Positions 1-64,000 of a stretch of 64,000 nucleotides of DNA are shown here, piece after piece. The DNA is from Argentina anserina. Lineage: Eukaryota; Streptophyta; Magnoliopsida; Rosales; Rosaceae. Position 1 is the stretch's first letter. Every line of letters starts with the position of its first letter. The stretch is taken from positions 21,514,001-21,578,000 of the forward strand of contig NC_065877.1 in assembly GCF_933775445.1 (NCBI RefSeq), read 5' to 3'. The notes under the pieces were generated by a model. The model did no database searches. It saw nothing but the letters and a program-made list of their open reading frames with translations, and was not told the DNA's origin. A program made the position numbers and the translations under genes.

Positions 1-47
1 ACAGAAAAACTGTAACAAAGGGATCATCTGAACTTCGACGCATATCA

Positions 48-3000
48 TCAGAAAGGACCTAAAATGTCTTTCTAGATATGTTTAACACAGATACAGAGCT
101 CAACTATGACAAGAAATGGGTCTATTGTCAAATTCTTGGTATTTATTGCAATTGAAAGCATTTTTATATTTTCCAAAAAAAAATAGCCGTATAAGAACTG
201 TAAAGTAAATAGAAAAGGTAGGATAAAGACTTTAGATATGTAAAGAAAGATGCAATAGACATACCATTCCATTTTATATGAGATACTGGATCGGTCTGGC
301 GTTGAGGCAACAGGGGTGAAACATTAAATTTTTGTCCCACTGGTGCTGTAGTGTGGGGTACAGGTGACAAAGGTGGAGCAATACATTTCCGTGGAACTGG
401 GGAAGCCTTCTGAGATTGTGATGGGAGTGGTGATGGAGCGCTAACTTTTGATGAGAGTGATAGAGCAATCTGAGATCTAGGAGGCAAAGCAGTCCGAGGT
501 TTTTTTGGAAGAGATGAACCTCTCAAGGATTTTGATGGCAGTGGTCGACCAATTGTGTTTAGTGACGGGTGTGAAGAAGCAATTTGGAGATGAGGTGGGC
601 AAGAGTAACCATTCTGAGGTAAGGTTGAGAGTGACGTAGTATTGCCAATAGGTACGCGGGATGGAACAGTCATGGATGGAAGTGGGAGAGATGCACTAGT
701 TTTGGATTGGGGAAGGTGAATGTCTGCCATCTGGGATTGGCGTTGAAGTGACTCATTACTTCTGGGTTTTGTTGGCATATAAGAATTTGTGGGTGGTAAT
801 GAGGGTATACTTGTGGCTTGGGTTTGGATGGAAGTAGCTCTCCAGGATAGGGATGGAAGTGATGAAATGTCTTTGACCTGGGGTGTGAGAGAAGTAGTCT
901 GGGACAGGGATTGGACTAATGGAGTACTTTTAGCATGGAGTGGGAGAGAGGGAGAGGTTTGGGATAGAGATGAGAGTGATCGAGTACTTCTGGCTCGGGG
1001 TGGGAGAGATGAAGCACCCTGGGGAAAAGGTGTAAATGATGGAGCACTATCGGCATGTAGTGGGAGAGAGGGAGCAGAACGGATCAGGGATGAGAAACCT
1101 TTAACTTCGGGTGGAAGAGCAGACCTGGTCTGGGATTGGGGAAGGTTCCTTGTGGTGCTTTTAGCCTCGTGTAGGAGAGATAGAGAAGTACGATTCCGAC
1201 TTGCAAAAGAAGCTTCATGGGATGAAATTTTGAGTGAAGCAACTTCCAGGGATGGAGCTTCTACGGATAGACCAGTGGGAAATTGAGTTCTTCTCGCCTT
1301 ACTGGCTTCAGCATGGGAAGTAGCAGTGAATGTTTCTGCTGCAGCCCTCTTAACAGATGTTCCAACAAAAGTTCCAGAGGATTGAACAGCCCTATTAATT
1401 TTGGTATTTGGAATTTCTTGACCTGAAAATGGACAGTTAGAAAATAGCAAAAAAAAATTTAGACTCGAAAGTTTTATATAGTAATTACCTGTTATCACAG
1501 ATCCTGGAAGGTTTGAAGAAGATAGAACAGCGCCAACAACTTCAGGCTGATAAGGATTACCTGCAACCAGCATTTCCCACCATCACACAAGATTACAAAT
1601 TTCTTGACAGAGTGCCAATCTGTGTCCTAAACTAGAAGACATACCCGCATCAACTCTAGCATAATGATCACACAGTATTTTACATCACCATTTTAAACTG
1701 TTGTGAATTCCTTTGTATATCAATCAGCTATAGAGGAAACTAGGAAAACAACTTATTGTAATAATTTCAATTATGCATCAAGTAAAACATAGCTGCTGAA
1801 TAACTATGTATGGCTAAGATAACCCCCCTACAACCAATTTAGGATTTATACTTTTTACTATAATTTAAAGATGGCCAAACAATAATCTTATTTTCAAAGA
1901 AAAGCATATAAAAGCCTTCATCATATATCAAGTCCAGAAAATATGTTGTTCGCTCTTCTCTCCCAATGAAAAAAAAAAGAACCTAATGCTGAGAAAAGGA
2001 AGTAATTTGTAGTACAAAGCAGGCATTGCTAAAATATTAGAGTTGGAATGACCATACTAGGTAGCTGGCTGAACCTGAATTCTTCTGGAAAAGGACCTCG
2101 TCCAGGACCTTGTGCAGCAACACCCTCATTAACTGTGACGGGCTTCCCTAAAGAGAGTTGCAGAGTGTGTCAGCAGGGAAGCTACAGAAAATGTGAAGTT
2201 TATCAAAATCTACTATAGGACATAAGCATCTAAAAATTGTTGCAACCAAACTCAGAAACAATGGTTTAAAATTCAAACACATTCAATATCTAATACAACA
2301 ATTACTTCATACAAACATGATAAAATACAAGATAGAATAATGTCAGGCATGGCGGTTTACTGATGTTGATAAATATGACTCGGCAAATTTTGTGTATTCA
2401 ATTTGAATAATAATGAGACAAGGTTTTTGTTAACTACATTATTTATTCCCATGTATGATTGATGAAGCTCCTGAAATGTTACCCAATATAAAGAGGGAGT
2501 GCAAGCAATGCCATGCAAAAGGCATAAATTTCAATTACAGTCAATAATATCAGTTCATGGAGAGATGAATCTATTCAATTATTACGTAAGATTTGAGAAA
2601 GAAAAAAACTGTACAATTTTCTCTCATTGCCTATACTTCCTATGATGTTTTCCTAGTTCACACTGATGAGTCTCGCCTCACATGAATGAGCCAACTTTTT
2701 TGTTTTTTCTTCTTTTATAAAAAAGGATCAAAGGGATTCACCACCCTTGTCGTGACTCGAATCCGTGACATGAACCGGCCAACTTGTGTACAGATCTCAT
2801 CTAGATTCCCGCTTCAAAAAAATATATAGTTGGAAGAACTATTGCAAGGTCTTAAGTAGAAGCAATGAAGTGTTTTAATTTTTATTTACACAAATGATGT
2901 ACCACCTAAATGCTTTGAACAAGAAGAGAGATAAATCTCTAATGTGAAAATACTTCTCAGGTTATAAATGAATAGTATTAAATGTAAGTATACAATCAGT

Positions 3001-5353
3001 CATCCAGAAATACAATGAAAGCACTTCAGTACAAAAATACGGTGGCCACCATTTGGCCCAGAACTTCCAAGCATTTTGGCAGGACAAAACAGAGAAAAGG
3101 AAAATAGAGCTTAGGCATCGATTAGGAAATAGACAAAGAAAAGAAGTGTGGAATCAAAAAGAGGGCATGAAACTTACCACTAAAAGTTGAACAAGGTTGC
3201 TGGAACTAGGATAACTCGGTAGCCGGGTGGACAGTTACCGCCTAGCGCCTAGAAAGCGCCTAGGCGAATTATTAAATATTTATTTATTTTTATACATGTA
3301 TTTAATATTATTTATATGATTAAAAATATATAATGAGCTATGAAGCACGGACACGCGGACAAGGGTCCGCCGGACACGCGAACTCAATTTGGACACGGTC
3401 CAGACACGCGAGATTGGACACGCGGACACGCACCAACTCATAATAAAAGTGAAAGTGCTTATGGTGAGAATCGAACTTTGGTCATCCAAAGCACCCAACA
3501 ACTCATCAACCATTCCAACATATTCATTTTTTGTTATATTTATGCACACTTTAATATATATAAGGAGAGAAACTCATGATAAAAATAAAAATGCTTGTGG
3601 TGGGATTCGAACCTTAGTCATCCAAAAGATCCAACAAATCCTCAACCATTCCAACAGATTCAATTTTTATTATATTTATGCACACTTTAATATATATACA
3701 TCTAAATACTTTCATTTAAATTAATTTTTTAATAAATATATATATATATATTAAAATAATTTTAACTGACGTGTCTACCACGTGTCCGTGTCCAAAAAGA
3801 TTCGGACGACATGGTGTCAGAAAACCTAACCAATGTTCCTACAAGCCTATCATGATTATGAATTCACGTAATCACATTCCACCAGATAAAGAGAAACTGT
3901 ATAAAGTTGGGGGCAGGAAATTTGATATATTTTTCACACAAGCCTAACTGTGGTGACCAAATGATTTCATGAAAGACACCAAAAGTGTCTCGCCCAACAA
4001 AAACATCAGGTATGTAACAAAATGAAACTTGTGAACCCTCTGAAACTTCAGTACCTTAAACTTGTTTTTCTAGCATGTCACCGATAATTAACGATGTAGA
4101 AAGTACCAGTCTAGAAGAGAAACTAACATATGCAACTTACATGTTTCTAGAATATATGATCACAAGAGCACAGTAATAGTATACAAACTTACCAAATAAA
4201 TTGTGCAGGGAAGTGTTTCTTGTGCCTGATTCAATATAAGGCTTCGGTGACTGGTCAGACAGTGGTAGAGAAGTATGCATATTAAAACAAGGTGACAACA
4301 ACAACGCATTCACCTTGCTCGATCCAGAATCAGGCAGCCTAGCTAGGGTATTATCAGCAGGTAAAATAGGTACAATTGGGTAGCCCTGGATACCGTTAAA
4401 AGGATCAATATATAAAGAACTTTTATTGCAATTCCCTTCAACTCCACGAGAGACATTCCTGTTACACGACACAAGAAGTTGTTGCTGCTTCTCAATTTGA
4501 TGCATCTGAGCAATAAAAGATGAAGTTAGTCTGGACCTAGATCTACCATCATATATATTAATTTCTTATTATGAAAAGAAACATTACTACTCACATTGTT
4601 CTGAGTACCAGAAAAACTGGTAGCTACATCAGAGAAAAGGTGCAAACTTCTATTGGCATTTTGACTGCGGAATTTGTTCGACTGAGGAAGGACAACCATA
4701 TCAGAAACATAACCAACATTTATATCTGATAGATCATTTGACTTGCACCCAACTTCAAGGCTTAGGCAACTCCCATCAATATCTACACCATCTAATGTGG
4801 GCCATGACATAAGGGTGCTACCTCCATCAATAGTGACGTTATCAATTAACTGAGGCCTGCTTGTATTACTATTTAAATCTCCATCCCGCTGGATACTATT
4901 TAAGGCTGCAGCTGAATCTATAGCAGATACCAAATCCCTATCACCATAAGGCTTTTGAAGATCGCAGACATTGGCCACACTATGAGGAGTCACTGAATAA
5001 CCAAAGTCAGTATTCCCTTCACAACAGAGAAAATCTGAATCTGATATTGGTAAAATACCCTTCCCATATACAGAACTATCGGCAGTCATAGGATTCTGTG
5101 AGTTACCGAATGGAGTGAAATCATTCATCATATTACGACCAACCACTGACATTTGCTTAGTATCAGGGTTAGACGTTACTTCTGTCTCAGGGAGAGGAAA
5201 ACATGGCACTGGCCGATCTGGCCCGGTCCTATCATCAGCTCCAACAGGCGCCCTGAACTTGGCAGCTTCATTCTTTTCAATTTCTTTGAACCATTGTAAT
5301 AGTGAAGGAGATCCTGAGGGATTGTCTTCATGCTTCGACTTATCATTTGCCAT
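48..5353 (-). CDS. Unrecognised multi-exon gene, Ser/Pro-rich protein
   Basis: I do not recognise the family. The splice model, in transcript order, is exons 5353-4595, 4505-4193, 2147-2075, 1655-1645 (11-nt micro-exon), 1560-1489, 1422-265 and 58-48. All junctions are GT-AG and the phases agree, giving 798 codons plus a stop. The start MANDKSKHED lies 15 nt inside the exon after an AG acceptor; a 5'UTR intron runs from 6300 to about 5369. The N-terminal third is Asp/Ser/Asn-rich with no membrane segment or signal peptide. The large exon 1422-265 encodes degenerate Ser-Leu-Pro repeats (units like SLPLHADSAP), so it is probably disordered. The 3.5-kb span between exons 3 and 5 holds a repeat insertion at 3336-3825. 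The last junction is least certain: another frame of the left-edge exon stays open (VLSDDMRRSSDDPF), so the gene may continue past the window. Confidence 0.6.
1645..1655 (-). other. Candidate 11-nt micro-exon
   Basis: The 11 bases AGTTGATGCGG lie between a polypyrimidine-poor AG acceptor (1656-1657) and a GTATGT-type donor at 1644. Without this exon, the exon 2147-2075 (ending in phase 2, after AG) would join the exon starting GTAAT at 1560 and give an immediate TAA stop. With it, the reading becomes EEF-RVDA-GNPYQPE with no stop. The evidence is phase logic only. Confidence 0.5.
3336..3825. mobile_element. Non-autonomous insertion with inverted GGACACG-rich ends
   Basis: Within an intron of the Ser/Pro-rich gene, the left flank carries repeated GGACACGCGGACA-type words (about 3345-3430) and the right flank carries their complement (CGTGTCCGTGTCC, about 3780-3800). 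The arms are imperfect inverted repeats around an AT-rich centre made of a 136-bp tandem duplication. No coding sequence is visible. This fits a small non-autonomous DNA transposon. Exact ends and a target duplication could not be fixed. Confidence 0.4.
3435..3706 (-). repeat. 136-bp tandem duplication with tRNA-like B boxes
   Basis: Two units, 3435-3570 and 3571-3706, align along their whole length with scattered substitutions. Read on the minus strand, each carries a Pol III B-box-like word: GGTTCGAATCCC in one and AGTTCGATTCTC in the other. A TGGTTGAG-type sequence resembling an A box lies upstream of each. This suggests a tandem pair of tRNA-derived SINE heads, but no full tRNA cloverleaf can be drawn. 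Confidence 0.5.
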
Positions 5354-5368
5354 TACTACAGTTGGAAC

Positions 5369-6400
5369 TAAATACAATCAAGTCAGAAAAAAAAACACTA
5401 AATGTTTCAAACAAACCATCTGTAGTAAGACATACAGAATAGTATACATAATATACTTTTCCATGATTTTAGAGTGTCGAAGGCCAAGAAAAATTTATGA
5501 ATCAAGACTATGGAGGTTGCAATTAACCGAAATCTAATAGCTACATGAACATACGTAACACCCCGAAACCACAAAACACCGATAAGAAAAGAGCTCTTCA
5601 GAAAAACAAGATCAAAGCACGCCAAGATAGTCGACCAACAAGGAGCTTACATACTTAATACAACATCCAACAAAGTGCATAATGGAATCAGAAACATGAG
5701 ATAGCATGCAAATCACAAAACTGATGGAAATTCTTAATCCGAAATCAACAACACACTATCTCAAACCCGAATCTATAATCGTAAACTAAAATACAACAAA
5801 ATCTGAACTCTTATTACTGTAACTTACACGAGTATGAGCCAAACACACCTCACATTGCCCAATTCAACCCTAAATCATCAATTCCAACTGTAATATCACC
5901 CGGGGATATAACAAACCGGAAAACAAATCACAAATCAAACTAAATCCACACTAAGAATTTCAAAATCTCTAATAAACCCGGACAATTTCAACCTAACAAA
6001 TCTGACCGCGATAATCACTAAAATCCAACTCGATCGGACCAAAAAAGTTAATCAAGAACCGAAAATAGTAAAACAAAAACAGTATATTAATAGTGCGAGA
6101 CTCGTCGCCGACGACGACTCTCACCGTCGGAGCAGCTAGGTTTAAAACCGCACTGACTGTAATCGTACCCTACAACTAGCCGAGCGAATCAAAATTGAAA
6201 TCAAAATCGCACAAGAAATGGTTCAGATCGAAGAAGACGAACGATATGAGAAATCGAAATTCAAATAGCGAAGGTGAATCTGGGGGAGCATTGAGGTTAC
6301 CTGAGATGGGATGACACGCAGAGAGAAGCGGAGGGCCAGTGTTGAAGAAGAGACGGAGGGCTTTGGGTTTGGCGCTGATCGAAAGCTTTTAAAGGATTCG
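5369..6400 (-). promoter_or_regulatory. 5'UTR exon and 5'UTR intron of the Ser/Pro-rich gene
   Basis: A consensus donor CTCAG|GTAACC falls at 6300/6301 on the minus strand, and the acceptor TTTAG falls just before 5368, defining an intron of about 930 bp ahead of the ATG. The non-coding first exon lies upstream of 6301; its 5' end cannot be fixed by eye. The intron is AT-rich with no open frame that looks coding. Confidence 0.5.
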
Positions 6401-6431
6401 GGTGTGGGGTCCGCGGCGATCACTTTATTAT

Positions 6432-6441
6432 GCCACGTGGC
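6432..6441. promoter_or_regulatory. Palindromic G-box
   Basis: GCCACGTGGC is a perfect 10-bp palindrome with the CACGTG core bound by plant bZIP and bHLH factors. It lies just upstream of the inferred first exon of the minus-strand gene, about 130 bp from the 5'UTR donor, where a core promoter is expected. Binding is inferred. Confidence 0.45.
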
Positions 6442-6559
6442 ATTATTAACAGTCCTCAGTTTGTGCAGGAGTGGCAGATGGTTCTCTAAGAAATTTGGAC
6501 TCCGATCATCTCTTAACAGCAAATGCACCCACGAAGGAAGACCAGTTTCCAATTGACCG

Positions 6560-9500
6560 ACTAATTGGTAATACCAATCTAGCATTTATCTAAAATTATG
6601 CCACAACTGAATGTACTGCACAATGACATAGAAGCATAGTTGTAATTCCAAATATTACAATTTTGAAACCAACCCAAATAATTAAGATTAATCAAAAATA
6701 AAAACAAAATTAGCCTCGTAATTACACATGGTTGCAGAATTTTGTGTTTCCTTAAAAAAATAATCATTTTATGTAATTATGTCTACGATAAAAAGTAATT
6801 TTGGGAAAAGATATTGGTAAAACATTATATTTGAGATCTTAAATAACTATCCCTCTCTTTATTTGAGAGGGTATGATAATGAAATGGCATATCTGTTAGA
6901 ACATAATTTGGTGGTACTCTAGAGTCTCTGACTTTATAGTAGTAGAAATTAAAAAAAAACAAACTAAAACTTCTTCATTAATTTGCTAAAATTAAATAAC
7001 CTGGAAATATCATAAAACATTGCAAATCTGAAATGCTTGAATATGCATTTGGAAGGATTGGATTGGAATGGAATATGCTAGAACTATCATACCCGTATAT
7101 ACTGCCATATTTTTTAGCGCTCTCTCCTACCCAATATATTTATCTATAATGCCTGGTGAGATTTGTGCTGAATCACAACTCACAATCTCACCAAAACACA
7201 AATATCACAATTCACAACCTATAATATTTTGTAATGAAGCGCAAAAAGAAACAACAAATTAGATTTGTAGAAATTGATCGAGAGAGTTCTCCCATGATTT
7301 GTCGAAATTTAGAGAGTCCCACAATTTAGCAAGGATCATTGAAAGGAGAGAAAACACTCAGTTTTTTTTAACTCTTTGGCAATTACTAATAGAATCTGTG
7401 AACAAGTTCGTTAAATTATAATAGTTTTATTTTGATATTGACAAATAATTCCATACCACTAACATCACACAAAAAAACGGATGATGTGGTATATCATTTG
7501 CTACCAAGTTCTTGTATAATTTTTTAGAATCTGAAGCATTTTCCTAATCTAAAATTAGTACTCACCTCTTGCTTACATAATGTAGGAGTAAAACCAATTT
7601 GTCTGCTAAATTTATTTATTTTTGAAATTTGAGTAACTCAAATATATAAAAAACATTACACATATCATTTTAAAAATTGATTGTACATAATTAATATATA
7701 AATGTTTTCAACAAAATCAAATCGAACATTAAAGCATGTTGTTTTTTTAAGGGTTTGGAACCCAACCTAGATGAGAGGCTCAGCTCCACGTCCTGTTCTG
7801 TTTATTAAAAACAAAAAATAAAATACATAGCAAGGGGAGCTAGACCAAAACCTTGACAAAAAAAAAAAGGAACACCAAATCTTAAACAAATAAGATACTT
7901 AAAGTAGATCATCTTACTATGAAAACCGATAATTTAGAAATTTCAATTAATTAGTTTATAAGAACTTAACGAGCACATTAGAATGACTATCATACCAAGT
8001 AAATATGTCATTGGTGAGCCCCAAATTGGTCATTTTGTCAGTCACATAATTTTCTTCCCTAAAGATATGACTACAACGAAATGACATTAGGCGGACTTTA
8101 GATAAGCAGTTGTGTCCACAGACTCTCAAGTTCCATTGACTTTAGATAAGCATTAAAGCATGTTTGAACTATTGATACTACTATCCTACCAAAATTATTT
8201 ATGATTTCTGATAATAATATAATAGATCAACCTTCATATGACACGTGTAAACTACTTCTATCACGGTATCCATAAAATATATCTAGATTATGTGATAATA
8301 TATTTAACCTATACATATATGACAGGTGCACTTACCATAATATTTTATCTTCCGAAATTGGTAATAAATAAGCTTCAGACTTCATTATGTATTCACTCAT
8401 TCATCATTTTCTATATCTATATTTCTTTCGAACTAATTATCAATCTTAGTTTTCCTCATTCTGGAGGAAGAACTGAACCGATGGTTGTTAGATAGGGAGT
8501 GATAAAATGTGGAAGAGCTCGAATTGAACTTAAGCTATAAATTCTCAAGCGGTTGCAATAATAGCGCAATATCAATTATCAGAAATTCTTAGAGGACATG
8601 TTCTCAATATTGAAAGACACTGAGAAACACGTGGTTAAATTTATTTTGCATGATTATCTTGTCCAACGTCCAATGTAGAATAAAGCAAGATTTCATAGGC
8701 AATTCAAAATACAGATACATGTATTTACACGTATATCGATGACCTTTTCAACATCAATAGCTTTTGGGGGTACAAAGCATACGCCATCATGATACTCGGA
8801 ATGCCTCCCAAACATAAAATGACGGGTGTCATGAGGATGTTTGCTTATAGTGCAACTACTTATAAATGTGGATAATCTCATCAATAAGGACTTCTACATT
8901 CTTGAATTGTCTTAAGAAATATTGTAGACAAGTCAAAAATTTAAATGATGAATGACTTATTTTTTCCTCAATTAAGTTGGCTTATATAGGCTTCTAAACA
9001 AAGGAAAATGTTGCAGTTTTCCATCCATGATTGAGAGTATAGGTTGCATGCATCCTTCACAAACGCCTGGCTGGAGCTTATGCAAGTCGAATGGGTAGAC
9101 AAACTATTGTTCTTAAAGCAATGACATCTTATAAGACACATTATTTATACGTGTTCGAGCCTGTCAAAGGTGAAACTTCTTTTCTAGTTGAATTTGATGC
9201 CAACAACAAGAAATACACTAACTAACCGTTACTGTCAAGTGGATAGACTATATCAAATTGGTCGAATTTAATGAAACCAATATTAAATTTCATAACTACA
9301 AAGGAGAAACAATACTTTTGCAAAAAAAAAAAAACGAGAGGCTTCCGTAAAGTAGTAGAGATGAGTTTTGGTATTTTACAATCTTAACGGGCCATAACCA
9401 ATTACTGAGTATGTATTATAAAGTAGAAACTCACACAACAATAATTTAGCATAGAGAATGTTCTATGGACCACCAACTTAAATATTCTCTGCACCGACCC

Positions 9501-10119
9501 ATTTTCTTCATCAATCCACCGTATTTTTTCGCTAATTAAATGGATTACTTTCCATCTTTGTCTTTAAAACTTGTTTTGATTTATATAGTGCATTATATTT
9601 TATTTGGTTTTAGTTACATGATTTTGTTTTGTTTAGGTTACTCGTGAGGCCTTGTCTTTTACTAAACCAACAGGTGGAAATCGCTTCCTAGCAGACTCTT
9701 ATGAAAAGTGAACTCTCCATACCGATGGCGAAAGTAGCATACTTCGACCAGTAGTTTTGTAATGTGGGAAATTTTCAAAAAGACAGTTGGCTGCACTAAA
9801 TATCCAGGCGATGATGAGTCGTTTATCTGCCAAAAGTTTGGGACAAGACGCAAATGTTTGAGCTGGGGGTCATATCCTCGTCTTGACCACAGAAAATATC
9901 TTAAACATCCAAGACATTCATTTGAGTCCTCTCAAGCTCGACTATTTTCTGCTCCAAGAACCACTTGGACAATTATTACTGCTATTATTACAGCCAAAAT
10001 ATTTTAATTAGTGGTAAATGGTAGAGCTGTGTTTATAGTAAAACACGACTATGAACGTATTGTTTTTTCATAGATGAGGAGAAAGTAATCAAAATCAATA
10101 ATTATATTTTTGCCGCATT
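6560..10119. other. Intergenic AT-rich region, no gene recognised
   Basis: All frames are short and interrupted. There are A/T runs, a few AT microsatellites and no LTR, TIR or RNA gene that I can delimit. Some short stretches (about 8960-9200) look like decayed coding sequence but match no family I know. Confidence 0.5.
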
Positions 10120-10229
10120 GTGTGGGTAGTTTTGGTCACATAATAGTTTTATTTTTAATCAATGTGGACAAGGGTCACTTTTGTTTTGACTAGTGTGGGT
10201 AGTTTTGGTCACATAATAGTTTTATTTTT
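10120..10229 (+). repeat. 37-bp perfect direct repeat
   Basis: The same 37 bases, beginning GTGTGGGTAGTTTTGG, occur at 10120-10156 and 10193-10229 with a 36-bp spacer. This looks like a local duplication and has no obvious function. Confidence 0.8.
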
Positions 10230-10659
10230 CATTTTGGATTATCATTTGTTCCATGCAAGTATACTAGTACCAACAATTTCTTTGACAAAAAATCAATCAA
10301 TTTCACAAGGACAGAATACCTCAATTTCACAAATGAATCAACACTATTATAATAAGCCAATTAGCTCTAACATTTTCTAAATTATTTCAGTACATTGAAA
10401 AGAAAAAACTTAACTAACTAAACAACATTAGGAAACTACCCAAATTGCTATCATATGCTCCTCCACCAACTGAGAATAACATTTAATTACTCTATTCTTC
10501 AGCAACTTTACCTCTCTAACACAGGCCTTGCAAGAACAAGACTTACCTGAAGAAAAATTAAAAAAAAACAAACAATGAAAAAAAGAACCAAGAAACATTG
10601 TTATAAAAGAATGGTGAAGATGAACATAAACTAGTAATATCATTCCGTACGATGTATAA

Positions 10660-12420
10660 TGATATGAGCACTTTGTGCGACGTTCTTAACATGTTTTTAC
10701 CTCAATTTGTACTTTGCTTAGCCCTTATTATTGTATTATTGAGTCATTGAGTCGTAGTAAGAGTCTTGGGCGGTATTGGATGCATTTTTGTGCTTACATG
10801 AGTTAAAAACGCATAATTGGTCTAGAGTCTTAGTTTGAGGTAGGAATCCTTGTAGGACTATGAAACCTAGTTGGATTATGAGTCTTCATCTTTCTACATT
10901 TTGGTCGCATTGGTGATATTTTGAGAGTCATTCTTGCACTAGGATTCCTTGTTAGGTTCCGAAACTAATTATCTCTTACTTATGATTTTATTTTCTTATT
11001 TTCAGATTGGATTTAAGAGATAATAGTATAGCAAAACATGGAGAAGTCATGCACATGGAGTCCTATAATCAACAAGTCATGCAACAATTAAATAGAAGAG
11101 ATAATTAAACAAAAAGAGATGGAGCCAAGTCATGCAACAATTAAATAGAAGATGATCATTAAATGAATAAAACATGGCATGATTTAGGGAATAAAACATG
11201 ACATGATTTAAGGAATAAAACATGGCATGATTTAAGGAATAAAACATGGCATGATTTAGGGAATAAAACATGGCATGATTTAGGAAATAAAGCATGGCAT
11301 TATTATAGGAAGAAAGAAGCAAGTTCAAACCCTCAATCTTTCCTCTATATATACATAGTTTCACCTCTCAAATAATATCACTTCTCCTTGGCAATCAAGA
11401 GCCAAACTTTTACCAAAATATTACATCAAACATCCTTCACCAAAACAACAAGCCATTCTCCCCCATATACAAATTCTATCTCCACCGAAATCACCATTGA
11501 AGACACACCTCCAAGGTTCCTACAACGTGTGATTCTCGCAACATTTCCCTTCATAGGTTTGTTCGTTTTTGATTTTCTACAATACTTTGTCTATGAAGAT
11601 TGTAGTATGATGTTTGTGTGGGATTATTGTTTTGTATTAAGAATCGAAATTTTTAGATTATTTTATTAGATTTTTTTATCTTTGCCGAATTGATGGTTTC
11701 CTATAATTATTGAGTTTGTATTTCTATTGTTGTGTTCTAATTATCTTTCTCATACTTTTAGATAATTTTCAGATATGTGCATATGAATTTAGTGCTTGGA
11801 TGCAGTTCCGAAGATTGTGTTTGAGTGCTAGATTCATCAAACATATTGACACAAATCGAATCATGCCCTAAGTAGGTTCGGTTTGTGTTGATTAAAATGG
11901 TAAAAATTCTGGAAATTTGCATGTGAAACCATTGTAGGTGACGCCATACATGAAATATGTCTCCAATAAAGATTTGGTACTTAAATGTAATCTGGTTTGA
12001 TTTCTACTCTCTAAGTGTTATTGAATTCGATTGCATGTAAATTTAGATTAGGCCCTAAGTCAATCTAAATGTTAGTTGAAATCTTGCATAATTAGATGAT
12101 CCCCTAAGACTCTAATTATTTTGGTGTCTAAAAAGTATGTAATTGATCGAATTAGAATGCATGATAGGTTCGAACTTATAATTATGTGATATACTGATAA
12201 ATTTGATTTAAGTTTGTTAAAGAGAAGTCGATCATGTAAATAGTAATTTAGGATTTATTTTCATTATTAATTAATAATCAATTTCAAACCCCCATTATTT
12301 GTTAACACTAAAAGTTTAGAGTTCCCTTCAATTCCTCGGACTGAACGATCCCTGCTTATTCTATACTAATGATGACATTGTACATGGTTTATTATAAATG
12401 TTTTAATTAACGCTCTATCA
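10660..12420 (+). mobile_element. Solo LTR, family X copy 1
   Basis: A 1.76-kb block starts TGATATGAGCA and ends GCTCTATCA (TG...CA). It is flanked by a perfect 5-bp duplication TATAA (10655-10659 and 12421-12425). Two further copies lie at 51832-53659 (inverted) and 54185-56523. No primer-binding site, polypurine tract or gag-pol adjoins it, so it is a solo LTR left by recombination. It contains a 24-bp tandem array near 11163-11306. I cannot assign the superfamily without an internal region. Confidence 0.8.
11163..11306 (+). repeat. 24-bp tandem array inside solo LTR
   Basis: About six imperfect copies of a 24-bp unit (AATAAAACATGGCATGATTT plus 4 bases) lie head to tail. Because the period is a multiple of three, the minus strand shows a spurious repetitive peptide. 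The other two copies of this LTR family lack the array, so it arose locally. Confidence 0.75.
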
Positions 12421-12425
12421 TATAA

Positions 12426-14130
12426 TTTATGCATTACTAGGTGCATAGCCAATTAGATATGTGCTAGCAAGTGCGAGCAGTAGTATACTAGTTTGCCTTA
12501 ATTAAACATTAGACATATATAGAGCAATAGATTTATGATATATTGAACAGATATGTGAATACAAAATCGTACTTACTGCAAAGTATATATGTTTGTTTCC
12601 ATTTAATCATCATTATGAATGAATGAGACCAAATTCACAACATAATAACATGAGAACAAAGTTTGACCATATTAAAGAGTATTGTCACATATTTACAATT
12701 GCATGGACAAATGTTTACCATTCATTTAACTTAAAAAAACACAACCTGATCACTAAGTCTCGATTGATTTCTTAAAGCCCATGTGTACAAAAAGGTCATG
12801 CATATGCATGTTTCAATATCATTCACTGGTTTCATTTCAGTTTGCAACAAACAAGTTTTAAATATATGAATCAATAGAACAAAACTTTCACCAAGAGAAA
12901 ACATTTATTACTTCAGAGTACCATATCACATGACAATTATTTACAAGTTAGTCCATGCCAAAACAATCTACGAGTCAAAATTATAGGCATGGTACAAAAA
13001 TTACACCTTACCACCACCAGAGCATTTGAATTAATAGTTAAATTATGAAATTCTCAAATTAACAAAGACATATTACCTGCGCAGCCAAGCAATCTGGAAA
13101 TTTTGAATTCAAACTGTTGAAGCCTCCAAACAACACCCAACTAGCAACAAAACAAAAAGGGCTTAAGCATTTAAATATTTCCAATAGGTTCTGACCAAGC
13201 ACACATAGAAAATAACAATGTTCTTGCCAATATCATATGATACCAATATCACAATTAGCAACAGAGTTTGCTGGTTTTCATATTTAGGAAATCCTAAGCA
13301 CATCTTCTAAAAGGTAGATCCATTTCATCCAAATTTGGAGCCCTATAAAATATCAAAGCATCAGAATTACTTAAAGTGTTAGCATATGGCAAAAATTGCT
13401 AGAGAAACATGAGTTTGATATACATACAACTCTTTAATCAAAATTAAAGAATCCATCTACAAGTTCTCACTTAACATAAGCAACACACTACAAGTTCTCA
13501 ACTCTTTAATCCAAAATATCATCACAAGAAAAACCTTATTTTCACTTCATATCCGGATATGGCTCGAGCAATGGTGGAAGAGCCCTATCAAAAATAATGA
13601 AAATGGTAGAAGAGGGTTCAACTAACACCTTAGAGCTAAGCTAGATACAGATTTCATTTGCCTACTCTTTTTTCATGTAGGATTAAGTCTAGACGTCTAC
13701 TGATATTAAGCATCAAACTTTTACAACAAAATCTAGAGACATGTGAATGTTTTTTCTGATTCTTTTGTTGGACCAGTGCTTAATAATAATTAGTAAACAC
13801 GTCACATAGTGAAATCACCACTCATTTGATAGATGAAATAAAACCCAACCACAAATCGAGTTCAAAAACCAAAATCAAGTTCAACAATATATTCAGATTA
13901 CCCAATTTCAAATAATTCAAATCCTAGAAAACCCCCAAATGTTGTGATTCGAAACCTAGAAAACCCAGAAAATGTTGAAACCCAGAAAACCTCGAAACCC
14001 AGAAAATCCTCACACCCGAAAATCGCATGTCAACTAAGTATGAGTGTGCCAAAACCTTAGCTCTCAAGCCTGTAAAGGAGGAGCAAACTTGTAACAGATA
14101 AGAAGAAAATCATTTTGAAATTGAATTTGG
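12426..14130. other. AT-rich region without a recognisable gene
   Basis: No frame of note, RNA gene or bounded repeat is visible. Given the minus-strand promoter-like sequence and 5' splice sites at 14133-14405, part of this stretch may be intron or body of a transposon-borne transcription unit reading leftward. No exon can be supported. Confidence 0.35.
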
Positions 14131-14132
14131 AA

Positions 14133-14380
14133 CCCACCTCATTATTGCCAGAAGATGGAGGTCGAAGAGCACAAAGCTTGCAGCTCTTTTGCTGGTGCTC
14201 TCGACGCCAGATTCTGGAAAGAACTTACCCTAGCTTGGTTTAAACCAGACAGAGGAGATGATCAACCGAGGCAAGCTCGATCGGTCGCCGGAGACGTCGT
14301 TGGCAGAGAGAGAGGAAGAAAGAAAGGGAGAGCCGGAGAGGTGTGGCCAAGAGAGAGAAGAAGGAAAAATGGAAGCTGAA
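14133..14380 (-). other. Likely non-coding 5' exons of a transposon-borne transcript
   Basis: Downstream of a minus-strand TATA box, the sequence is CT-rich like a plant 5'UTR. It reaches a consensus donor (AGG|GTAAGTT) near 14228 and a second donor-like site (GAG|GTGGGT) near 14133. There is no long frame. It lies about 0.8 kb inside a CACTA terminus at 15192 and reads into the element, as a transposase promoter would. The coding part is not identifiable. Confidence 0.35.
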
Positions 14381-14397
14381 GGGTTTCATCTCTTCGC

Positions 14398-14405
14398 TAT
14401 TTATA
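14398..14405 (-). promoter_or_regulatory. TATA box, minus strand
   Basis: TATAAATA lies within a CCTATAAATAGCG context on the minus strand, followed about 30 bp downstream by a CT-rich leader and a splice donor. Confidence 0.5.
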
Positions 14406-14924
14406 GGACTAAAAGTGCAAAGATGAAAGTACCCTTGCGGACAATTTCAGAATAGCCTTATCATTTTTGTCGATTATGGGCAAATGAGTCCAAAGTTATT
14501 ATTTTGACAATTTTCTCCCATCGACAACTTCAAATTGACCAACTCACTTCGATTCGCTTCGATGAATCCTTTGCACTTTTATAAGTTCTAATTTTCCTTA
14601 CGATTAAACGTGTTCATCGAACTTTGTCAATAACATCTTTAGCTGATCTTCCATTCTAAATTATTAACATTCTTTAATAAGGTAGTTAAAAATACAAGGG
14701 CGCATTGATTTCAGTCGGATTGAAAAGATGAGTTAATTAATTGTGGTGGTGAGTTGAGATGGTGGCAGGAGTTTGTGTTTTTGACACCGTTATAAGAGGA
14801 TCAGAGGAGGGAAATATAAATAAGAGCTCATGAGTGATTTGGGGAAAATCTTTTAAGTGTGAAAAAAGTATTTTAAATCTTAAGTGAAGACATAGTTTGA
14901 GTTTTTAAGACAATTTAATTATTT

Positions 14925-15192
14925 TCAAAAAACCATTGTTAGTCATTCCTTGAGACAATGCATCTAAACCTCTGAATGAACCATTGTAAATCAAATATTG
15001 TCTAAATTAATTCAGACAATACTTTGGAAAATAAGAAAAATTATTGTCCTAAATCTGGGTATAGACAATATTGTCTATAAAACCATTGTCTGCGCTTGAA
15101 TTTCAGACAATGCTTTTTTTGAAACCATTATCTGAATTTTCAGACAATGGATTTTTTTCCTTGCATTGTCTATCCGACATTTTGGCCTAGTG
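14925..15192 (-). mobile_element. CACTA transposon terminus with subterminal repeats
   Basis: The block ends TTTTGGCCTAGTG at 15192, i.e. CACTAGGCCAAAA on the minus strand, followed by the trinucleotide AGA. The preceding 250 bp is packed with alternating copies of CAGACAATG and its complement CATTGTCTG, the subterminal repeats typical of CACTA (En/Spm) elements. The other terminus was not found upstream in the window, so this is a truncated or rearranged copy. Confidence 0.75.
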
Positions 15193-15195
15193 AGA

Positions 15196-16068
15196 GTAAA
15201 AACCATACCAGTCAAATTATTCTTATGCAAATTGGACCAGTTCTAAATAATGTGTGAGACGAGATAGATCTAATTCACAAACAAAATATGATAGTTGCGG
15301 GCGGAGCATGATAGAGGAAGTGGTTTTTGAATTCACAGATCCTCTATTATAAGGAAATCACTTCAGTACAAAGGATGCAGAATATCTCATTTTCTTGGCT
15401 GAAGCAATTACTTTGTCAAGTTTTCACAGCTTTTGGACTAGAGAGATGATGATCTATGCTACTCTCTGCAAGGAAGGTCAAAAAAATATATGCTCGTATC
15501 TACACGTGATAAAACATCTTACTCTTGCTTATACTCGTTTTTAAGAATATTTCGTAAAGAATCTGTTATGTGTGCACTATTCTCTTCAAGATGAAAGAGA
15601 TCTTAAGAAAAAAATTGGAAGGAAGTTGATTCACAGTAAGTTATGTGATTTAGTGACTTTTCATGTTTTCAGAGTGATTTGCAGCTCACGTACCATAATA
15701 AGGGTACTTGAGTTTCGTGATGCTACTATAATGGACAAGGCTATAGAGATTCTGTAAGCTGACGTCAATGGGTATGAATTCCACAAATCTTCGGCTAATG
15801 TTCTAAACCATTGGAACAAATAATTTGCAGCTGCTATATGTAGTGGTAGTGACCTTTTATAATCTTTTTTTATAAATCTGAACTGAAATGATTGGTAGCA
15901 TACTATATATTTTGCAATTCTTTTGTCTATTTCACCCTTGGTATCACTTGTGCGATTGTCAATTCATCTAGATGGATTTTGACTTTAGGTGCCCTTAGAT
16001 ATGTTATCTCAAGAAAAAAAAAGTTACTCGTTATTTAGGAATGAGAATTGATCATCTAAACTTTCACA
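15196..16068. other. Intergenic, nothing recognised
   Basis: AT-rich sequence with only short frames. No bounded repeat or RNA gene seen. Confidence 0.4.
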
Positions 16069-16073
16069 TGGTC

Positions 16074-18515
16074 TGTACTAACCCGAATTTTCGAACCTTA
16101 TTTGTTTTTTTTTTTTGTAATTTCTCAGAAATTATTTTAATGATGTTTGGAGTGAATTCTGATTCTACGCCTTCTGAATTAGTTTTTTTTTTTTGCGAAA
16201 AAAGCGATTCCGAAAGTAAAAAGTCGAAAAACATGTAAGTTTCGTTAACCAAAAGTTGACTTTTAAATCCGTAAAAATTTTGTGAAAACTTTCTTCATGA
16301 AAATTGTAGAGTTTGACGATATGCGTTTGTAGACACGTGGTACACATAAAACAGAGAACATAGGTGAAAGTTATGAATCAAAAATGGTGTGGGACATTTT
16401 TGGCAATGGCAAATATATAGGTAGAAAGAAGAAACCCTAGAAGAGAAAAATCAAAAATTGAAAAAGAACATCGCGCCTGTTTCTCTCTCCCCGACCCTTT
16501 CTCTTTCTCCCAAAAATCATCTCCAGCACGGTTCTCCACATTTCGGCCATCAATACGGCCGCCACCGGTCCCATTAGAACCGTCTGCTTCCAAGCTTTCG
16601 ATCGAACCCCCTCCCAAGCCACACCGACTGCCGAATGAAGAGCAGTAGTAGCAGCAAGACTGTGTCGTCGTCGGTGGCGGAGCTGTAGCATTCTCCGGCG
16701 TTGTCTCAGCCCAAGGTTACTCATTTCTGACTTTAATCTTTCCTCTAAGCACGATTTTAAAGGTTTGGGAACTCAGTTTGAGGTTTGAAGCATTTGACGT
16801 GATGTTGTGATTTTAGGAATCTTCCGGCCGTTTCCAGTCACTTTCCTAGCGTTTTGGTGTTTCTAGTTGTTCTAGAGGTATCCTCTCCTTGTGATCTTCA
16901 TGTTTTCTGTTGAAGTTATGGCATTTTGGTGATGTTAGGTGCCGGCTTGTGGGGCCCACGCGCAGCCGCTTAGGGCGGCGTGTGGCGGCACGTCTGGTAG
17001 TGCTTGGAGTAATAGTTTACCGCATTAAGTCGTGCTCGTCGATATGAGCATAGACATATAGAATTTACATATGTTTAGGTTAATTTCAATTATGTTGTGG
17101 GATTTCCTATCTTGATTTGACTTAGGCAGTTGGAGGTTTGATATTATGGTGTAGTTGTCGTAAAATGATGGTACGGTTCTCCAATGACTTTGATAAGTTG
17201 TGAAAAGAGATTGGAGGTCGCTTATTGTCTTTATGAAGGGCTAGGTGACGTAGCTAGTAATGATATTTGCATTGGTTATTTACTAAATAAAAATAGTTTC
17301 ACTAGGCTTTTGAATTGGGAGCGTAGTGCTTGGGTTGGTGATATTGAAGGTGTTGCGGGAGCAAAAAGTTGAGTAAAACCTTTCGTGAATTTCATTTTCA
17401 TTGTGGTCCTAATTAATGATGAATTGTTGGAGTAAATGTCTTTTGTTTTAAAAACATATAAACTTGTTTGGCAACGGTTCATAGGTAAGTAAAATGATTT
17501 TCTTTATAAAAACGACTCCTATGATTTCTCATACGAAAATATATTATTGTTGGTGAGTTAAGTTCATTCTTTTATGCATAATTATGTATATAAGTATATT
17601 GTTGGGGCGACCATGGAATGGTTATAAGTACTTGTAGTATACGTGAAGGGGTTTGGTTAGTAAATCAATTCTATTTTATTAATAGTGATCAATGATTGTC
17701 ATTGTGGAAGTGATGATATTGGGATAATTTTGTGACTTGGTGAAGACGTTTGTTTAGTAACCAACGTCATAGTTATAGGTTCGGATCTCTCCTACATGGC
17801 GAAGGAGGCCTAGGTTGTGTGATAGTTACGATCTCTCCTAAATGGCATAAGAGATCGTAGATCCCTCCTATGTGGCGAAGGGGGATCTTGATCCCTCCTT
17901 AGTGGCAAAGGGATCCACACCTTGACTGGGTGAGTGGGTACGTGTATAGAACTCTAGTCCTAATACCTAAATGTATTTAAGAATAATGGCGTTGGTCTAT
18001 GCCGAGCATGTGTTAGAGAGTGAGGTAATTGTATACTTCTCACTCGCCTCAAAAGTGTCTGATGTTGTAGAATCTTTGTGATGGTATTGAGTTTATCCTA
18101 AAGGTTTTGTATCAGTGAGTTCGCATGTTTAAATTTGATTTACTCATACGAGCTTCATAAGCTTACCAAGTTTGTTGTTACAACCCGGTGCACCATTCTA
18201 TAGTGTAGTGGTTGATTTGGTAGGTGAGGGTCAACAGAGTTGAGATTTCGGTGGTGTGGAGATAGCTAGTGGGTGATGACCTTCTCATGTTGCTTATCTT
18301 TTAGACTTAGTGAATAGTGAGCTAGTGATTCAATTTCCTTTTGTTTCATGTTATAAACATTTGGTAATGTTGTTCGAGTTATACGAGTTGAACATGTGAA
18401 CTCAATTTTCCACACTCAGTTATTTGTATTAACTCATAACTATTTCGGGACAAATTTTGGAGTTTATCACATCTTGAAATTGAATTTTTATTGTTCAATT
18501 TTTAGGGTCGTGACA
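16074..18515 (+). mobile_element. Solo LTR of the Tekay-like gypsy family
   Basis: It starts TGTACTAACCCGAATTTTCG and ends TTTAGGGTCGTGACA. The flanks TGGTC (16069-16073) and CGGTC (18516-18520) form a 5-bp duplication with one transition. It is collinear but diverged relative to the 3' LTR at 31320-34266; shared landmarks include AAAACTTTCTTCA near 16280 and 31516, and the TTTACTCATACGAGCT block near 18140 and 33860. No internal region remains. A GATC(C/T)CTCCTA-type short tandem repeat sits at about 17785-17900. Confidence 0.85.
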
Positions 18516-18942
18516 CGGTCACTGGCACTTTCCTATATTTTTTCTCCATATTATGTTTTTAGATTATTTCGATGATATTAACTTGCTATCAACATTATTG
18601 TACACTTTGGATTTGTAGTATCATCTCTTACTTGTTCTTCATTGTAATCTTCGTTTGAAATAACCATTGTGCTTAACTTTCTCAATCACAGCCCAATTTC
18701 GACTATTTGAGATCACAACTATACTGCATAATCGTCCATCATGATATACTGCGACTTCTATACAAAATGATGACGACTTGAAAGAGTTCGGTTTACTAAT
18801 TTCAATCCAACTTTTATTTTATGTGGTCTTAAATTAATATTCATTAATCATTATAAATTTTCCTCCGACATTCATATTCAAAACTTAGTTGTGACATTTG
18901 ATCTTGCATGAGACCTAGGCTACAGAGATACTCTGGAAATAC

Positions 18943-19900
18943 ATGGACGACATCACTAAAATTACTTCTCAAGAAGTTGTATTAGAAATGCTGCAAGAAC
19001 AAAAAGTTAGTCGAGAGTTGATATTATATGTTGTTGAACGTAGAGAAGAGGAATCACTGGAACAAAATCCCAAACTCTTATCATGGAACTGTAAGTCTTT
19101 TGCCATGCCATCAACTAGAGTTATGTTGAGAGTTCTAAATCTTATACATGATCCCATGATCATCATCCTGATTTATGGTGTCCACATATATTAAAGATAG
19201 CAAGCACTCGATGGGGTTTCAAGATTCTAGGGCTTCTTCTGACTGGATAAATGTGCTTCCTTTTAAGGATTTCATTACCAACAATCAACACCAATAAGGA
19301 TAGGACAAAACGAGCACAAGTGATGATCAAATGAAGGAGGAGAGTGATGATTCAACCAATTGTGTTGGATTGGCCATGTTATGGAATCTAAAGTTAGATC
19401 ATTTGGATACTACTGACAACTATATTAATTTTGAGGTTACAATTCTTGATATCGATATTACTTGGAAGTTCACAGCATTATATGGACACCCATAATATAA
19501 GAAACTCATACGGACGTGGCTTGGGGAAATAAAATCATCAAGATCAATTTTAAAGAACTGCATGATTTGTTGTTGGTGATCACAATGAAATTATGAAAGA
19601 AGAAGAGAAGAGTGGTGGAAAAATGAAGACTCTGGGAAAAATATCAAACCAAAAAAAAAGAAAAATTAATATCGAGGTTCATCAAGTGCTTGGATAATTG
19701 ATACTTTTATAGATCGCATAGCAGTGTATTCAAATACTATATATGCATGTTCTCTTTCTATCCTAGAGGTTAGGACTAGATCGAACATTGGTTTCTTAAA
19801 GGCTTGTGTTAGGCAGTTCAATTTACGATTTGGCATTCTTAGTGATGATTTGGTTTATTGAGCGTGGGAGCAACTTAAATTCCAAGTATGGTCTCTCAGA
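18943..19900 (+). pseudogene. Decayed LINE ORF2 endonuclease fragment
   Basis: Frame-shifted remnants read like the apurinic-endonuclease domain of plant L1 elements. LLSWNCKSF resembles the LSWNCRG start motif (about 19076). LAMLWN and FTALYGHP (19370-19495) resemble the SGGLALLW and FTGFYG motifs. GDHNEIMKEEEKSGG (about 19575-19620) resembles GDFNEIL..EEKSGG. Several frameshifts and stops break it. No reverse transcriptase or poly(A) tail follows. Confidence 0.7.
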
Positions 19901-20012
19901 TAATCTCTCTTTAATATGATGATCATAGTTATAATTTAATTCAGTGAGTTGTATGATCTTGTTTATTGTAACTCTTAGATGTTACCGCTTTCGATAACAG
20001 CATGTGTGATCG

Positions 20013-20041
20013 ATGATATATATATATATATATATATATAT
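20013..20041. repeat. (TA)n microsatellite
   Basis: A run of alternating A and T with no other feature. Confidence 0.9.
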
Positions 20042-20049
20042 GATCGATG

Positions 20050-22690
20050 TTACCGCTTTCCATAAAGGCAAGTATTGTTTATTTTATTGCGAAATTTGGA
20101 TTGGAAAAATGATATAATTGGGTCCAAATCTGTCAAGGCTCATTAAAGTGATTCTGATAAATCTCGTTATTCCCATTCTAAAAGTGTATAATGTGTTTCA
20201 ATCAAAGATTCGGGTATAAAAATGCTCTAATATGCTTCACAATATACGAAATCTGATTTTTCGTTGAGTACCTTGATCTGTTTAAAAGAGTAATTTATGA
20301 TTTAGTGAGTTTTTATTCATACCTCTCAAACAGTATTTAGACCTCCATGTTTTTTTTTTAAAATTAGTATTGACTTTGTCAACTAATGGGAAATTACTAA
20401 TATAGACAAATAAAAAATAACAAAGATCTCAATTTGGCTTCTCCACTTCGAAAATCCCTAAGGCAGTGTTTGGTGAAGGAACTTTTGAGGGGGAAGATGA
20501 CATATATGAGGGACTTTAAAATCCCTTCTCACGTGTTCCTTGTTTGGCAAAAAAAAAACAAAGAGGGATATGAATGACCCCGGACTTGAAAGAGGATATT
20601 TGTGAGGGATTACAACTAAGAACAATTTCTCTTCTTGCCTCACTTTATTTCTAAACTCTCATTCAACTAAAAAAACCCTAAACTTTTTCTTTCAATAAAA
20701 TGAAGAAAAAAGGCACTAAAAACACTATAAATTTGAAGAATTTTTTTTTCTAGGGGAATGAATGACTTCATTTGGCAACAGCCATGCACAGCCACTAGGA
20801 CCAAACATATGGAGTGACATAACCACTCTAAATACAAGTTAAACTAAGCTAATAACAGCGCACAAACGCGCTTATTAAAAAACCAAAGTTCAAAATGAAA
20901 AAAATAATTGAAGCAAAACTAAAACATAATAACATTCTACCTCCAAAACCAAGATACCATTTAACTAGATCTGGCCTAAGGTATTAATTGCGTACCCTGC
21001 ACGGAACAAGAGAAAGACAAGGTAAGGAAGAGAAATGATATTTCCCCTTGAGTCTAAAAGCAGACCAAACCAACAAAAGAAAAGATAATTGGAGCATGAA
21101 GCCCAGCGCAAGAGACTAAGGCCCAATACCCCAAAACTTCCCCCTCCAATTATAAATCTAGACAACTCTGACCACAAGGGTTCCTTAGCCACCTCAATCT
21201 GATGGCTGGCCCTGCTTGGGGGCCACGAAGAGCTTTCGCTGACCCTTAGACAAGCACCGCTGGTACAAGAAAATAGATCGACAAGCCCAACTATTGTCGC
21301 CATTACCAACCACCGGACCCGACTTTTGCCGCCGGAACAAATACAGAACAAGAGCGAAAGGTCTTGGCCCCGCTACTCGGCTCTTACCTTGGGAGAATAT
21401 ATGTCGCCGTTGTTGTAAGCCTAGGCTTCGGATGAGAAGAAACCCAACTTCATTACTCGTACTTTGATCGTCGATCAGAGATCCACAACCTAGATACTCG
21501 AAATGAAAGCACCACAAATGGTTGTCCGAGGAGTGACCACTTGAATGGGCAATACCAGAGGCGTCCAACGCGAGCAGATCCCGTAGGCACCGCTGCTTCT
21601 CCTCGAAACCTAAGTTTTAGGCTGCCCAACTCCTCCGAGAATAGGGGAGCGAATATTTTGTGGGACGAAATTTGAAGAACTTAAGAATTTAATTCATAGT
21701 TAAATTTTAACATTGATAGTAGAACTATGGCACATTTGCCACCTCTCTTTGTCCTTCGTTCTCCCTATTGTACATCACCAGCGCCATTTGAGTGACCACA
21801 TTGTAAAGCACAACAAAGGAAATCTTTGTTGAATTACTTGCAGGTGCTTAACCCTGAACCCAAGAAATGGTTTTGGGAAAGACAAAAGGCCTTGCCTTTC
21901 CTCGGAGATACTCAACACCATCCTACAATGAGAGCTTTGCCTCCAAACCTGCTGTTATGGAAGCTATAGATGCAATGTGAGAAATAGTCGGTTATGCTAC
22001 GTAAAGGGTATGTTGTATGATGTGTGAGATTTCAGCTGTTCCTCATATAAAGTTATTGGCTCTGCAGATATTTGGCCGATCAAATATCACAAAATCAGTA
22101 TACTGGCCCTTTACACTTGGTTCCTCAACTCTACACAAGCCATCTTCTATTCAGTAGGTACCATCAAGCAAAACTCTGTTATGTAATACCTTCTTTTGAA
22201 CTTGAAGAAAAGCTTCATATTTCATGCATAAGCCTAGTATTTAATTATTTCAAACATCAGTTAGGTCTTCTGCCCAAATATTAGGGATCCGCAATGCAGA
22301 ATGGGAATATGGAACAGAAATCAAAGTAAGGGAGTACTTGTATGAGTTATAGGTCAAGTATTACTATAATGTCAACACTTTTATTTCATTCTGTGGTTCG
22401 ATCGCTTTTCTTTTTCATTTTTTTTTCAATCCCAACACTTCCATCTCATTTCTTCCTGTAAAATCACTTTTACAAAACTTTAGTGCAAACCGAAGTTGCT
22501 TCAAACCGCTGGAACTAAAGGGTAGGGAGATACTGGAAACGGTTAGGGGTTCGGAACTTCGGATAGGTCATGGTTTAAATCCCATCCAATGGCTAAAGAA
22601 TAAAACAATGGTTCTATCAATATTTTTCATTAGAGAGAGAAAATTAAATTACTTCCCAAGATATTGTAGCAGAAGTATATGGACATCTCA
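20050..22690. other. Intergenic region, possible repeat debris
   Basis: No gene is supported. At 20458 a GCAGTGTTTGG word resembles a transposon end but has no partner. The more GC-rich stretch 20960-21650 reads on the minus strand as interrupted frames reminiscent of retroelement leader sequence, without a definable domain. At 21840-22290 on the plus strand two short frames separated by stops could be gene debris. I cannot identify them. Confidence 0.35.
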
Positions 22691-22694
22691 CTTC

Positions 22695-25217
22695 TTAGTC
22701 TCCTTTGACATGCTGCCGCACCAGTATAAATCCGAATGATGCCACTAAAGAAACCAAGTAACCAGCAATGGCTCCATAGCTTACACAAATAGGCCACTCC
22801 TGCAATATAAAACAAGTTCTCAAGAATTGAACATGCATGCTAAACTGGTCACAAACTAATTCTGATTCAAACTTTTGAAGGAGCAGATTATGATGTCTCC
22901 CATCAAATCCCTCTACTACAGAAACAGCATTTTCAGTCATACAAGATAGGTATGAGCAATTCACGTGACTTAAGAAGAAAATCACAGATAGAAAAGGAGG
23001 AGGACAAAACAACTCAGAGACATTGACATTACCAAAGAATATTAGTTCAGGAAAGGCAACCAAATTGAAATTTACAAACATTCCTTTGGTGGACAGATGG
23101 GAACTTTCCTTTAAACCATGCCAGATTCGCAGAGATGGAAGAAAGGACGCCAGTTTGCCATAAATAACATATACAGTCATCTAATCAAGGTGAATTTAGA
23201 ATAAGATTTCTGAAATAATAGTAGTACATATTAGACTTCAGGACAAAATTATTCAAAAGCCAACACAGATGAGACCCCAGAACAAGATCTATCATCATGG
23301 ATATAATTGCATATGAAGCAAACCAGGAAGCATTTGGAAAAATAATAATAATAATAAAACCAACAGAGGAAAGTGATTGTACCTGCCACGGTCTTTCCCA
23401 ATCAAGCGGTACCGGCCAGGCCCCTAACCAAGCCCCAATTACAACTCCATGTGCAGGTAGACAAATCATATAATCTACAGGATCGTTTGGTCTGCAAGTA
23501 CATAATTTGAGCAAATAATACAAATTCAGGACAACTGTATTTACTGATGGCATCATTTTATATTGGAAAGCATTTCTACACATTAAACATGGTAAAACAT
23601 GAGAAAGAGGAGCAATAAAGGTAGAAAACTTGCTTTGTACATGCAAATAAACGTTGCCAATCTGTCCATGATGAACCAAAAACAGAAGCTGCAGGTACAA
23701 TCTGCCCAAAGCACACAAATTGAGTTAAAGAATGCATCAAAGTTCAGCATAACCACAAGGAGGGAATGAGTCATTGGAAAAATACTGTTATTTGATGGTT
23801 CTTTGGAGAAGAAGACCACAACAATATAAGGATATCCCCAGAACAGGCAAAATAGCATAAGAAAAACTAAATAAGCTAGTACATTCCAAACAGTAAATAT
23901 GCAGATCATGAACATATACCAACTATAATACACTACTTGCATTAATGAGTTCCCTATAGTAACAATAATGAATAGCAGCCATATGATGCTTGTAGATAGT
24001 TAATAAGAAAACTCTAAAGACGAAGCAAAATATTACATATTTACAAAAGAATCCAATCTAAAGAACACTTACCGTGAACAGTGACATCATAAGAGACCAG
24101 TTAATGGTCTTTGGCAGATACCTGGTAAGAAAAATAAATGTGAATACAACAAATTTATCAGACGGACAATGTACGAAACATTGAAATGAGTCGGATAAAT
24201 TAACAAGGACAATATATCAAATAAAAATTTATCAAGACAATCTATGATCCTCGCAAATTATGAAAGCAGGACTACAGTTGAGGTTGAATATTCACGTTTA
24301 TCCTCAAAGAGCCACAAAGACAAGAAAAATTGACCCAGCTGGGAAATTCCAACCTCAACTGCAACTTCTGCTTTCAGAATTCTGCTAGTTAATAATATTT
24401 CCTAATGAGATCGCAGAGAACATACTGAATGCCAACAGGTGCTCCTAACGCAATTGCTCCCAATGCATTTACCACAGCCCCTACAGAGTGCAAGACAGCA
24501 AAACGTGACGACTTTCCTTACCAAGTCTTACTCAAAAATATGTTCTTAAAAAGAGATACGCTTATAATTGACTGTATACAACAAGAAACGCCATAACTCG
24601 CAACTGTCGCAAGCAACACATAAAACATTGTCATAGAAAACGATAACCACTATCATATGCAACAATTGTAGAATGAAAATGCCACTAAAACTGCAACTTA
24701 AGTTACACAGATGCATATGACAGAGCAAAAGATGAAGCTGAAATGTGGACTAACCAGCAGGAAGTCCCAGCACGCCACGTCCTACAGCTTTCCAGTACTG
24801 TCAAATGCATTAGATCATTTCACCAAAACTACAATTAAATTGTTTTATTTTCTCTGCAAAGAAACACAAGACCAAAGACATAACCAACTTACAGAGCATC
24901 TTTCTGGGTCTTTCCTGTATCGGCTGTAAAGAAGGATCACGGTCGGGCATTGAAAGGCCTTTAAAGACAGAAAACCCACAACATATTAGACAAGAAATGA
25001 AAACCAAGCTTTGAAATTGAAACATAAAAGAATGAGACAACGGGAAAGGTAAGGTTACCCAGATCAGACCGAGGACTTGAGACGGATGGGAGGTGAGGCT
25101 GATGAAATGGACGTTATGGGCCACCGAGAAACACAGAGCTAATCCTAAGCCGATGGTCAGGAGGACCAGCAGTGCCTCTGACGTTGAGACTGAGATTGAG
25201 GAGGCTCTGGCGCCCAT
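22695..25217 (-). CDS. PIGF: GPI-anchor biosynthesis protein PIG-F
   Basis: PIG-F is a multi-pass ER membrane protein that stabilises the ethanolamine-phosphate transferases PIG-O and PIG-G in GPI-anchor assembly. Eight exons in transcript order are 25217-25059, 24958-24893, 24797-24755, 24480-24426, 24121-24073, 23701-23634, 23491-23383 and 22799-22695. Phases agree throughout and give 217 aa, the usual plant length. Recognisable family blocks are LGAPVGIQYLPKT, FGSSWTDWQRLFACT, KPNDPVDYMICLPAHG, GAWPVPLDWERPWQ and EWPICVSYGAIAGYL; the C-terminus is LVRQHVKGD. The start MGARASSIS is the last in-frame Met before the first hydrophobic segment. Exon 6 ends at a GC donor (ACAAA|GCAAGT); the other introns are GT-AG. 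No break is seen, so the gene looks functional. Confidence 0.93.
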
Positions 25218-25299
25218 CTTGTTCTTCTTCTGCTTCATTCTTCGTATTTCGTTTACGGTGCTTTCGCGATTTGCAGTAAAAAGATGAAAGCTTTTTGTT

Positions 25300-26230
25300 T
25301 TTGTTTTATTTATTTACCCAGAACAATAGCACTCTTCAGCCGTCTTCGTTACTATAATTACGTAAATGGACCTCCCTTCAAATTTTCTTTTTCTTTTTTC
25401 CACCAAAAGAAATAGCAAATACCGGTTATCTCTATATAGAAACTGATAAATAATTCACATTCATTTTAGTATTCTAAGATCTAGCAATATAACTGTACAA
25501 GTCTCTTTTATGTAACACAAGTAACAAGTAATCTTCCGGTAATCAATCATTATATGATAGCAATATATAACAGGTAAAAAAACCGACTAATACATTATGT
25601 TTAACCATCCAATAACATCAATAATTATTTTTATGCCATGTTCTTTTTATTGAACGGTAGAATATTTTTGATTAAATCAGCCCATACCAACGCCAAAAAC
25701 TATATGATTAGAAGCTCTCATTAAAAATACGCATATAAAAAGTTCTTATGCTAATGACATCAAACTAAATCTATCTACATCATATGAAATGTAATATTCA
25801 TCACTTAAGACTTCAATTGGTGTATATCAAAATAAAACCCAAAATTAAATAAAAATGCAAAATCAACCAAAAGTCTTAACAAAAGAGAGACTAAATCACT
25901 AAATTGGGTGAAATAACTCCTAGAATCACATATGGATAGGTCGATAAGGTTTAGGCTCATATTAGCAACGTTAACCTTAGCGCATTTAGCCCACGTGGGA
26001 GTGTGAATTGTAAAACGGGGAGAGTGCATTGTCCATTATTAAACTTTAGAATCACTTTCTAATCACTTACAAAACTAAGCATACATCTTTTATTTTCCCA
26101 AACGTACACGGTACATCTTACACCCTAATTTGAACTATATATTGAATCTAAATATTGAAATTAACTTTTTCTTTTCTTATTTTCAGTTATCTCTTTCAGT
26201 TAAACTGACACACTTTAGTGGATGATAAGT
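25300..26230. other. PIG-F upstream region and AT-rich spacer
   Basis: AT-rich sequence between the PIG-F 5' end and the gypsy insertion. It should hold the PIG-F promoter; I see no element distinctive enough to annotate. Confidence 0.4.
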
Positions 26231-26235
26231 ATCAC
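26231..26235 (+). repeat. Target-site duplication ATCAC (left)
   Basis: ATCAC directly precedes the Cassandra-type LTR. The same five bases directly follow the unrelated 3' LTR at 34267-34271. This pair shows that the two different LTRs bound one insertion. Confidence 0.9.
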
Positions 26236-26499
26236 TGTAATATCCCACATCGGCCAACGGAGAGGGGGTGATGCGTCTTATATGTACATGCCCACCTCTA
26301 TCTAACGCGAGGCCTTTTGGGGGCTCAATGGCTTCGGAGGGTTCGGAGAACTCCGAAGTTAAGCATGCTTGGCTCAGGGCAATCCCAGGATGGGTGACCC
26401 GCTGGGAAGGTACTTCTGAGCTCCCAAAAAACAAAACCGTGAGGGCTATGCCCAAAGCGGACAATATCGTGTTACGGCGGAGCGGTCTGGGTCGTGACA
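26236..26499 (+). repeat. Cassandra-type LTR (5' LTR of the chimera)
   Basis: It starts TGTAATATCCCACATCGGCC, ends GGTCTGGGTCGTGACA and is 264 bp long, within the range of Cassandra TRIM LTRs. The centre carries a 5S rRNA-like block (26344-26411), the hallmark of Cassandra. A TATATG word lies at about 26279. Family assignment comes from the 5S block, the length and the start sequence as I know them. Confidence 0.88.
26344..26411 (+). ncRNA. 5S rRNA-like segment within LTR
   Basis: The segment contains GAACTCCGAAGTTAAGC, then ATGCTTGG (box A region), and GGATGGGTGACCCGCTGGGA (box C region), closely following the plant 5S rRNA gene-internal promoter. The 5' and 3' thirds of a true 5S gene are not conserved. 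In Cassandra this block is known to be transcribed by Pol III; whether this copy is active is unknown. Confidence 0.85.
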
Positions 26500-26501
26500 G
26501 T

Positions 26502-26513
26502 TGGTATCAGAGC
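26502..26513 (+). promoter_or_regulatory. Primer-binding site, initiator Met-tRNA
   Basis: TGGTATCAGAGC, two bases after the 5' LTR, is the standard plant primer-binding site complementary to the 3' end of initiator tRNA-Met. The same site serves Cassandra and many gypsy elements, and occurs in the element at 57994-63787. Confidence 0.93.
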
Positions 26514-26785
26514 CTAAGTGCGTATTTGGCGATTATCAATACCATCCGGGAGCGATGATCCGACTGCAGGCGGGCCCCCATCACATGCTCCTCGGTATTG
26601 GTATGTCGTTGGGTACGCGAGAGTGTTTTAGGAGCCATACCTCACGGTTTGGTCCTCTAAGGAGTATCGTGATGATACTTCGATGATTTATCAGATTTTG
26701 GAATGTCATGTTGATACCTATTGAATCTGTTTAGTTGAATTCGAGATTTCACAAGTATTGACTAAGTATATTGTTTTTGAAGGTG

Positions 26786-29700
26786 ATGAACGGTGACAAG
26801 GGCCGAGGACAGGGCCGAGGACGGGCGAGAGGCCGAGGTCGAGGTAGGACCACAGGCCGAGTCCGCAACGTGGAGAACCTTTATGAGGAGGCTGCTCCAC
26901 AGGTAGAGCAGGTAGGCCGAGGTCGAGGTAGGGCCACAGATCGAGTCCGCAACGTGGAGAACCTCTATGAGGAGGCTGCTCCGCAGGAGGAGCAGGATGA
27001 GCCAGCTCCTGCGGTTAGAGATGACGGTCGAGTGTTGAAGCTGATCAAGGATATTAGTGCACTGTCAGCTCCGACATTTCATGGGGGACTAGACCACATG
27101 GTAGCTGACCATTGGATCGAGGGTATGGAGGCTTATTTTGAGTTGATGGAGTGCACAGAGATTGAGAAGAGAAAGATAGCTACATTCTTTCTCAAGGGTG
27201 ATGCTCTAGATTGGTGGAAGAGCATGAGACAGACTGTGGATGTGTCTACATTCACATGGGGAGATTTCACCACCATATTCCAAGAGAAGTATTTCCCCGC
27301 CTCAGTACAGGAGGACTTAGAGTTGGAGTTTCTGGCATTGGTGCAGGGAGACATGACCATTAGAGAGTATGATGCTCGATTCTCGCAACTGTATCGGTAT
27401 GTCAGGCCTATGGGTGCGACTGCTTTAGCTCAGAAGTATCTACGTGGGCTGAAACAGGAGTACAAGACCATGATATCAGTCCTTTGCCTGACTTCACGGG
27501 AGCAGATATTTGAGAGTGCTATGAGTTTGGAGCAAGCAGAGAAGACTCGAGCAGGTGATGTGGGGAATAGAGATGCGAAGGGGAAAGGCAAGGCAGTCTA
27601 TACAGGCAGCGAGCACTCAGGACCGAAGGATAGGTCATGGAAGAGGCCAAGACCCCACTATCAGGCCCCGACAAGGGCACCACCCTTAGCTATCAGGGCA
27701 GCACCAGTCAGACCATTAGCAGCAGTGAGGTGTTATGGCTGCAATGAGATGGGACATTACGCCTCAGCATGTCCGAAACCGAAGAGAGGAGGGTGCCACC
27801 GGTGCGGGCAGCTGGGGCACATAGCTCGAGATTGTACCCGACCACTTCCGGGTAGACAGGAACGGCCACAGAGACAGCTACCAGCAGGCCAAGCTAGAGT
27901 GTTCGCAGTGGGTCAGCGAGACACAGGAGTGGAAGGTACATTATCACTTTTTGACTACCTTGCTAGAGTGTTGTTTGATACGGGAGCATCGCATTCATTC
28001 ATTGCTAGTTCGGTAGTGGAGATGCTAGGATTGATTCCTACACCTCTCGGGGACGCCTTATGTGTCACTTCACCCCTTGGAGTGTCACTTGAGTTAGAGA
28101 CAATCTGCAAAGCTTGTCCTATATTGATTGGGAGTAGAGAGTTCTCTGCTTCGTTGATTGTGATTCCGGACCACACTTATGATGTGATCTTGGGGATTGA
28201 TTGGTTGAGACCACAGCATGCTGTGATTGATTGTTTTGACATGGTAGTGTCCTTTCATAGACCTGGAGAGCCAGTGTTTCGTTATCGTTGCCTCAAGTCC
28301 GACAACGCCATGAGATCAGGAGTTTTGGCACATGTGGAGTCAGTGGATCAGGAAGTGACTATCACAGACATTGTGGTAGTATCGGAGTTTGGTGAAGTGT
28401 TCCAAGAGATACCGGGGCTACCTCCTCGAAGAGTGGTAGATTTCTGCATTGATGTAGTACCCGGTACAGCACCTGTGTCAAAGGCGCCATATAGAATGGG
28501 GCAGAATGAACTTAAGGAGCTGAAGGTGCAGATCGATGAGCTATTAGACCAAGGGTTCATTAGACCTAGTGTTTCACCTTGGGGAGCACCTGTTTTGTTC
28601 GTAAAAAAGAAAGATGGTTCTCTGCGGTTGTGTGTGGACTACAGAGAGCTGAACAAGGTGACCATCAAGAATAGGTATCCCTTACCTAGGATTGATGACT
28701 TGTTCGATCAGCTCAAAGGTGCTACAGTGTTCTCTAAGATTGATTTGAGATCCGGTTATCATCAACTCAGAGTGAAGGAAGAAGATATATCGAAGACAGC
28801 CTTCAGGACCCGGTATGGACATTATGAGTTTGTCGTCATGCCATTTGGTCTAACGAATGCACCAGCTGTCTTCATGAGTTTGATGAACCAAGTATTTAGT
28901 CCGTACTTGGATGAGTTCGTAGTGGTGTTTGTGGATGATATTCTGATATACTCCAAGACACGAGAAGAACATGTGGTGCACCTGAGAACAGTGTTGCAGA
29001 CTTTGAAGGAGGCGAGACTGTATGCCAAGCTAGAGAAGTGTGAGTTCTGGAAAGAAGAGGTCAAATTCCTTGGTCATGTTGTTTCAAAAGATGGAGTACT
29101 AGTGGACCCGTCAAAGGTAGAGGCAGTAAAGAATTGGAGTCGTCCAAAGAACCCTACAGAGATACGTAGTTTCCTCGGTTTGGCAGGATACTACAGGAGG
29201 TTTATTGAGGGGTTTTCTAGTATTGCATCATCATTGACCAAGTTGACCAAGAAAGATACTCCGTTCGTGTGGACGGATGCGTGTGAGGAAGCATTCAGCA
29301 AACTAAAGACTAGACTGACCACAGCTCCAGTGTTGACGATTCCTTCTAGTGGTGGTGGTTATGTCATTTACAGTGATGCTTCGCTCCAAGGTTTGGGTTG
29401 TGTGTTGATGCAGCATGGAGGAGTTGTCGCTTATGGCTCGAGACAACTGAAGATTCATGAGAGGAATTATCCGACACACGACTTAGAGCTTGCGGCAGTT
29501 GTATTTGCCCTGAAGATTTGGAGACATTACTTGTATGGTGAGAAATTTCAACTCTTTTCAGATCATAAGAGTTTGAAGTACTTGTTCTCACAGAAGGAGC
29601 TGAATATGAGGCAGAGGAGATGGATGGAACTCCTCAAGGACTATGACTTCACATTAGAGTACCACCCGGGGAAGGCAAATGTGGTGGCTGATGCCTTGAG

Positions 29701-31279
29701 CAGAAAACCGAGAGGCGTGGTAGCTTCACTTATGGTCCAGGAATGGTTCATGCTAGAAGCTGCATCAGAGTTTGATTTGGTGCCATCGGGAGGAGAACCA
29801 AGGGTCTTTCTTGGTAGTATCACAGTACAACCCACATTGATCACGAGGATCATACAGGGTCAGGCGCAGGATAGACACTCACGAGCTAAGTTGGCGGATC
29901 TAGTAGTTGATACGCTTGATGAGTGTCCTTCTGAGTGGAGAGTTGGACCCGATGGAGGGTTGAGGTTTGGGGCAAGATTGTGTGTCCCAGGTTGTGATGA
30001 TCTTCGGGAGGAGGTTCTTCGTACGGCACATCGTTCACGCTATACCGTCCATCCAGGGAACACCAAGATGTACAAGGACCTATGCAGACAATTCTGGTGG
30101 AACGGTATGAAGAAAGATGTAGCAGAGTTTGTATCGAAGTGCCTTACATGTCAGCAAGTGAAAGCAGAACATCAACGACCAGCTGGCATGTTGAAACCAC
30201 TGACTATTCCTCTTTGGAAGTGGGAGCAGGTATCTATGGATTTTGTGACCGGGTTGCCTAGATCGAAGAAGGGTCACGATGCCATATGGGTGATTGTCGA
30301 TCGATTGACGAAGTCGGCTCATTTTCTCCCAGTGTCGATGAAGTACTCAGTGGACGTGCTTGGGAAACTATATGTGGATGAGGTAGTAAGACTTCATGGT
30401 GCTCCAGTTTCTATTGTTTCCGATAGAGATGCACGTTTCACTTCGAAGTTCTGGGGTGGTTTGCAGAAGGCGATGGGCACCACCTTGGATATGAGTACAG
30501 CTTTTCACCCTCAGACGGATGGACAGACGGAGAGGGTGAATCAGGTGATGGAAGACATGTTGAGAGCATGTGTGTTGGATTTCAAGGGTAGCTGGGAAGA
30601 TCATTTGAGATTGATTGAGTTTGCCTACAACAACAGCTACCATTCTAGCATTGGCATGGCACCGTATGAGGCACTTTATGGTAGGCCATGTCGATCTCCG
30701 ATCTGTTGGGCCGAAGTTGGTGATGAGGCACTGATGGGCCCAGAGGTGGTTCAGGAAACCACTGAGAAGATCTCAATCATTCGGGATAGAATCCGGACCG
30801 CTCAGAGTAGACAGAAGAGCTATGCAGACCTGAAGAGGAGACATGTGGAGTTTGAGATTGGTGATCATGTGTTCTTGAAAGTTTCACCTATGAGGGGTGT
30901 AGTGAGATTCGGCAAGAAGGGAAAGTTAGCTCCGAGGTACGTTGGACCCTTTGAGATACTTGAGAAGGTGGGCGAACTAGCTTATCGACTAGCCTTGCCT
31001 ACTAGCATGTCGGGTGTACACAACGTCTTCCACATTTCCATGCTGAGGAAGTATATACCAGATGAGTCTCATGTGATCGATCATAGCACCATTGAAGTGA
31101 AGGAAAATGCCACTTTTGTTGTCGAACCGGTTCGTATCCTGGATAGATCCACAAAGAAGCTTCGGAGGAGAGAAGTTGAGCTAGTCAAAGTGCTGTGGAG
31201 TCACCATGATGAGGGTGATGCATCTTGGGAGCTAGAGTCAGACATGATGACCAGATATCCACAGTTGTTTGTTGAGTGA
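26786..31279 (+). CDS. Intact gag-pol polyprotein, chromovirus of Tekay/Del type
   Basis: One uninterrupted frame of 1497 aa from the first ATG (MNGDKGRG). The N-terminus is Gly/Arg-rich with a duplicated block ending [12 protein letters not shown]. It is followed by the gag domain (ALDWWKSM), two CCHC zinc knuckles (about 316-349), aspartic protease DTGAS (about 398), reverse transcriptase with FVDD (about 715), RNase H (YSDAS, about 860), and integrase with an HHCC finger (about 1085-1120) and a D-D-35-E triad at about 1152, 1213 and 1249. The C-terminus (LVKVLWSHH...WELE..M...YPQLF) is the degenerate chromodomain-like tail of the Tekay/Del clade. All catalytic motifs are present, so the protein could be functional and might act in trans. 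Confidence 0.95.
26840..26995 (+). repeat. In-frame tandem duplication in gag N-terminus
   Basis: Two adjacent copies encode GRGRGR(T/A)T(G/D)RVRNVENL then YEEAAPQ(V/E)EQ, with few differences. The duplication keeps the frame and doubles a basic RG-rich segment plus an acidic segment before the gag core. Confidence 0.8.
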
Positions 31280-31306
31280 GCTTGAATTTCGGGACGAAAT
31301 TCCTTT

Positions 31307-31319
31307 AAGGGGAGTAGAT
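31307..31319 (+). promoter_or_regulatory. Polypurine tract
   Basis: AAGGGGAGTAGAT sits directly before the TGTAATAACCC start of the 3' LTR. It is the plus-strand priming site expected next to a gypsy 3' LTR. Confidence 0.85.
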
Positions 31320-31679
31320 TGTAATAACCCAAAATTTCAAACAATTTTAAGTTTGATTTGAATTCTATAAAATTTGGAATTTTAATATGAATGAATGTGA
31401 TTGGTTGCGTTGTTATAAAACGAGCGACGGATACGTTCTCGGAACGTTCAAATTGAAAAACGTTACGTTTCCGCAACGTATATATCGACTTTTATTCCGT
31501 CGATCGGTTGCGAAAACTTTCTTCACGAAAGTTGTAGAGCTCGTCGATACGAGTTCGTGGATATGTGACGCGTTCGAATCGGACGTTGTGTGTAAAAGTT
31601 ATTATTGACGGAAGATAGTTTCCGATTTTAAAAGGGGGTATAAAGGACATTTTGTGAAGTAGGGTTTCTATTTTCAGAA

Positions 31680-31935
31680 ACCCTCTTCTCTCTTCCCTCT
31701 CTCTTCCGCCGCCCCTCTCTTTCTTTTCTCTTTCTTTTCTCTTTCTTTTCTCTCTTTTCTCTTTCTTTTCTCTTTCTTTTCTTTCTTTTCTCTTTCTTTT
31801 CTCTCTTTTCTCTTTCTTTTCTCTTTCTTTTCTCTCTTTTCTCTCTCTTTTCTCTCTTTTCTCTCATTCTCTCTTCACTCTCTCGGTTCTCTCTTTCTCC
31901 CTCTCTTCTTCTCTCTCTCTTTTCCTTCTTTTCCC
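31680..31935 (+). repeat. (CTCTTT)n low-complexity tract in LTR
   Basis: An almost pure pyrimidine run of TTTCTCTTTC-type units just downstream of an AAAGGGGGTATAAAGG promoter-like sequence (about 31630). It probably forms the transcribed leader (R/U5 side) of the LTR. Its antisense frame of Lys, Arg and Glu is an artefact. Confidence 0.8.
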
Positions 31936-32655
31936 CCGAGCTCTCTCTTCCTCACCATCGGCCTCACCACCGATCTCCCCCCTTAGGGAGACGTGGCCCA
32001 CACCGCCGGTCTAGGAGGCGTCGCACCTCCCCGCACAAGCGACCCCGAGGTCGACTCCCTCTCTCTCGCCGCACCGGAGCTCCACCAAGACGTTGACTTT
32101 TCCTCCGCCTTATCCAAGCCATCTCCGGTGGTTTTAAAGCACGATTGAGGTGAGGTTTAGCATGAATAGGTTGTTGTGATGCTTGTTGTACGATTTGTGG
32201 TTGTTTGGTTGCGATTTGGAAGAGTTTGGAGGAGGAGGAGTTACCGCCGCCTAGAGGCGGCGCGTGTGGAGGTGTGGGGTGGCGTAGGGGCTGCCTAGGA
32301 CCGTAGGAAGATAGGGGAGGAGGAGGGGAAGAGGTTAGGCACGGCGGTGGTGCAACACGCGCTGTTGGGAGTGTCGGCGCGTGGGCCCCACGCGCGGCCG
32401 GCCGGAGGTGGCGCGTGTGCCACACGCGCCGCCGTGTGAGGCGGTGTAATTAGTTTTGACTGAAGGGGTATTTTGGTAATTTACTGTGTACGGTAAATGT
32501 AAATGTAATTTTTATTTACTACGGTAAATGTAATTAAATTTTACCCTCGGTAAATGTAAAAATAAATTACTTTCAGTAAATGTAAAAAGTAATTTTGTAA
32601 AAGGGTAATTTAGTAAATTTTATTTACTGAATTTGTATTTACATTTAAATCGTAC

Positions 32656-32792
32656 GTATACGTACAGAAATACGTATTAATATTTATACGTACAGAAATA
32701 CGTATTAATATTTATACGTACAGAAATACGTATATAGTATTTATACGTACAGAAATACGTATATAGTACTTATACGTACAGAAATACGTATT
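32656..32792 (+). repeat. 28-bp tandem array in LTR
   Basis: About five copies of a unit containing CGTACAGAAATACGTA, spaced about 28 bp apart. Each unit has internal dyad symmetry (TACGTA...TACGTA). Confidence 0.8.
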
Positions 32793-34266
32793 AATTGAGT
32801 ATTGCACAGTAACTGTGAATAGTGAACCGTGAACAGTAATTTCGTAAAACCGAAAATTGCTGAACAGTAACCAATTAATACTGTTACGGCATTTAAAGGT
32901 TTACGAAACGATTCTAAATTGTTTTCTTATTCTTTTAAGGTGATCATTAATCGAGGAAAGGAATTATCATCGGGAATTGAGGATTTACGCTCAAGTCAAT
33001 AAGGTGAGTAAAATCTCACTGAATTACGAATCTACCCTCGCGGTGATTCAACATTTTTGCAAGTGTGTTTATTTAATGAATTACAACATGTATATAACTT
33101 AGTGGACTACGTATATATATAGTATAATGGTAATAAATACATATATATATATATATAGTTCATTAAAATTACATACTGTTATTAATTCATTAAAAATAGT
33201 CATTTCGGTGACAGAAAAATTGTGCATGTGTGATTTTAATGGTACGATATGATGTGAGATTATCGTACGTAATTTTTCAGGTGTTTATGAAATATGACAT
33301 GTATATGATATAGTGGACTATGTATATATTGTATAAATGGTAAATAAATACAAATATATATAGTTTGCTATATAATATACTGTTATGATTTTTATTATGA
33401 TATATTGTGAAAGTTTTAAAACGTACAATATGATGAGTGATTATTGTACATGATTTTATCTCGGAAAATGTGAAATATTGTGATTTGTCTTCGGACGTGA
33501 TGTGTGGTACAATATGATGTGAGATTATTGTACATGTGAGGCAAGTCGGAACCTAGCCTTTGGCCGGGCGAAAGTTACGATACAGTTAGAGCTCTAGTCT
33601 GTCTGCCATAGTACTGCATGAGGTAACGGGTGGTTATCTGATCATGGGTACTCAGCTTGTTTTGGATGTTGGGTGGCGGGTGGTTACCCAACATCAGCGG
33701 TATACTAAGTGAGGGGTAACGGATGTGTACCAGCGCTCATTAGTTACCATTTTGTGAAAGTATTTGAGTAACCAGATGGGTTGCTCGTTTTCTCATGATT
33801 TTCATTATACTGTGTTGATGTGGAGTTGTGTCTTTTATGAGACGAGAGTTATTTTAATATTTTACTCATACGAGCTGTAAAGCTTACCGGGTTTGTGTCT
33901 ACAATCCCGGTGCACCAATTCAATGGTGTAGGGGATACTTCCGCAGGTGCTGAGTAGTAGTGATTGAGTGACGACTCCGAAGACTCGAAGTCGATCGCAT
34001 CCAGTCGTGGTGAGGTTCCAGCGTGGATTTTGTGTGAGATTTGGTGTGATTTTATTTGTGAGGTTATTGTGAGGATTATACAATTCCATTTGTTATATGT
34101 TGAATTATCATTTGGGTTTGTAATAATCGGCTTGACTGAGTTATATTTTAAACTCAGATGTGATCCGCTGCGACATTAAAATGATTTCGATTTCATTGAG
34201 ATTATTTTTGTGTTTAACGATTTTAAGATTTTGAGTTTTGAAGCTCGAAATTTTAGGGTCGTTACA

Positions 34267-34271
34267 ATCAC
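34267..34271 (+). repeat. Target-site duplication ATCAC (right)
   Basis: A perfect copy of the five bases at 26231-26235, immediately after the LTR end GTTACA. Confidence 0.9.
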
Positions 34272-34561
34272 TATCTGGTATTCGAACCCAACGGGTTTAA
34301 AATTCCAGGAAAATCTTGTTATCTGTTTCATACTCAATAGTGATTGATCTGGTGGCAAAAGAGAAAAGAGACTCGCCCAAACGTTACAGTGCAAACTTTG
34401 TGCAACAGACACTATTTGTATACACTTACAAAAAATTATTGCAGCACAAGAAAATTATTGTGCACGTAATCCCAATAGACATATCTATTACCTGATATAT
34501 ATATATATTTTATATATATGACGATCGAAAGTGACGCCCGCACTTCCGCGTTTCGGAGAAC

Positions 34562-34815
34562 AGCGACGCGCAACGACGGTGCGGATGGTGCCGGCCGTGC
34601 TCACTCCCTCTCGGCGCTCTTATCTATGTTGGCCGGAGCTCCATCGCTGGCTCACGACGACCGAAATCTGTAAATTTCCAGAAATTTCAAGTTTGTGGGA
34701 AATTTACAGATTCCGGCCACCGTGAGCCGGCGATGTAGCTCCGGCCGACATAGATAAGAGCGCAAAGAGGGAGTGAGCACGGCCGGCATCAATCGCGTCG
34801 TCGTTGCACGTCGTC
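34562..34815. repeat. Long hairpin: about 118-bp inverted repeat, 18-bp loop
   Basis: The left arm 34562-34679 and right arm 34698-34815 are reverse complements with roughly one mismatch in ten, separated by 34680-34697. Long exact blocks include GCCGGCCGTGCTCACTCCCT, GCGCTCTTATCTATGT and AATCTGTAAATTTCC. (TA)n tracts lie about 40-50 bp outside each arm. It is much more GC-rich than its surroundings. Possible identities are a foldback MITE with TA targets or a hairpin precursor of small RNAs. No coding frame makes sense. Confidence 0.85.
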
Positions 34816-35366
34816 ACGGAATGGACAAATCCGCACTGTGCAGATGTCTGCTCCATAACCGACATATATATATATATATATATCGAAGAGCAAAAACAAG
34901 ATGTAGTAAACTACGTACGTTTAACCAGATTATGTTTGTGCATATGTTGCAGATCGATCACCATTTCTATCATCGTGAAACCTTGAATCGACAAACGGAA
35001 ACTAATACAAAAGGTGAAGAAATTTTAATGTTAATTTGTCCCATTTTTTCGAAATGCTTATTTTAGGAAGGATAACATTGACAATTATATGCTTGTACTT
35101 ACAAGTTACAAAAGCAGCATAATTGTGTACACAAGTACGTGTTAAACCATTCCTACCTCGACCAAGTACCAACTATGTGCGTACGAATTATCACTCTTAA
35201 TTAGCAAATAATGCCTAGACCTTTCTTTTCGTAACTATATATTAATCTTCGGTCGGTTAATTAAGAAGATGATGATCTTGGTTTTAAGCAGCCGTAATCA
35301 GTTATCAAAGGTACCAACATATTGCTAAGGAAATCAATTCCTAGCTGTCCCTGTAGCAGTGCTGAA

Positions 35367-36513
35367 TTACGCTGCGACGGAGCTCGAGTCGTTCCAGAAA
35401 GTATTTCTATCATTTGTTTCGCTGAATGTAGTGGTGATGACGGTGTTGAATGTAGTCATGCTAGTAGCAGTGCCACTGCTCCTTCCTAGCTGTTCATGTG
35501 ACCGTGGTGGCGGTGGAGCTCGAGTGCCTTGCGTTGGTGTTTTTGATCCTTTAGGCGGTGGTGGTGGAGCTCGACTTCTCTGTGTTGGTGTTGGTGATCT
35601 CTTTGGCGGCGGTGGTGGTGGAGCTCGAGTCCTATGTATTGGTGTTGGTGCTGGCTTTGGTGATGGTGGAGGAGATGGAGTACTCTTTGAGAGGATTTGT
35701 TTGCTCTGGCCATCGGTTGTTTGTGGCGACGGTAAGTTGGTGTTTCGACTCATCTTCGAGTCAGAACTCGCGGCAGCGGCACCGTACGTATCATGGTGAG
35801 GTGAGGGAGACACGGAAGGGGATGGTGGCGGGCTTCGAGTTTTCTTTCCATAATTACTGTAAAAGGTGATAAACGCAGCTAACTCGTCTCCAGGTCTCAC
35901 TGTGGAATAAGAAAATGTGCGGATCAATTAGTTGCTGATTTTACGTACTAGCTAGCTAGCTCGGAGTGTCTTTCAATTAACTCGAATCCCTTATAAACTG
36001 CATAGCACTTTAAATATAGCCAAGTCAATTGGTTATAGTACTACGTATCATGCATGTTTAGATATCAAATGTTTACGAATCCATAATATTTCATGATATA
36101 AACTCGGTCAATTACCCAGTTCAACTACATATCTATGTATATTAATTAACACTACCAAAACGAAACAAAGCTAAAGCTGCTAAACTGAGCTGGTTTACTT
36201 GAGCCTCAAAATCGGTTCTACCAAGTTATATCTGCTAGGACGTACACGGTAAACATCAGACCGATAACTAACGCTTAATGATCCAACCTTGTTGATATGA
36301 AATTGAAAAATCAAAGTTTAAACTACTAGCTGATTATATAGTAAAGTGAGGTTGTATAAACTAGGTTAAAGCACGTACGAAAAATCATTCTGATCATGAT
36401 ATTGGGTAAGATCTTCACCAGATAAGTTCATTACCTGATAACACTCTTGCATAAGCTGGTACAGCAAGAAGAAGAAAGAATGAAACAACAAAGACGTAGT
36501 GAAGAGGTTTCAT
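35367..36513 (-). CDS. Secreted proline-rich protein with repeated PPPP-K-TPTQ motifs
   Basis: Two exons (36513-36435 and 35899-35367) joined by a phase-1 GT-AG intron give 203 aa. Exon 1 encodes a clear signal peptide (MKPLHYVFVV, then SFFLLLAVPAYA). The mature part begins near RVLSVRPGDEL and is basic and Pro/Ser/Thr-rich. It carries four related units: HRTRAPPPPPPKRSPTPTQ, RSRAPPPPPKGSKTPTQ, a shorter GTRAPPPPRS and an upstream SPPPSPKPAPTP. Arg before each unit could serve as a processing site. The layout matches the neighbours at 45473-46047 and 47364-47457. It could be a multi-copy peptide precursor, or a cell-wall hydroxyproline-rich protein. I do not recognise the family. Confidence 0.75.
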
Positions 36514-36573
36514 GATCTTAGTCTTTAGCTTCGCTAGGTTTCAAGTTGCTAAGCATTGATGACAGAAGAGTGA

Positions 36574-36581
36574 TATTTATA
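36574..36581 (-). promoter_or_regulatory. TATA box of the proline-rich secreted protein gene
   Basis: TATAAATA on the minus strand, 61 bp before the ATG at 36513. The two neighbouring loci have TATA motifs at nearly the same distance. Confidence 0.6.
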
Positions 36582-36599
36582 GGCATACATATATGTATA

Positions 36600-38520
36600 A
36601 TAATTATTCTCGTAGTGCTTTCGCTGAATTAGGCAAGGGTAGCCATCAGCCAGTCAAGCTGCCACTTTTGTTTCACACACATAATTGCACTTAAGGGTGT
36701 AAATAAATGTGTGTAATTCGAGTTCGTTCTGCTAATTTGTTATCTTAGTCTTCCCCGGAGAATCTAAAAACCGAGACCGAGTTCCAAACCATTTTTCCTC
36801 TTCCATGGTTTTCTTATTTTGGTCAAGCTTGGAGCTGTAGCAATAGGTTGACGATTCTTCGAGCTTTATGAAGAAAACAAAATTGAAATAGCACACATTT
36901 TCTGATCAATTCTCACATGCATGCGACAAAACATTATAGAAAACATGTTTCTATTAAGCCATATATTAAGGAATGGATCGATCAACCCTAGTATGGAGCC
37001 GATTAGTTGTTTTAGTAGAAAAATTAGACTTCCAAATGAGTTTTCTGGTCCATTACTTCTAAATGAGTTGGTACAGTATTTGTGGAACCTTATGGAGCTA
37101 GAGTAATTTAGATAGTAATGAATTAGGTCCGTACGTAGCCCCGAACTGCTGCGCAGAATTTTAAGAATATGGTGATGCTTTAGTATTCAAGTTCTAATCC
37201 TGACATCCGGAGTTCAATTCGACACAGTTAAGGAAGGAAATGATTCTGCTAATATCAAAATATTATGTTAAAAAGCAAAACACCAGCATCCGAAAACAAA
37301 TTGCCAAGCCAAACCAAATCCATATTCATGTCAATCATGTACGGCCTAGGTAGCTACTTAAAAGTTCTAAGCTAATAATACATGCATTAGTCTCTCTATT
37401 ACGTATCCTTGACTCCAAAATCATTAGTTAATTAACAGACATGGGCAGAAACATAATGATATATGGAATTATGGATTGACTCGATCTATCGATCTTTCGT
37501 GGCATCACGCAAGTCTTCAGACCCCTTTTGAATAGGAGTCTTGCGAAGTTGCGAGTGGAACTTGATCCGAACAACCTCACTTTCCGTATCCGGCTTCAAA
37601 GTTTTTCTTTAGCCACATGGTTTTAACACAAATTGCATGTAGTAACAAAGAAACGGATTCAATGCACCCACGTGTTCGCACACCAGCATATTTGTACACG
37701 TGGATCAGTTTTTTAACTTGCGCGTTAGTTGCTTGTTGGAGATCTGTGGGTTTTACTTTAGATTTAGAAATGGCAAAGATAAGGGTCGCGCGAAGACCTG
37801 GATTCTCTGATCTGATCCCCTCGAACCTCATAGTTTCTCACTTTCACCCAACACCTCCATCAACAGACAATAATCATCTTGTTTTCACAACCCAGAACTG
37901 TAGACGGTGACCCGATGGTATCGCCGTTGTGTCAGCGCATGGTTCCATTCGACGTGCATCTCCATCGGCGACATCCCTATGATTTTGGTGTCTCCATTAG
38001 TTGATTCTGAGAGAGAATCAACGGCCTAAAATTCGGCAGCTTCGCTGGTCCTTTAACCTTGGTGCTTGCGTTTACCACCGCACCATGGATGCCAAAACCT
38101 TCCCTCTGTTGACATCATCGATTTCTTCCATACTTTGTCTCTGAATTGAATTCAAAGATGATTTCTTTGTTCGTCGAGTTTGAATCTGAAACTGGGTTTC
38201 TCTACTGAAATAGTAACAAACAGAAATTCTCTTCTCTACACTTGAACTTGAACGTACTCGAGAGTCGAGATTACGATAAGCGTTCTATATATGATAAACA
38301 TCTTGATTGTGGATAAGTTTAGACATTGATAAAACGGACATTGTTTCTTCAACATATTTTCGATACATATCTCCGAGTTATTGAAAGGTTGTTGCTTTTT
38401 TTTAGGAGTTTACTAAGTCGTATTTATGTTATATTGTTTATTTTCAAAGTTCTCAACAGTTATTGCTTGTCGAATCCCAAGTCGGTCCATCTGAAAACCA
38501 CAGCTGCTAAAACCTTATTG
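36600..38520. other. Intergenic, no gene supported
   Basis: Scattered short frames only. The interval ends at the copia target site AAACT (38523-38527). Confidence 0.4.
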
Positions 38521-38527
38521 CGAAACT

Positions 38528-38711
38528 TGTTCCGGGAGAATTATTATTCTACCCTTGTGTGTATCTTAGCCTAATAGGTTTCCTGTTAGGAGATATATTA
38601 GCATCTCCGTAATAGATTAGGACTCCGAATCCTACGAGATTGTGGTTTTGTAATGCCTATATATAGGCCCCCATATCATTCAATAATACACAATTATTTC
38701 ATCCTGAAACA
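38528..38711 (+). repeat. Copia 5' LTR
   Basis: TGTTCC...GAAACA, 184 bp, with a TATATATAGGCC core promoter-like word near 38658. Confidence 0.93.
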
Positions 38712-41700
38712 CGTTATCAGCACGTTGCCCTAAAACCCTGAATTTTTAGAGCCCTAGAAATTTTTTCTCTTCTCCACCGCCGGCCGCCGTCGTCTCCGGC
38801 CTCCGACATCTTCCCGTCGGCGTTCCTCGTCGACGCAGCCCCGCAACGCAGCTCCTACAGCCCCGCTGCCTCTGCACGCAGGCACGCAGCCCCGCTGCCC
38901 CTGCAACACCCCTGCACGCAGCCCTGCATGCTGCCCTGCTGTCCCTGCAGCCCCTGCACGCAGCCCCCGCAACCCCTGCACGCAGCCACCGCAGCCCCGC
39001 ATGGTCTATTCCGCATTCGTTCTGCAAAAATATCTTTTTGCCCCGCAAGACCCTGCATCAAAGGATTCAAAATTGTTCTTCCCGCATATCTACGCAAGAA
39101 ACGCGAACTGCACAAACAAATTTTTAGCTCAAGAGAAGCTACTCCCGTCTTTTCTACCCTTTTGGGCATATGGCCTGCCGAGCACAATAGCCCTTTGGGC
39201 TTCATACTATATTTTCTTTTCCTTTTCCTTTTTCCTATTTCATTATTTAAATGTTCATTGGCACGTTTTTATTTCTAACGATATTTCACGTGCTCATATA
39301 GATAAAATCATTGCTCGTCGTGCTATGGTGATAACATTCATGCCGAGATGGACGATACTTTTGTCATCTACATACGATTTCGATCGTATCCTCCCAAGAT
39401 TTTTATGTCATCGGATAAGGATCGAAAAGGAATTCATCAAGCAACTTCATGCATGACGATCGATTTGCAGAGAAATTTACTTATATGCGGTCTATTTGGC
39501 AGACCAACAAGTATGTTTTTCTTAAAGTTGCTGCTTTTGAACATATATATATAAATTATCGGGTGCTATTAGCCTTTTTCATGTCTTCTTTTCCGGCCTT
39601 TCTTATAACGCCGATGAGACCAAAAAGGGATATGATTCTCCTTTTGGTTGACGTTTTTCGTGTGACGGTCCTGGGGGAGTCACGTTATTATTTAAAGGGA
39701 AAAAATCGATTTCGTGTAGTTGTCTGAGTACACCGCTGTTTTGGGTGCGATCATGAGAATCGCCGATATGCATTGATTATTTTGTGACCATATACATCAC
39801 AACCCTTCTAATTTCGGTTACATACTTGAATATTTCGATTATTCGAAACCTATACAACCCTCGTTTCTCATGGATGCGTCGCCATCGCGACTGTTATTTG
39901 AATGTTTGAGTTTTCTTAAACTCATGTCTATAAACGATAATCCCAAGGTCTACGTACTCATTTATTTGAGTTAATTCAATACTCTGAAGCAGCACTATTT
40001 GCTGACAAAAGATCCCAAAAATAATGAATTATATGGGACACACTTCAAGTGATTTAATAAACGTCTATGACGTTGTATTATCAGAGTTGACCTTGATGCA
40101 TACTGCACATCCAAGAAACGCATGCCATTTTTGGAACCTGTATCTATTTCTTGAGGGAATTTTGGAGATGGAAAAGTAACATTCTTCCATTCTCAAGTAA
40201 GCAAACATTTTGAGCCTCAGGCTAAGGCTCCGCCCGATCCGATATGCAAGATTTTGTTGCTACGGACTTTTGATTAGTCAATCTATTTTGACTATGTCTT
40301 CTGCTTACTATTTTTCAAGTATGACGTTGGCATTGCCATGTTTCTTGCTCGACTTTAGCTTAAGTCGTCTATTGGAATTGGAAGTTTGGTTGTGTTGTAT
40401 TAAATATTGGCATATTCAATAAAATTTCTTGTTTACAAGATGGACTCGTGAGAATTTTATTTGCCTTGGCTTAGCATGCATGGTCAACGTTTGCAACTCA
40501 CGTGGTTTTTAAATTGGCCGCTTTTTTGTTACATGGGACCCCAATAGCACTACATTGTGATTTTGGACCTTCAAATTTGGAAAACGGATCTCGGAACGTC
40601 AAAATTGACGTCGTTTTTCCCGATTACTGTTCCGGCGTTTCCGGAACGTTTTCCGGCGTTTTACCGGCGTATTCGCCACCTTCCGGCCATATTCCGGCGT
40701 TTCCGGAACCGCCACCCGGTTCCTACCAGCGTCCCCTGTCGGACCTGAAGTTCTAGCCTCCATACCGGTCAGTTTCCGGCCGCCGCCGGCCGGTTTTCCG
40801 GCAATCGGTGCCGCCGGTTTCCGGCGAGTTTTTCAGACAATTTTTTCGTCGTTTCTCGTCATTTTTCCGGCCTATTTTCAGCAGTTTTTACTGCCACATT
40901 TTCCCAGTCCAAATTTCACCCGGTTTTGAGTTATTTTGACATGGTTTTCCGGTTAATTTTCTGGTTTTCTCCAAGGCGTTTCATAGCTCAAACGATTTTA
41001 TTATTATTGGTGACCACCCGCAACAATTGCATGGTCTTTACCACCCAAATTGTTTGGTATTCAACTGCTCTAATACCATGTTTTTCCAACTCTTAAGTTG
41101 AAGAATGTAGTTCTATTGTCATGTGATACACTCGATGGGATTGCATATTTGTTTCAATCCCCCCTCTTACAATATCCTACGGCGTATTGTCTAGAGAAGT
41201 TCACCGCGTCGTTGACTGTCTTAATCTTCATTTTGAGAATGTCCCGCCGTGAAATCGAGTGTGTTGCTAATTGCGTAACCACCCACACTGTCCTACGGCG
41301 CAGGTAGTTGTTTTACGGATCTCGTGCGGAGATTGTGTTTTATATCTTCGTGCCTTGCTAAGTTTTAAAGACCATACATGCCAATGATGGATTTTCATCT
41401 TGATATTTGTGTTAAGAATGAAGAGGAATAAATCTGTCAGATTTGATTGACAATAGCTTTTTCAAGCTTAGACAGTAGCTTTGTTAGCCTGCAGACATAG
41501 CTTTGCTTGTCTGCAGCAGTAGCTATAAGTAACTCAAGATTCTTTGAATCATGGGTTCGGTTTTGCTGTCTCCTCGGTTTTGACATGATCGTTTTTTGGT
41601 CATTTTAAACAAGATATGATGATTCGAGTTCTTTGAAATTCACATTATCATCTATTTTTCATGTTCACGAAGCGATTGGAGGACCACCTCACCCGTGCTC

Positions 41701-41879
41701 CACACGGTGAGGCCGAGCCTGCCCTTCTCGGTGGCTCCATGGCATTTAGGCCATCGGTGGCAGCATCCCATCCTTCACAAGAGCTTGTGATGCCTCCCGT
41801 GTTTTGTAATGCCTCCATGGCAATCTCTGATGCCCATCGCTCATTTTGCAAAGCTTGTTCTTTTGCTAGATTTCAAGGA

Positions 41880-43520
41880 AGTCCTTATTTGGTAAGGCTC
41901 CAACCGAGAACATTCGATTCTTACAAAGTATTTAAGGTGACATTAGTGGACCCTATCCAACCGAATACATACATTTTTCGGTATTTTTATGGTATAGGTT
42001 AAGAGCATCGACACGTTGGTCACACGTCGCTTTGCTATCCACAAGAAACGCTGTATTTGCTAAAGTTTTTAGCTATGATCATCATACTAAGGGCTCACCA
42101 CCCTTCCTATCCTCTCAAATATATTCGATTGGATACCGTTGGAGAGTTCACCTCCACGACTTTGATGATTTCGTTTTGCATATCTACTGGGATCGTCGTT
42201 GAACATATTATTCCTCATGTTCATTCATTGCACGATCTAGCAGAGCTCGGACTTGGTTATGGGTACTAACCTGCCGATTTTTGCATGGGGATATGTAAAG
42301 ATGTTGCATGCAGCGACACTTATTTGTTTCAGACCCACAACTTGCCCAGCGTTTAGTGCGTACCAGATGGTTACTGGATACGATCCCAACGTTCTTTTCA
42401 TTAAACGCCTATTTGGTTAAAGTTGTTTATGTGCCTCTATTGTAGTTATCTCAATGGGTCTACTTGAAACGATTAAGTATTCTGGTTGGTTATGATTTAT
42501 GAATCACCAACACTTATCCGCTATTTCCAATCTACAGCTGTTGATCTCTATCCTGCGATATTAGCAGACGGTCACTTTGATGAGACATACTTCCCATCGT
42601 TAGGGGGAGATATGGAATGCTCCCATTCCGGTTTTAACGCCAGGAATTGACGTGGTGTGGCACTATGTCTCATTAAGATCCCGCACTACTCAAAGTGAGC
42701 AAATGTGCAACGCATTATCTACCTCCAGAAAGTCAAAGATTTGATGCTCAATGACTTTAATGATATTGCAAAAGTGACGAGATCGCACATAAATGCTGTG
42801 ATATGCCGGTAAGGTTGGAACTCTCAGAATATGAGAGAATTTCATATGACCTGGTCCTAACACCGTTGGCACCATCCCTGATAGTGGGAAGGAAGCCGGC
42901 GATGACACCATCGTACGCTATGGTGTTGTCGGCGCCCGTGGTATTGCACCACAAAACAAGGGCGGAAAACGCAAAGATGGACTAGTAAGGGTCATAGCTT
43001 CGGTCTTGGCTCCTACCTAGATGAGCGGGAGACCATTATTCTCTGGAATCAAAACCAGAAAGAAGCGAGATGCGTAGGCACAAGTATTTCGCCCATCATC
43101 AAGAGATATTCTCTAAACATGTGTATCAACTAAGTTTCTGTAAGACGCTACAGACTCCCTTTGTTGATGTTAGAGAAGAATAGAAATCTCACAAATTGAT
43201 CATATACAGCGCGCGCGCGTGTTTAATGGATTGAGCTCCCATAATTGATGATGTATTCGCTTATGCTCTTATTCCGTTGTAAAGTATCAATGATGAGCAA
43301 CTTGACCGAAGTGGAAAGAATCAATACAGCCTGAACTAGACTTGTTATGTTGATCGTTGTTCGTAAGTGTAATGAGAAAGATGAAGTTATGCGATATATG
43401 CAGGACTTATGACACAAACATTGTCTCATTATCCTAGTATTGACTACGATGAGTTATATTCTCTCGTTATGGACATAATTGCTTTCCGCTACTTGATCAG
43501 TAGTAGTGTCCATGAAAACT
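41880..43520 (+). pseudogene. Copia integrase and reverse-transcriptase remnants
   Basis: Fragments in shifting frames match copia pol. IRLDTVGEFTS followed by IVVEHIIPHVHS (about 42120-42235) corresponds to the integrase IR(L/M)DN.GEFTS...VEH motif. DGHFDETYFPSLGGD (about 42565-42610) matches the segment between integrase and reverse transcriptase. A Leu-Glu/Tyr-Leu linker and later pieces are too broken to align. The capsid region is not recognisable. The copy cannot encode a working polyprotein. Confidence 0.75.
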
Positions 43521-44846
43521 GATTTGCAGCATATGATAGTGGTCATAGAATATCTGTAAAGGGATCTTGACGCAGATATGAGAGTGCCCGAGGGACTTTA
43601 AATGCCTCCAGACCACGGAGAGCTTATGTAATCATATTACGACGTTCGAGAGAACGTAGTACAATCGGTTGCAAGAACTCATACCCATATGTGTTCATAT
43701 GAAAGCTAATTCTTGATTCTCTATTCCGTCTAAGTATAGATGATGAAGAGATTCAATGAGCAATAGATTCATATATGTAAGTGTTGTTGGGACACTATTG
43801 CTTTCATTATGACATGATTAACTATGCGCCTATGCATCGTCATTGGACTTGCATTGCTTATTTGACATGGGTTTAGTTCTACACTTAGTGAACCAACACA
43901 AATCCTTTCCACACCAACGCCGCCAGAAGCTCCAGCAACATCAACGTACGCCTTGGTGTAGTAGTCGACACTGGTAGCGTAGAGGATGCGTATGGTTCCG
44001 TCTCAGACCAAAATCAGTCCTTCATTGGTCAATTCCCCCATTCTTTTTGCGAAAGACATTGAATGTGAGAAATCAGAATCTGTCCAGTTTCGTAGGTCAA
44101 CTTCAACGAGACCTACAAGACAGCTCGCTTAATGAAATATGGTGAAATTGGTACCGTTGGAAAGGTTTATGTGTCTACTTTCTAGGAAAACCAACCATTT
44201 TTTCATAACTATCATATTGAGTGAGTTATGGCCGTTTTAGCAAAGTAGGACAGTTCTGTCCGGAAATTTGCAAGTCAGTCAACTTCGACAGAGCATTGTG
44301 AACTGCTCCGATCAGATTAGGTTGTGAACCTTATGTCACTGGAAATCCACTGGTGTCTAATTTTCTGAACATTTTACGGTTTGCTGATACCTATTTTGAC
44401 GAAGAAGTTATGGCCGTTTAAGTGAGTGAATGTCATTCTACCCGAGAATCTGATTTTCATTGCAAACTCTTGTTTTGAGTTGTTATGCAATCTTGTTTCC
44501 TAAGATCTAAGTTTGGCTAAGTATAGCATGTATGATCTAAGGATGTGTGGCTAGATTAATGATTAATCATTGGCCCAAGACTACGTTTGAGAAGCATGTA
44601 ATGAACGTTGTATACGTTGTTCTTTGTACTCCATGATTATGGCACTAGTGAGGGGGAGTTGTTTCGTAGACTTCAGGAGGAGTCTACCTCACAAGATGCT
44701 ATCAAATGTAAACGGTGCGTTGTGCTCTTTTTCCCTTCGATCAAGCTTTTGTTTTTACCCAAGAGGTTTTTATTTTACTTGACAAGGTTTTTACTGAGGT
44801 AACGATGTGTGCACCATGCAACCTAGGCATGCGACACAAGGGGGAG

Positions 44847-45030
44847 TGTTCCGGGAGAATTATTATTCTACCCTTGTGTGTGTCTTAGCCTAATAGGTTT
44901 CCTGTTATGAGATAGATTAGCATCTCCGTAATAGATTAGGACTCCGAATCCTACATGATTGTGATTTTGTAATGTCTATATATAGGCCCACATATCATTC
45001 AATAATACACAATTATTTCATCCTGAAACA
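44847..45030 (+). repeat. Copia 3' LTR
   Basis: Same ends and length as the 5' LTR, preceded by ACACAAGGGGGAG and followed by the target duplication AAACT. Confidence 0.93.
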
Positions 45031-45472
45031 AAACTCAGATTTTATATCTTTCAATTATTTGTGTAACCTTATGTTCGTTAGTTAGTTAGTTTAACTTGGT
45101 ATATCTCAGTCATGGAACAAACAGACCTCCAAATATGATACTCGAGTCGTCTGACCATCACTTAATGACCCATTTCTTCTAATATTAAGAAAATTATATA
45201 GAATACGACATCTGTATTTCTTGTACAAAACATAGGTGAAAAGCATAGGGCAATTTATATGTAGAAGGCCAAACCCATATATTGTTACATGCTAGACGTA
45301 CGGCAGCAGCTAGTTTACACAAAATTAAACATACAACAGGTACTAATTTGGTATTCAATCAGGATACCACACACAATTATCTATAAATTGAAAAGAGCTT
45401 AGGTAACTTATTTTGGCCGTCACTTATAACAACCGCATTGAAATTTGGATGCGACACATACTTACTTTAGCG

Positions 45473-45774
45473 TCAAATATATTCATCACCCACATTCGTA
45501 CTACTTTCATATCCGCCAATCTTAGAAATGATCCATGACCAAAAAGAAGAGATCTTCGGGGTCCCAGGTTTCGGCCCTTCACTAGGAGGCGGTCTTTCGT
45601 AAGGATCGTCGGAATGTTGATTACCAAGGTTCATCCAACAATTGTTGCCGACGACTTTCTGTAGTAATGATTCTTCTGTCACTGAAGTATAAACATACAG
45701 ATCGATTTGATTACTATCTTTGATCAATACGCAAGTTTAATTTGTCGCGCAGAATAAAAAGAAAGAAGAGCCAA

Positions 45775-45820
<46 letters not shown>

Positions 45821-46047
45821 TAATAGAAACAGCACTCGATTGCAACCAGTAATATATTCAATTATTCATATGCATGCATGCATGCATGCATAGAACTGAT
45901 GGAAGGGTATTTACCTGTTAGGCTTGAAATAACCTGTTCCCAGTTTCCTGTTAGAGGCCTTGCTTGAGCAACACTAGTGGAGTAGCTCCCCAGGATTGCA
46001 GACACAACAATAAGAAGGCAGAGGCAGCTCGTGAATGAAGAAGTCAT
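45473..46047 (-). CDS. Small secreted protein, candidate peptide precursor
   Basis: Two exons (46047-45915 and 45681-45473) with a phase-1 intron give 113 aa. The signal peptide is MTSSFTSCLCLLIVVSAILG followed by a Ser/Thr-rich stretch to VAQARPLTG. Exon 2 begins VTEESLLQKVV and contains YERPPPSEGPKPGTPKIS, a Pro/Gly/Ser segment of the kind processed into plant signalling peptides. A 26-residue tail follows. The precursor resembles PIP/CEP-type hormones in plan (signal peptide, variable region, short Pro-rich motif near the C-terminus), but the motif does not match a family I can name. Its exon layout matches the gene at 35367-36513, and RPPPSEGPKPGTP is loosely like the RAPPPPPKGSKTPTQ units there. 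Confidence 0.7.
45779..45820. repeat. (TA)n microsatellite in intron
   Basis: A pure AT dinucleotide run inside the single intron of the small secreted protein gene. A (GCAT)n run (about 45871-45890) lies on its other side near the exon-1 donor. Confidence 0.9.
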
Positions 46048-46099
46048 GTTATTAATCTGTATTCTGTAATAATGATATTCAAGACAAGTGCAATTAAGC

Positions 46100-46107
46100 T
46101 ATTTATA
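46100..46107 (-). promoter_or_regulatory. TATA box of the small secreted protein gene
   Basis: TATAAATA within a TATATATAAATAGC context, about 53 bp before the ATG at 46047. Confidence 0.65.
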
Positions 46108-46496
46108 TATAGACAGCCATGGATCGTAAGCAATTGTTCATTAATCAAATCAACCAATCAAGGCTGTAGATATTATTAATGAGTAATTTTTACAGCTGTG
46201 GATCATGTTTCCAGTTTGGAAAAGTTCTCGATGGGGCATTAGAACATATATGCATATTCCATTATTCCTATTCGTGCATGCTTTACTAGGAATCTATATT
46301 CCTAATTTAATATGCATCTTCTAGAACAAATATTTATATTTTTCATATAATTATCATAGATCAATGTTATATAAAGACCTTAAGTCGTTGCGTTAAAAGC
46401 TTAGACTAATTACTAATAACATATATATAGTAGAACTACCAAAGTTTTGGCACTTTTGCGGTACAATTCAGTTGAAAAAGATTCTTCATAATTACT

Positions 46497-46892
46497 AATA
46501 ACATATGGTGCTAAACCACGGAGTGTGTTGTAGTGGTTTCTGACCACGATAACTCTTTGACCAGGATTTAAACGTGGCATTGGTCAAGAGTTCGATCTTT
46601 GGCAGAGGCATATCACACCTCTTTGTTTCTAAATGGGCCTGAGTTGTGGTATTGAGGACATTACTGTGGCCATGACACCCGGTTTCTGAACATGGATTAG
46701 TCTCATGCCGAAAGAATTACATTCGGCCGTGGGGATACCCTAATGCCTGGTTTCTAGACTGGCTCATCCGTTTCGGTATGCAACGGTGTACTACCGTTGA
46801 GCATTATGGGGTTTTTCTCAGTTTAATTTGTCTTCGGGCCTTAAATAGAAAATATATTAGAACTGGAAATAAAAAAAAAATAACATATGGTG
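46497..46892 (+). mobile_element. tRNA-type SINE with poly(A) tail and 14-bp TSDs
   Basis: The body 46511-46878 ends in an A-run and is flanked by AATAACATATGGTG at 46497-46510 and again at 46879-46892. A B-box-like word (GAGTTCGATCTTT, 46588-46600) lies about 55 bp after an A-box-like word (GTTGTAGTGGTTT, about 46533), as in tRNA-derived SINEs. No frame is coding. The perfect duplication implies a fairly recent LINE-mobilised insertion. Confidence 0.85.
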
Positions 46893-47363
46893 GCATGTAC
46901 ACACCTCTTTGCTTCTCCTACCCTCTTTTTGTTCTTTGACCGTTCCTTTTCCTATCCAGCGTGAGCAGCAAAGCTTCTTTCGGTTCTATTTCAAGCTTCA
47001 CGCCCAGCGTGGTATTGGGTTGACGTTGACCCTCTTCTATGAAGTATTTATTATTATTCACCAAAAAGAAAAAACCAGAGTAAGCTTAAAGGGTTGAGGT
47101 TCTGAACCTAAGTAGCTGCAGGCCGATATTTAAGTTATCGTAATTAATTGGGTCATTAGTTAGCTAGTTTTTCGGATTCATAATATTATTAAAAAAAATA
47201 TTTTATTAGGCAAGTTTAATTCTGGCGCGATAAAAAACTCTATGCAACTGAAAATCAAACTCGCATATTAATGTTGATTTCAATACTACGGATGACTTAG
47301 GACTTGTCATGAGTTCACAAATGAGAGAGAGAGAGATAGAGCTTCATCTCTTAATCTCTTTAC

Positions 47364-47457
47364 CCGCCACTATCAGAGACCTTCCTTGAGCAACACTGAA
47401 AATTGCAAATACAACAATATTAAGGAAGAGACCTCGCATAGCGGAAGAGCTATTCAT
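47364..47457 (-). pseudogene. Orphan signal-peptide exon of a third secreted-protein locus
   Basis: ATG at 47457 opens MNSSSAMRGLFLNIVVFAIF, then SVAQGRSLIVAG, a signal peptide resembling the VAQARPLTG region of the gene at 45473-46047. It ends in phase 1 at a GCGG|GTAAAG donor, as in both neighbours. A TATA-like word (TATAA, about 47512-47516) lies 55 bp upstream. I found no second exon between here and the SINE at 46892, so the gene is probably truncated. A distant or diverged exon cannot be excluded. Confidence 0.55.
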
Positions 47458-47861
47458 TTTGATATGAAGCTAGCTAAACTGTGCCTGCGACTTGAGCCAA
47501 ATACAATCAAGTTATATGAGAGCTGAAATTTGCACTGCAAAATTTTACAATTCACATTTCAATTTTCATTTTTAATAGAATTTTTTTCAATAACAAGTGT
47601 TTTGTCTTTGAGAGATTCTATTCATATATCCTAAAACAACACTTAAACCTTTGACTTTTTCCAAGTTAGTGTTGGCTTTGTCAACATATACGAAATTACC
47701 AATATAGACACTACAACAAATACCCTCTTTGCAACGAATTGTATATGCAAGGACTTCAAATTCCTTACAATTGATGGGTTTATGCAAATAAAATTGCATT
47801 TCCTTGCATTTGACCCTTAGATTTTGCAAGGAATATGATATTTCGTTGTATTGTATTATAG

Positions 47862-48357
47862 CTCGAGTGGGACCGAAGGTGTTGGAGTAGTGGTTAGAGA
47901 TGAGAATGACTTGGGTATCGCCGCATTAGCAAAACCAGTTAGGCATGCACACTTGGTTCTAAATATGGAAGCGGAGGCGTGTAGAGCTGGTTTATTTTTT
48001 GGGATTCGCCAAGAATAGTCGGATATTGATATTGAGACTAATTCAACCATTCTAATTCTTGCTCTGAATAGGGAGAGAAAAGATTATTCGGAGGTAAGTT
48101 CGGTTTGTTGATGATTGTAAAAGTTATTTATTGGCTTTTTCAGTCTGTCAGAGACATATCTACCGTGAAGCAAACGGTGTAGCTGATAGGTTAGCGTATC
48201 TTGCTTGCATGTCTCATATTGATACTGTTTAGATAGGGGAGACTCATGTTATCATTCAAAATGTTCTCTACGAGGATTTATCGGGTTCTGTTGATGTAGC
48301 ACGGGGTTTAAGTTCTATGATGTCACCCCTTTGCAAAATTTATCTTCAGTCTTACTA
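47862..48357 (+). pseudogene. RNase H-like (RVT_3) gene fragment inside the CACTA element
   Basis: Read in pieces, the sequence gives GTEGVGVVVRDENDLGIAAL, then MEAEACRAGLFFGI, SDIDIETNSTILILALN, HIYREANGVADRLAYLA and IIQNVLYEDL. This is the order of the plant RNase H-like domain found in LINE-derived host and element genes (RDENG..., EAEA...GL, E.DS..., RE.N..AD.LA). At least one in-frame stop (after FGIRQE) and one frameshift break it, so it is a fragment. Confidence 0.75.
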
Positions 48358-48539
48358 AATAAATCCGGACGTGGGGATGAGCGTCCTCCAAACCTCTCTC
48401 AAAACAAAAAAAAAATGGACAAATTCCTTGCATATCCGCTTACTTTCCTTGCATCGAGTTTTCAACTATGTAGGGACCTCAATAAAAAAGCAAGGACTCT
48501 AATTAATTCCTTGCCTAATCCATGTGACCCTTATCTCGG

Positions 48540-48640
48540 GTTTCATTTCCGACCGCTTCCGGCGCACTTCCGCTTCGCTTCCGCTTCCGAAGCGCGAAGC
48601 GCGAAGCGCGAAGCGCAACTGCATGCAAACTTCCGTGCTT
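48540..48640. repeat. GCGAAGC tandem and foldback cluster
   Basis: Three to four copies of GCGAAGC on one side and CGCTTCC/CTTCCGC words on the other form a potential stem within the CACTA element. Confidence 0.6.
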
Positions 48641-49059
48641 CTTAGCTTTTAAGTTTTAACCTTCGCCTTTCAGTTCGATCTCCTCCATATGAAGAACCAA
48701 ACCCTAAAAATATCAAATACATAAGTTTGATCACATGGCACATTTGTATTTAGGAGCAGAGTCCTCGGCGGTCTCAGAAGGTCTAGGGGGAGACCGAAGG
48801 TTGAGATTTGAGAAGATAAAGATTTGGGTTTGGCGAAAGAGCTTGGTCCCTTGTGTGCCGAAGTCGAGGACATCTACGAGTAAGTGATCGATCTTCTTCT
48901 AATATTTGAGAAAGCCTTTCTCGATTTCCTTGGTTAACTGAAAACCCCAATTTCCTTTCTCTCTGACCGATCCACCAGTCCCTCTATCCCACGCAGTCAC
49001 GTACAATTCGATTCGCCATTGCCGCCTGAGATTCCATTTTGCTTCCAATCCGAAGAGAA

Positions 49060-49197
49060 ATGGCGGCCGGTCAGTATACGTATCAGCTCGAAGCTTACTT
49101 CCGGCAAGTGGATTTAGACGGAGACGACATGATTAGTGGCACTGAGGCCATCGCTTTCTTTTGGGGCACCAATTTGCCCAATCCAGTTTTTGTTAAG
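49060..49197 (+). pseudogene. Captured first exon of an EH-domain (PAN1/EH1-like) gene
   Basis: The exon starts MAAGQYTYQLEAYFRQVDLD and ends VFVK at a consensus AAG|GTTCGT donor. It matches the start of plant EH-domain endocytic proteins: a helix, the EF-hand loop DLDGDDMISGTE and the EAIAFF.GTNLP segment, with the intron expected after V-x-x-(Q/K). A plausible 5'UTR (48880-49059) precedes it. The second exon (V-W... continuation) is absent downstream, and the piece lies inside a CACTA element. This marks it as a captured fragment and not the functional gene. The parent protein acts in clathrin-mediated endocytosis. Confidence 0.8.
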
Positions 49198-49199
49198 GT

Positions 49200-51826
49200 T
49201 CGTCATCTCTTGCCTCTCATCTTCCAATTTGATTTGTTTCTCTGCATTTGTTTATGTTAGTTTTTTTAGCATGAATATCGAACTATCTTTCTAGATTGTA
49301 AGTAGGGATAGTTAGTTAGAATTGTGTGTAGATTTTTGAATCGTTGGAGTTTAAGGTTGCAAATTGTATGAGTTGAAGAAATGGAAATTGATGCCTTATT
49401 TGGGATGCATAGCTAGTCAACCATAAATTGAAAGATACATAAAATAATTGGGTTCTTCTAAGTTCTAATTAATAAAACCTCAATGAACTCTAATTCAATC
49501 CGGCTTTGTAGTCCAATCAAGGTTTTGGGTCTTAGAATGACATAGATCTATACAAATTCCCATTAGCATGTAGGAAATTTATATATCTGTAACCTGAGAT
49601 GAGATTCTCTTTATCTGATGCAAGTTCAAATTAAAGGATATGTTTCAGATGAAGCTAAATGGCTTAGTAGAAAAGAATTTTGTTCTGCCTGCTACTTACA
49701 CGATTTGGACTCGGCTCATCATTCCCATATTGTTGCTTCAATTCTAACTGTGACATAAACACGATTAACAGAAGAAGCTACATTGTTTTATTGGTTTATT
49801 TTATGGTTTACGTTTGTGATAGTGGATGATGAGGATGTGGTTTGGTCTGGAGTGAATAGACAACTATTGAATTATCTGATTACGTGGAGAGATGTAGCAA
49901 GATCAATACTTTGCTTTGGTTTGAGCTCTCTCTTCTTATTGTCATCTTCCTTTACCAGAGGAGTTGATTTTAGGTGACTTCCCTCTTTCTCTTTCACTGT
50001 TTAATTTCAGGCTGTATGGTTTTTGAACAAGAAAAATATGGTTGCTTTCGTTAGTCAATATTGAAACTGTTGAAATGAATAGAAATTCTAATTCTTAAAC
50101 TGGGTTTTAGGTTGTTGAGTAATTTTTTTGACTTAGCCTTTTACTCAAATTGAACGAACCCAATTTAGAGTTGGTTTTGTTTACTTTGTAAATGTGAGGT
50201 TTTGTTTGCCATTGCCACATCTGAACTCAACCTTTTGATTTTGCTCATTGTAATTGCATATTTGCACAATTATATAACAAGCACAAAGCCCGTGCACATA
50301 ACTAAACAACATAACTGTAGATGGAGGGGGTGACTGGTTTGGTTTCAGAATTTGTAACAAAAAGCAAGCAGGAGCCATAAGCTAGCTCAACAAATTTGAA
50401 CTGTTGTTGGTTATGCAGGTAGAATAAAGTGGCCCTAAGTTTTAATAAACAATGAAGTACTTCATTTTTTTAAAGTTCAGCCATGCAATCTTTAATTAGA
50501 TTTGAATTCTAGCTTGCATATTTGTAACTGTGAATGACAAATGGGATCAATAGTAACATGTTTGCTTCTATGGGGTGGAACGGTGCTGATCCTATCTTGT
50601 ATCTAATCACGGTCTTTATTGAAACAGACCAAATTTGAACAGAGGAACTTAAATCTTCTAGCATGCAGCATGTGCCTTTCATTCTTTCTCGTGCTCGATA
50701 TGTCAGGGTTATGTAGCATACTAGTATATTCAACATTTCAACTAATGAACATAAGTTCTCCAAGATGATTTTGTGTCTTAATTGTTGTGTAATATCTTAA
50801 TCCATGTTCCTATAAGGTTCATTTGTCAATGTATTTAGTAGTTACATATATATTTGAGTGTTAGGAAGCTAACCAGATTCTATTTATATTTCTTATGTAG
50901 TTCCGTTCCTTGGGGAACGTTTACTCTCAATTGAGTCGCTTCTGCATACATAGGTGATTTGGGTTTGCAGCATAGCTTATGAGGATCTGGTAAGTTAAAT
51001 TCAAGCTTGCAGTTTGTCTGAACTTGGACCACAACATCTTGATCTGAATGACCATATTAATTGAGTTTGTTATGGTATATACTTGTAGGTTGATGGATTG
51101 GTTCTGTAAGTTGTATATTAAAGTACTGTGCCTTTCTTGCAATATATTGGGTCTTTTAAGTTGTATAATAAGTTGCTATGACCTAAATTAAACAGCACAA
51201 ATTTACTTTATGTTTTGGTTTTCTTCTAGTATACACATTCTGATATTGAAGCAAGGAAATAGACACTTGAAGGCTAAAATCAAGAGAAGACTATGAGTTG
51301 GGATGACTTTCCCCAAGCCAGAAAACACTTACCGTAGGCTTCAGTTTCATATTGTTGCAGTCCCAAATTCAAGTATGTATGTAAATCACTATTTTCACTT
51401 TCAGCAAAATTATTTGATTAGCTCGAACTTTGGCAATATTTGTGATGCTAATCTTTTCTTATGATGTGTAATATAGAGCAAGACACAAGTTAGGAACTGC
51501 CACTGAATACCAAGGTGGCTAGGTGTTAATGTTTCCAGCAAAGTGACTCTTAATTCAAGGTTGCCTTTAAGAGAATTTACCAATTATAGTTTTGTGGTGC
51601 ATTGTTTGTAAATGGAGTTGATTGGATATGAATAGGTACGTAACATCCCTATTGGTTGAAATTTGTCCATATATAGTCAAGTTTATTTATCAGTGTAGCT
51701 TTGCTTCAATTTTGTAGTAGTCTAATTAGAGTTCTCATAATTAGAAGTGCTATACAGTGCTAAATAAATTTTTTTTTGTTATCTCAAGTCTTTGACATAG
51801 ATTAGATTTATGTGAAATTATTGTTT
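49200..51826. other. CACTA interior, possible captured intron sequence
   Basis: AT-rich, intron-like sequence follows the EH exon, with no recognisable continuation of the EH gene and no transposase motif. Confidence 0.4.
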
Positions 51827-51831
51827 GTCAT

Positions 51832-53659
51832 TGATGGGACGTGAGAGCGTCACACAATTAACCCTGTAAAATGTCATCGTTAGTATAGAATAAGCAGGTA
51901 TCGTTCAGTACGGGAAATTGAAAGGAACTCTAATCTTTTAGTGTTAACAAATAATTGGGGGTTTGATATTGATTATTAATTACAAAAATCAAATTTAAAT
52001 TACTATTTACATGATCGACTTCTCTGTACTAAATTAAACTCAATTCACCAATTCACCACATAATTACAAGTTTGGTTCTATTATGCATTTTAATTTATAT
52101 GATTACATACTTTTAGACACTAATACAATTAGAGCCTTATGGGAACATCTAATCATGCAAAATTTCTATTGACGTTTAGGTTGATTTAGGGCCTCATCTA
52201 AATTGCATGTAATCAAGTTTAACAACACATAGAGTAGAAATCAAACAAGATTACATTTAAGCACTAAATCTTTGTTGGAGACATGTTTCACGTTGCGTCA
52301 CTCACCATGGGGTACAAGTAAATTTTCAGAATTTCCCGCTTTAATTAACACAAACTGAACTTACTTAGGGCATGATTCAATTTGTGTCAATATAGATGAT
52401 GAAGATAACACTCAAATACAATCTTAGGGACTGCATTCAAGTACTAAATTCGTATGCACATATCTAGAGCAAGTAAAAGAAGAGAAACACAACAATAAAA
52501 ATACAAACTTCAATAATTATAAGAATATAGATTCGACATAGTCTCAAAACATATCAAATACAATCTGAAAATTTTAAAACAAATATAAAACTAATACTTC
52601 CACATAAACAACTTACAATATTCATAGACAAAGAATTGTAGATTAACACAAATAAACGAAGTCATAAAGATGAGTTGTGAGGATCACACGTTGTAGGAAC
52701 CTTAGAGGTACGGGTGCAATATGTGAAACTCGGTGGAGATGATGATGGTTTTGGGGTGGATGACTTGGCTGATTTGTGAGGAAAGTTTATGGTGATGTTT
52801 TGTTAGAGTTTCAACTATTCAATGCTAAGAAGAAGTGATAATTTTATTAAAGAATGATGTGCTATTTATAGAAGAGTTTTGGCTCCTTGAATATTATAGC
52901 TTGAATTTTTTCTCTTCAATTTCTTTCACTTATTTTTGTCATTGGTGGGTGCAATCTCGTTTGATAAATTCATTATTTTTCTCATTTTTAGGTGTCTCAT
53001 TCTTTCTCTCTTGCATTATTTTTTTTTTCTATTTATTTTTTTTCTTTTTCTTTCACTTATTTTTGTCATTGGTGAGTGCAATATCTTTTGATCAATCCCT
53101 TCTTCTTCTTTCCCTTTTTAGGTGTTTTATTCTTTCTTTATTTTCCTCATTTGCTTGACTTTTCATCTATTTTTTTCCTTCATTGTAGCTACACAATCTC
53201 ATCTTTTAAAATATGAAAATAATAAAAGAGACAAGAAAAAAGACAAGATAATTCATATAAAAAAAATCAAGTAAATTACTAGAATATGAGAGTAAGATTA
53301 GGAAAGTTACGGAATAAACGTTTTAGTTCAAGTTGGACTTTCCTAAATAGTATGTTTTCTAGTCTAAAAATGACTCTTAATACAAATAGGATTCTCAATT
53401 TATCACAAATGTTATAGAAATGCCGATTAATGAAGACTTATAATTTAACTAGGTTTCCTAGTTACACAAGGAATCCTACTCTAAATATGACTCTCGACAA
53501 TTTCTGTGTTTTTCAACCTGTTTTAGCATCAAAATGCAACCAACGCCACCATAGACTCCTAACTCGACTAAATGACTCAATACTACAACAATAAGAGCTA
53601 AGCAAAGTACAACTGGAGGCAAAAACATGTTAAGAACGTCGTACAAAGTGTTTTAATCA
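51832..53659 (-). mobile_element. Solo LTR, family X copy 2, nested in the CACTA element
   Basis: Inverted copy of the 10660-12420 LTR. On the minus strand it starts TGATTAAAACACTTTGTACG and ends CGCTCTCACGTCCCATCA. The duplication GTCAT is perfect (51827-51831 and 53660-53664). It is 1828 bp and inserted between the captured EH fragment and the right subterminal repeats, so it is younger than the transposon. Confidence 0.88.
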
Positions 53660-54184
53660 GTCATTGTGGAATTTTCCATATGTAATTGTAAGTTTGTAAC
53701 TCTAAATTATAATGAAAAGATTATCATTTCTTTCAAGCCTCAAATTGAATTTATTCTTTGATAAGAAATTGATATAAATAATTTTCAAGAAAGCATGTTT
53801 AATTGCTAAAATGCCATTGCTTGTACTAAATGCAAGAATGATATGCAATAATTCTCCTTGCATATTAGTTAACCACAGTTAGTCTTAGGTTCGATATTCC
53901 TTGCATTCAAGATGATAGTTCCTTGCATTATATAGCACTCAAATGCAAGGTATTTGTGAGTCATTGCATTTGCTCTTTTACAAGGGCCTTTTTGCAATGA
54001 CTTTAATGCAAGGAATGTCTCTTGCATTTGTGTTCATGCAAGGAATTTCTGGGTTTTTGCAAGGCAGCCATACCTTGTAAAAGACCATTTCTCTTGTACT
54101 GAGATAAGTATAAAAACATTAAAACAAAGAATTCAATATAATACATCTGATTTATTAATTTTTCTTACAATAATAATTTCAAAC

Positions 54185-56523
54185 TGATATGAGCACTATG
54201 TGTGACGTTCTTAATATGTTTTAACCTCCATTTGTACTTTGTTTAGCCCTTATTATTGTAATATCGAGTCATTGAGTCATAGTAAGAGTTTTAGATGGTA
54301 TTAGATGTGTTTTTGTGCTTAAACGAGTTAAAAGCGAAGAAATTGATTTAGAATCCTAGTTTGAGTAGGAATCCTTATAGGACTAGGAAACCTAGTTGGA
54401 TTAGGAGTCTTAATCTTTTTACGCATTTTTGTTAATTTCGAGTCTTTCACTACGAATCCTTGTTAGACTAAGAAACGTATCATTTGGGAGAATACTACTT
54501 GAACTGAAACTTTTTTTTACGAAACTTTCCTAAATGAACTTTCATGTTCTAGTAAGTTTTTTTTTTTTACAAATTAGAAACTTTCCTAATCTAGCTAAGT
54601 TCATCTATTACATGTGTGTCTTTTTATGACAAGTTTATTTCGTGGATTATCTTGTATTTATTCTATTCTTTTTCTTATTTTCAGAATTAAATGAGAGATA
54701 AATAAGGAAGGAGTGCAGCCACAGGCCTGAGAGAGTGCACGACATGGAGTATTAACAGCAACAAATCATGCAACAATAAATTAAAGAGATAATTAAGAAG
54801 AAGATAGAGCAGCCGTGAGGAAGAATGAGAGAAGATTAAGAAAAGGGAGCCGTGCTACCTAAATGATAAGATAAAGAGATGCACAGCTAGATGAGATAAT
54901 TATAGTCTTTGAAGAAGGAGCCGTGAGGAGTCAAGCTGAAACAAATATGAGAAGAGATAAGATGCAGCTAAGGGTTCTAATTTAAAGGAAGGATAATTGT
55001 GAAGCCATGCATGCAGACGTGAGGAGAAGTCAAAGATTTAGAGAAAATTAAGGAGTCGTGCAGCTTGAATGAAAGGAGAGAAGAGATAAGTCAAAACAGA
55101 AATTAAAAGAGAATAAAAGAAGAGATAGGCCGTGAGAGAAAGAAGGGGAGAGAGAGAGAAGACTAGTCCATGAAAATCCAAGAGAGTCACGGCAAGAGAA
55201 AATCAAAGATAATTAATAGGTAGGAAGGATAATTGTGAAGAAGCCATGCATGCAAGTCCCTTGAAGATGAAAGAGTTGTGAAAAATTCAAAGATAGAGGA
55301 AGAGATTATCTCCAGCCAATTAAGGAGTGAAGCTTTGCATTATCCATACAGCTGAGGAAACAACGTGAAGAGATAAGAGAGTCAGAAAAGATGCTGTGAG
55401 TCTTCAACCCAAGTCTATAACCGTGTAACCTATCACCCTCACTCTTCTATAAAATAGCCACGGCATAACATTCATTCACCATCACCTCTCATTTACAAAG
55501 CTAGGCCGAACCTCTGTCAAAATACATCCAGAAAATTCAAGCTACAAGCTTCATCCATCACCACCAAACCGTGCTATCCTTTCTCCTCCTTCATATCAAA
55601 TTCATCTTTGCTGAATCCTTCAAGGTTTCTAATGTGTGATTCATCCATGGCTTGTATTTTTCTTTTTAGTTTTATGAACATTGCGATTTCAGTTTATGGA
55701 TTATTAGATGTACTTTTCGGTTTTTATATGAACATATTTTTAGACTTATTTGGTTTTATGTTTTGATTGTATAAACTCATGATTGTGTATGTATGTCGTG
55801 TGTAGTAACTAGGGGCAGTAGGATTTCCGAATTATTATTTTTTGTTTTATTTGATTAATTCCTTGAACTTGTACATCTAAATCAATGCTTGAGGAAGCCA
55901 CGGCCATGACTCTCCTCAGTTTGCGATTTCATTCACCAAAGTGATCTTTAATTGAGTTATGCGTTTCGTGTTTCAATTATTAGTACTTGTACAAGGCTGT
56001 GATAGTTCTAGGAATTTGTATGCTTAATCAAGATGAGTGACGCCATGCTTGTGTACATGTCTCCAATTTGACTTAATGTGCTGATGCGCTACTTTGTGTT
56101 TAACTAGTATGCTTAGTTATGTTGAACTCTTTTTAGTATATGTTTAGGATTGAACGCTACGTTGATTCTAAATAATTAAGAAGTCTTAACAATTAGATGA
56201 ACTACTTCGGGCTCTAATTAGAATTAGAATTGAAATGGACTAAGAATGAATCGAAATACTTGTTGTCTATTAGTTATTTTATGCGTGTCATACATGTTCC
56301 ATGAGTAGAATTCGTATTTTGATTATGTGATGAGTAGTAGATCAATTGTATATAAATAATTTAGAATTTATTTTAAGTAGTAGATTTATAATAAACATCA
56401 AATCTCCCAATAACATGATAAGTTTTGAGTCTCATTTGATTTTCCGAACGATCCATGCTTATTCTGTACTAACAATGATGTTGTACATGGTTTATTATAG
56501 ACGTTCTAACCAACCATCTATCA
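54185..56523 (+). mobile_element. Solo LTR, family X copy 3
   Basis: It starts TGATATGAGCACTATG and ends CCATCTATCA. The flanks CAAAC and CAAAT match at four of five positions. Length is 2339 bp; the middle is longer than in the other copies, with a purine-rich stretch (54700-55400) of GAGAGA/AAGAGATAA words. It lies 83 bp beyond the CACTA right end. No internal region adjoins it. Confidence 0.82.
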
Positions 56524-56528
56524 CAAAT

Positions 56529-57989
56529 GAAGGAATATCTAGTTAAATTATGATATTATCGTTTCCAATAATTTACATATATTATCTCACTTTGTAGGCG
56601 TTTATTTTTAAAATTTTTAGTTTTTTATTCTTCTTGTTTATTATGATCTGCCCGTTTGTTGTTATGAATTGTATATAAATTTATTGTACAATGATTCTAT
56701 TCAAGTTTTAGCGACTTGATATAGTTATAATATGTTTAATTTAATTGAATTATAATAGGTTTGAATGAATTTTTAAAGTAAAAAATATAATTTTATTGAT
56801 TTTATTGGATTATGGGCATTTTGAGAAACTGAAGGTCCAAATAGCATTTTAATTGTTTGTCTAAATACCAATGTTAGAAGTATGCATATAAGCTCCATTG
56901 TCTTATTACGAAAATTTTATAAAAAAAATTAAAAGTGAATTGTAAAATTAAGAATTCAGATTGCACGACCTTCATCCAACTACAACTACGTATTATGGGA
57001 ATCATGGGATTCTAGCTCTTTAATCAACTGGAGTTAGTTAGCTAGCTTACCCTAGCTGGTACATCACGTCTGCACTGCAGTCATAGTTGAATTCAACAGA
57101 CCAAACTGGTGTGCTTGCTCAGCTCATTGCATGCATGTCAGCATGCGCTGGAGTTTCTCATCAGACATGTTTTCGTATTTACAGAGCCATTGGTCATCCG
57201 GTCGTCCCCCTTATATTACTAATATTAGTTATCCGACATTCCAACCTACCAGTGGTTTGGTATTTTTGATTCACTTCAATCTCAAAGTCCTGTCATTGTC
57301 ATTCACTAACCTAATTGTATATACGAGCCGGCCCTGCGCATTATATGCGATTTTATTCTTGAGCGTACTTTATTGGAGAAGAAAAGGATATTCTTCAGTA
57401 TTATCTTTTGTTGGATTGCTATGTTGTTTATTAATTAGAAAGTCACTCGTTATACAATATATCAAGGATTGGTTGGATAGGTTATTCGACTAAGTCGTCA
57501 CATAGAGCACACAATATATATATAATCTAGTTACCCTATATATATAAAATAATTTTTTTAATCAAACGTCAATCATTTGTATTTCAGTAGGCAAGACTAA
57601 AATAACACACTTGAAAACCGACAAAAAGAACCACCTCTTCTGACTCAATAAACAAGTTATTCATAAGTAAAACTAGTTAACAACTAGCATTCACTTAGAT
57701 AAAACTAACTAACAAAACCAAGATTCACTCATCTTTATATAGTCATGAAGCACAAAACAACATAATACAAATGATATAGAAGACATCAATAAATTTAACA
57801 GCCACATTATTGTATCATTGTGACGCGATTTAAATTATACCTTTCCGGCAGATGGAGTAAACTCCTATTTTGCCGACCTTGCAAACTGCATTGCCTCCTG
57901 AATCTGCAATCCAATTGCCTCCACTGTATTCCATTGCCGAGTCTGAACCATTTAAAGGCCTAAGAGCCCCCAACCCTAACATCTTGAGC
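56529..57989. other. AT-rich spacer, nothing recognised
   Basis: No supported gene or bounded repeat. The segment 57842-57993 continues directly into 63788-64000 across the chromovirus insertion, so those two pieces formed one sequence before it. Confidence 0.45.
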
Positions 57990-57993
57990 CTAG

Positions 57994-58530
57994 TGTCACG
58001 AGCTTACTTCTTTCGCTATGCTACTCGTGCGGCCTTAGCAACTCCCTTATGCTAAGTCAGCCTTACTCGCAAACGCCCTGCTAGAACAATTGAAAGGCAA
58101 GAGAATATTTCGAAAGAGAACTTATATTGAAGAAGAGAACTTACAAGTTTACTTGATAGCTTGCTTGCTAGATTGCTTGATTGCTTGATGGAACAAATGA
58201 GAGGGGTGCCTTGCTATTTATAGGCCTCCTCATCCTACTTTACAAGTTCTAGATATTTCTAGGACTATGTACATTGTAGAGAATTCTAGAGAACTCTACT
58301 TAACTCTACACAAGTCTAAGATGATCCTTGAGTGTTCTAGAGAACTCTAGAGTGGTCTAGTTCTACTAGCCTCTCCAAGGTTCTAGAGAAATCCGGAAAT
58401 GTCTCAAGGCTTCTTGAGACTTCCACCATCTTCTAGGATCTTCTATGACCTTCCAAGGAGTTCCGCCATATTCCGGATCCGTCTAGAATGCTCAAGGTAA
58501 AATTTGGCTTAACTTTGGCGGGATGTGACA
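57994..58530 (-). repeat. Chromovirus 3' LTR (left copy)
   Basis: 537 bp, TGTCACATCC...GCTCGTGACA on the minus strand. It is rich in TTCTAGA-type short palindromes and contains CCTATAAATAGC near 58220 as a likely TATA region. Confidence 0.95.
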
Positions 58531-58542
58531 TTCTCCCCCACC
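58531..58542 (-). promoter_or_regulatory. Polypurine tract of the chromovirus
   Basis: GGTGGGGGAGAA on the minus strand directly before the 3' LTR. Confidence 0.85.
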
Positions 58543-58558
58543 AAATCCCGCGATGCCC

Positions 58559-61500
58559 TCATCGCGCTTCATTGTATCGCTGGATCATGTCCTTGAACTG
58601 CCAAAGCGTATCCTCGGACTCCCAGCTTGCTTCCGTATCGGGTAGATCTCTCCACTTGATGAGGTACTCTTTGTAACTTGGTACGCCTCGACGTCGAATG
58701 ACCCGATCTGCGAGTACTTCATCGACTTCCTTGTTGAAGTTGGTGATTACCGCCGTTGGTGCCCGATGCGATATTCCCCTCGATGGGTCTTCCTCGTCCT
58801 CATTGTATGACTTCAACATACTCACGTGGAAGACCGGATGTATCTTTAACTTGGGCGGGAGGTTGAGCTTGTATGAAACTTTGCCGATGCGCTTGATAAC
58901 TTCAAATGGCCCTTCATACCTGCGGATCAAGCCTTTGTGCACCTTCCTAAAGGCCTTGAACTGCTGCGGCAAGAGTTTCACAAGTACAAGGTCGCCTTCC
59001 TTGAACTCGACATGCCTCCTCTTCTTGTCCGCCCACTTCTTCATCCTCTTGGCAGCCTTGTGCAACGCCGCTCGAGCTAACTCCGCTTGCTCATGCCATG
59101 ACTTGGCGAACTTGAATGCGGCTGGACTCTTCCCTTCATAGTGAGTGGCAAGGGATAGAGGGGTAGTAGGCTGCTGTCCCAAAACGATCTCAAAAGGACT
59201 CTTGTTGGTGGCCTCACTTTGCTGCAAGTTGTAGGAAAACTGCGCCACATCTAAAAGCTTGGCCCAATCCTTTTGATTGGCACTCACGTATTGCCGTAAG
59301 TATAGCTCCAAGAGAGCATTGACGCGCTCCATTTGACCGTCGCTTTGTGGATGGAAGCTTGTTGAAAAGTTCAAGTCTGACCCCAACATCTTGAACAGCT
59401 TCGTCCAAAATCTCCCCGTGAAGCGCGGGTCTCTGTCACTGACAATGTTCTTTGGAACTCCCCAAAGTTTGACTACATTGCGTAGGAATAGCCTTGCTGT
59501 CTCCTCCGCAGTGCAGTCGGCTGATGCGGCCATGAAGGTTGCATACTTGCTGAATCTGTCCACCACCACAATGATGCTTCCAAACCCTTCGGACTTCGGC
59601 AGGCAAGTGATGAAGTCCATAGAGACACTCTCCCATGGTCTCTCCGGTATGGGTAAGGGGTCAAGCAAGCCCCCCGGTTGCTGCTGGACTACTTTGTCTT
59701 GTTGGCAAACTAGACATGTCCTCACATACTCTTCGACCCCGTCTCGCATCCTAGGCCAATAATACATGGACTTTAACAAGGCAAGTGTGCGTTTCATACC
59801 TGGGTGGCCGACCCATTTGGAATCGTGGCATTCCTTGGTTAGCTCCCTTCGTAAGCTGCCCCACTTCGGTACGTAGATGCGGTGCCCTCTCGTATAGAGA
59901 AGGTCGTCGTCTAGCCAAAACCTCCGGGTTTTTCCTTCCTTCACTAAGGTGATGAGGCTTTGTGCTTGAGGGTCTACCCTTAGTCCCTCTTTGATCTTGC
60001 TTAGTAATGGGCTAGTGACTTGAGAGATGCTTGCAAACTCCACCTTGCGGCTTAGTGCATCCGCTACCACGTTCGCCTTCCCGGGCTTGTACTCCATGGT
60101 GTAGTCAAATTCCGCCAAGAATTCTTGCCACCTTGCTTGCTTCGGACTTAGCTTCTTTTGAGTTTGGAAGTAGCTTGTTGCTACATTGTCGGTCATGATC
60201 ACGAACTTTGTCCCAAGCAAGTAATGTCTCCACACTCGAAGGCAATGGATGACGGCAGTCATCTCCTTCTCTTGCACGGTGTAGCGTCGCTCCGTGTCAT
60301 TAAGCTTCCGACTCTCATAAGCAATTGGATGCCCCTCTTGCATGAGAACTCCACCGATGGCAAAGTCGGAAGCATCGGTGTGCACTTCGTATGGCTTGGA
60401 GTGATCCGGTAAGCTAAGTACAGGCTCCTCGCATATTGCCTTCTTCAAGTCTTCAAAGGCTTCTTGACACTCCGTTGTCCATTCCCATGCCTTGTTCTTC
60501 TTGAGAAGGTCGGTTAAAGGTGCAGCCCTCGCCGAGTATCCCTTGATAAAGCGGCGGTAATAGTTAACTAGCCCAAGAAAACATCTTAAGTTATGTACCT
60601 TGGTGGGTGGTTCCCATTCTTGGATGGAATGCACCTTGCAATCCTCCATCATAAGCTTGCCGTCCTTGATCTTGTGCCCCAAGAACGACACCTCCGGCTT
60701 CGCGAATGAGCATTTCTCCATCTTGATGTATAGCTGGTTTTCCCGCAAAACCTTAAGCACTTCCCGCAAATGCTGCACATGCTCCCGCATGGTCTTGCTA
60801 TACACCACTATGTCGTCCAAGTAGACGACTACGAACCGATCAAGGTAGGGGTGGAATAACTTGTTCATCAAGGTACAAAATGTCGCCGGTGCATTAGTTA
60901 GACCGAAAGGCATGACCAAAAATTCATAAGATCCATACCTTGTGATGCATGCGGTCTTCGGCTCATCTCCCTCCGCAATGCGCACTTGATAGTACCCCGA
61001 ACGAAGGTCTAACTTTGAGAAGTATCGTGCATGACCCAATTGATCAAAGAGATCGACAATGAGAGGGATAGGGTACTTGTTCTTTACCGTGATCTTGTTG
61101 AGCGCCCTATAGTCGATGCACATGCGTAGAGATCCATCCTTCTTCTTTTGGAATAATACCGGGGCACCGAACGGGGCTTTCGAAGGTCTAATGAATCCCG
61201 CATCTAAAAGCTCCTTCAATTGCCTCCTTAACTCCGCTAACTCTGGCGGCGCCATGCGGTATGCACCCATGGCGGGTGGTTTTGTCCCTGGTTCCAACTC
61301 GATCTCGTGGTCGATCTCTCTCCTTGGGGGTAGTCTCTTGGGCAGCTCCATGGGTGATACATCCTTGAATTCCTCAAGAACTGCAGCTACCTCCTTGGAC
61401 ATGTCATCTTGTGGCCTTGGCTCCTCGTCATCGAACTCACTAAGGATGGCCAAGTAGCTTTCCTCTTCCCTCTTGATGCCTTTCTTGAATTGCAATGCCG

Positions 61501-63205
61501 ATAAGACCTTGATGTCTTGCTTTGCTCCTCGGGTTGTTGGCACCACACACGACCTCTCGCCATCCATAATGCATAAGCTATTGGCGAATGGCACCGGGAA
61601 TGCCTTGACTTGATCATGGAACTCCAACCCCAAGACTACCTTATAGTCATCCATCGGCACTATCGAGAAGTCTAGGCTCCCACACCAAGCTCCCACGCTT
61701 GTCTTGACTCCTCGAGCTACTCCTTGTATTGGGCGGGCAGGTGAGTTTACCGCCTTAATGGAGCCTCCTCCATTTGTTGCCTTGAGTCCAAGCTTGCGTG
61801 CCTCCTCAATGGAAATGAAGTTGTGGGTTGCCCCCGTGTCGAGCATTGCCGTTGTTGGCTTCCCACCTATGGTGATGTCCGTGAAGAGTAAACCTTTGGC
61901 TTGTACCTTGGGTGTAGAGCGGATTGCATTAAGCACCTGCAAAGACCCCAAGTGTGCACCTCCATTGCCACCCTCGGCTTCACTCTCGCCTTGATGACTT
62001 CCTAAGAGCGCGCTTAGTGCTCTCCTTTGTGGGCAATGCCTAGCCCAATGCGGACCATCGTATAAGAAGCACTTGTTGTCGTTGGGCTTGTCCGAGCTCC
62101 GCATGTCCCTTGACTTGCCTTTATCCTTGAACCTTGCCGAGTAGCTCTCACGGCGGGGCTCCTCCTTGCGTTGGATCTTGTCTCCCCCACCTTTGGCATA
62201 GTTGCTCTTTTTCTCCTTTGGCTTGGTGGACTCTCTTGGACTTGAGAAGTCAACTAAGCCTTCGGCCACGGCTATGGCGGTAGCAAGGTCTTGCACTCCA
62301 CGTCGCCTAAGCTCCGTCTTGGCCCATGATTGGAGACCATCCATGAAATTGAAGAGAGCATCCTTGTCGGATAGGTCAGGAATCTCAAGCACCAAGTTAG
62401 TGAATTCTCTAACATAATCACAAATTGGCCCGGTGTGCTTGAGCCTTCGCAAGCGAGCTCTTGCCTCATCCTCGGCATTCTCGGGATAAAATTGCTTCTT
62501 GAGCTCTTTAACAAAGTCACCAAAGGTAGAGATGGTGCACATACCTCTTTCGACATCTCCTCGCCTTCTCCTCCACCACAACATGGCGGTGTCGGTGAGA
62601 TAAAGAGTCGCGGTCTTTATCTTGGCATCCTCCTCCATGATGCCTACGGCCCCAAAGTATTGATCTAGCCCCCATAAGAAGTTGTCTACTTCTCGAGCGT
62701 TGCGCATGCCTCCGAAGCTCTTTGGCTTTGGCACCTCGATCCGCTTGGCTTCTATGTTGCTGTTGGTGCTAGCCCCCGCGGCTAGTGCGCGCTTGCATAG
62801 GGCAAGATCTGCTTGCATTTCCTCCATGCGTGCAGAATCTGCCTGTATCTCCTCCATGCGTGCAAGCATGCTATTGTGCTCCCTTTCTTGCACTTCACGC
62901 ATCCGGGCGAGTTCCCCCATGAACTCCTCGCGAACCTTGTCAATCTCTCCCCGCAAGGACTCCTCTAGCTTGAGCATCATGCCCTTGATCGCAGTGTGGA
63001 TTGCGGCGTCTTCCGCCTCCAAGTCTTCCACCTGGGCTCCCATGCCACTCATGCTCTCTTCCACTTGAGCTAGTCGTGAGTCGATTGCAGCTAACATGTC
63101 CTTCACTCGTTCCTTCTTTGGAACCGTCGGGTTGACAAGTTCTTCATGACCCTTCTCTTGCGTGTCGTCGGAACCACTACCAACAGGATTGCCATTCTTT
63201 GCCAT
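58559..63205 (-). CDS. Intact gag-pol polyprotein with canonical chromodomain
   Basis: A single open frame of 1548 aa starting [11 protein letters not shown], 32 bp inside the primer-binding site. Order: a long coiled-coil segment (about 35-150, with ARMEE-Q repeats), gag core (MLWWRRR), a zinc knuckle near 377, protease DTGATH (about 455), reverse transcriptase with YLDD (about 793), RNase H ([11 protein letters not shown]), integrase with HPGMKRTL...C..C and a D-D-E triad at about 1196, 1255 and 1292, and a full C-terminal chromodomain ([17 protein letters not shown], about 1490-1540). The knuckle reads [13 protein letters not shown], with Tyr in place of the second Cys of a CCHC finger, so RNA binding may be impaired. 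Other catalytic motifs are intact. A chromovirus outside the Tekay clade (Reina/Galadriel-like) fits best. Confidence 0.95.
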
Positions 63206-63236
63206 TGTGTCGAGCTAGCCTCTTGATCGAACTTCG

Positions 63237-63248
63237 GCTCTGATACCA
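63237..63248 (-). promoter_or_regulatory. Primer-binding site, Met-tRNA (minus strand)
   Basis: TGGTATCAGAGC on the minus strand, two bases after the 5' LTR end, identical to the site at 26502-26513. Confidence 0.93.
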
Positions 63249-63250
63249 AC

Positions 63251-63787
63251 TGTCACGAGCTTACTTCTTTCGCTATGCTACTCGTGCGGCCTTAGCAACT
63301 CCCTTATGCTAAGTCAGCCTTACTCGCAAACGCCCTGCTAGAACAATTGAAAGGCAAGAGAATATTTCGAAAGAGAACTTATATTGAAGAAGAGAACTTA
63401 CAAGTTTACTTGATAGCTTGCTTGTTAGATTGCTTGATTGCTTGATGGAACAAATGAGAGGGGTGCCTTACTATTTATAGGCCTCCTCATCCTACTTTAC
63501 AAGTTCTAGATATTTCTAGGACTATGTACATTGTAGAGAATTCTAGAGAACTCTACTTAACTCTACACAAGTCTAAGATGATCCTTGAGTGTTCTAGAGA
63601 ACTCTAGAGTGGTCTAGTTCTACTAGCCTCTCCAAGGTTCTAGAGAAATCCGGAAATGTCTCAAGGCTTCTTGAGACTTCCACCATCTTCTAGGATCTTC
63701 TATGACCTTCCAAGGAGTTCCGCCATATTCCGGATCCGTCTAGAATGCTCAAGGTAAAATTTGGCTTAACTTTGGCGGGATGTGACA
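63251..63787 (-). repeat. Chromovirus 5' LTR (right copy)
   Basis: 537 bp, differing from the 3' LTR at two observed positions and followed by the target bases CTAG. Confidence 0.95.
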
Positions 63788-63791
63788 CTAG

Positions 63792-64000
63792 GCCCAACAA
63801 AACCAAGAGCTAGCAAATTGTCGTAGCCACCACACCGCCGCCAACATCACCAGTTGTCAGAACCAAAGAGAACTCCAAATCCAATCGACGAAAAATACAA
63901 GCCCATATGAGGCAAATAAGCCGTGGCTAAACCAACGACCATCGGAAGCTTTCGTCATCGTCTTTTGCCCAATTTTCCGGATGAAGATAGAGCCCACCAA
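63792..64000. other. Target sequence continuing past the chromovirus
   Basis: It joins seamlessly to 57842-57993 when the element is removed (GAGC-CTAG-GCCC). Moderately GC-rich, with no frame or domain recognised. It may be retroelement leader sequence on the minus strand, but this is not supported by a motif. Confidence 0.4.

What the first reader, a model, noticed from the sequence alone, without database searches (positions are those of the whole stretch)
26236..34266. Retrotransposon with a Cassandra 5' LTR and an unrelated gypsy 3' LTR, integrated as one unit
Seen: the 5' LTR (264 bp) carries a 5S rRNA-like block and Cassandra-type ends. The 3' LTR (2947 bp) is a Tekay-like LTR. Both directly flank a normal PBS, gag-pol and PPT, and the perfect TSD ATCAC lies at 26231-26235 and 34267-34271. 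Known: reverse transcription makes the two LTRs of one copy identical, and Cassandra is a non-autonomous TRIM whose helper has not been established to my knowledge. Inference: Cassandra plus-strand strong-stop DNA (LTR plus PBS) annealed to the PBS complement of gypsy minus-strand cDNA, an intermolecular second strand transfer. That gives exactly this order and requires both RNAs in one particle. Alternatives are ectopic gene conversion of the 5' LTR at the short shared tips, or an assembly artefact.
Basis: partly seen in the sequence, partly recalled or inferred. Interest (0 to 1): 0.92.

Follow-up and report, generated by a model that had tools for sequence, protein, structure and literature searches.

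The report
Cassandra–gypsy hybrid retrotransposons, formed repeatedly
A tiny gene-less plant retrotransposon (Cassandra) and a large gypsy retrotransposon have repeatedly swapped ends, most likely while being copied, which points to the long-unknown partner that makes Cassandra move.

Summary
A 264-bp Cassandra LTR (5S-rRNA-like block), a PBS, an open gag-pol frame, a PPT and a 2947-bp gypsy LTR lie between perfect ATCAC target-site duplications. It is neither a one-off nor an assembly slip. Searches of the same genome (G000) found 12 more chimeric loci, in four arrangements: Cass–gypsy; gypsy–Cass; gypsy–Cass–gypsy; Cass–gypsy–Cass. All 10 loci with both ends readable have perfect 5-bp TSDs. 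The 16 family switches found lie in the 26-bp LTR-tip/PBS tract; searches of the PPT–LTR junction, nearly as homologous, found none. Of 46 Cassandra-LTR/PBS junctions found, 37 are native, 9 lead into this gypsy family and none elsewhere. Cassandra/gypsy end-to-end joins mostly carry the extra dinucleotides of unprocessed cDNA ends. One trimer was integrated whole, TSD CTTGG. Best reading: recurrent intermolecular second-strand (PBS) transfer between Cassandra and a Tekay-like chromovirus, making that family the leading candidate for Cassandra's unknown autonomous partner. Co-packaging is inferred, not shown.

The parts
26231..26235 (.). target-site duplication ATCAC, left
26236..26499 (+). 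Cassandra LTR serving as 5' LTR (264 bp, from the U3 tip to the U5 tip)
   Evidence: 80-97% matches to LTRs of native Cassandra elements elsewhere in the genome
26316..26429 (+). 5S rRNA-like block inside the LTR
   Evidence: RF00001, model 1-120, E 0.0072, 24.2 bits (gathering 38)
26500..26501 (+). LTR-PBS spacer GT, gypsy-type (native Cassandra has T in the first position at 36 of 37 junctions)
26502..26514 (+). primer-binding site TGGTATCAGAGCC (initiator-Met tRNA type; tRNA identity recalled)
26515..26770 (+). gypsy leader
   Evidence: 98.6% to normal copy L017 (26500-26790)
26771..31279 (+). gag-pol open frame, 1502 aa, no stop
31307..31319 (+). polypurine tract plus AT before the LTR
31320..34266 (+). 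gypsy 3' LTR (2947 bp)
34267..34271 (.). target-site duplication ATCAC, right

Best explanation
The element is the integrated product of an intermolecular second-strand transfer. Cassandra plus-strand strong-stop DNA (complete LTR plus PBS) annealed through the PBS to the minus-strand cDNA of a Tekay-like chromovirus. Extension of both strands gave Cassandra LTR - PBS - gypsy body - gypsy LTR, which the gypsy integrase inserted with a 5-bp TSD. The reciprocal transfer gives gypsy LTR - PBS - Cassandra internal - Cassandra LTR. If the plus strand also copies the PBS at the far end, it can jump again and build three-LTR composites. Shown: structures, TSDs, the position of the switches found, no PPT-side switch found, recurrence. 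Inferred: the RT intermediate, the same particle, and that this family's enzymes mobilise Cassandra.
For: 13 chimeric loci in four arrangements. TSDs perfect at 10 of 10 with both ends readable; the other 3 (L016, L032, L034) are truncated or not resolved. The 16 switches found lie in the 26-bp tip/PBS tract; 0 hybrids among 48 and 43 PPT-LTR hits, although homology there is 25 bp with 3 mismatches (window copy) against 26 bp with 2 at the PBS. The foreign 5' LTR reaches its U3 tip at all 10 readable loci, and only PPT-primed strong-stop DNA carries U3-R-U5-PBS (established retroviral scheme). Independence: bodies of two kinds (full and internally deleted), gypsy LTRs only 71-96% alike, different sites. 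Census blind to the partner: 46 Cassandra-LTR/PBS junctions = 37 native + 9 this gypsy + 0 other. The two families share the LTR tips (11 nt at each end, one mismatch each), PBS and PPT. PMC5651808 (abstract and passages) states that intermolecular second-strand transfer leaves a U5/gag breakpoint.
Against: Spacer of donor type at only 6 of 16 junctions; 8 of 16 breakpoints fall between the LTR-tip base and the spacer and 2 lie 5' of it (one of these, L033, may be a gypsy variant), where the simplest model predicts the donor spacer. Junction patterns can only find switches in this tract; switches inside bodies or LTRs were not searched for, apart from the PPT junction and the similarity search. 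[quoted passage not shown] No packaging-like similarity outside tips, PBS and PPT. No reads or expression data. Outer LTR identity in L009 (3027/3027 aligned bases, 72 gap columns) and L011 (2 of 2879 differ) would also fit replication of composites.
Confidence: 0.76

Rival explanations
1. Recombination between finished extrachromosomal cDNAs (single-strand annealing or microhomology end joining at the LTR-tip/PBS tract) in the nucleus, then integration as one unit. Needs both cDNAs in one nucleus, not one particle.
For: Breakpoints scatter through the 26-bp tract rather than stopping at the PBS edge. End-to-end joins and the trimer show that cDNAs of the two families do get ligated before integration.
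Against: No PPT-side join with comparable homology was found (0 against 16). Needs resection exactly to this tract next to a complete LTR each time.
Confidence: 0.14
2. Ectopic gene conversion of the 5' LTR in the chromosome, through the shared LTR tips and the PBS tract.
For: Short shared tips exist at both LTR ends; conversion would keep the TSD.
Against: Should also convert 3' LTRs (none found); does not give three-LTR composites L009, L011, L015; tracts of only about 11 and 26 bp would have to swap 2.9 kb for 264 bp at several sites.
Confidence: 0.05
3. A single ancestral chimera that has since amplified as its own family.
For: Nine Cass-to-gypsy junctions share the same leader start; outer LTRs of L009 and L011 are nearly identical, so composites with two gypsy ends could replicate.
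Against: Cass-gypsy copies have unrelated R regions at their two ends, so normal first-strand transfer should fail (inference); full and deleted bodies, LTRs down to 71% identity, both spacer types, and reciprocal products all occur.
Confidence: 0.04
4. Assembly artefact.
For: No reads were available.
Against: 13 loci on five chromosome-size contigs (C2, C4, C5, C6, C7), perfect TSDs at 10 of 10 readable.
Confidence: 0.01

Closest known systems
Cassandra TRIM (Kalendar 2008 recalled; Kalendar 2020 PMC7215508, passages)
   Same: LTR of about 264 bp with 5S-like block, Met-type PBS, about 74-bp internal region, PPT; LTR-sharing arrays are present here too
   Different: Here the LTR is joined to a gypsy body with gag-pol. 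PMC7215508 calls the autonomous partners unknown; PMC10886601 (passages) says there is no indication of the family responsible.
Complex LTR elements by template switching (Sabot & Schulman 2007, PMC1950507, abstract and Results section)
   Same: Three-LTR units integrated once with TSDs; co-packaging of two RNAs proposed
   Different: Theirs join related elements through R-R switching; here unrelated families join at the PBS, also as two-LTR products whose LTRs are unrelated
Intermolecular second-strand transfer in HIV-1 (PMC5651808, abstract and passages)
   Different: There between variants of one virus, the transfer being generally intramolecular; here between a 0.6-kb TRIM and an approximately 11-kb chromovirus
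Tandem LTR retrotransposons in plants (PMC11899658, passages)
   Same: LTRs interleaved with internal regions; Tekay elements enriched in rice tandems
   Different: Passages seen: tandems built from highly similar repeats, mechanism left open; no Cassandra-gypsy hybrid in the passages
TRIM-related larger elements (Gao 2016, PMC4717578, passages)
   Same: Search for autonomous partners of TRIMs
   Different: Based on sequence similarity; 11 of 289 TRIM subfamilies had larger related elements

Membership tests
Cassandra TRIM (the 5' LTR) | 5S rRNA-derived block in the LTR | tested here: met
   RF00001 full-length, E 0.0072, but 24.2 bits is below the gathering score of 38; at E<=0.01 on a longer stretch listed nothing
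Cassandra TRIM (the 5' LTR) | LTR matches short two-LTR elements with a tiny non-coding internal region | tested here: met
   native copies LTR-74 bp-LTR, 80-97% to the window LTR
Cassandra TRIM (whole element) | no coding capacity, both LTRs Cassandra | tested here: not met
   gag-pol present, 3' LTR is gypsy
Ty3/gypsy chromovirus (the body) | gag-PR-RT-RH-INT order | tested here: met
   Retrotrans_gag, RVP_2, RVT_1, RNase H, Integrase_H2C2, SH3_Tf2-1 in this order
Ty3/gypsy chromovirus (the body) | C-terminal chromodomain | tested here: inconclusive
   Chromo E 8.4e-4, 19.7 bits, below the cut-off of 25.1
Tekay clade | RT/INT phylogeny with Tekay references | not tested
Normal LTR retrotransposon insertion | two identical LTRs | tested here: not met
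Intermolecular second-strand transfer product | switch at the PBS tract, complete foreign LTR, single TSD | tested here: met
Intermolecular second-strand transfer product | donor spacer kept at the PBS edge | tested here: inconclusive
   donor spacer at 6 of 16 junctions; not at the window's own junction
Trans-mobilisation pair | both RNAs in one virus-like particle | not testable with these tools
   needs particle RNA

The most novel reading that the evidence does not exclude
The Tekay-like chromovirus of this genome is Cassandra's autonomous partner: its particles package Cassandra RNA, its RT and integrase copy and insert it, and serial PBS-mediated plus-strand jumps among cDNAs in one particle generate Cassandra-gypsy hybrids, three-LTR composites and possibly the tandem LTR-sharing arrays typical of TRIMs.
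Probability: 0.55. Interest if true: 0.92.

Novelty: new variant of a known kind. Interest (0 to 1): 0.86.

Why it matters
Cassandra was found in all vascular plants that Kalendar and colleagues investigated, yet the element that moves it is unknown (PMC7215508 and PMC10886601, passages). These chimeras are physical traces of Cassandra and one gypsy family being copied within reach of each other, so the partner question becomes testable by looking for the same junctions in other plants. They also suggest an RT-level explanation for LTR-sharing arrays and are natural genomic evidence for intermolecular second-strand transfer between unrelated elements.

Tried and rejected
Rejected: assembly artefact, gene conversion, one amplified ancestor (see rivals). 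The assumption that the spacer would always be donor-type failed (6 of 16). A search for packaging-like similarity between Cassandra R-U5 or internal core and gypsy leader or LTR tail gave nothing above shuffles: 297, 75, 173 and 184 of 300 shuffles scored as high. The end-join patterns contained the predicted 4 bases with up to 3 mismatches allowed, so joins with other spacer lengths are missed and the exact-match share is biased upwards; they also looked for this gypsy family only, so they say nothing on partner specificity. At L052, L053 and L054 the gypsy side of the join rests on about 40 or fewer letters of LTR start. Far ends of the end-joined units other than the trimer were not read, so their outer TSDs are untested. 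Of the 48 PPT-side hits, the five nearest to a gypsy-type PPT (L036-L040) were checked by BLAST and are native Cassandra; the others were judged by their Cassandra-type letters. Searches left 3 junctions into Cassandra internal sequence unassigned (C6:17973912, C7:6229580, C2:17920747). RT piece against solved structures: best matches are LTR-element and Ty3 RT, nothing further made of it. Cassandra-gypsy chimeras in other species were not searched. Host species not identified; seven contigs of 24-37 Mb in a 237-Mb assembly recall diploid strawberry, but this was not tested. Papers PMC7750724 (Maiwald 2021), PMC4079214 (Yin 2014) and PMC6894440 (Drost & Sanchez 2019) are not held, so a report of such chimeras there is not excluded; the searches that listed none were 40 of 48 listed; 15 of 979 listed; titles and starts of abstracts.
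Full report
WHAT IS THERE. The window holds a unit flanked by ATCAC on both sides (26231-26235 and 34267-34271). Its 5' LTR (26236-26499) is Cassandra: it matches LTRs of native Cassandra elements in the same genome (80-97%) and holds a full-length, sub-threshold match to the 5S rRNA model (RF00001, E 0.0072, 24.2 bits against a gathering score of 38; a wider scan at E<=0.01 listed nothing). Then come spacer GT, PBS TGGTATCAGAGCC, a gypsy leader, an open frame of 1502 aa with gag, protease, RT, RNase H, integrase zinc-binding and SH3 domains, weak chromodomain and integrase-core matches below cut-off, a PPT and a 2947-bp gypsy LTR (31320-34266). A normal copy of the same gypsy with two near-identical LTRs (2968 of 2969 aligned bases) sits at C6:34994402-35005161; its leader is 98.6%, its body 96.7-98.3% and its LTR 87% identical to the window's.

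IT RECURS. Searching the window's own genome with the Cassandra LTR plus leader start returned eight further places where a Cassandra LTR runs into the gypsy leader (72 matches, 40 of 949 first-look candidates scored). A pattern search found nine such junctions in all, the window's included, besides two hits whose LTR letters are gypsy. The reverse junction, gypsy LTR into Cassandra internal sequence, was found seven times. Mapping the pieces gives 13 chimeric loci. Class A, Cass LTR-gypsy body-gypsy LTR: window, L010, L012, L013, L014, and L016 (Cassandra LTR 5' truncated). Class B, gypsy LTR-Cass internal-Cass LTR: L033, L035, L032 (only 54 bp of gypsy LTR) and L034 (gypsy LTR diverged, its start not resolved). 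Class C, gypsy LTR-Cass internal-Cass LTR-gypsy body-gypsy LTR: L009, L011. Class D, Cass LTR-gypsy body-gypsy LTR-Cass internal-Cass LTR: L015.

EACH READABLE ONE IS ONE INTEGRATION. All 10 loci with both ends readable have perfect 5-bp TSDs: ATCAC, TTATC, ATATA, CATAG, ATCAA (class A); TATGA, ATATA (B); CCTAT, TCTCA (C); ATCCG (D). A 5-bp match has a chance of about 0.0015 from local composition.

WHERE THE SWITCH LIES. The 16 switches found lie in a 26-bp tract (GGGTCGT[G/T]ACA[T/G]TTGGTATCAGAGCC) that the families share with two differences. could find switches only there, a similarity search, was not so bound and gave the same nine Cass-to-gypsy loci. Native Cassandra has T in the first spacer position at 36 of 37 junctions and A at one; the gypsy has G, since 40 of 40 scored leader matches, the window included, start at that base. 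By these two markers, 6 of 16 breakpoints lie in the PBS, 8 between the LTR-tip base and the spacer (the window's among them), and 2 further 5' (one, L033, could be a gypsy variant with G at the tip). The PPT-LTR junction is also shared (25 bp, three differences in the window copy), yet no hybrid was found among 48 and 43 hits there. Of the 48, the five nearest to a gypsy-type PPT are native Cassandra by BLAST (L036-L040) and the others have Cassandra-type letters; of the 43, one reads like a gypsy tip, and it is L035's own Cassandra LTR.

PARTNER. A search for the Cassandra LTR end plus PBS, blind to what follows, found 46 junctions: 37 run into Cassandra internal sequence, 9 into this gypsy, 0 into anything else. 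Of 48 junctions into Cassandra internal sequence, 37 come from those Cassandra LTRs, 7 from this gypsy, 1 is a diverged Cassandra (L037) and 3 were not assigned. Another intact chromovirus with the same spacer and PBS is in this very window (57994-63787) and is not among the partners found.

END-TO-END JOINS AND THE TRIMER. Two places read gypsy ...TTACA-GTAT-TGTAATATC... Cassandra; seven read Cassandra ...GTGACA-NNNN-TGTAATA... gypsy with TTAT (4), TTAA (2) or TAAA (1). GT or TT is the spacer 3' of each LTR, and AT precedes the gypsy LTR in 10 of 11 copies looked at, AA in L009. So 6 of 9 are exactly what ligation of unprocessed cDNA ends gives, as at 2-LTR circle junctions (recalled); the two TTAA fit if those gypsy copies had AA; TAAA does not fit exactly. 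The patterns contained the predicted letters with up to 3 mismatches, which biases this count, and other join lengths occur (0 bp in L044; Cassandra-TT-Cassandra in L031). At L052 and L053 a single Cassandra LTR, not a whole element, is joined. On C3:15115113-15125409 (minus strand) a complete Cassandra, a 9.1-kb internally deleted gypsy and a second complete Cassandra stand end to end, joined by 0 bp and by GTAT, inside one TSD CTTGG. Its four Cassandra LTRs run a-b ... b-a: the outer two are identical (262/262), the inner two agree in all 29 variable columns shown, and a and b differ at 7 sites, while the gypsy LTRs differ at 0 of 786 and 1 of 439 positions compared. The Cassandra LTR differences therefore most likely predate integration, and the pair looks like the two reciprocal products of a second-strand exchange between two Cassandra templates (inference).

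MECHANISM. Only PPT-primed plus-strand strong-stop DNA carries a complete U3-R-U5-PBS and moves to a PBS complement (established retroviral scheme; PMC5651808, passages, names the resulting U5/gag breakpoint). Transfer to the other family's minus strand gives classes A and B; a second transfer from a plus strand that has copied the far PBS gives C and D. Recipient-type spacers at 10 of 16 junctions require that the recipient minus strand reached past the PBS, with later repair of the heteroduplex, or that some exchanges took place between finished cDNAs. This is the main open point. Class A copies have unrelated R regions and should be dead ends (inference), so each is likely a separate event; this fits two body types and gypsy LTR identities of 71-96%. 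Nearly identical outer LTRs in L009 and L011 leave open that composites with two gypsy ends replicate.

LITERATURE. Kalendar 2020 (PMC7215508, passages) speaks of unknown autonomous partners, and Kojima 2024 (PMC10886601, passages) of no indication of the responsible family. Sabot & Schulman 2007 (PMC1950507, abstract and Results section) explain TSD-flanked three-LTR elements by template switching between R regions of related elements. Nine paper searches listed no Cassandra-gypsy LTR hybrid in titles or starts of abstracts (two were capped lists); three relevant papers are not held.

LIMITS. One genome, no reads, no relatives, no expression. The clade name Tekay is recalled. Co-packaging is inferred. 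Similarity searches score only the best candidates and patterns allow 2-3 mismatches, so counts are lower bounds.

Noticed in passing
L044, L055, L043 (G000 C3:15115113-15125409, minus strand): Cassandra-gypsy-Cassandra end-to-end trimer integrated as one unit (TSD CTTGG) with Cassandra LTR haplotypes a-b...b-a.
   Followed up: yes
L028, L043, L029, L046, L047, L049, L052, L053, L054: Cassandra elements (single LTRs at L052 and L053, an array at L029) joined end to end to gypsy LTRs through 4 bp equal or close to the unprocessed cDNA ends (GTAT, TTAT, TTAA, TAAA).
   Followed up: partly
L009, L010, L011, L014, L055: Internally deleted, probably non-autonomous version of the gypsy family (body segments around 400-1200 and 1900-3800 of the window body without match), also a partner of Cassandra.
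   Followed up: partly
window 57994-63787 (minus strand): Chromovirus with chromodomain, LTRs of 537 bp 99.6% identical, same GT spacer and PBS as the gypsy body, 1548-aa open frame; not found among Cassandra's partners.
   Followed up: partly
L029 (C5:1941379-1943310): Cassandra array with six LTRs sharing internal regions, joined by TAAA to a gypsy LTR.
   Followed up: no
window 26830-26996: 84-bp in-frame tandem duplication in the N-terminal part of gag.
   Followed up: no
window 32657-32795: 29-bp tandem repeat (about 5 copies, TATACGTACAGAAATACGTAT...) inside the gypsy LTR.
   Followed up: no
window 164-1573 (minus strand): Open frame of 469 aa without any Pfam match.
   Followed up: no
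window 11376-12393 and 51856-52840: Diverged inverted repeat pair, 77% over 1025 bp, about 40 kb apart.
   Followed up: no
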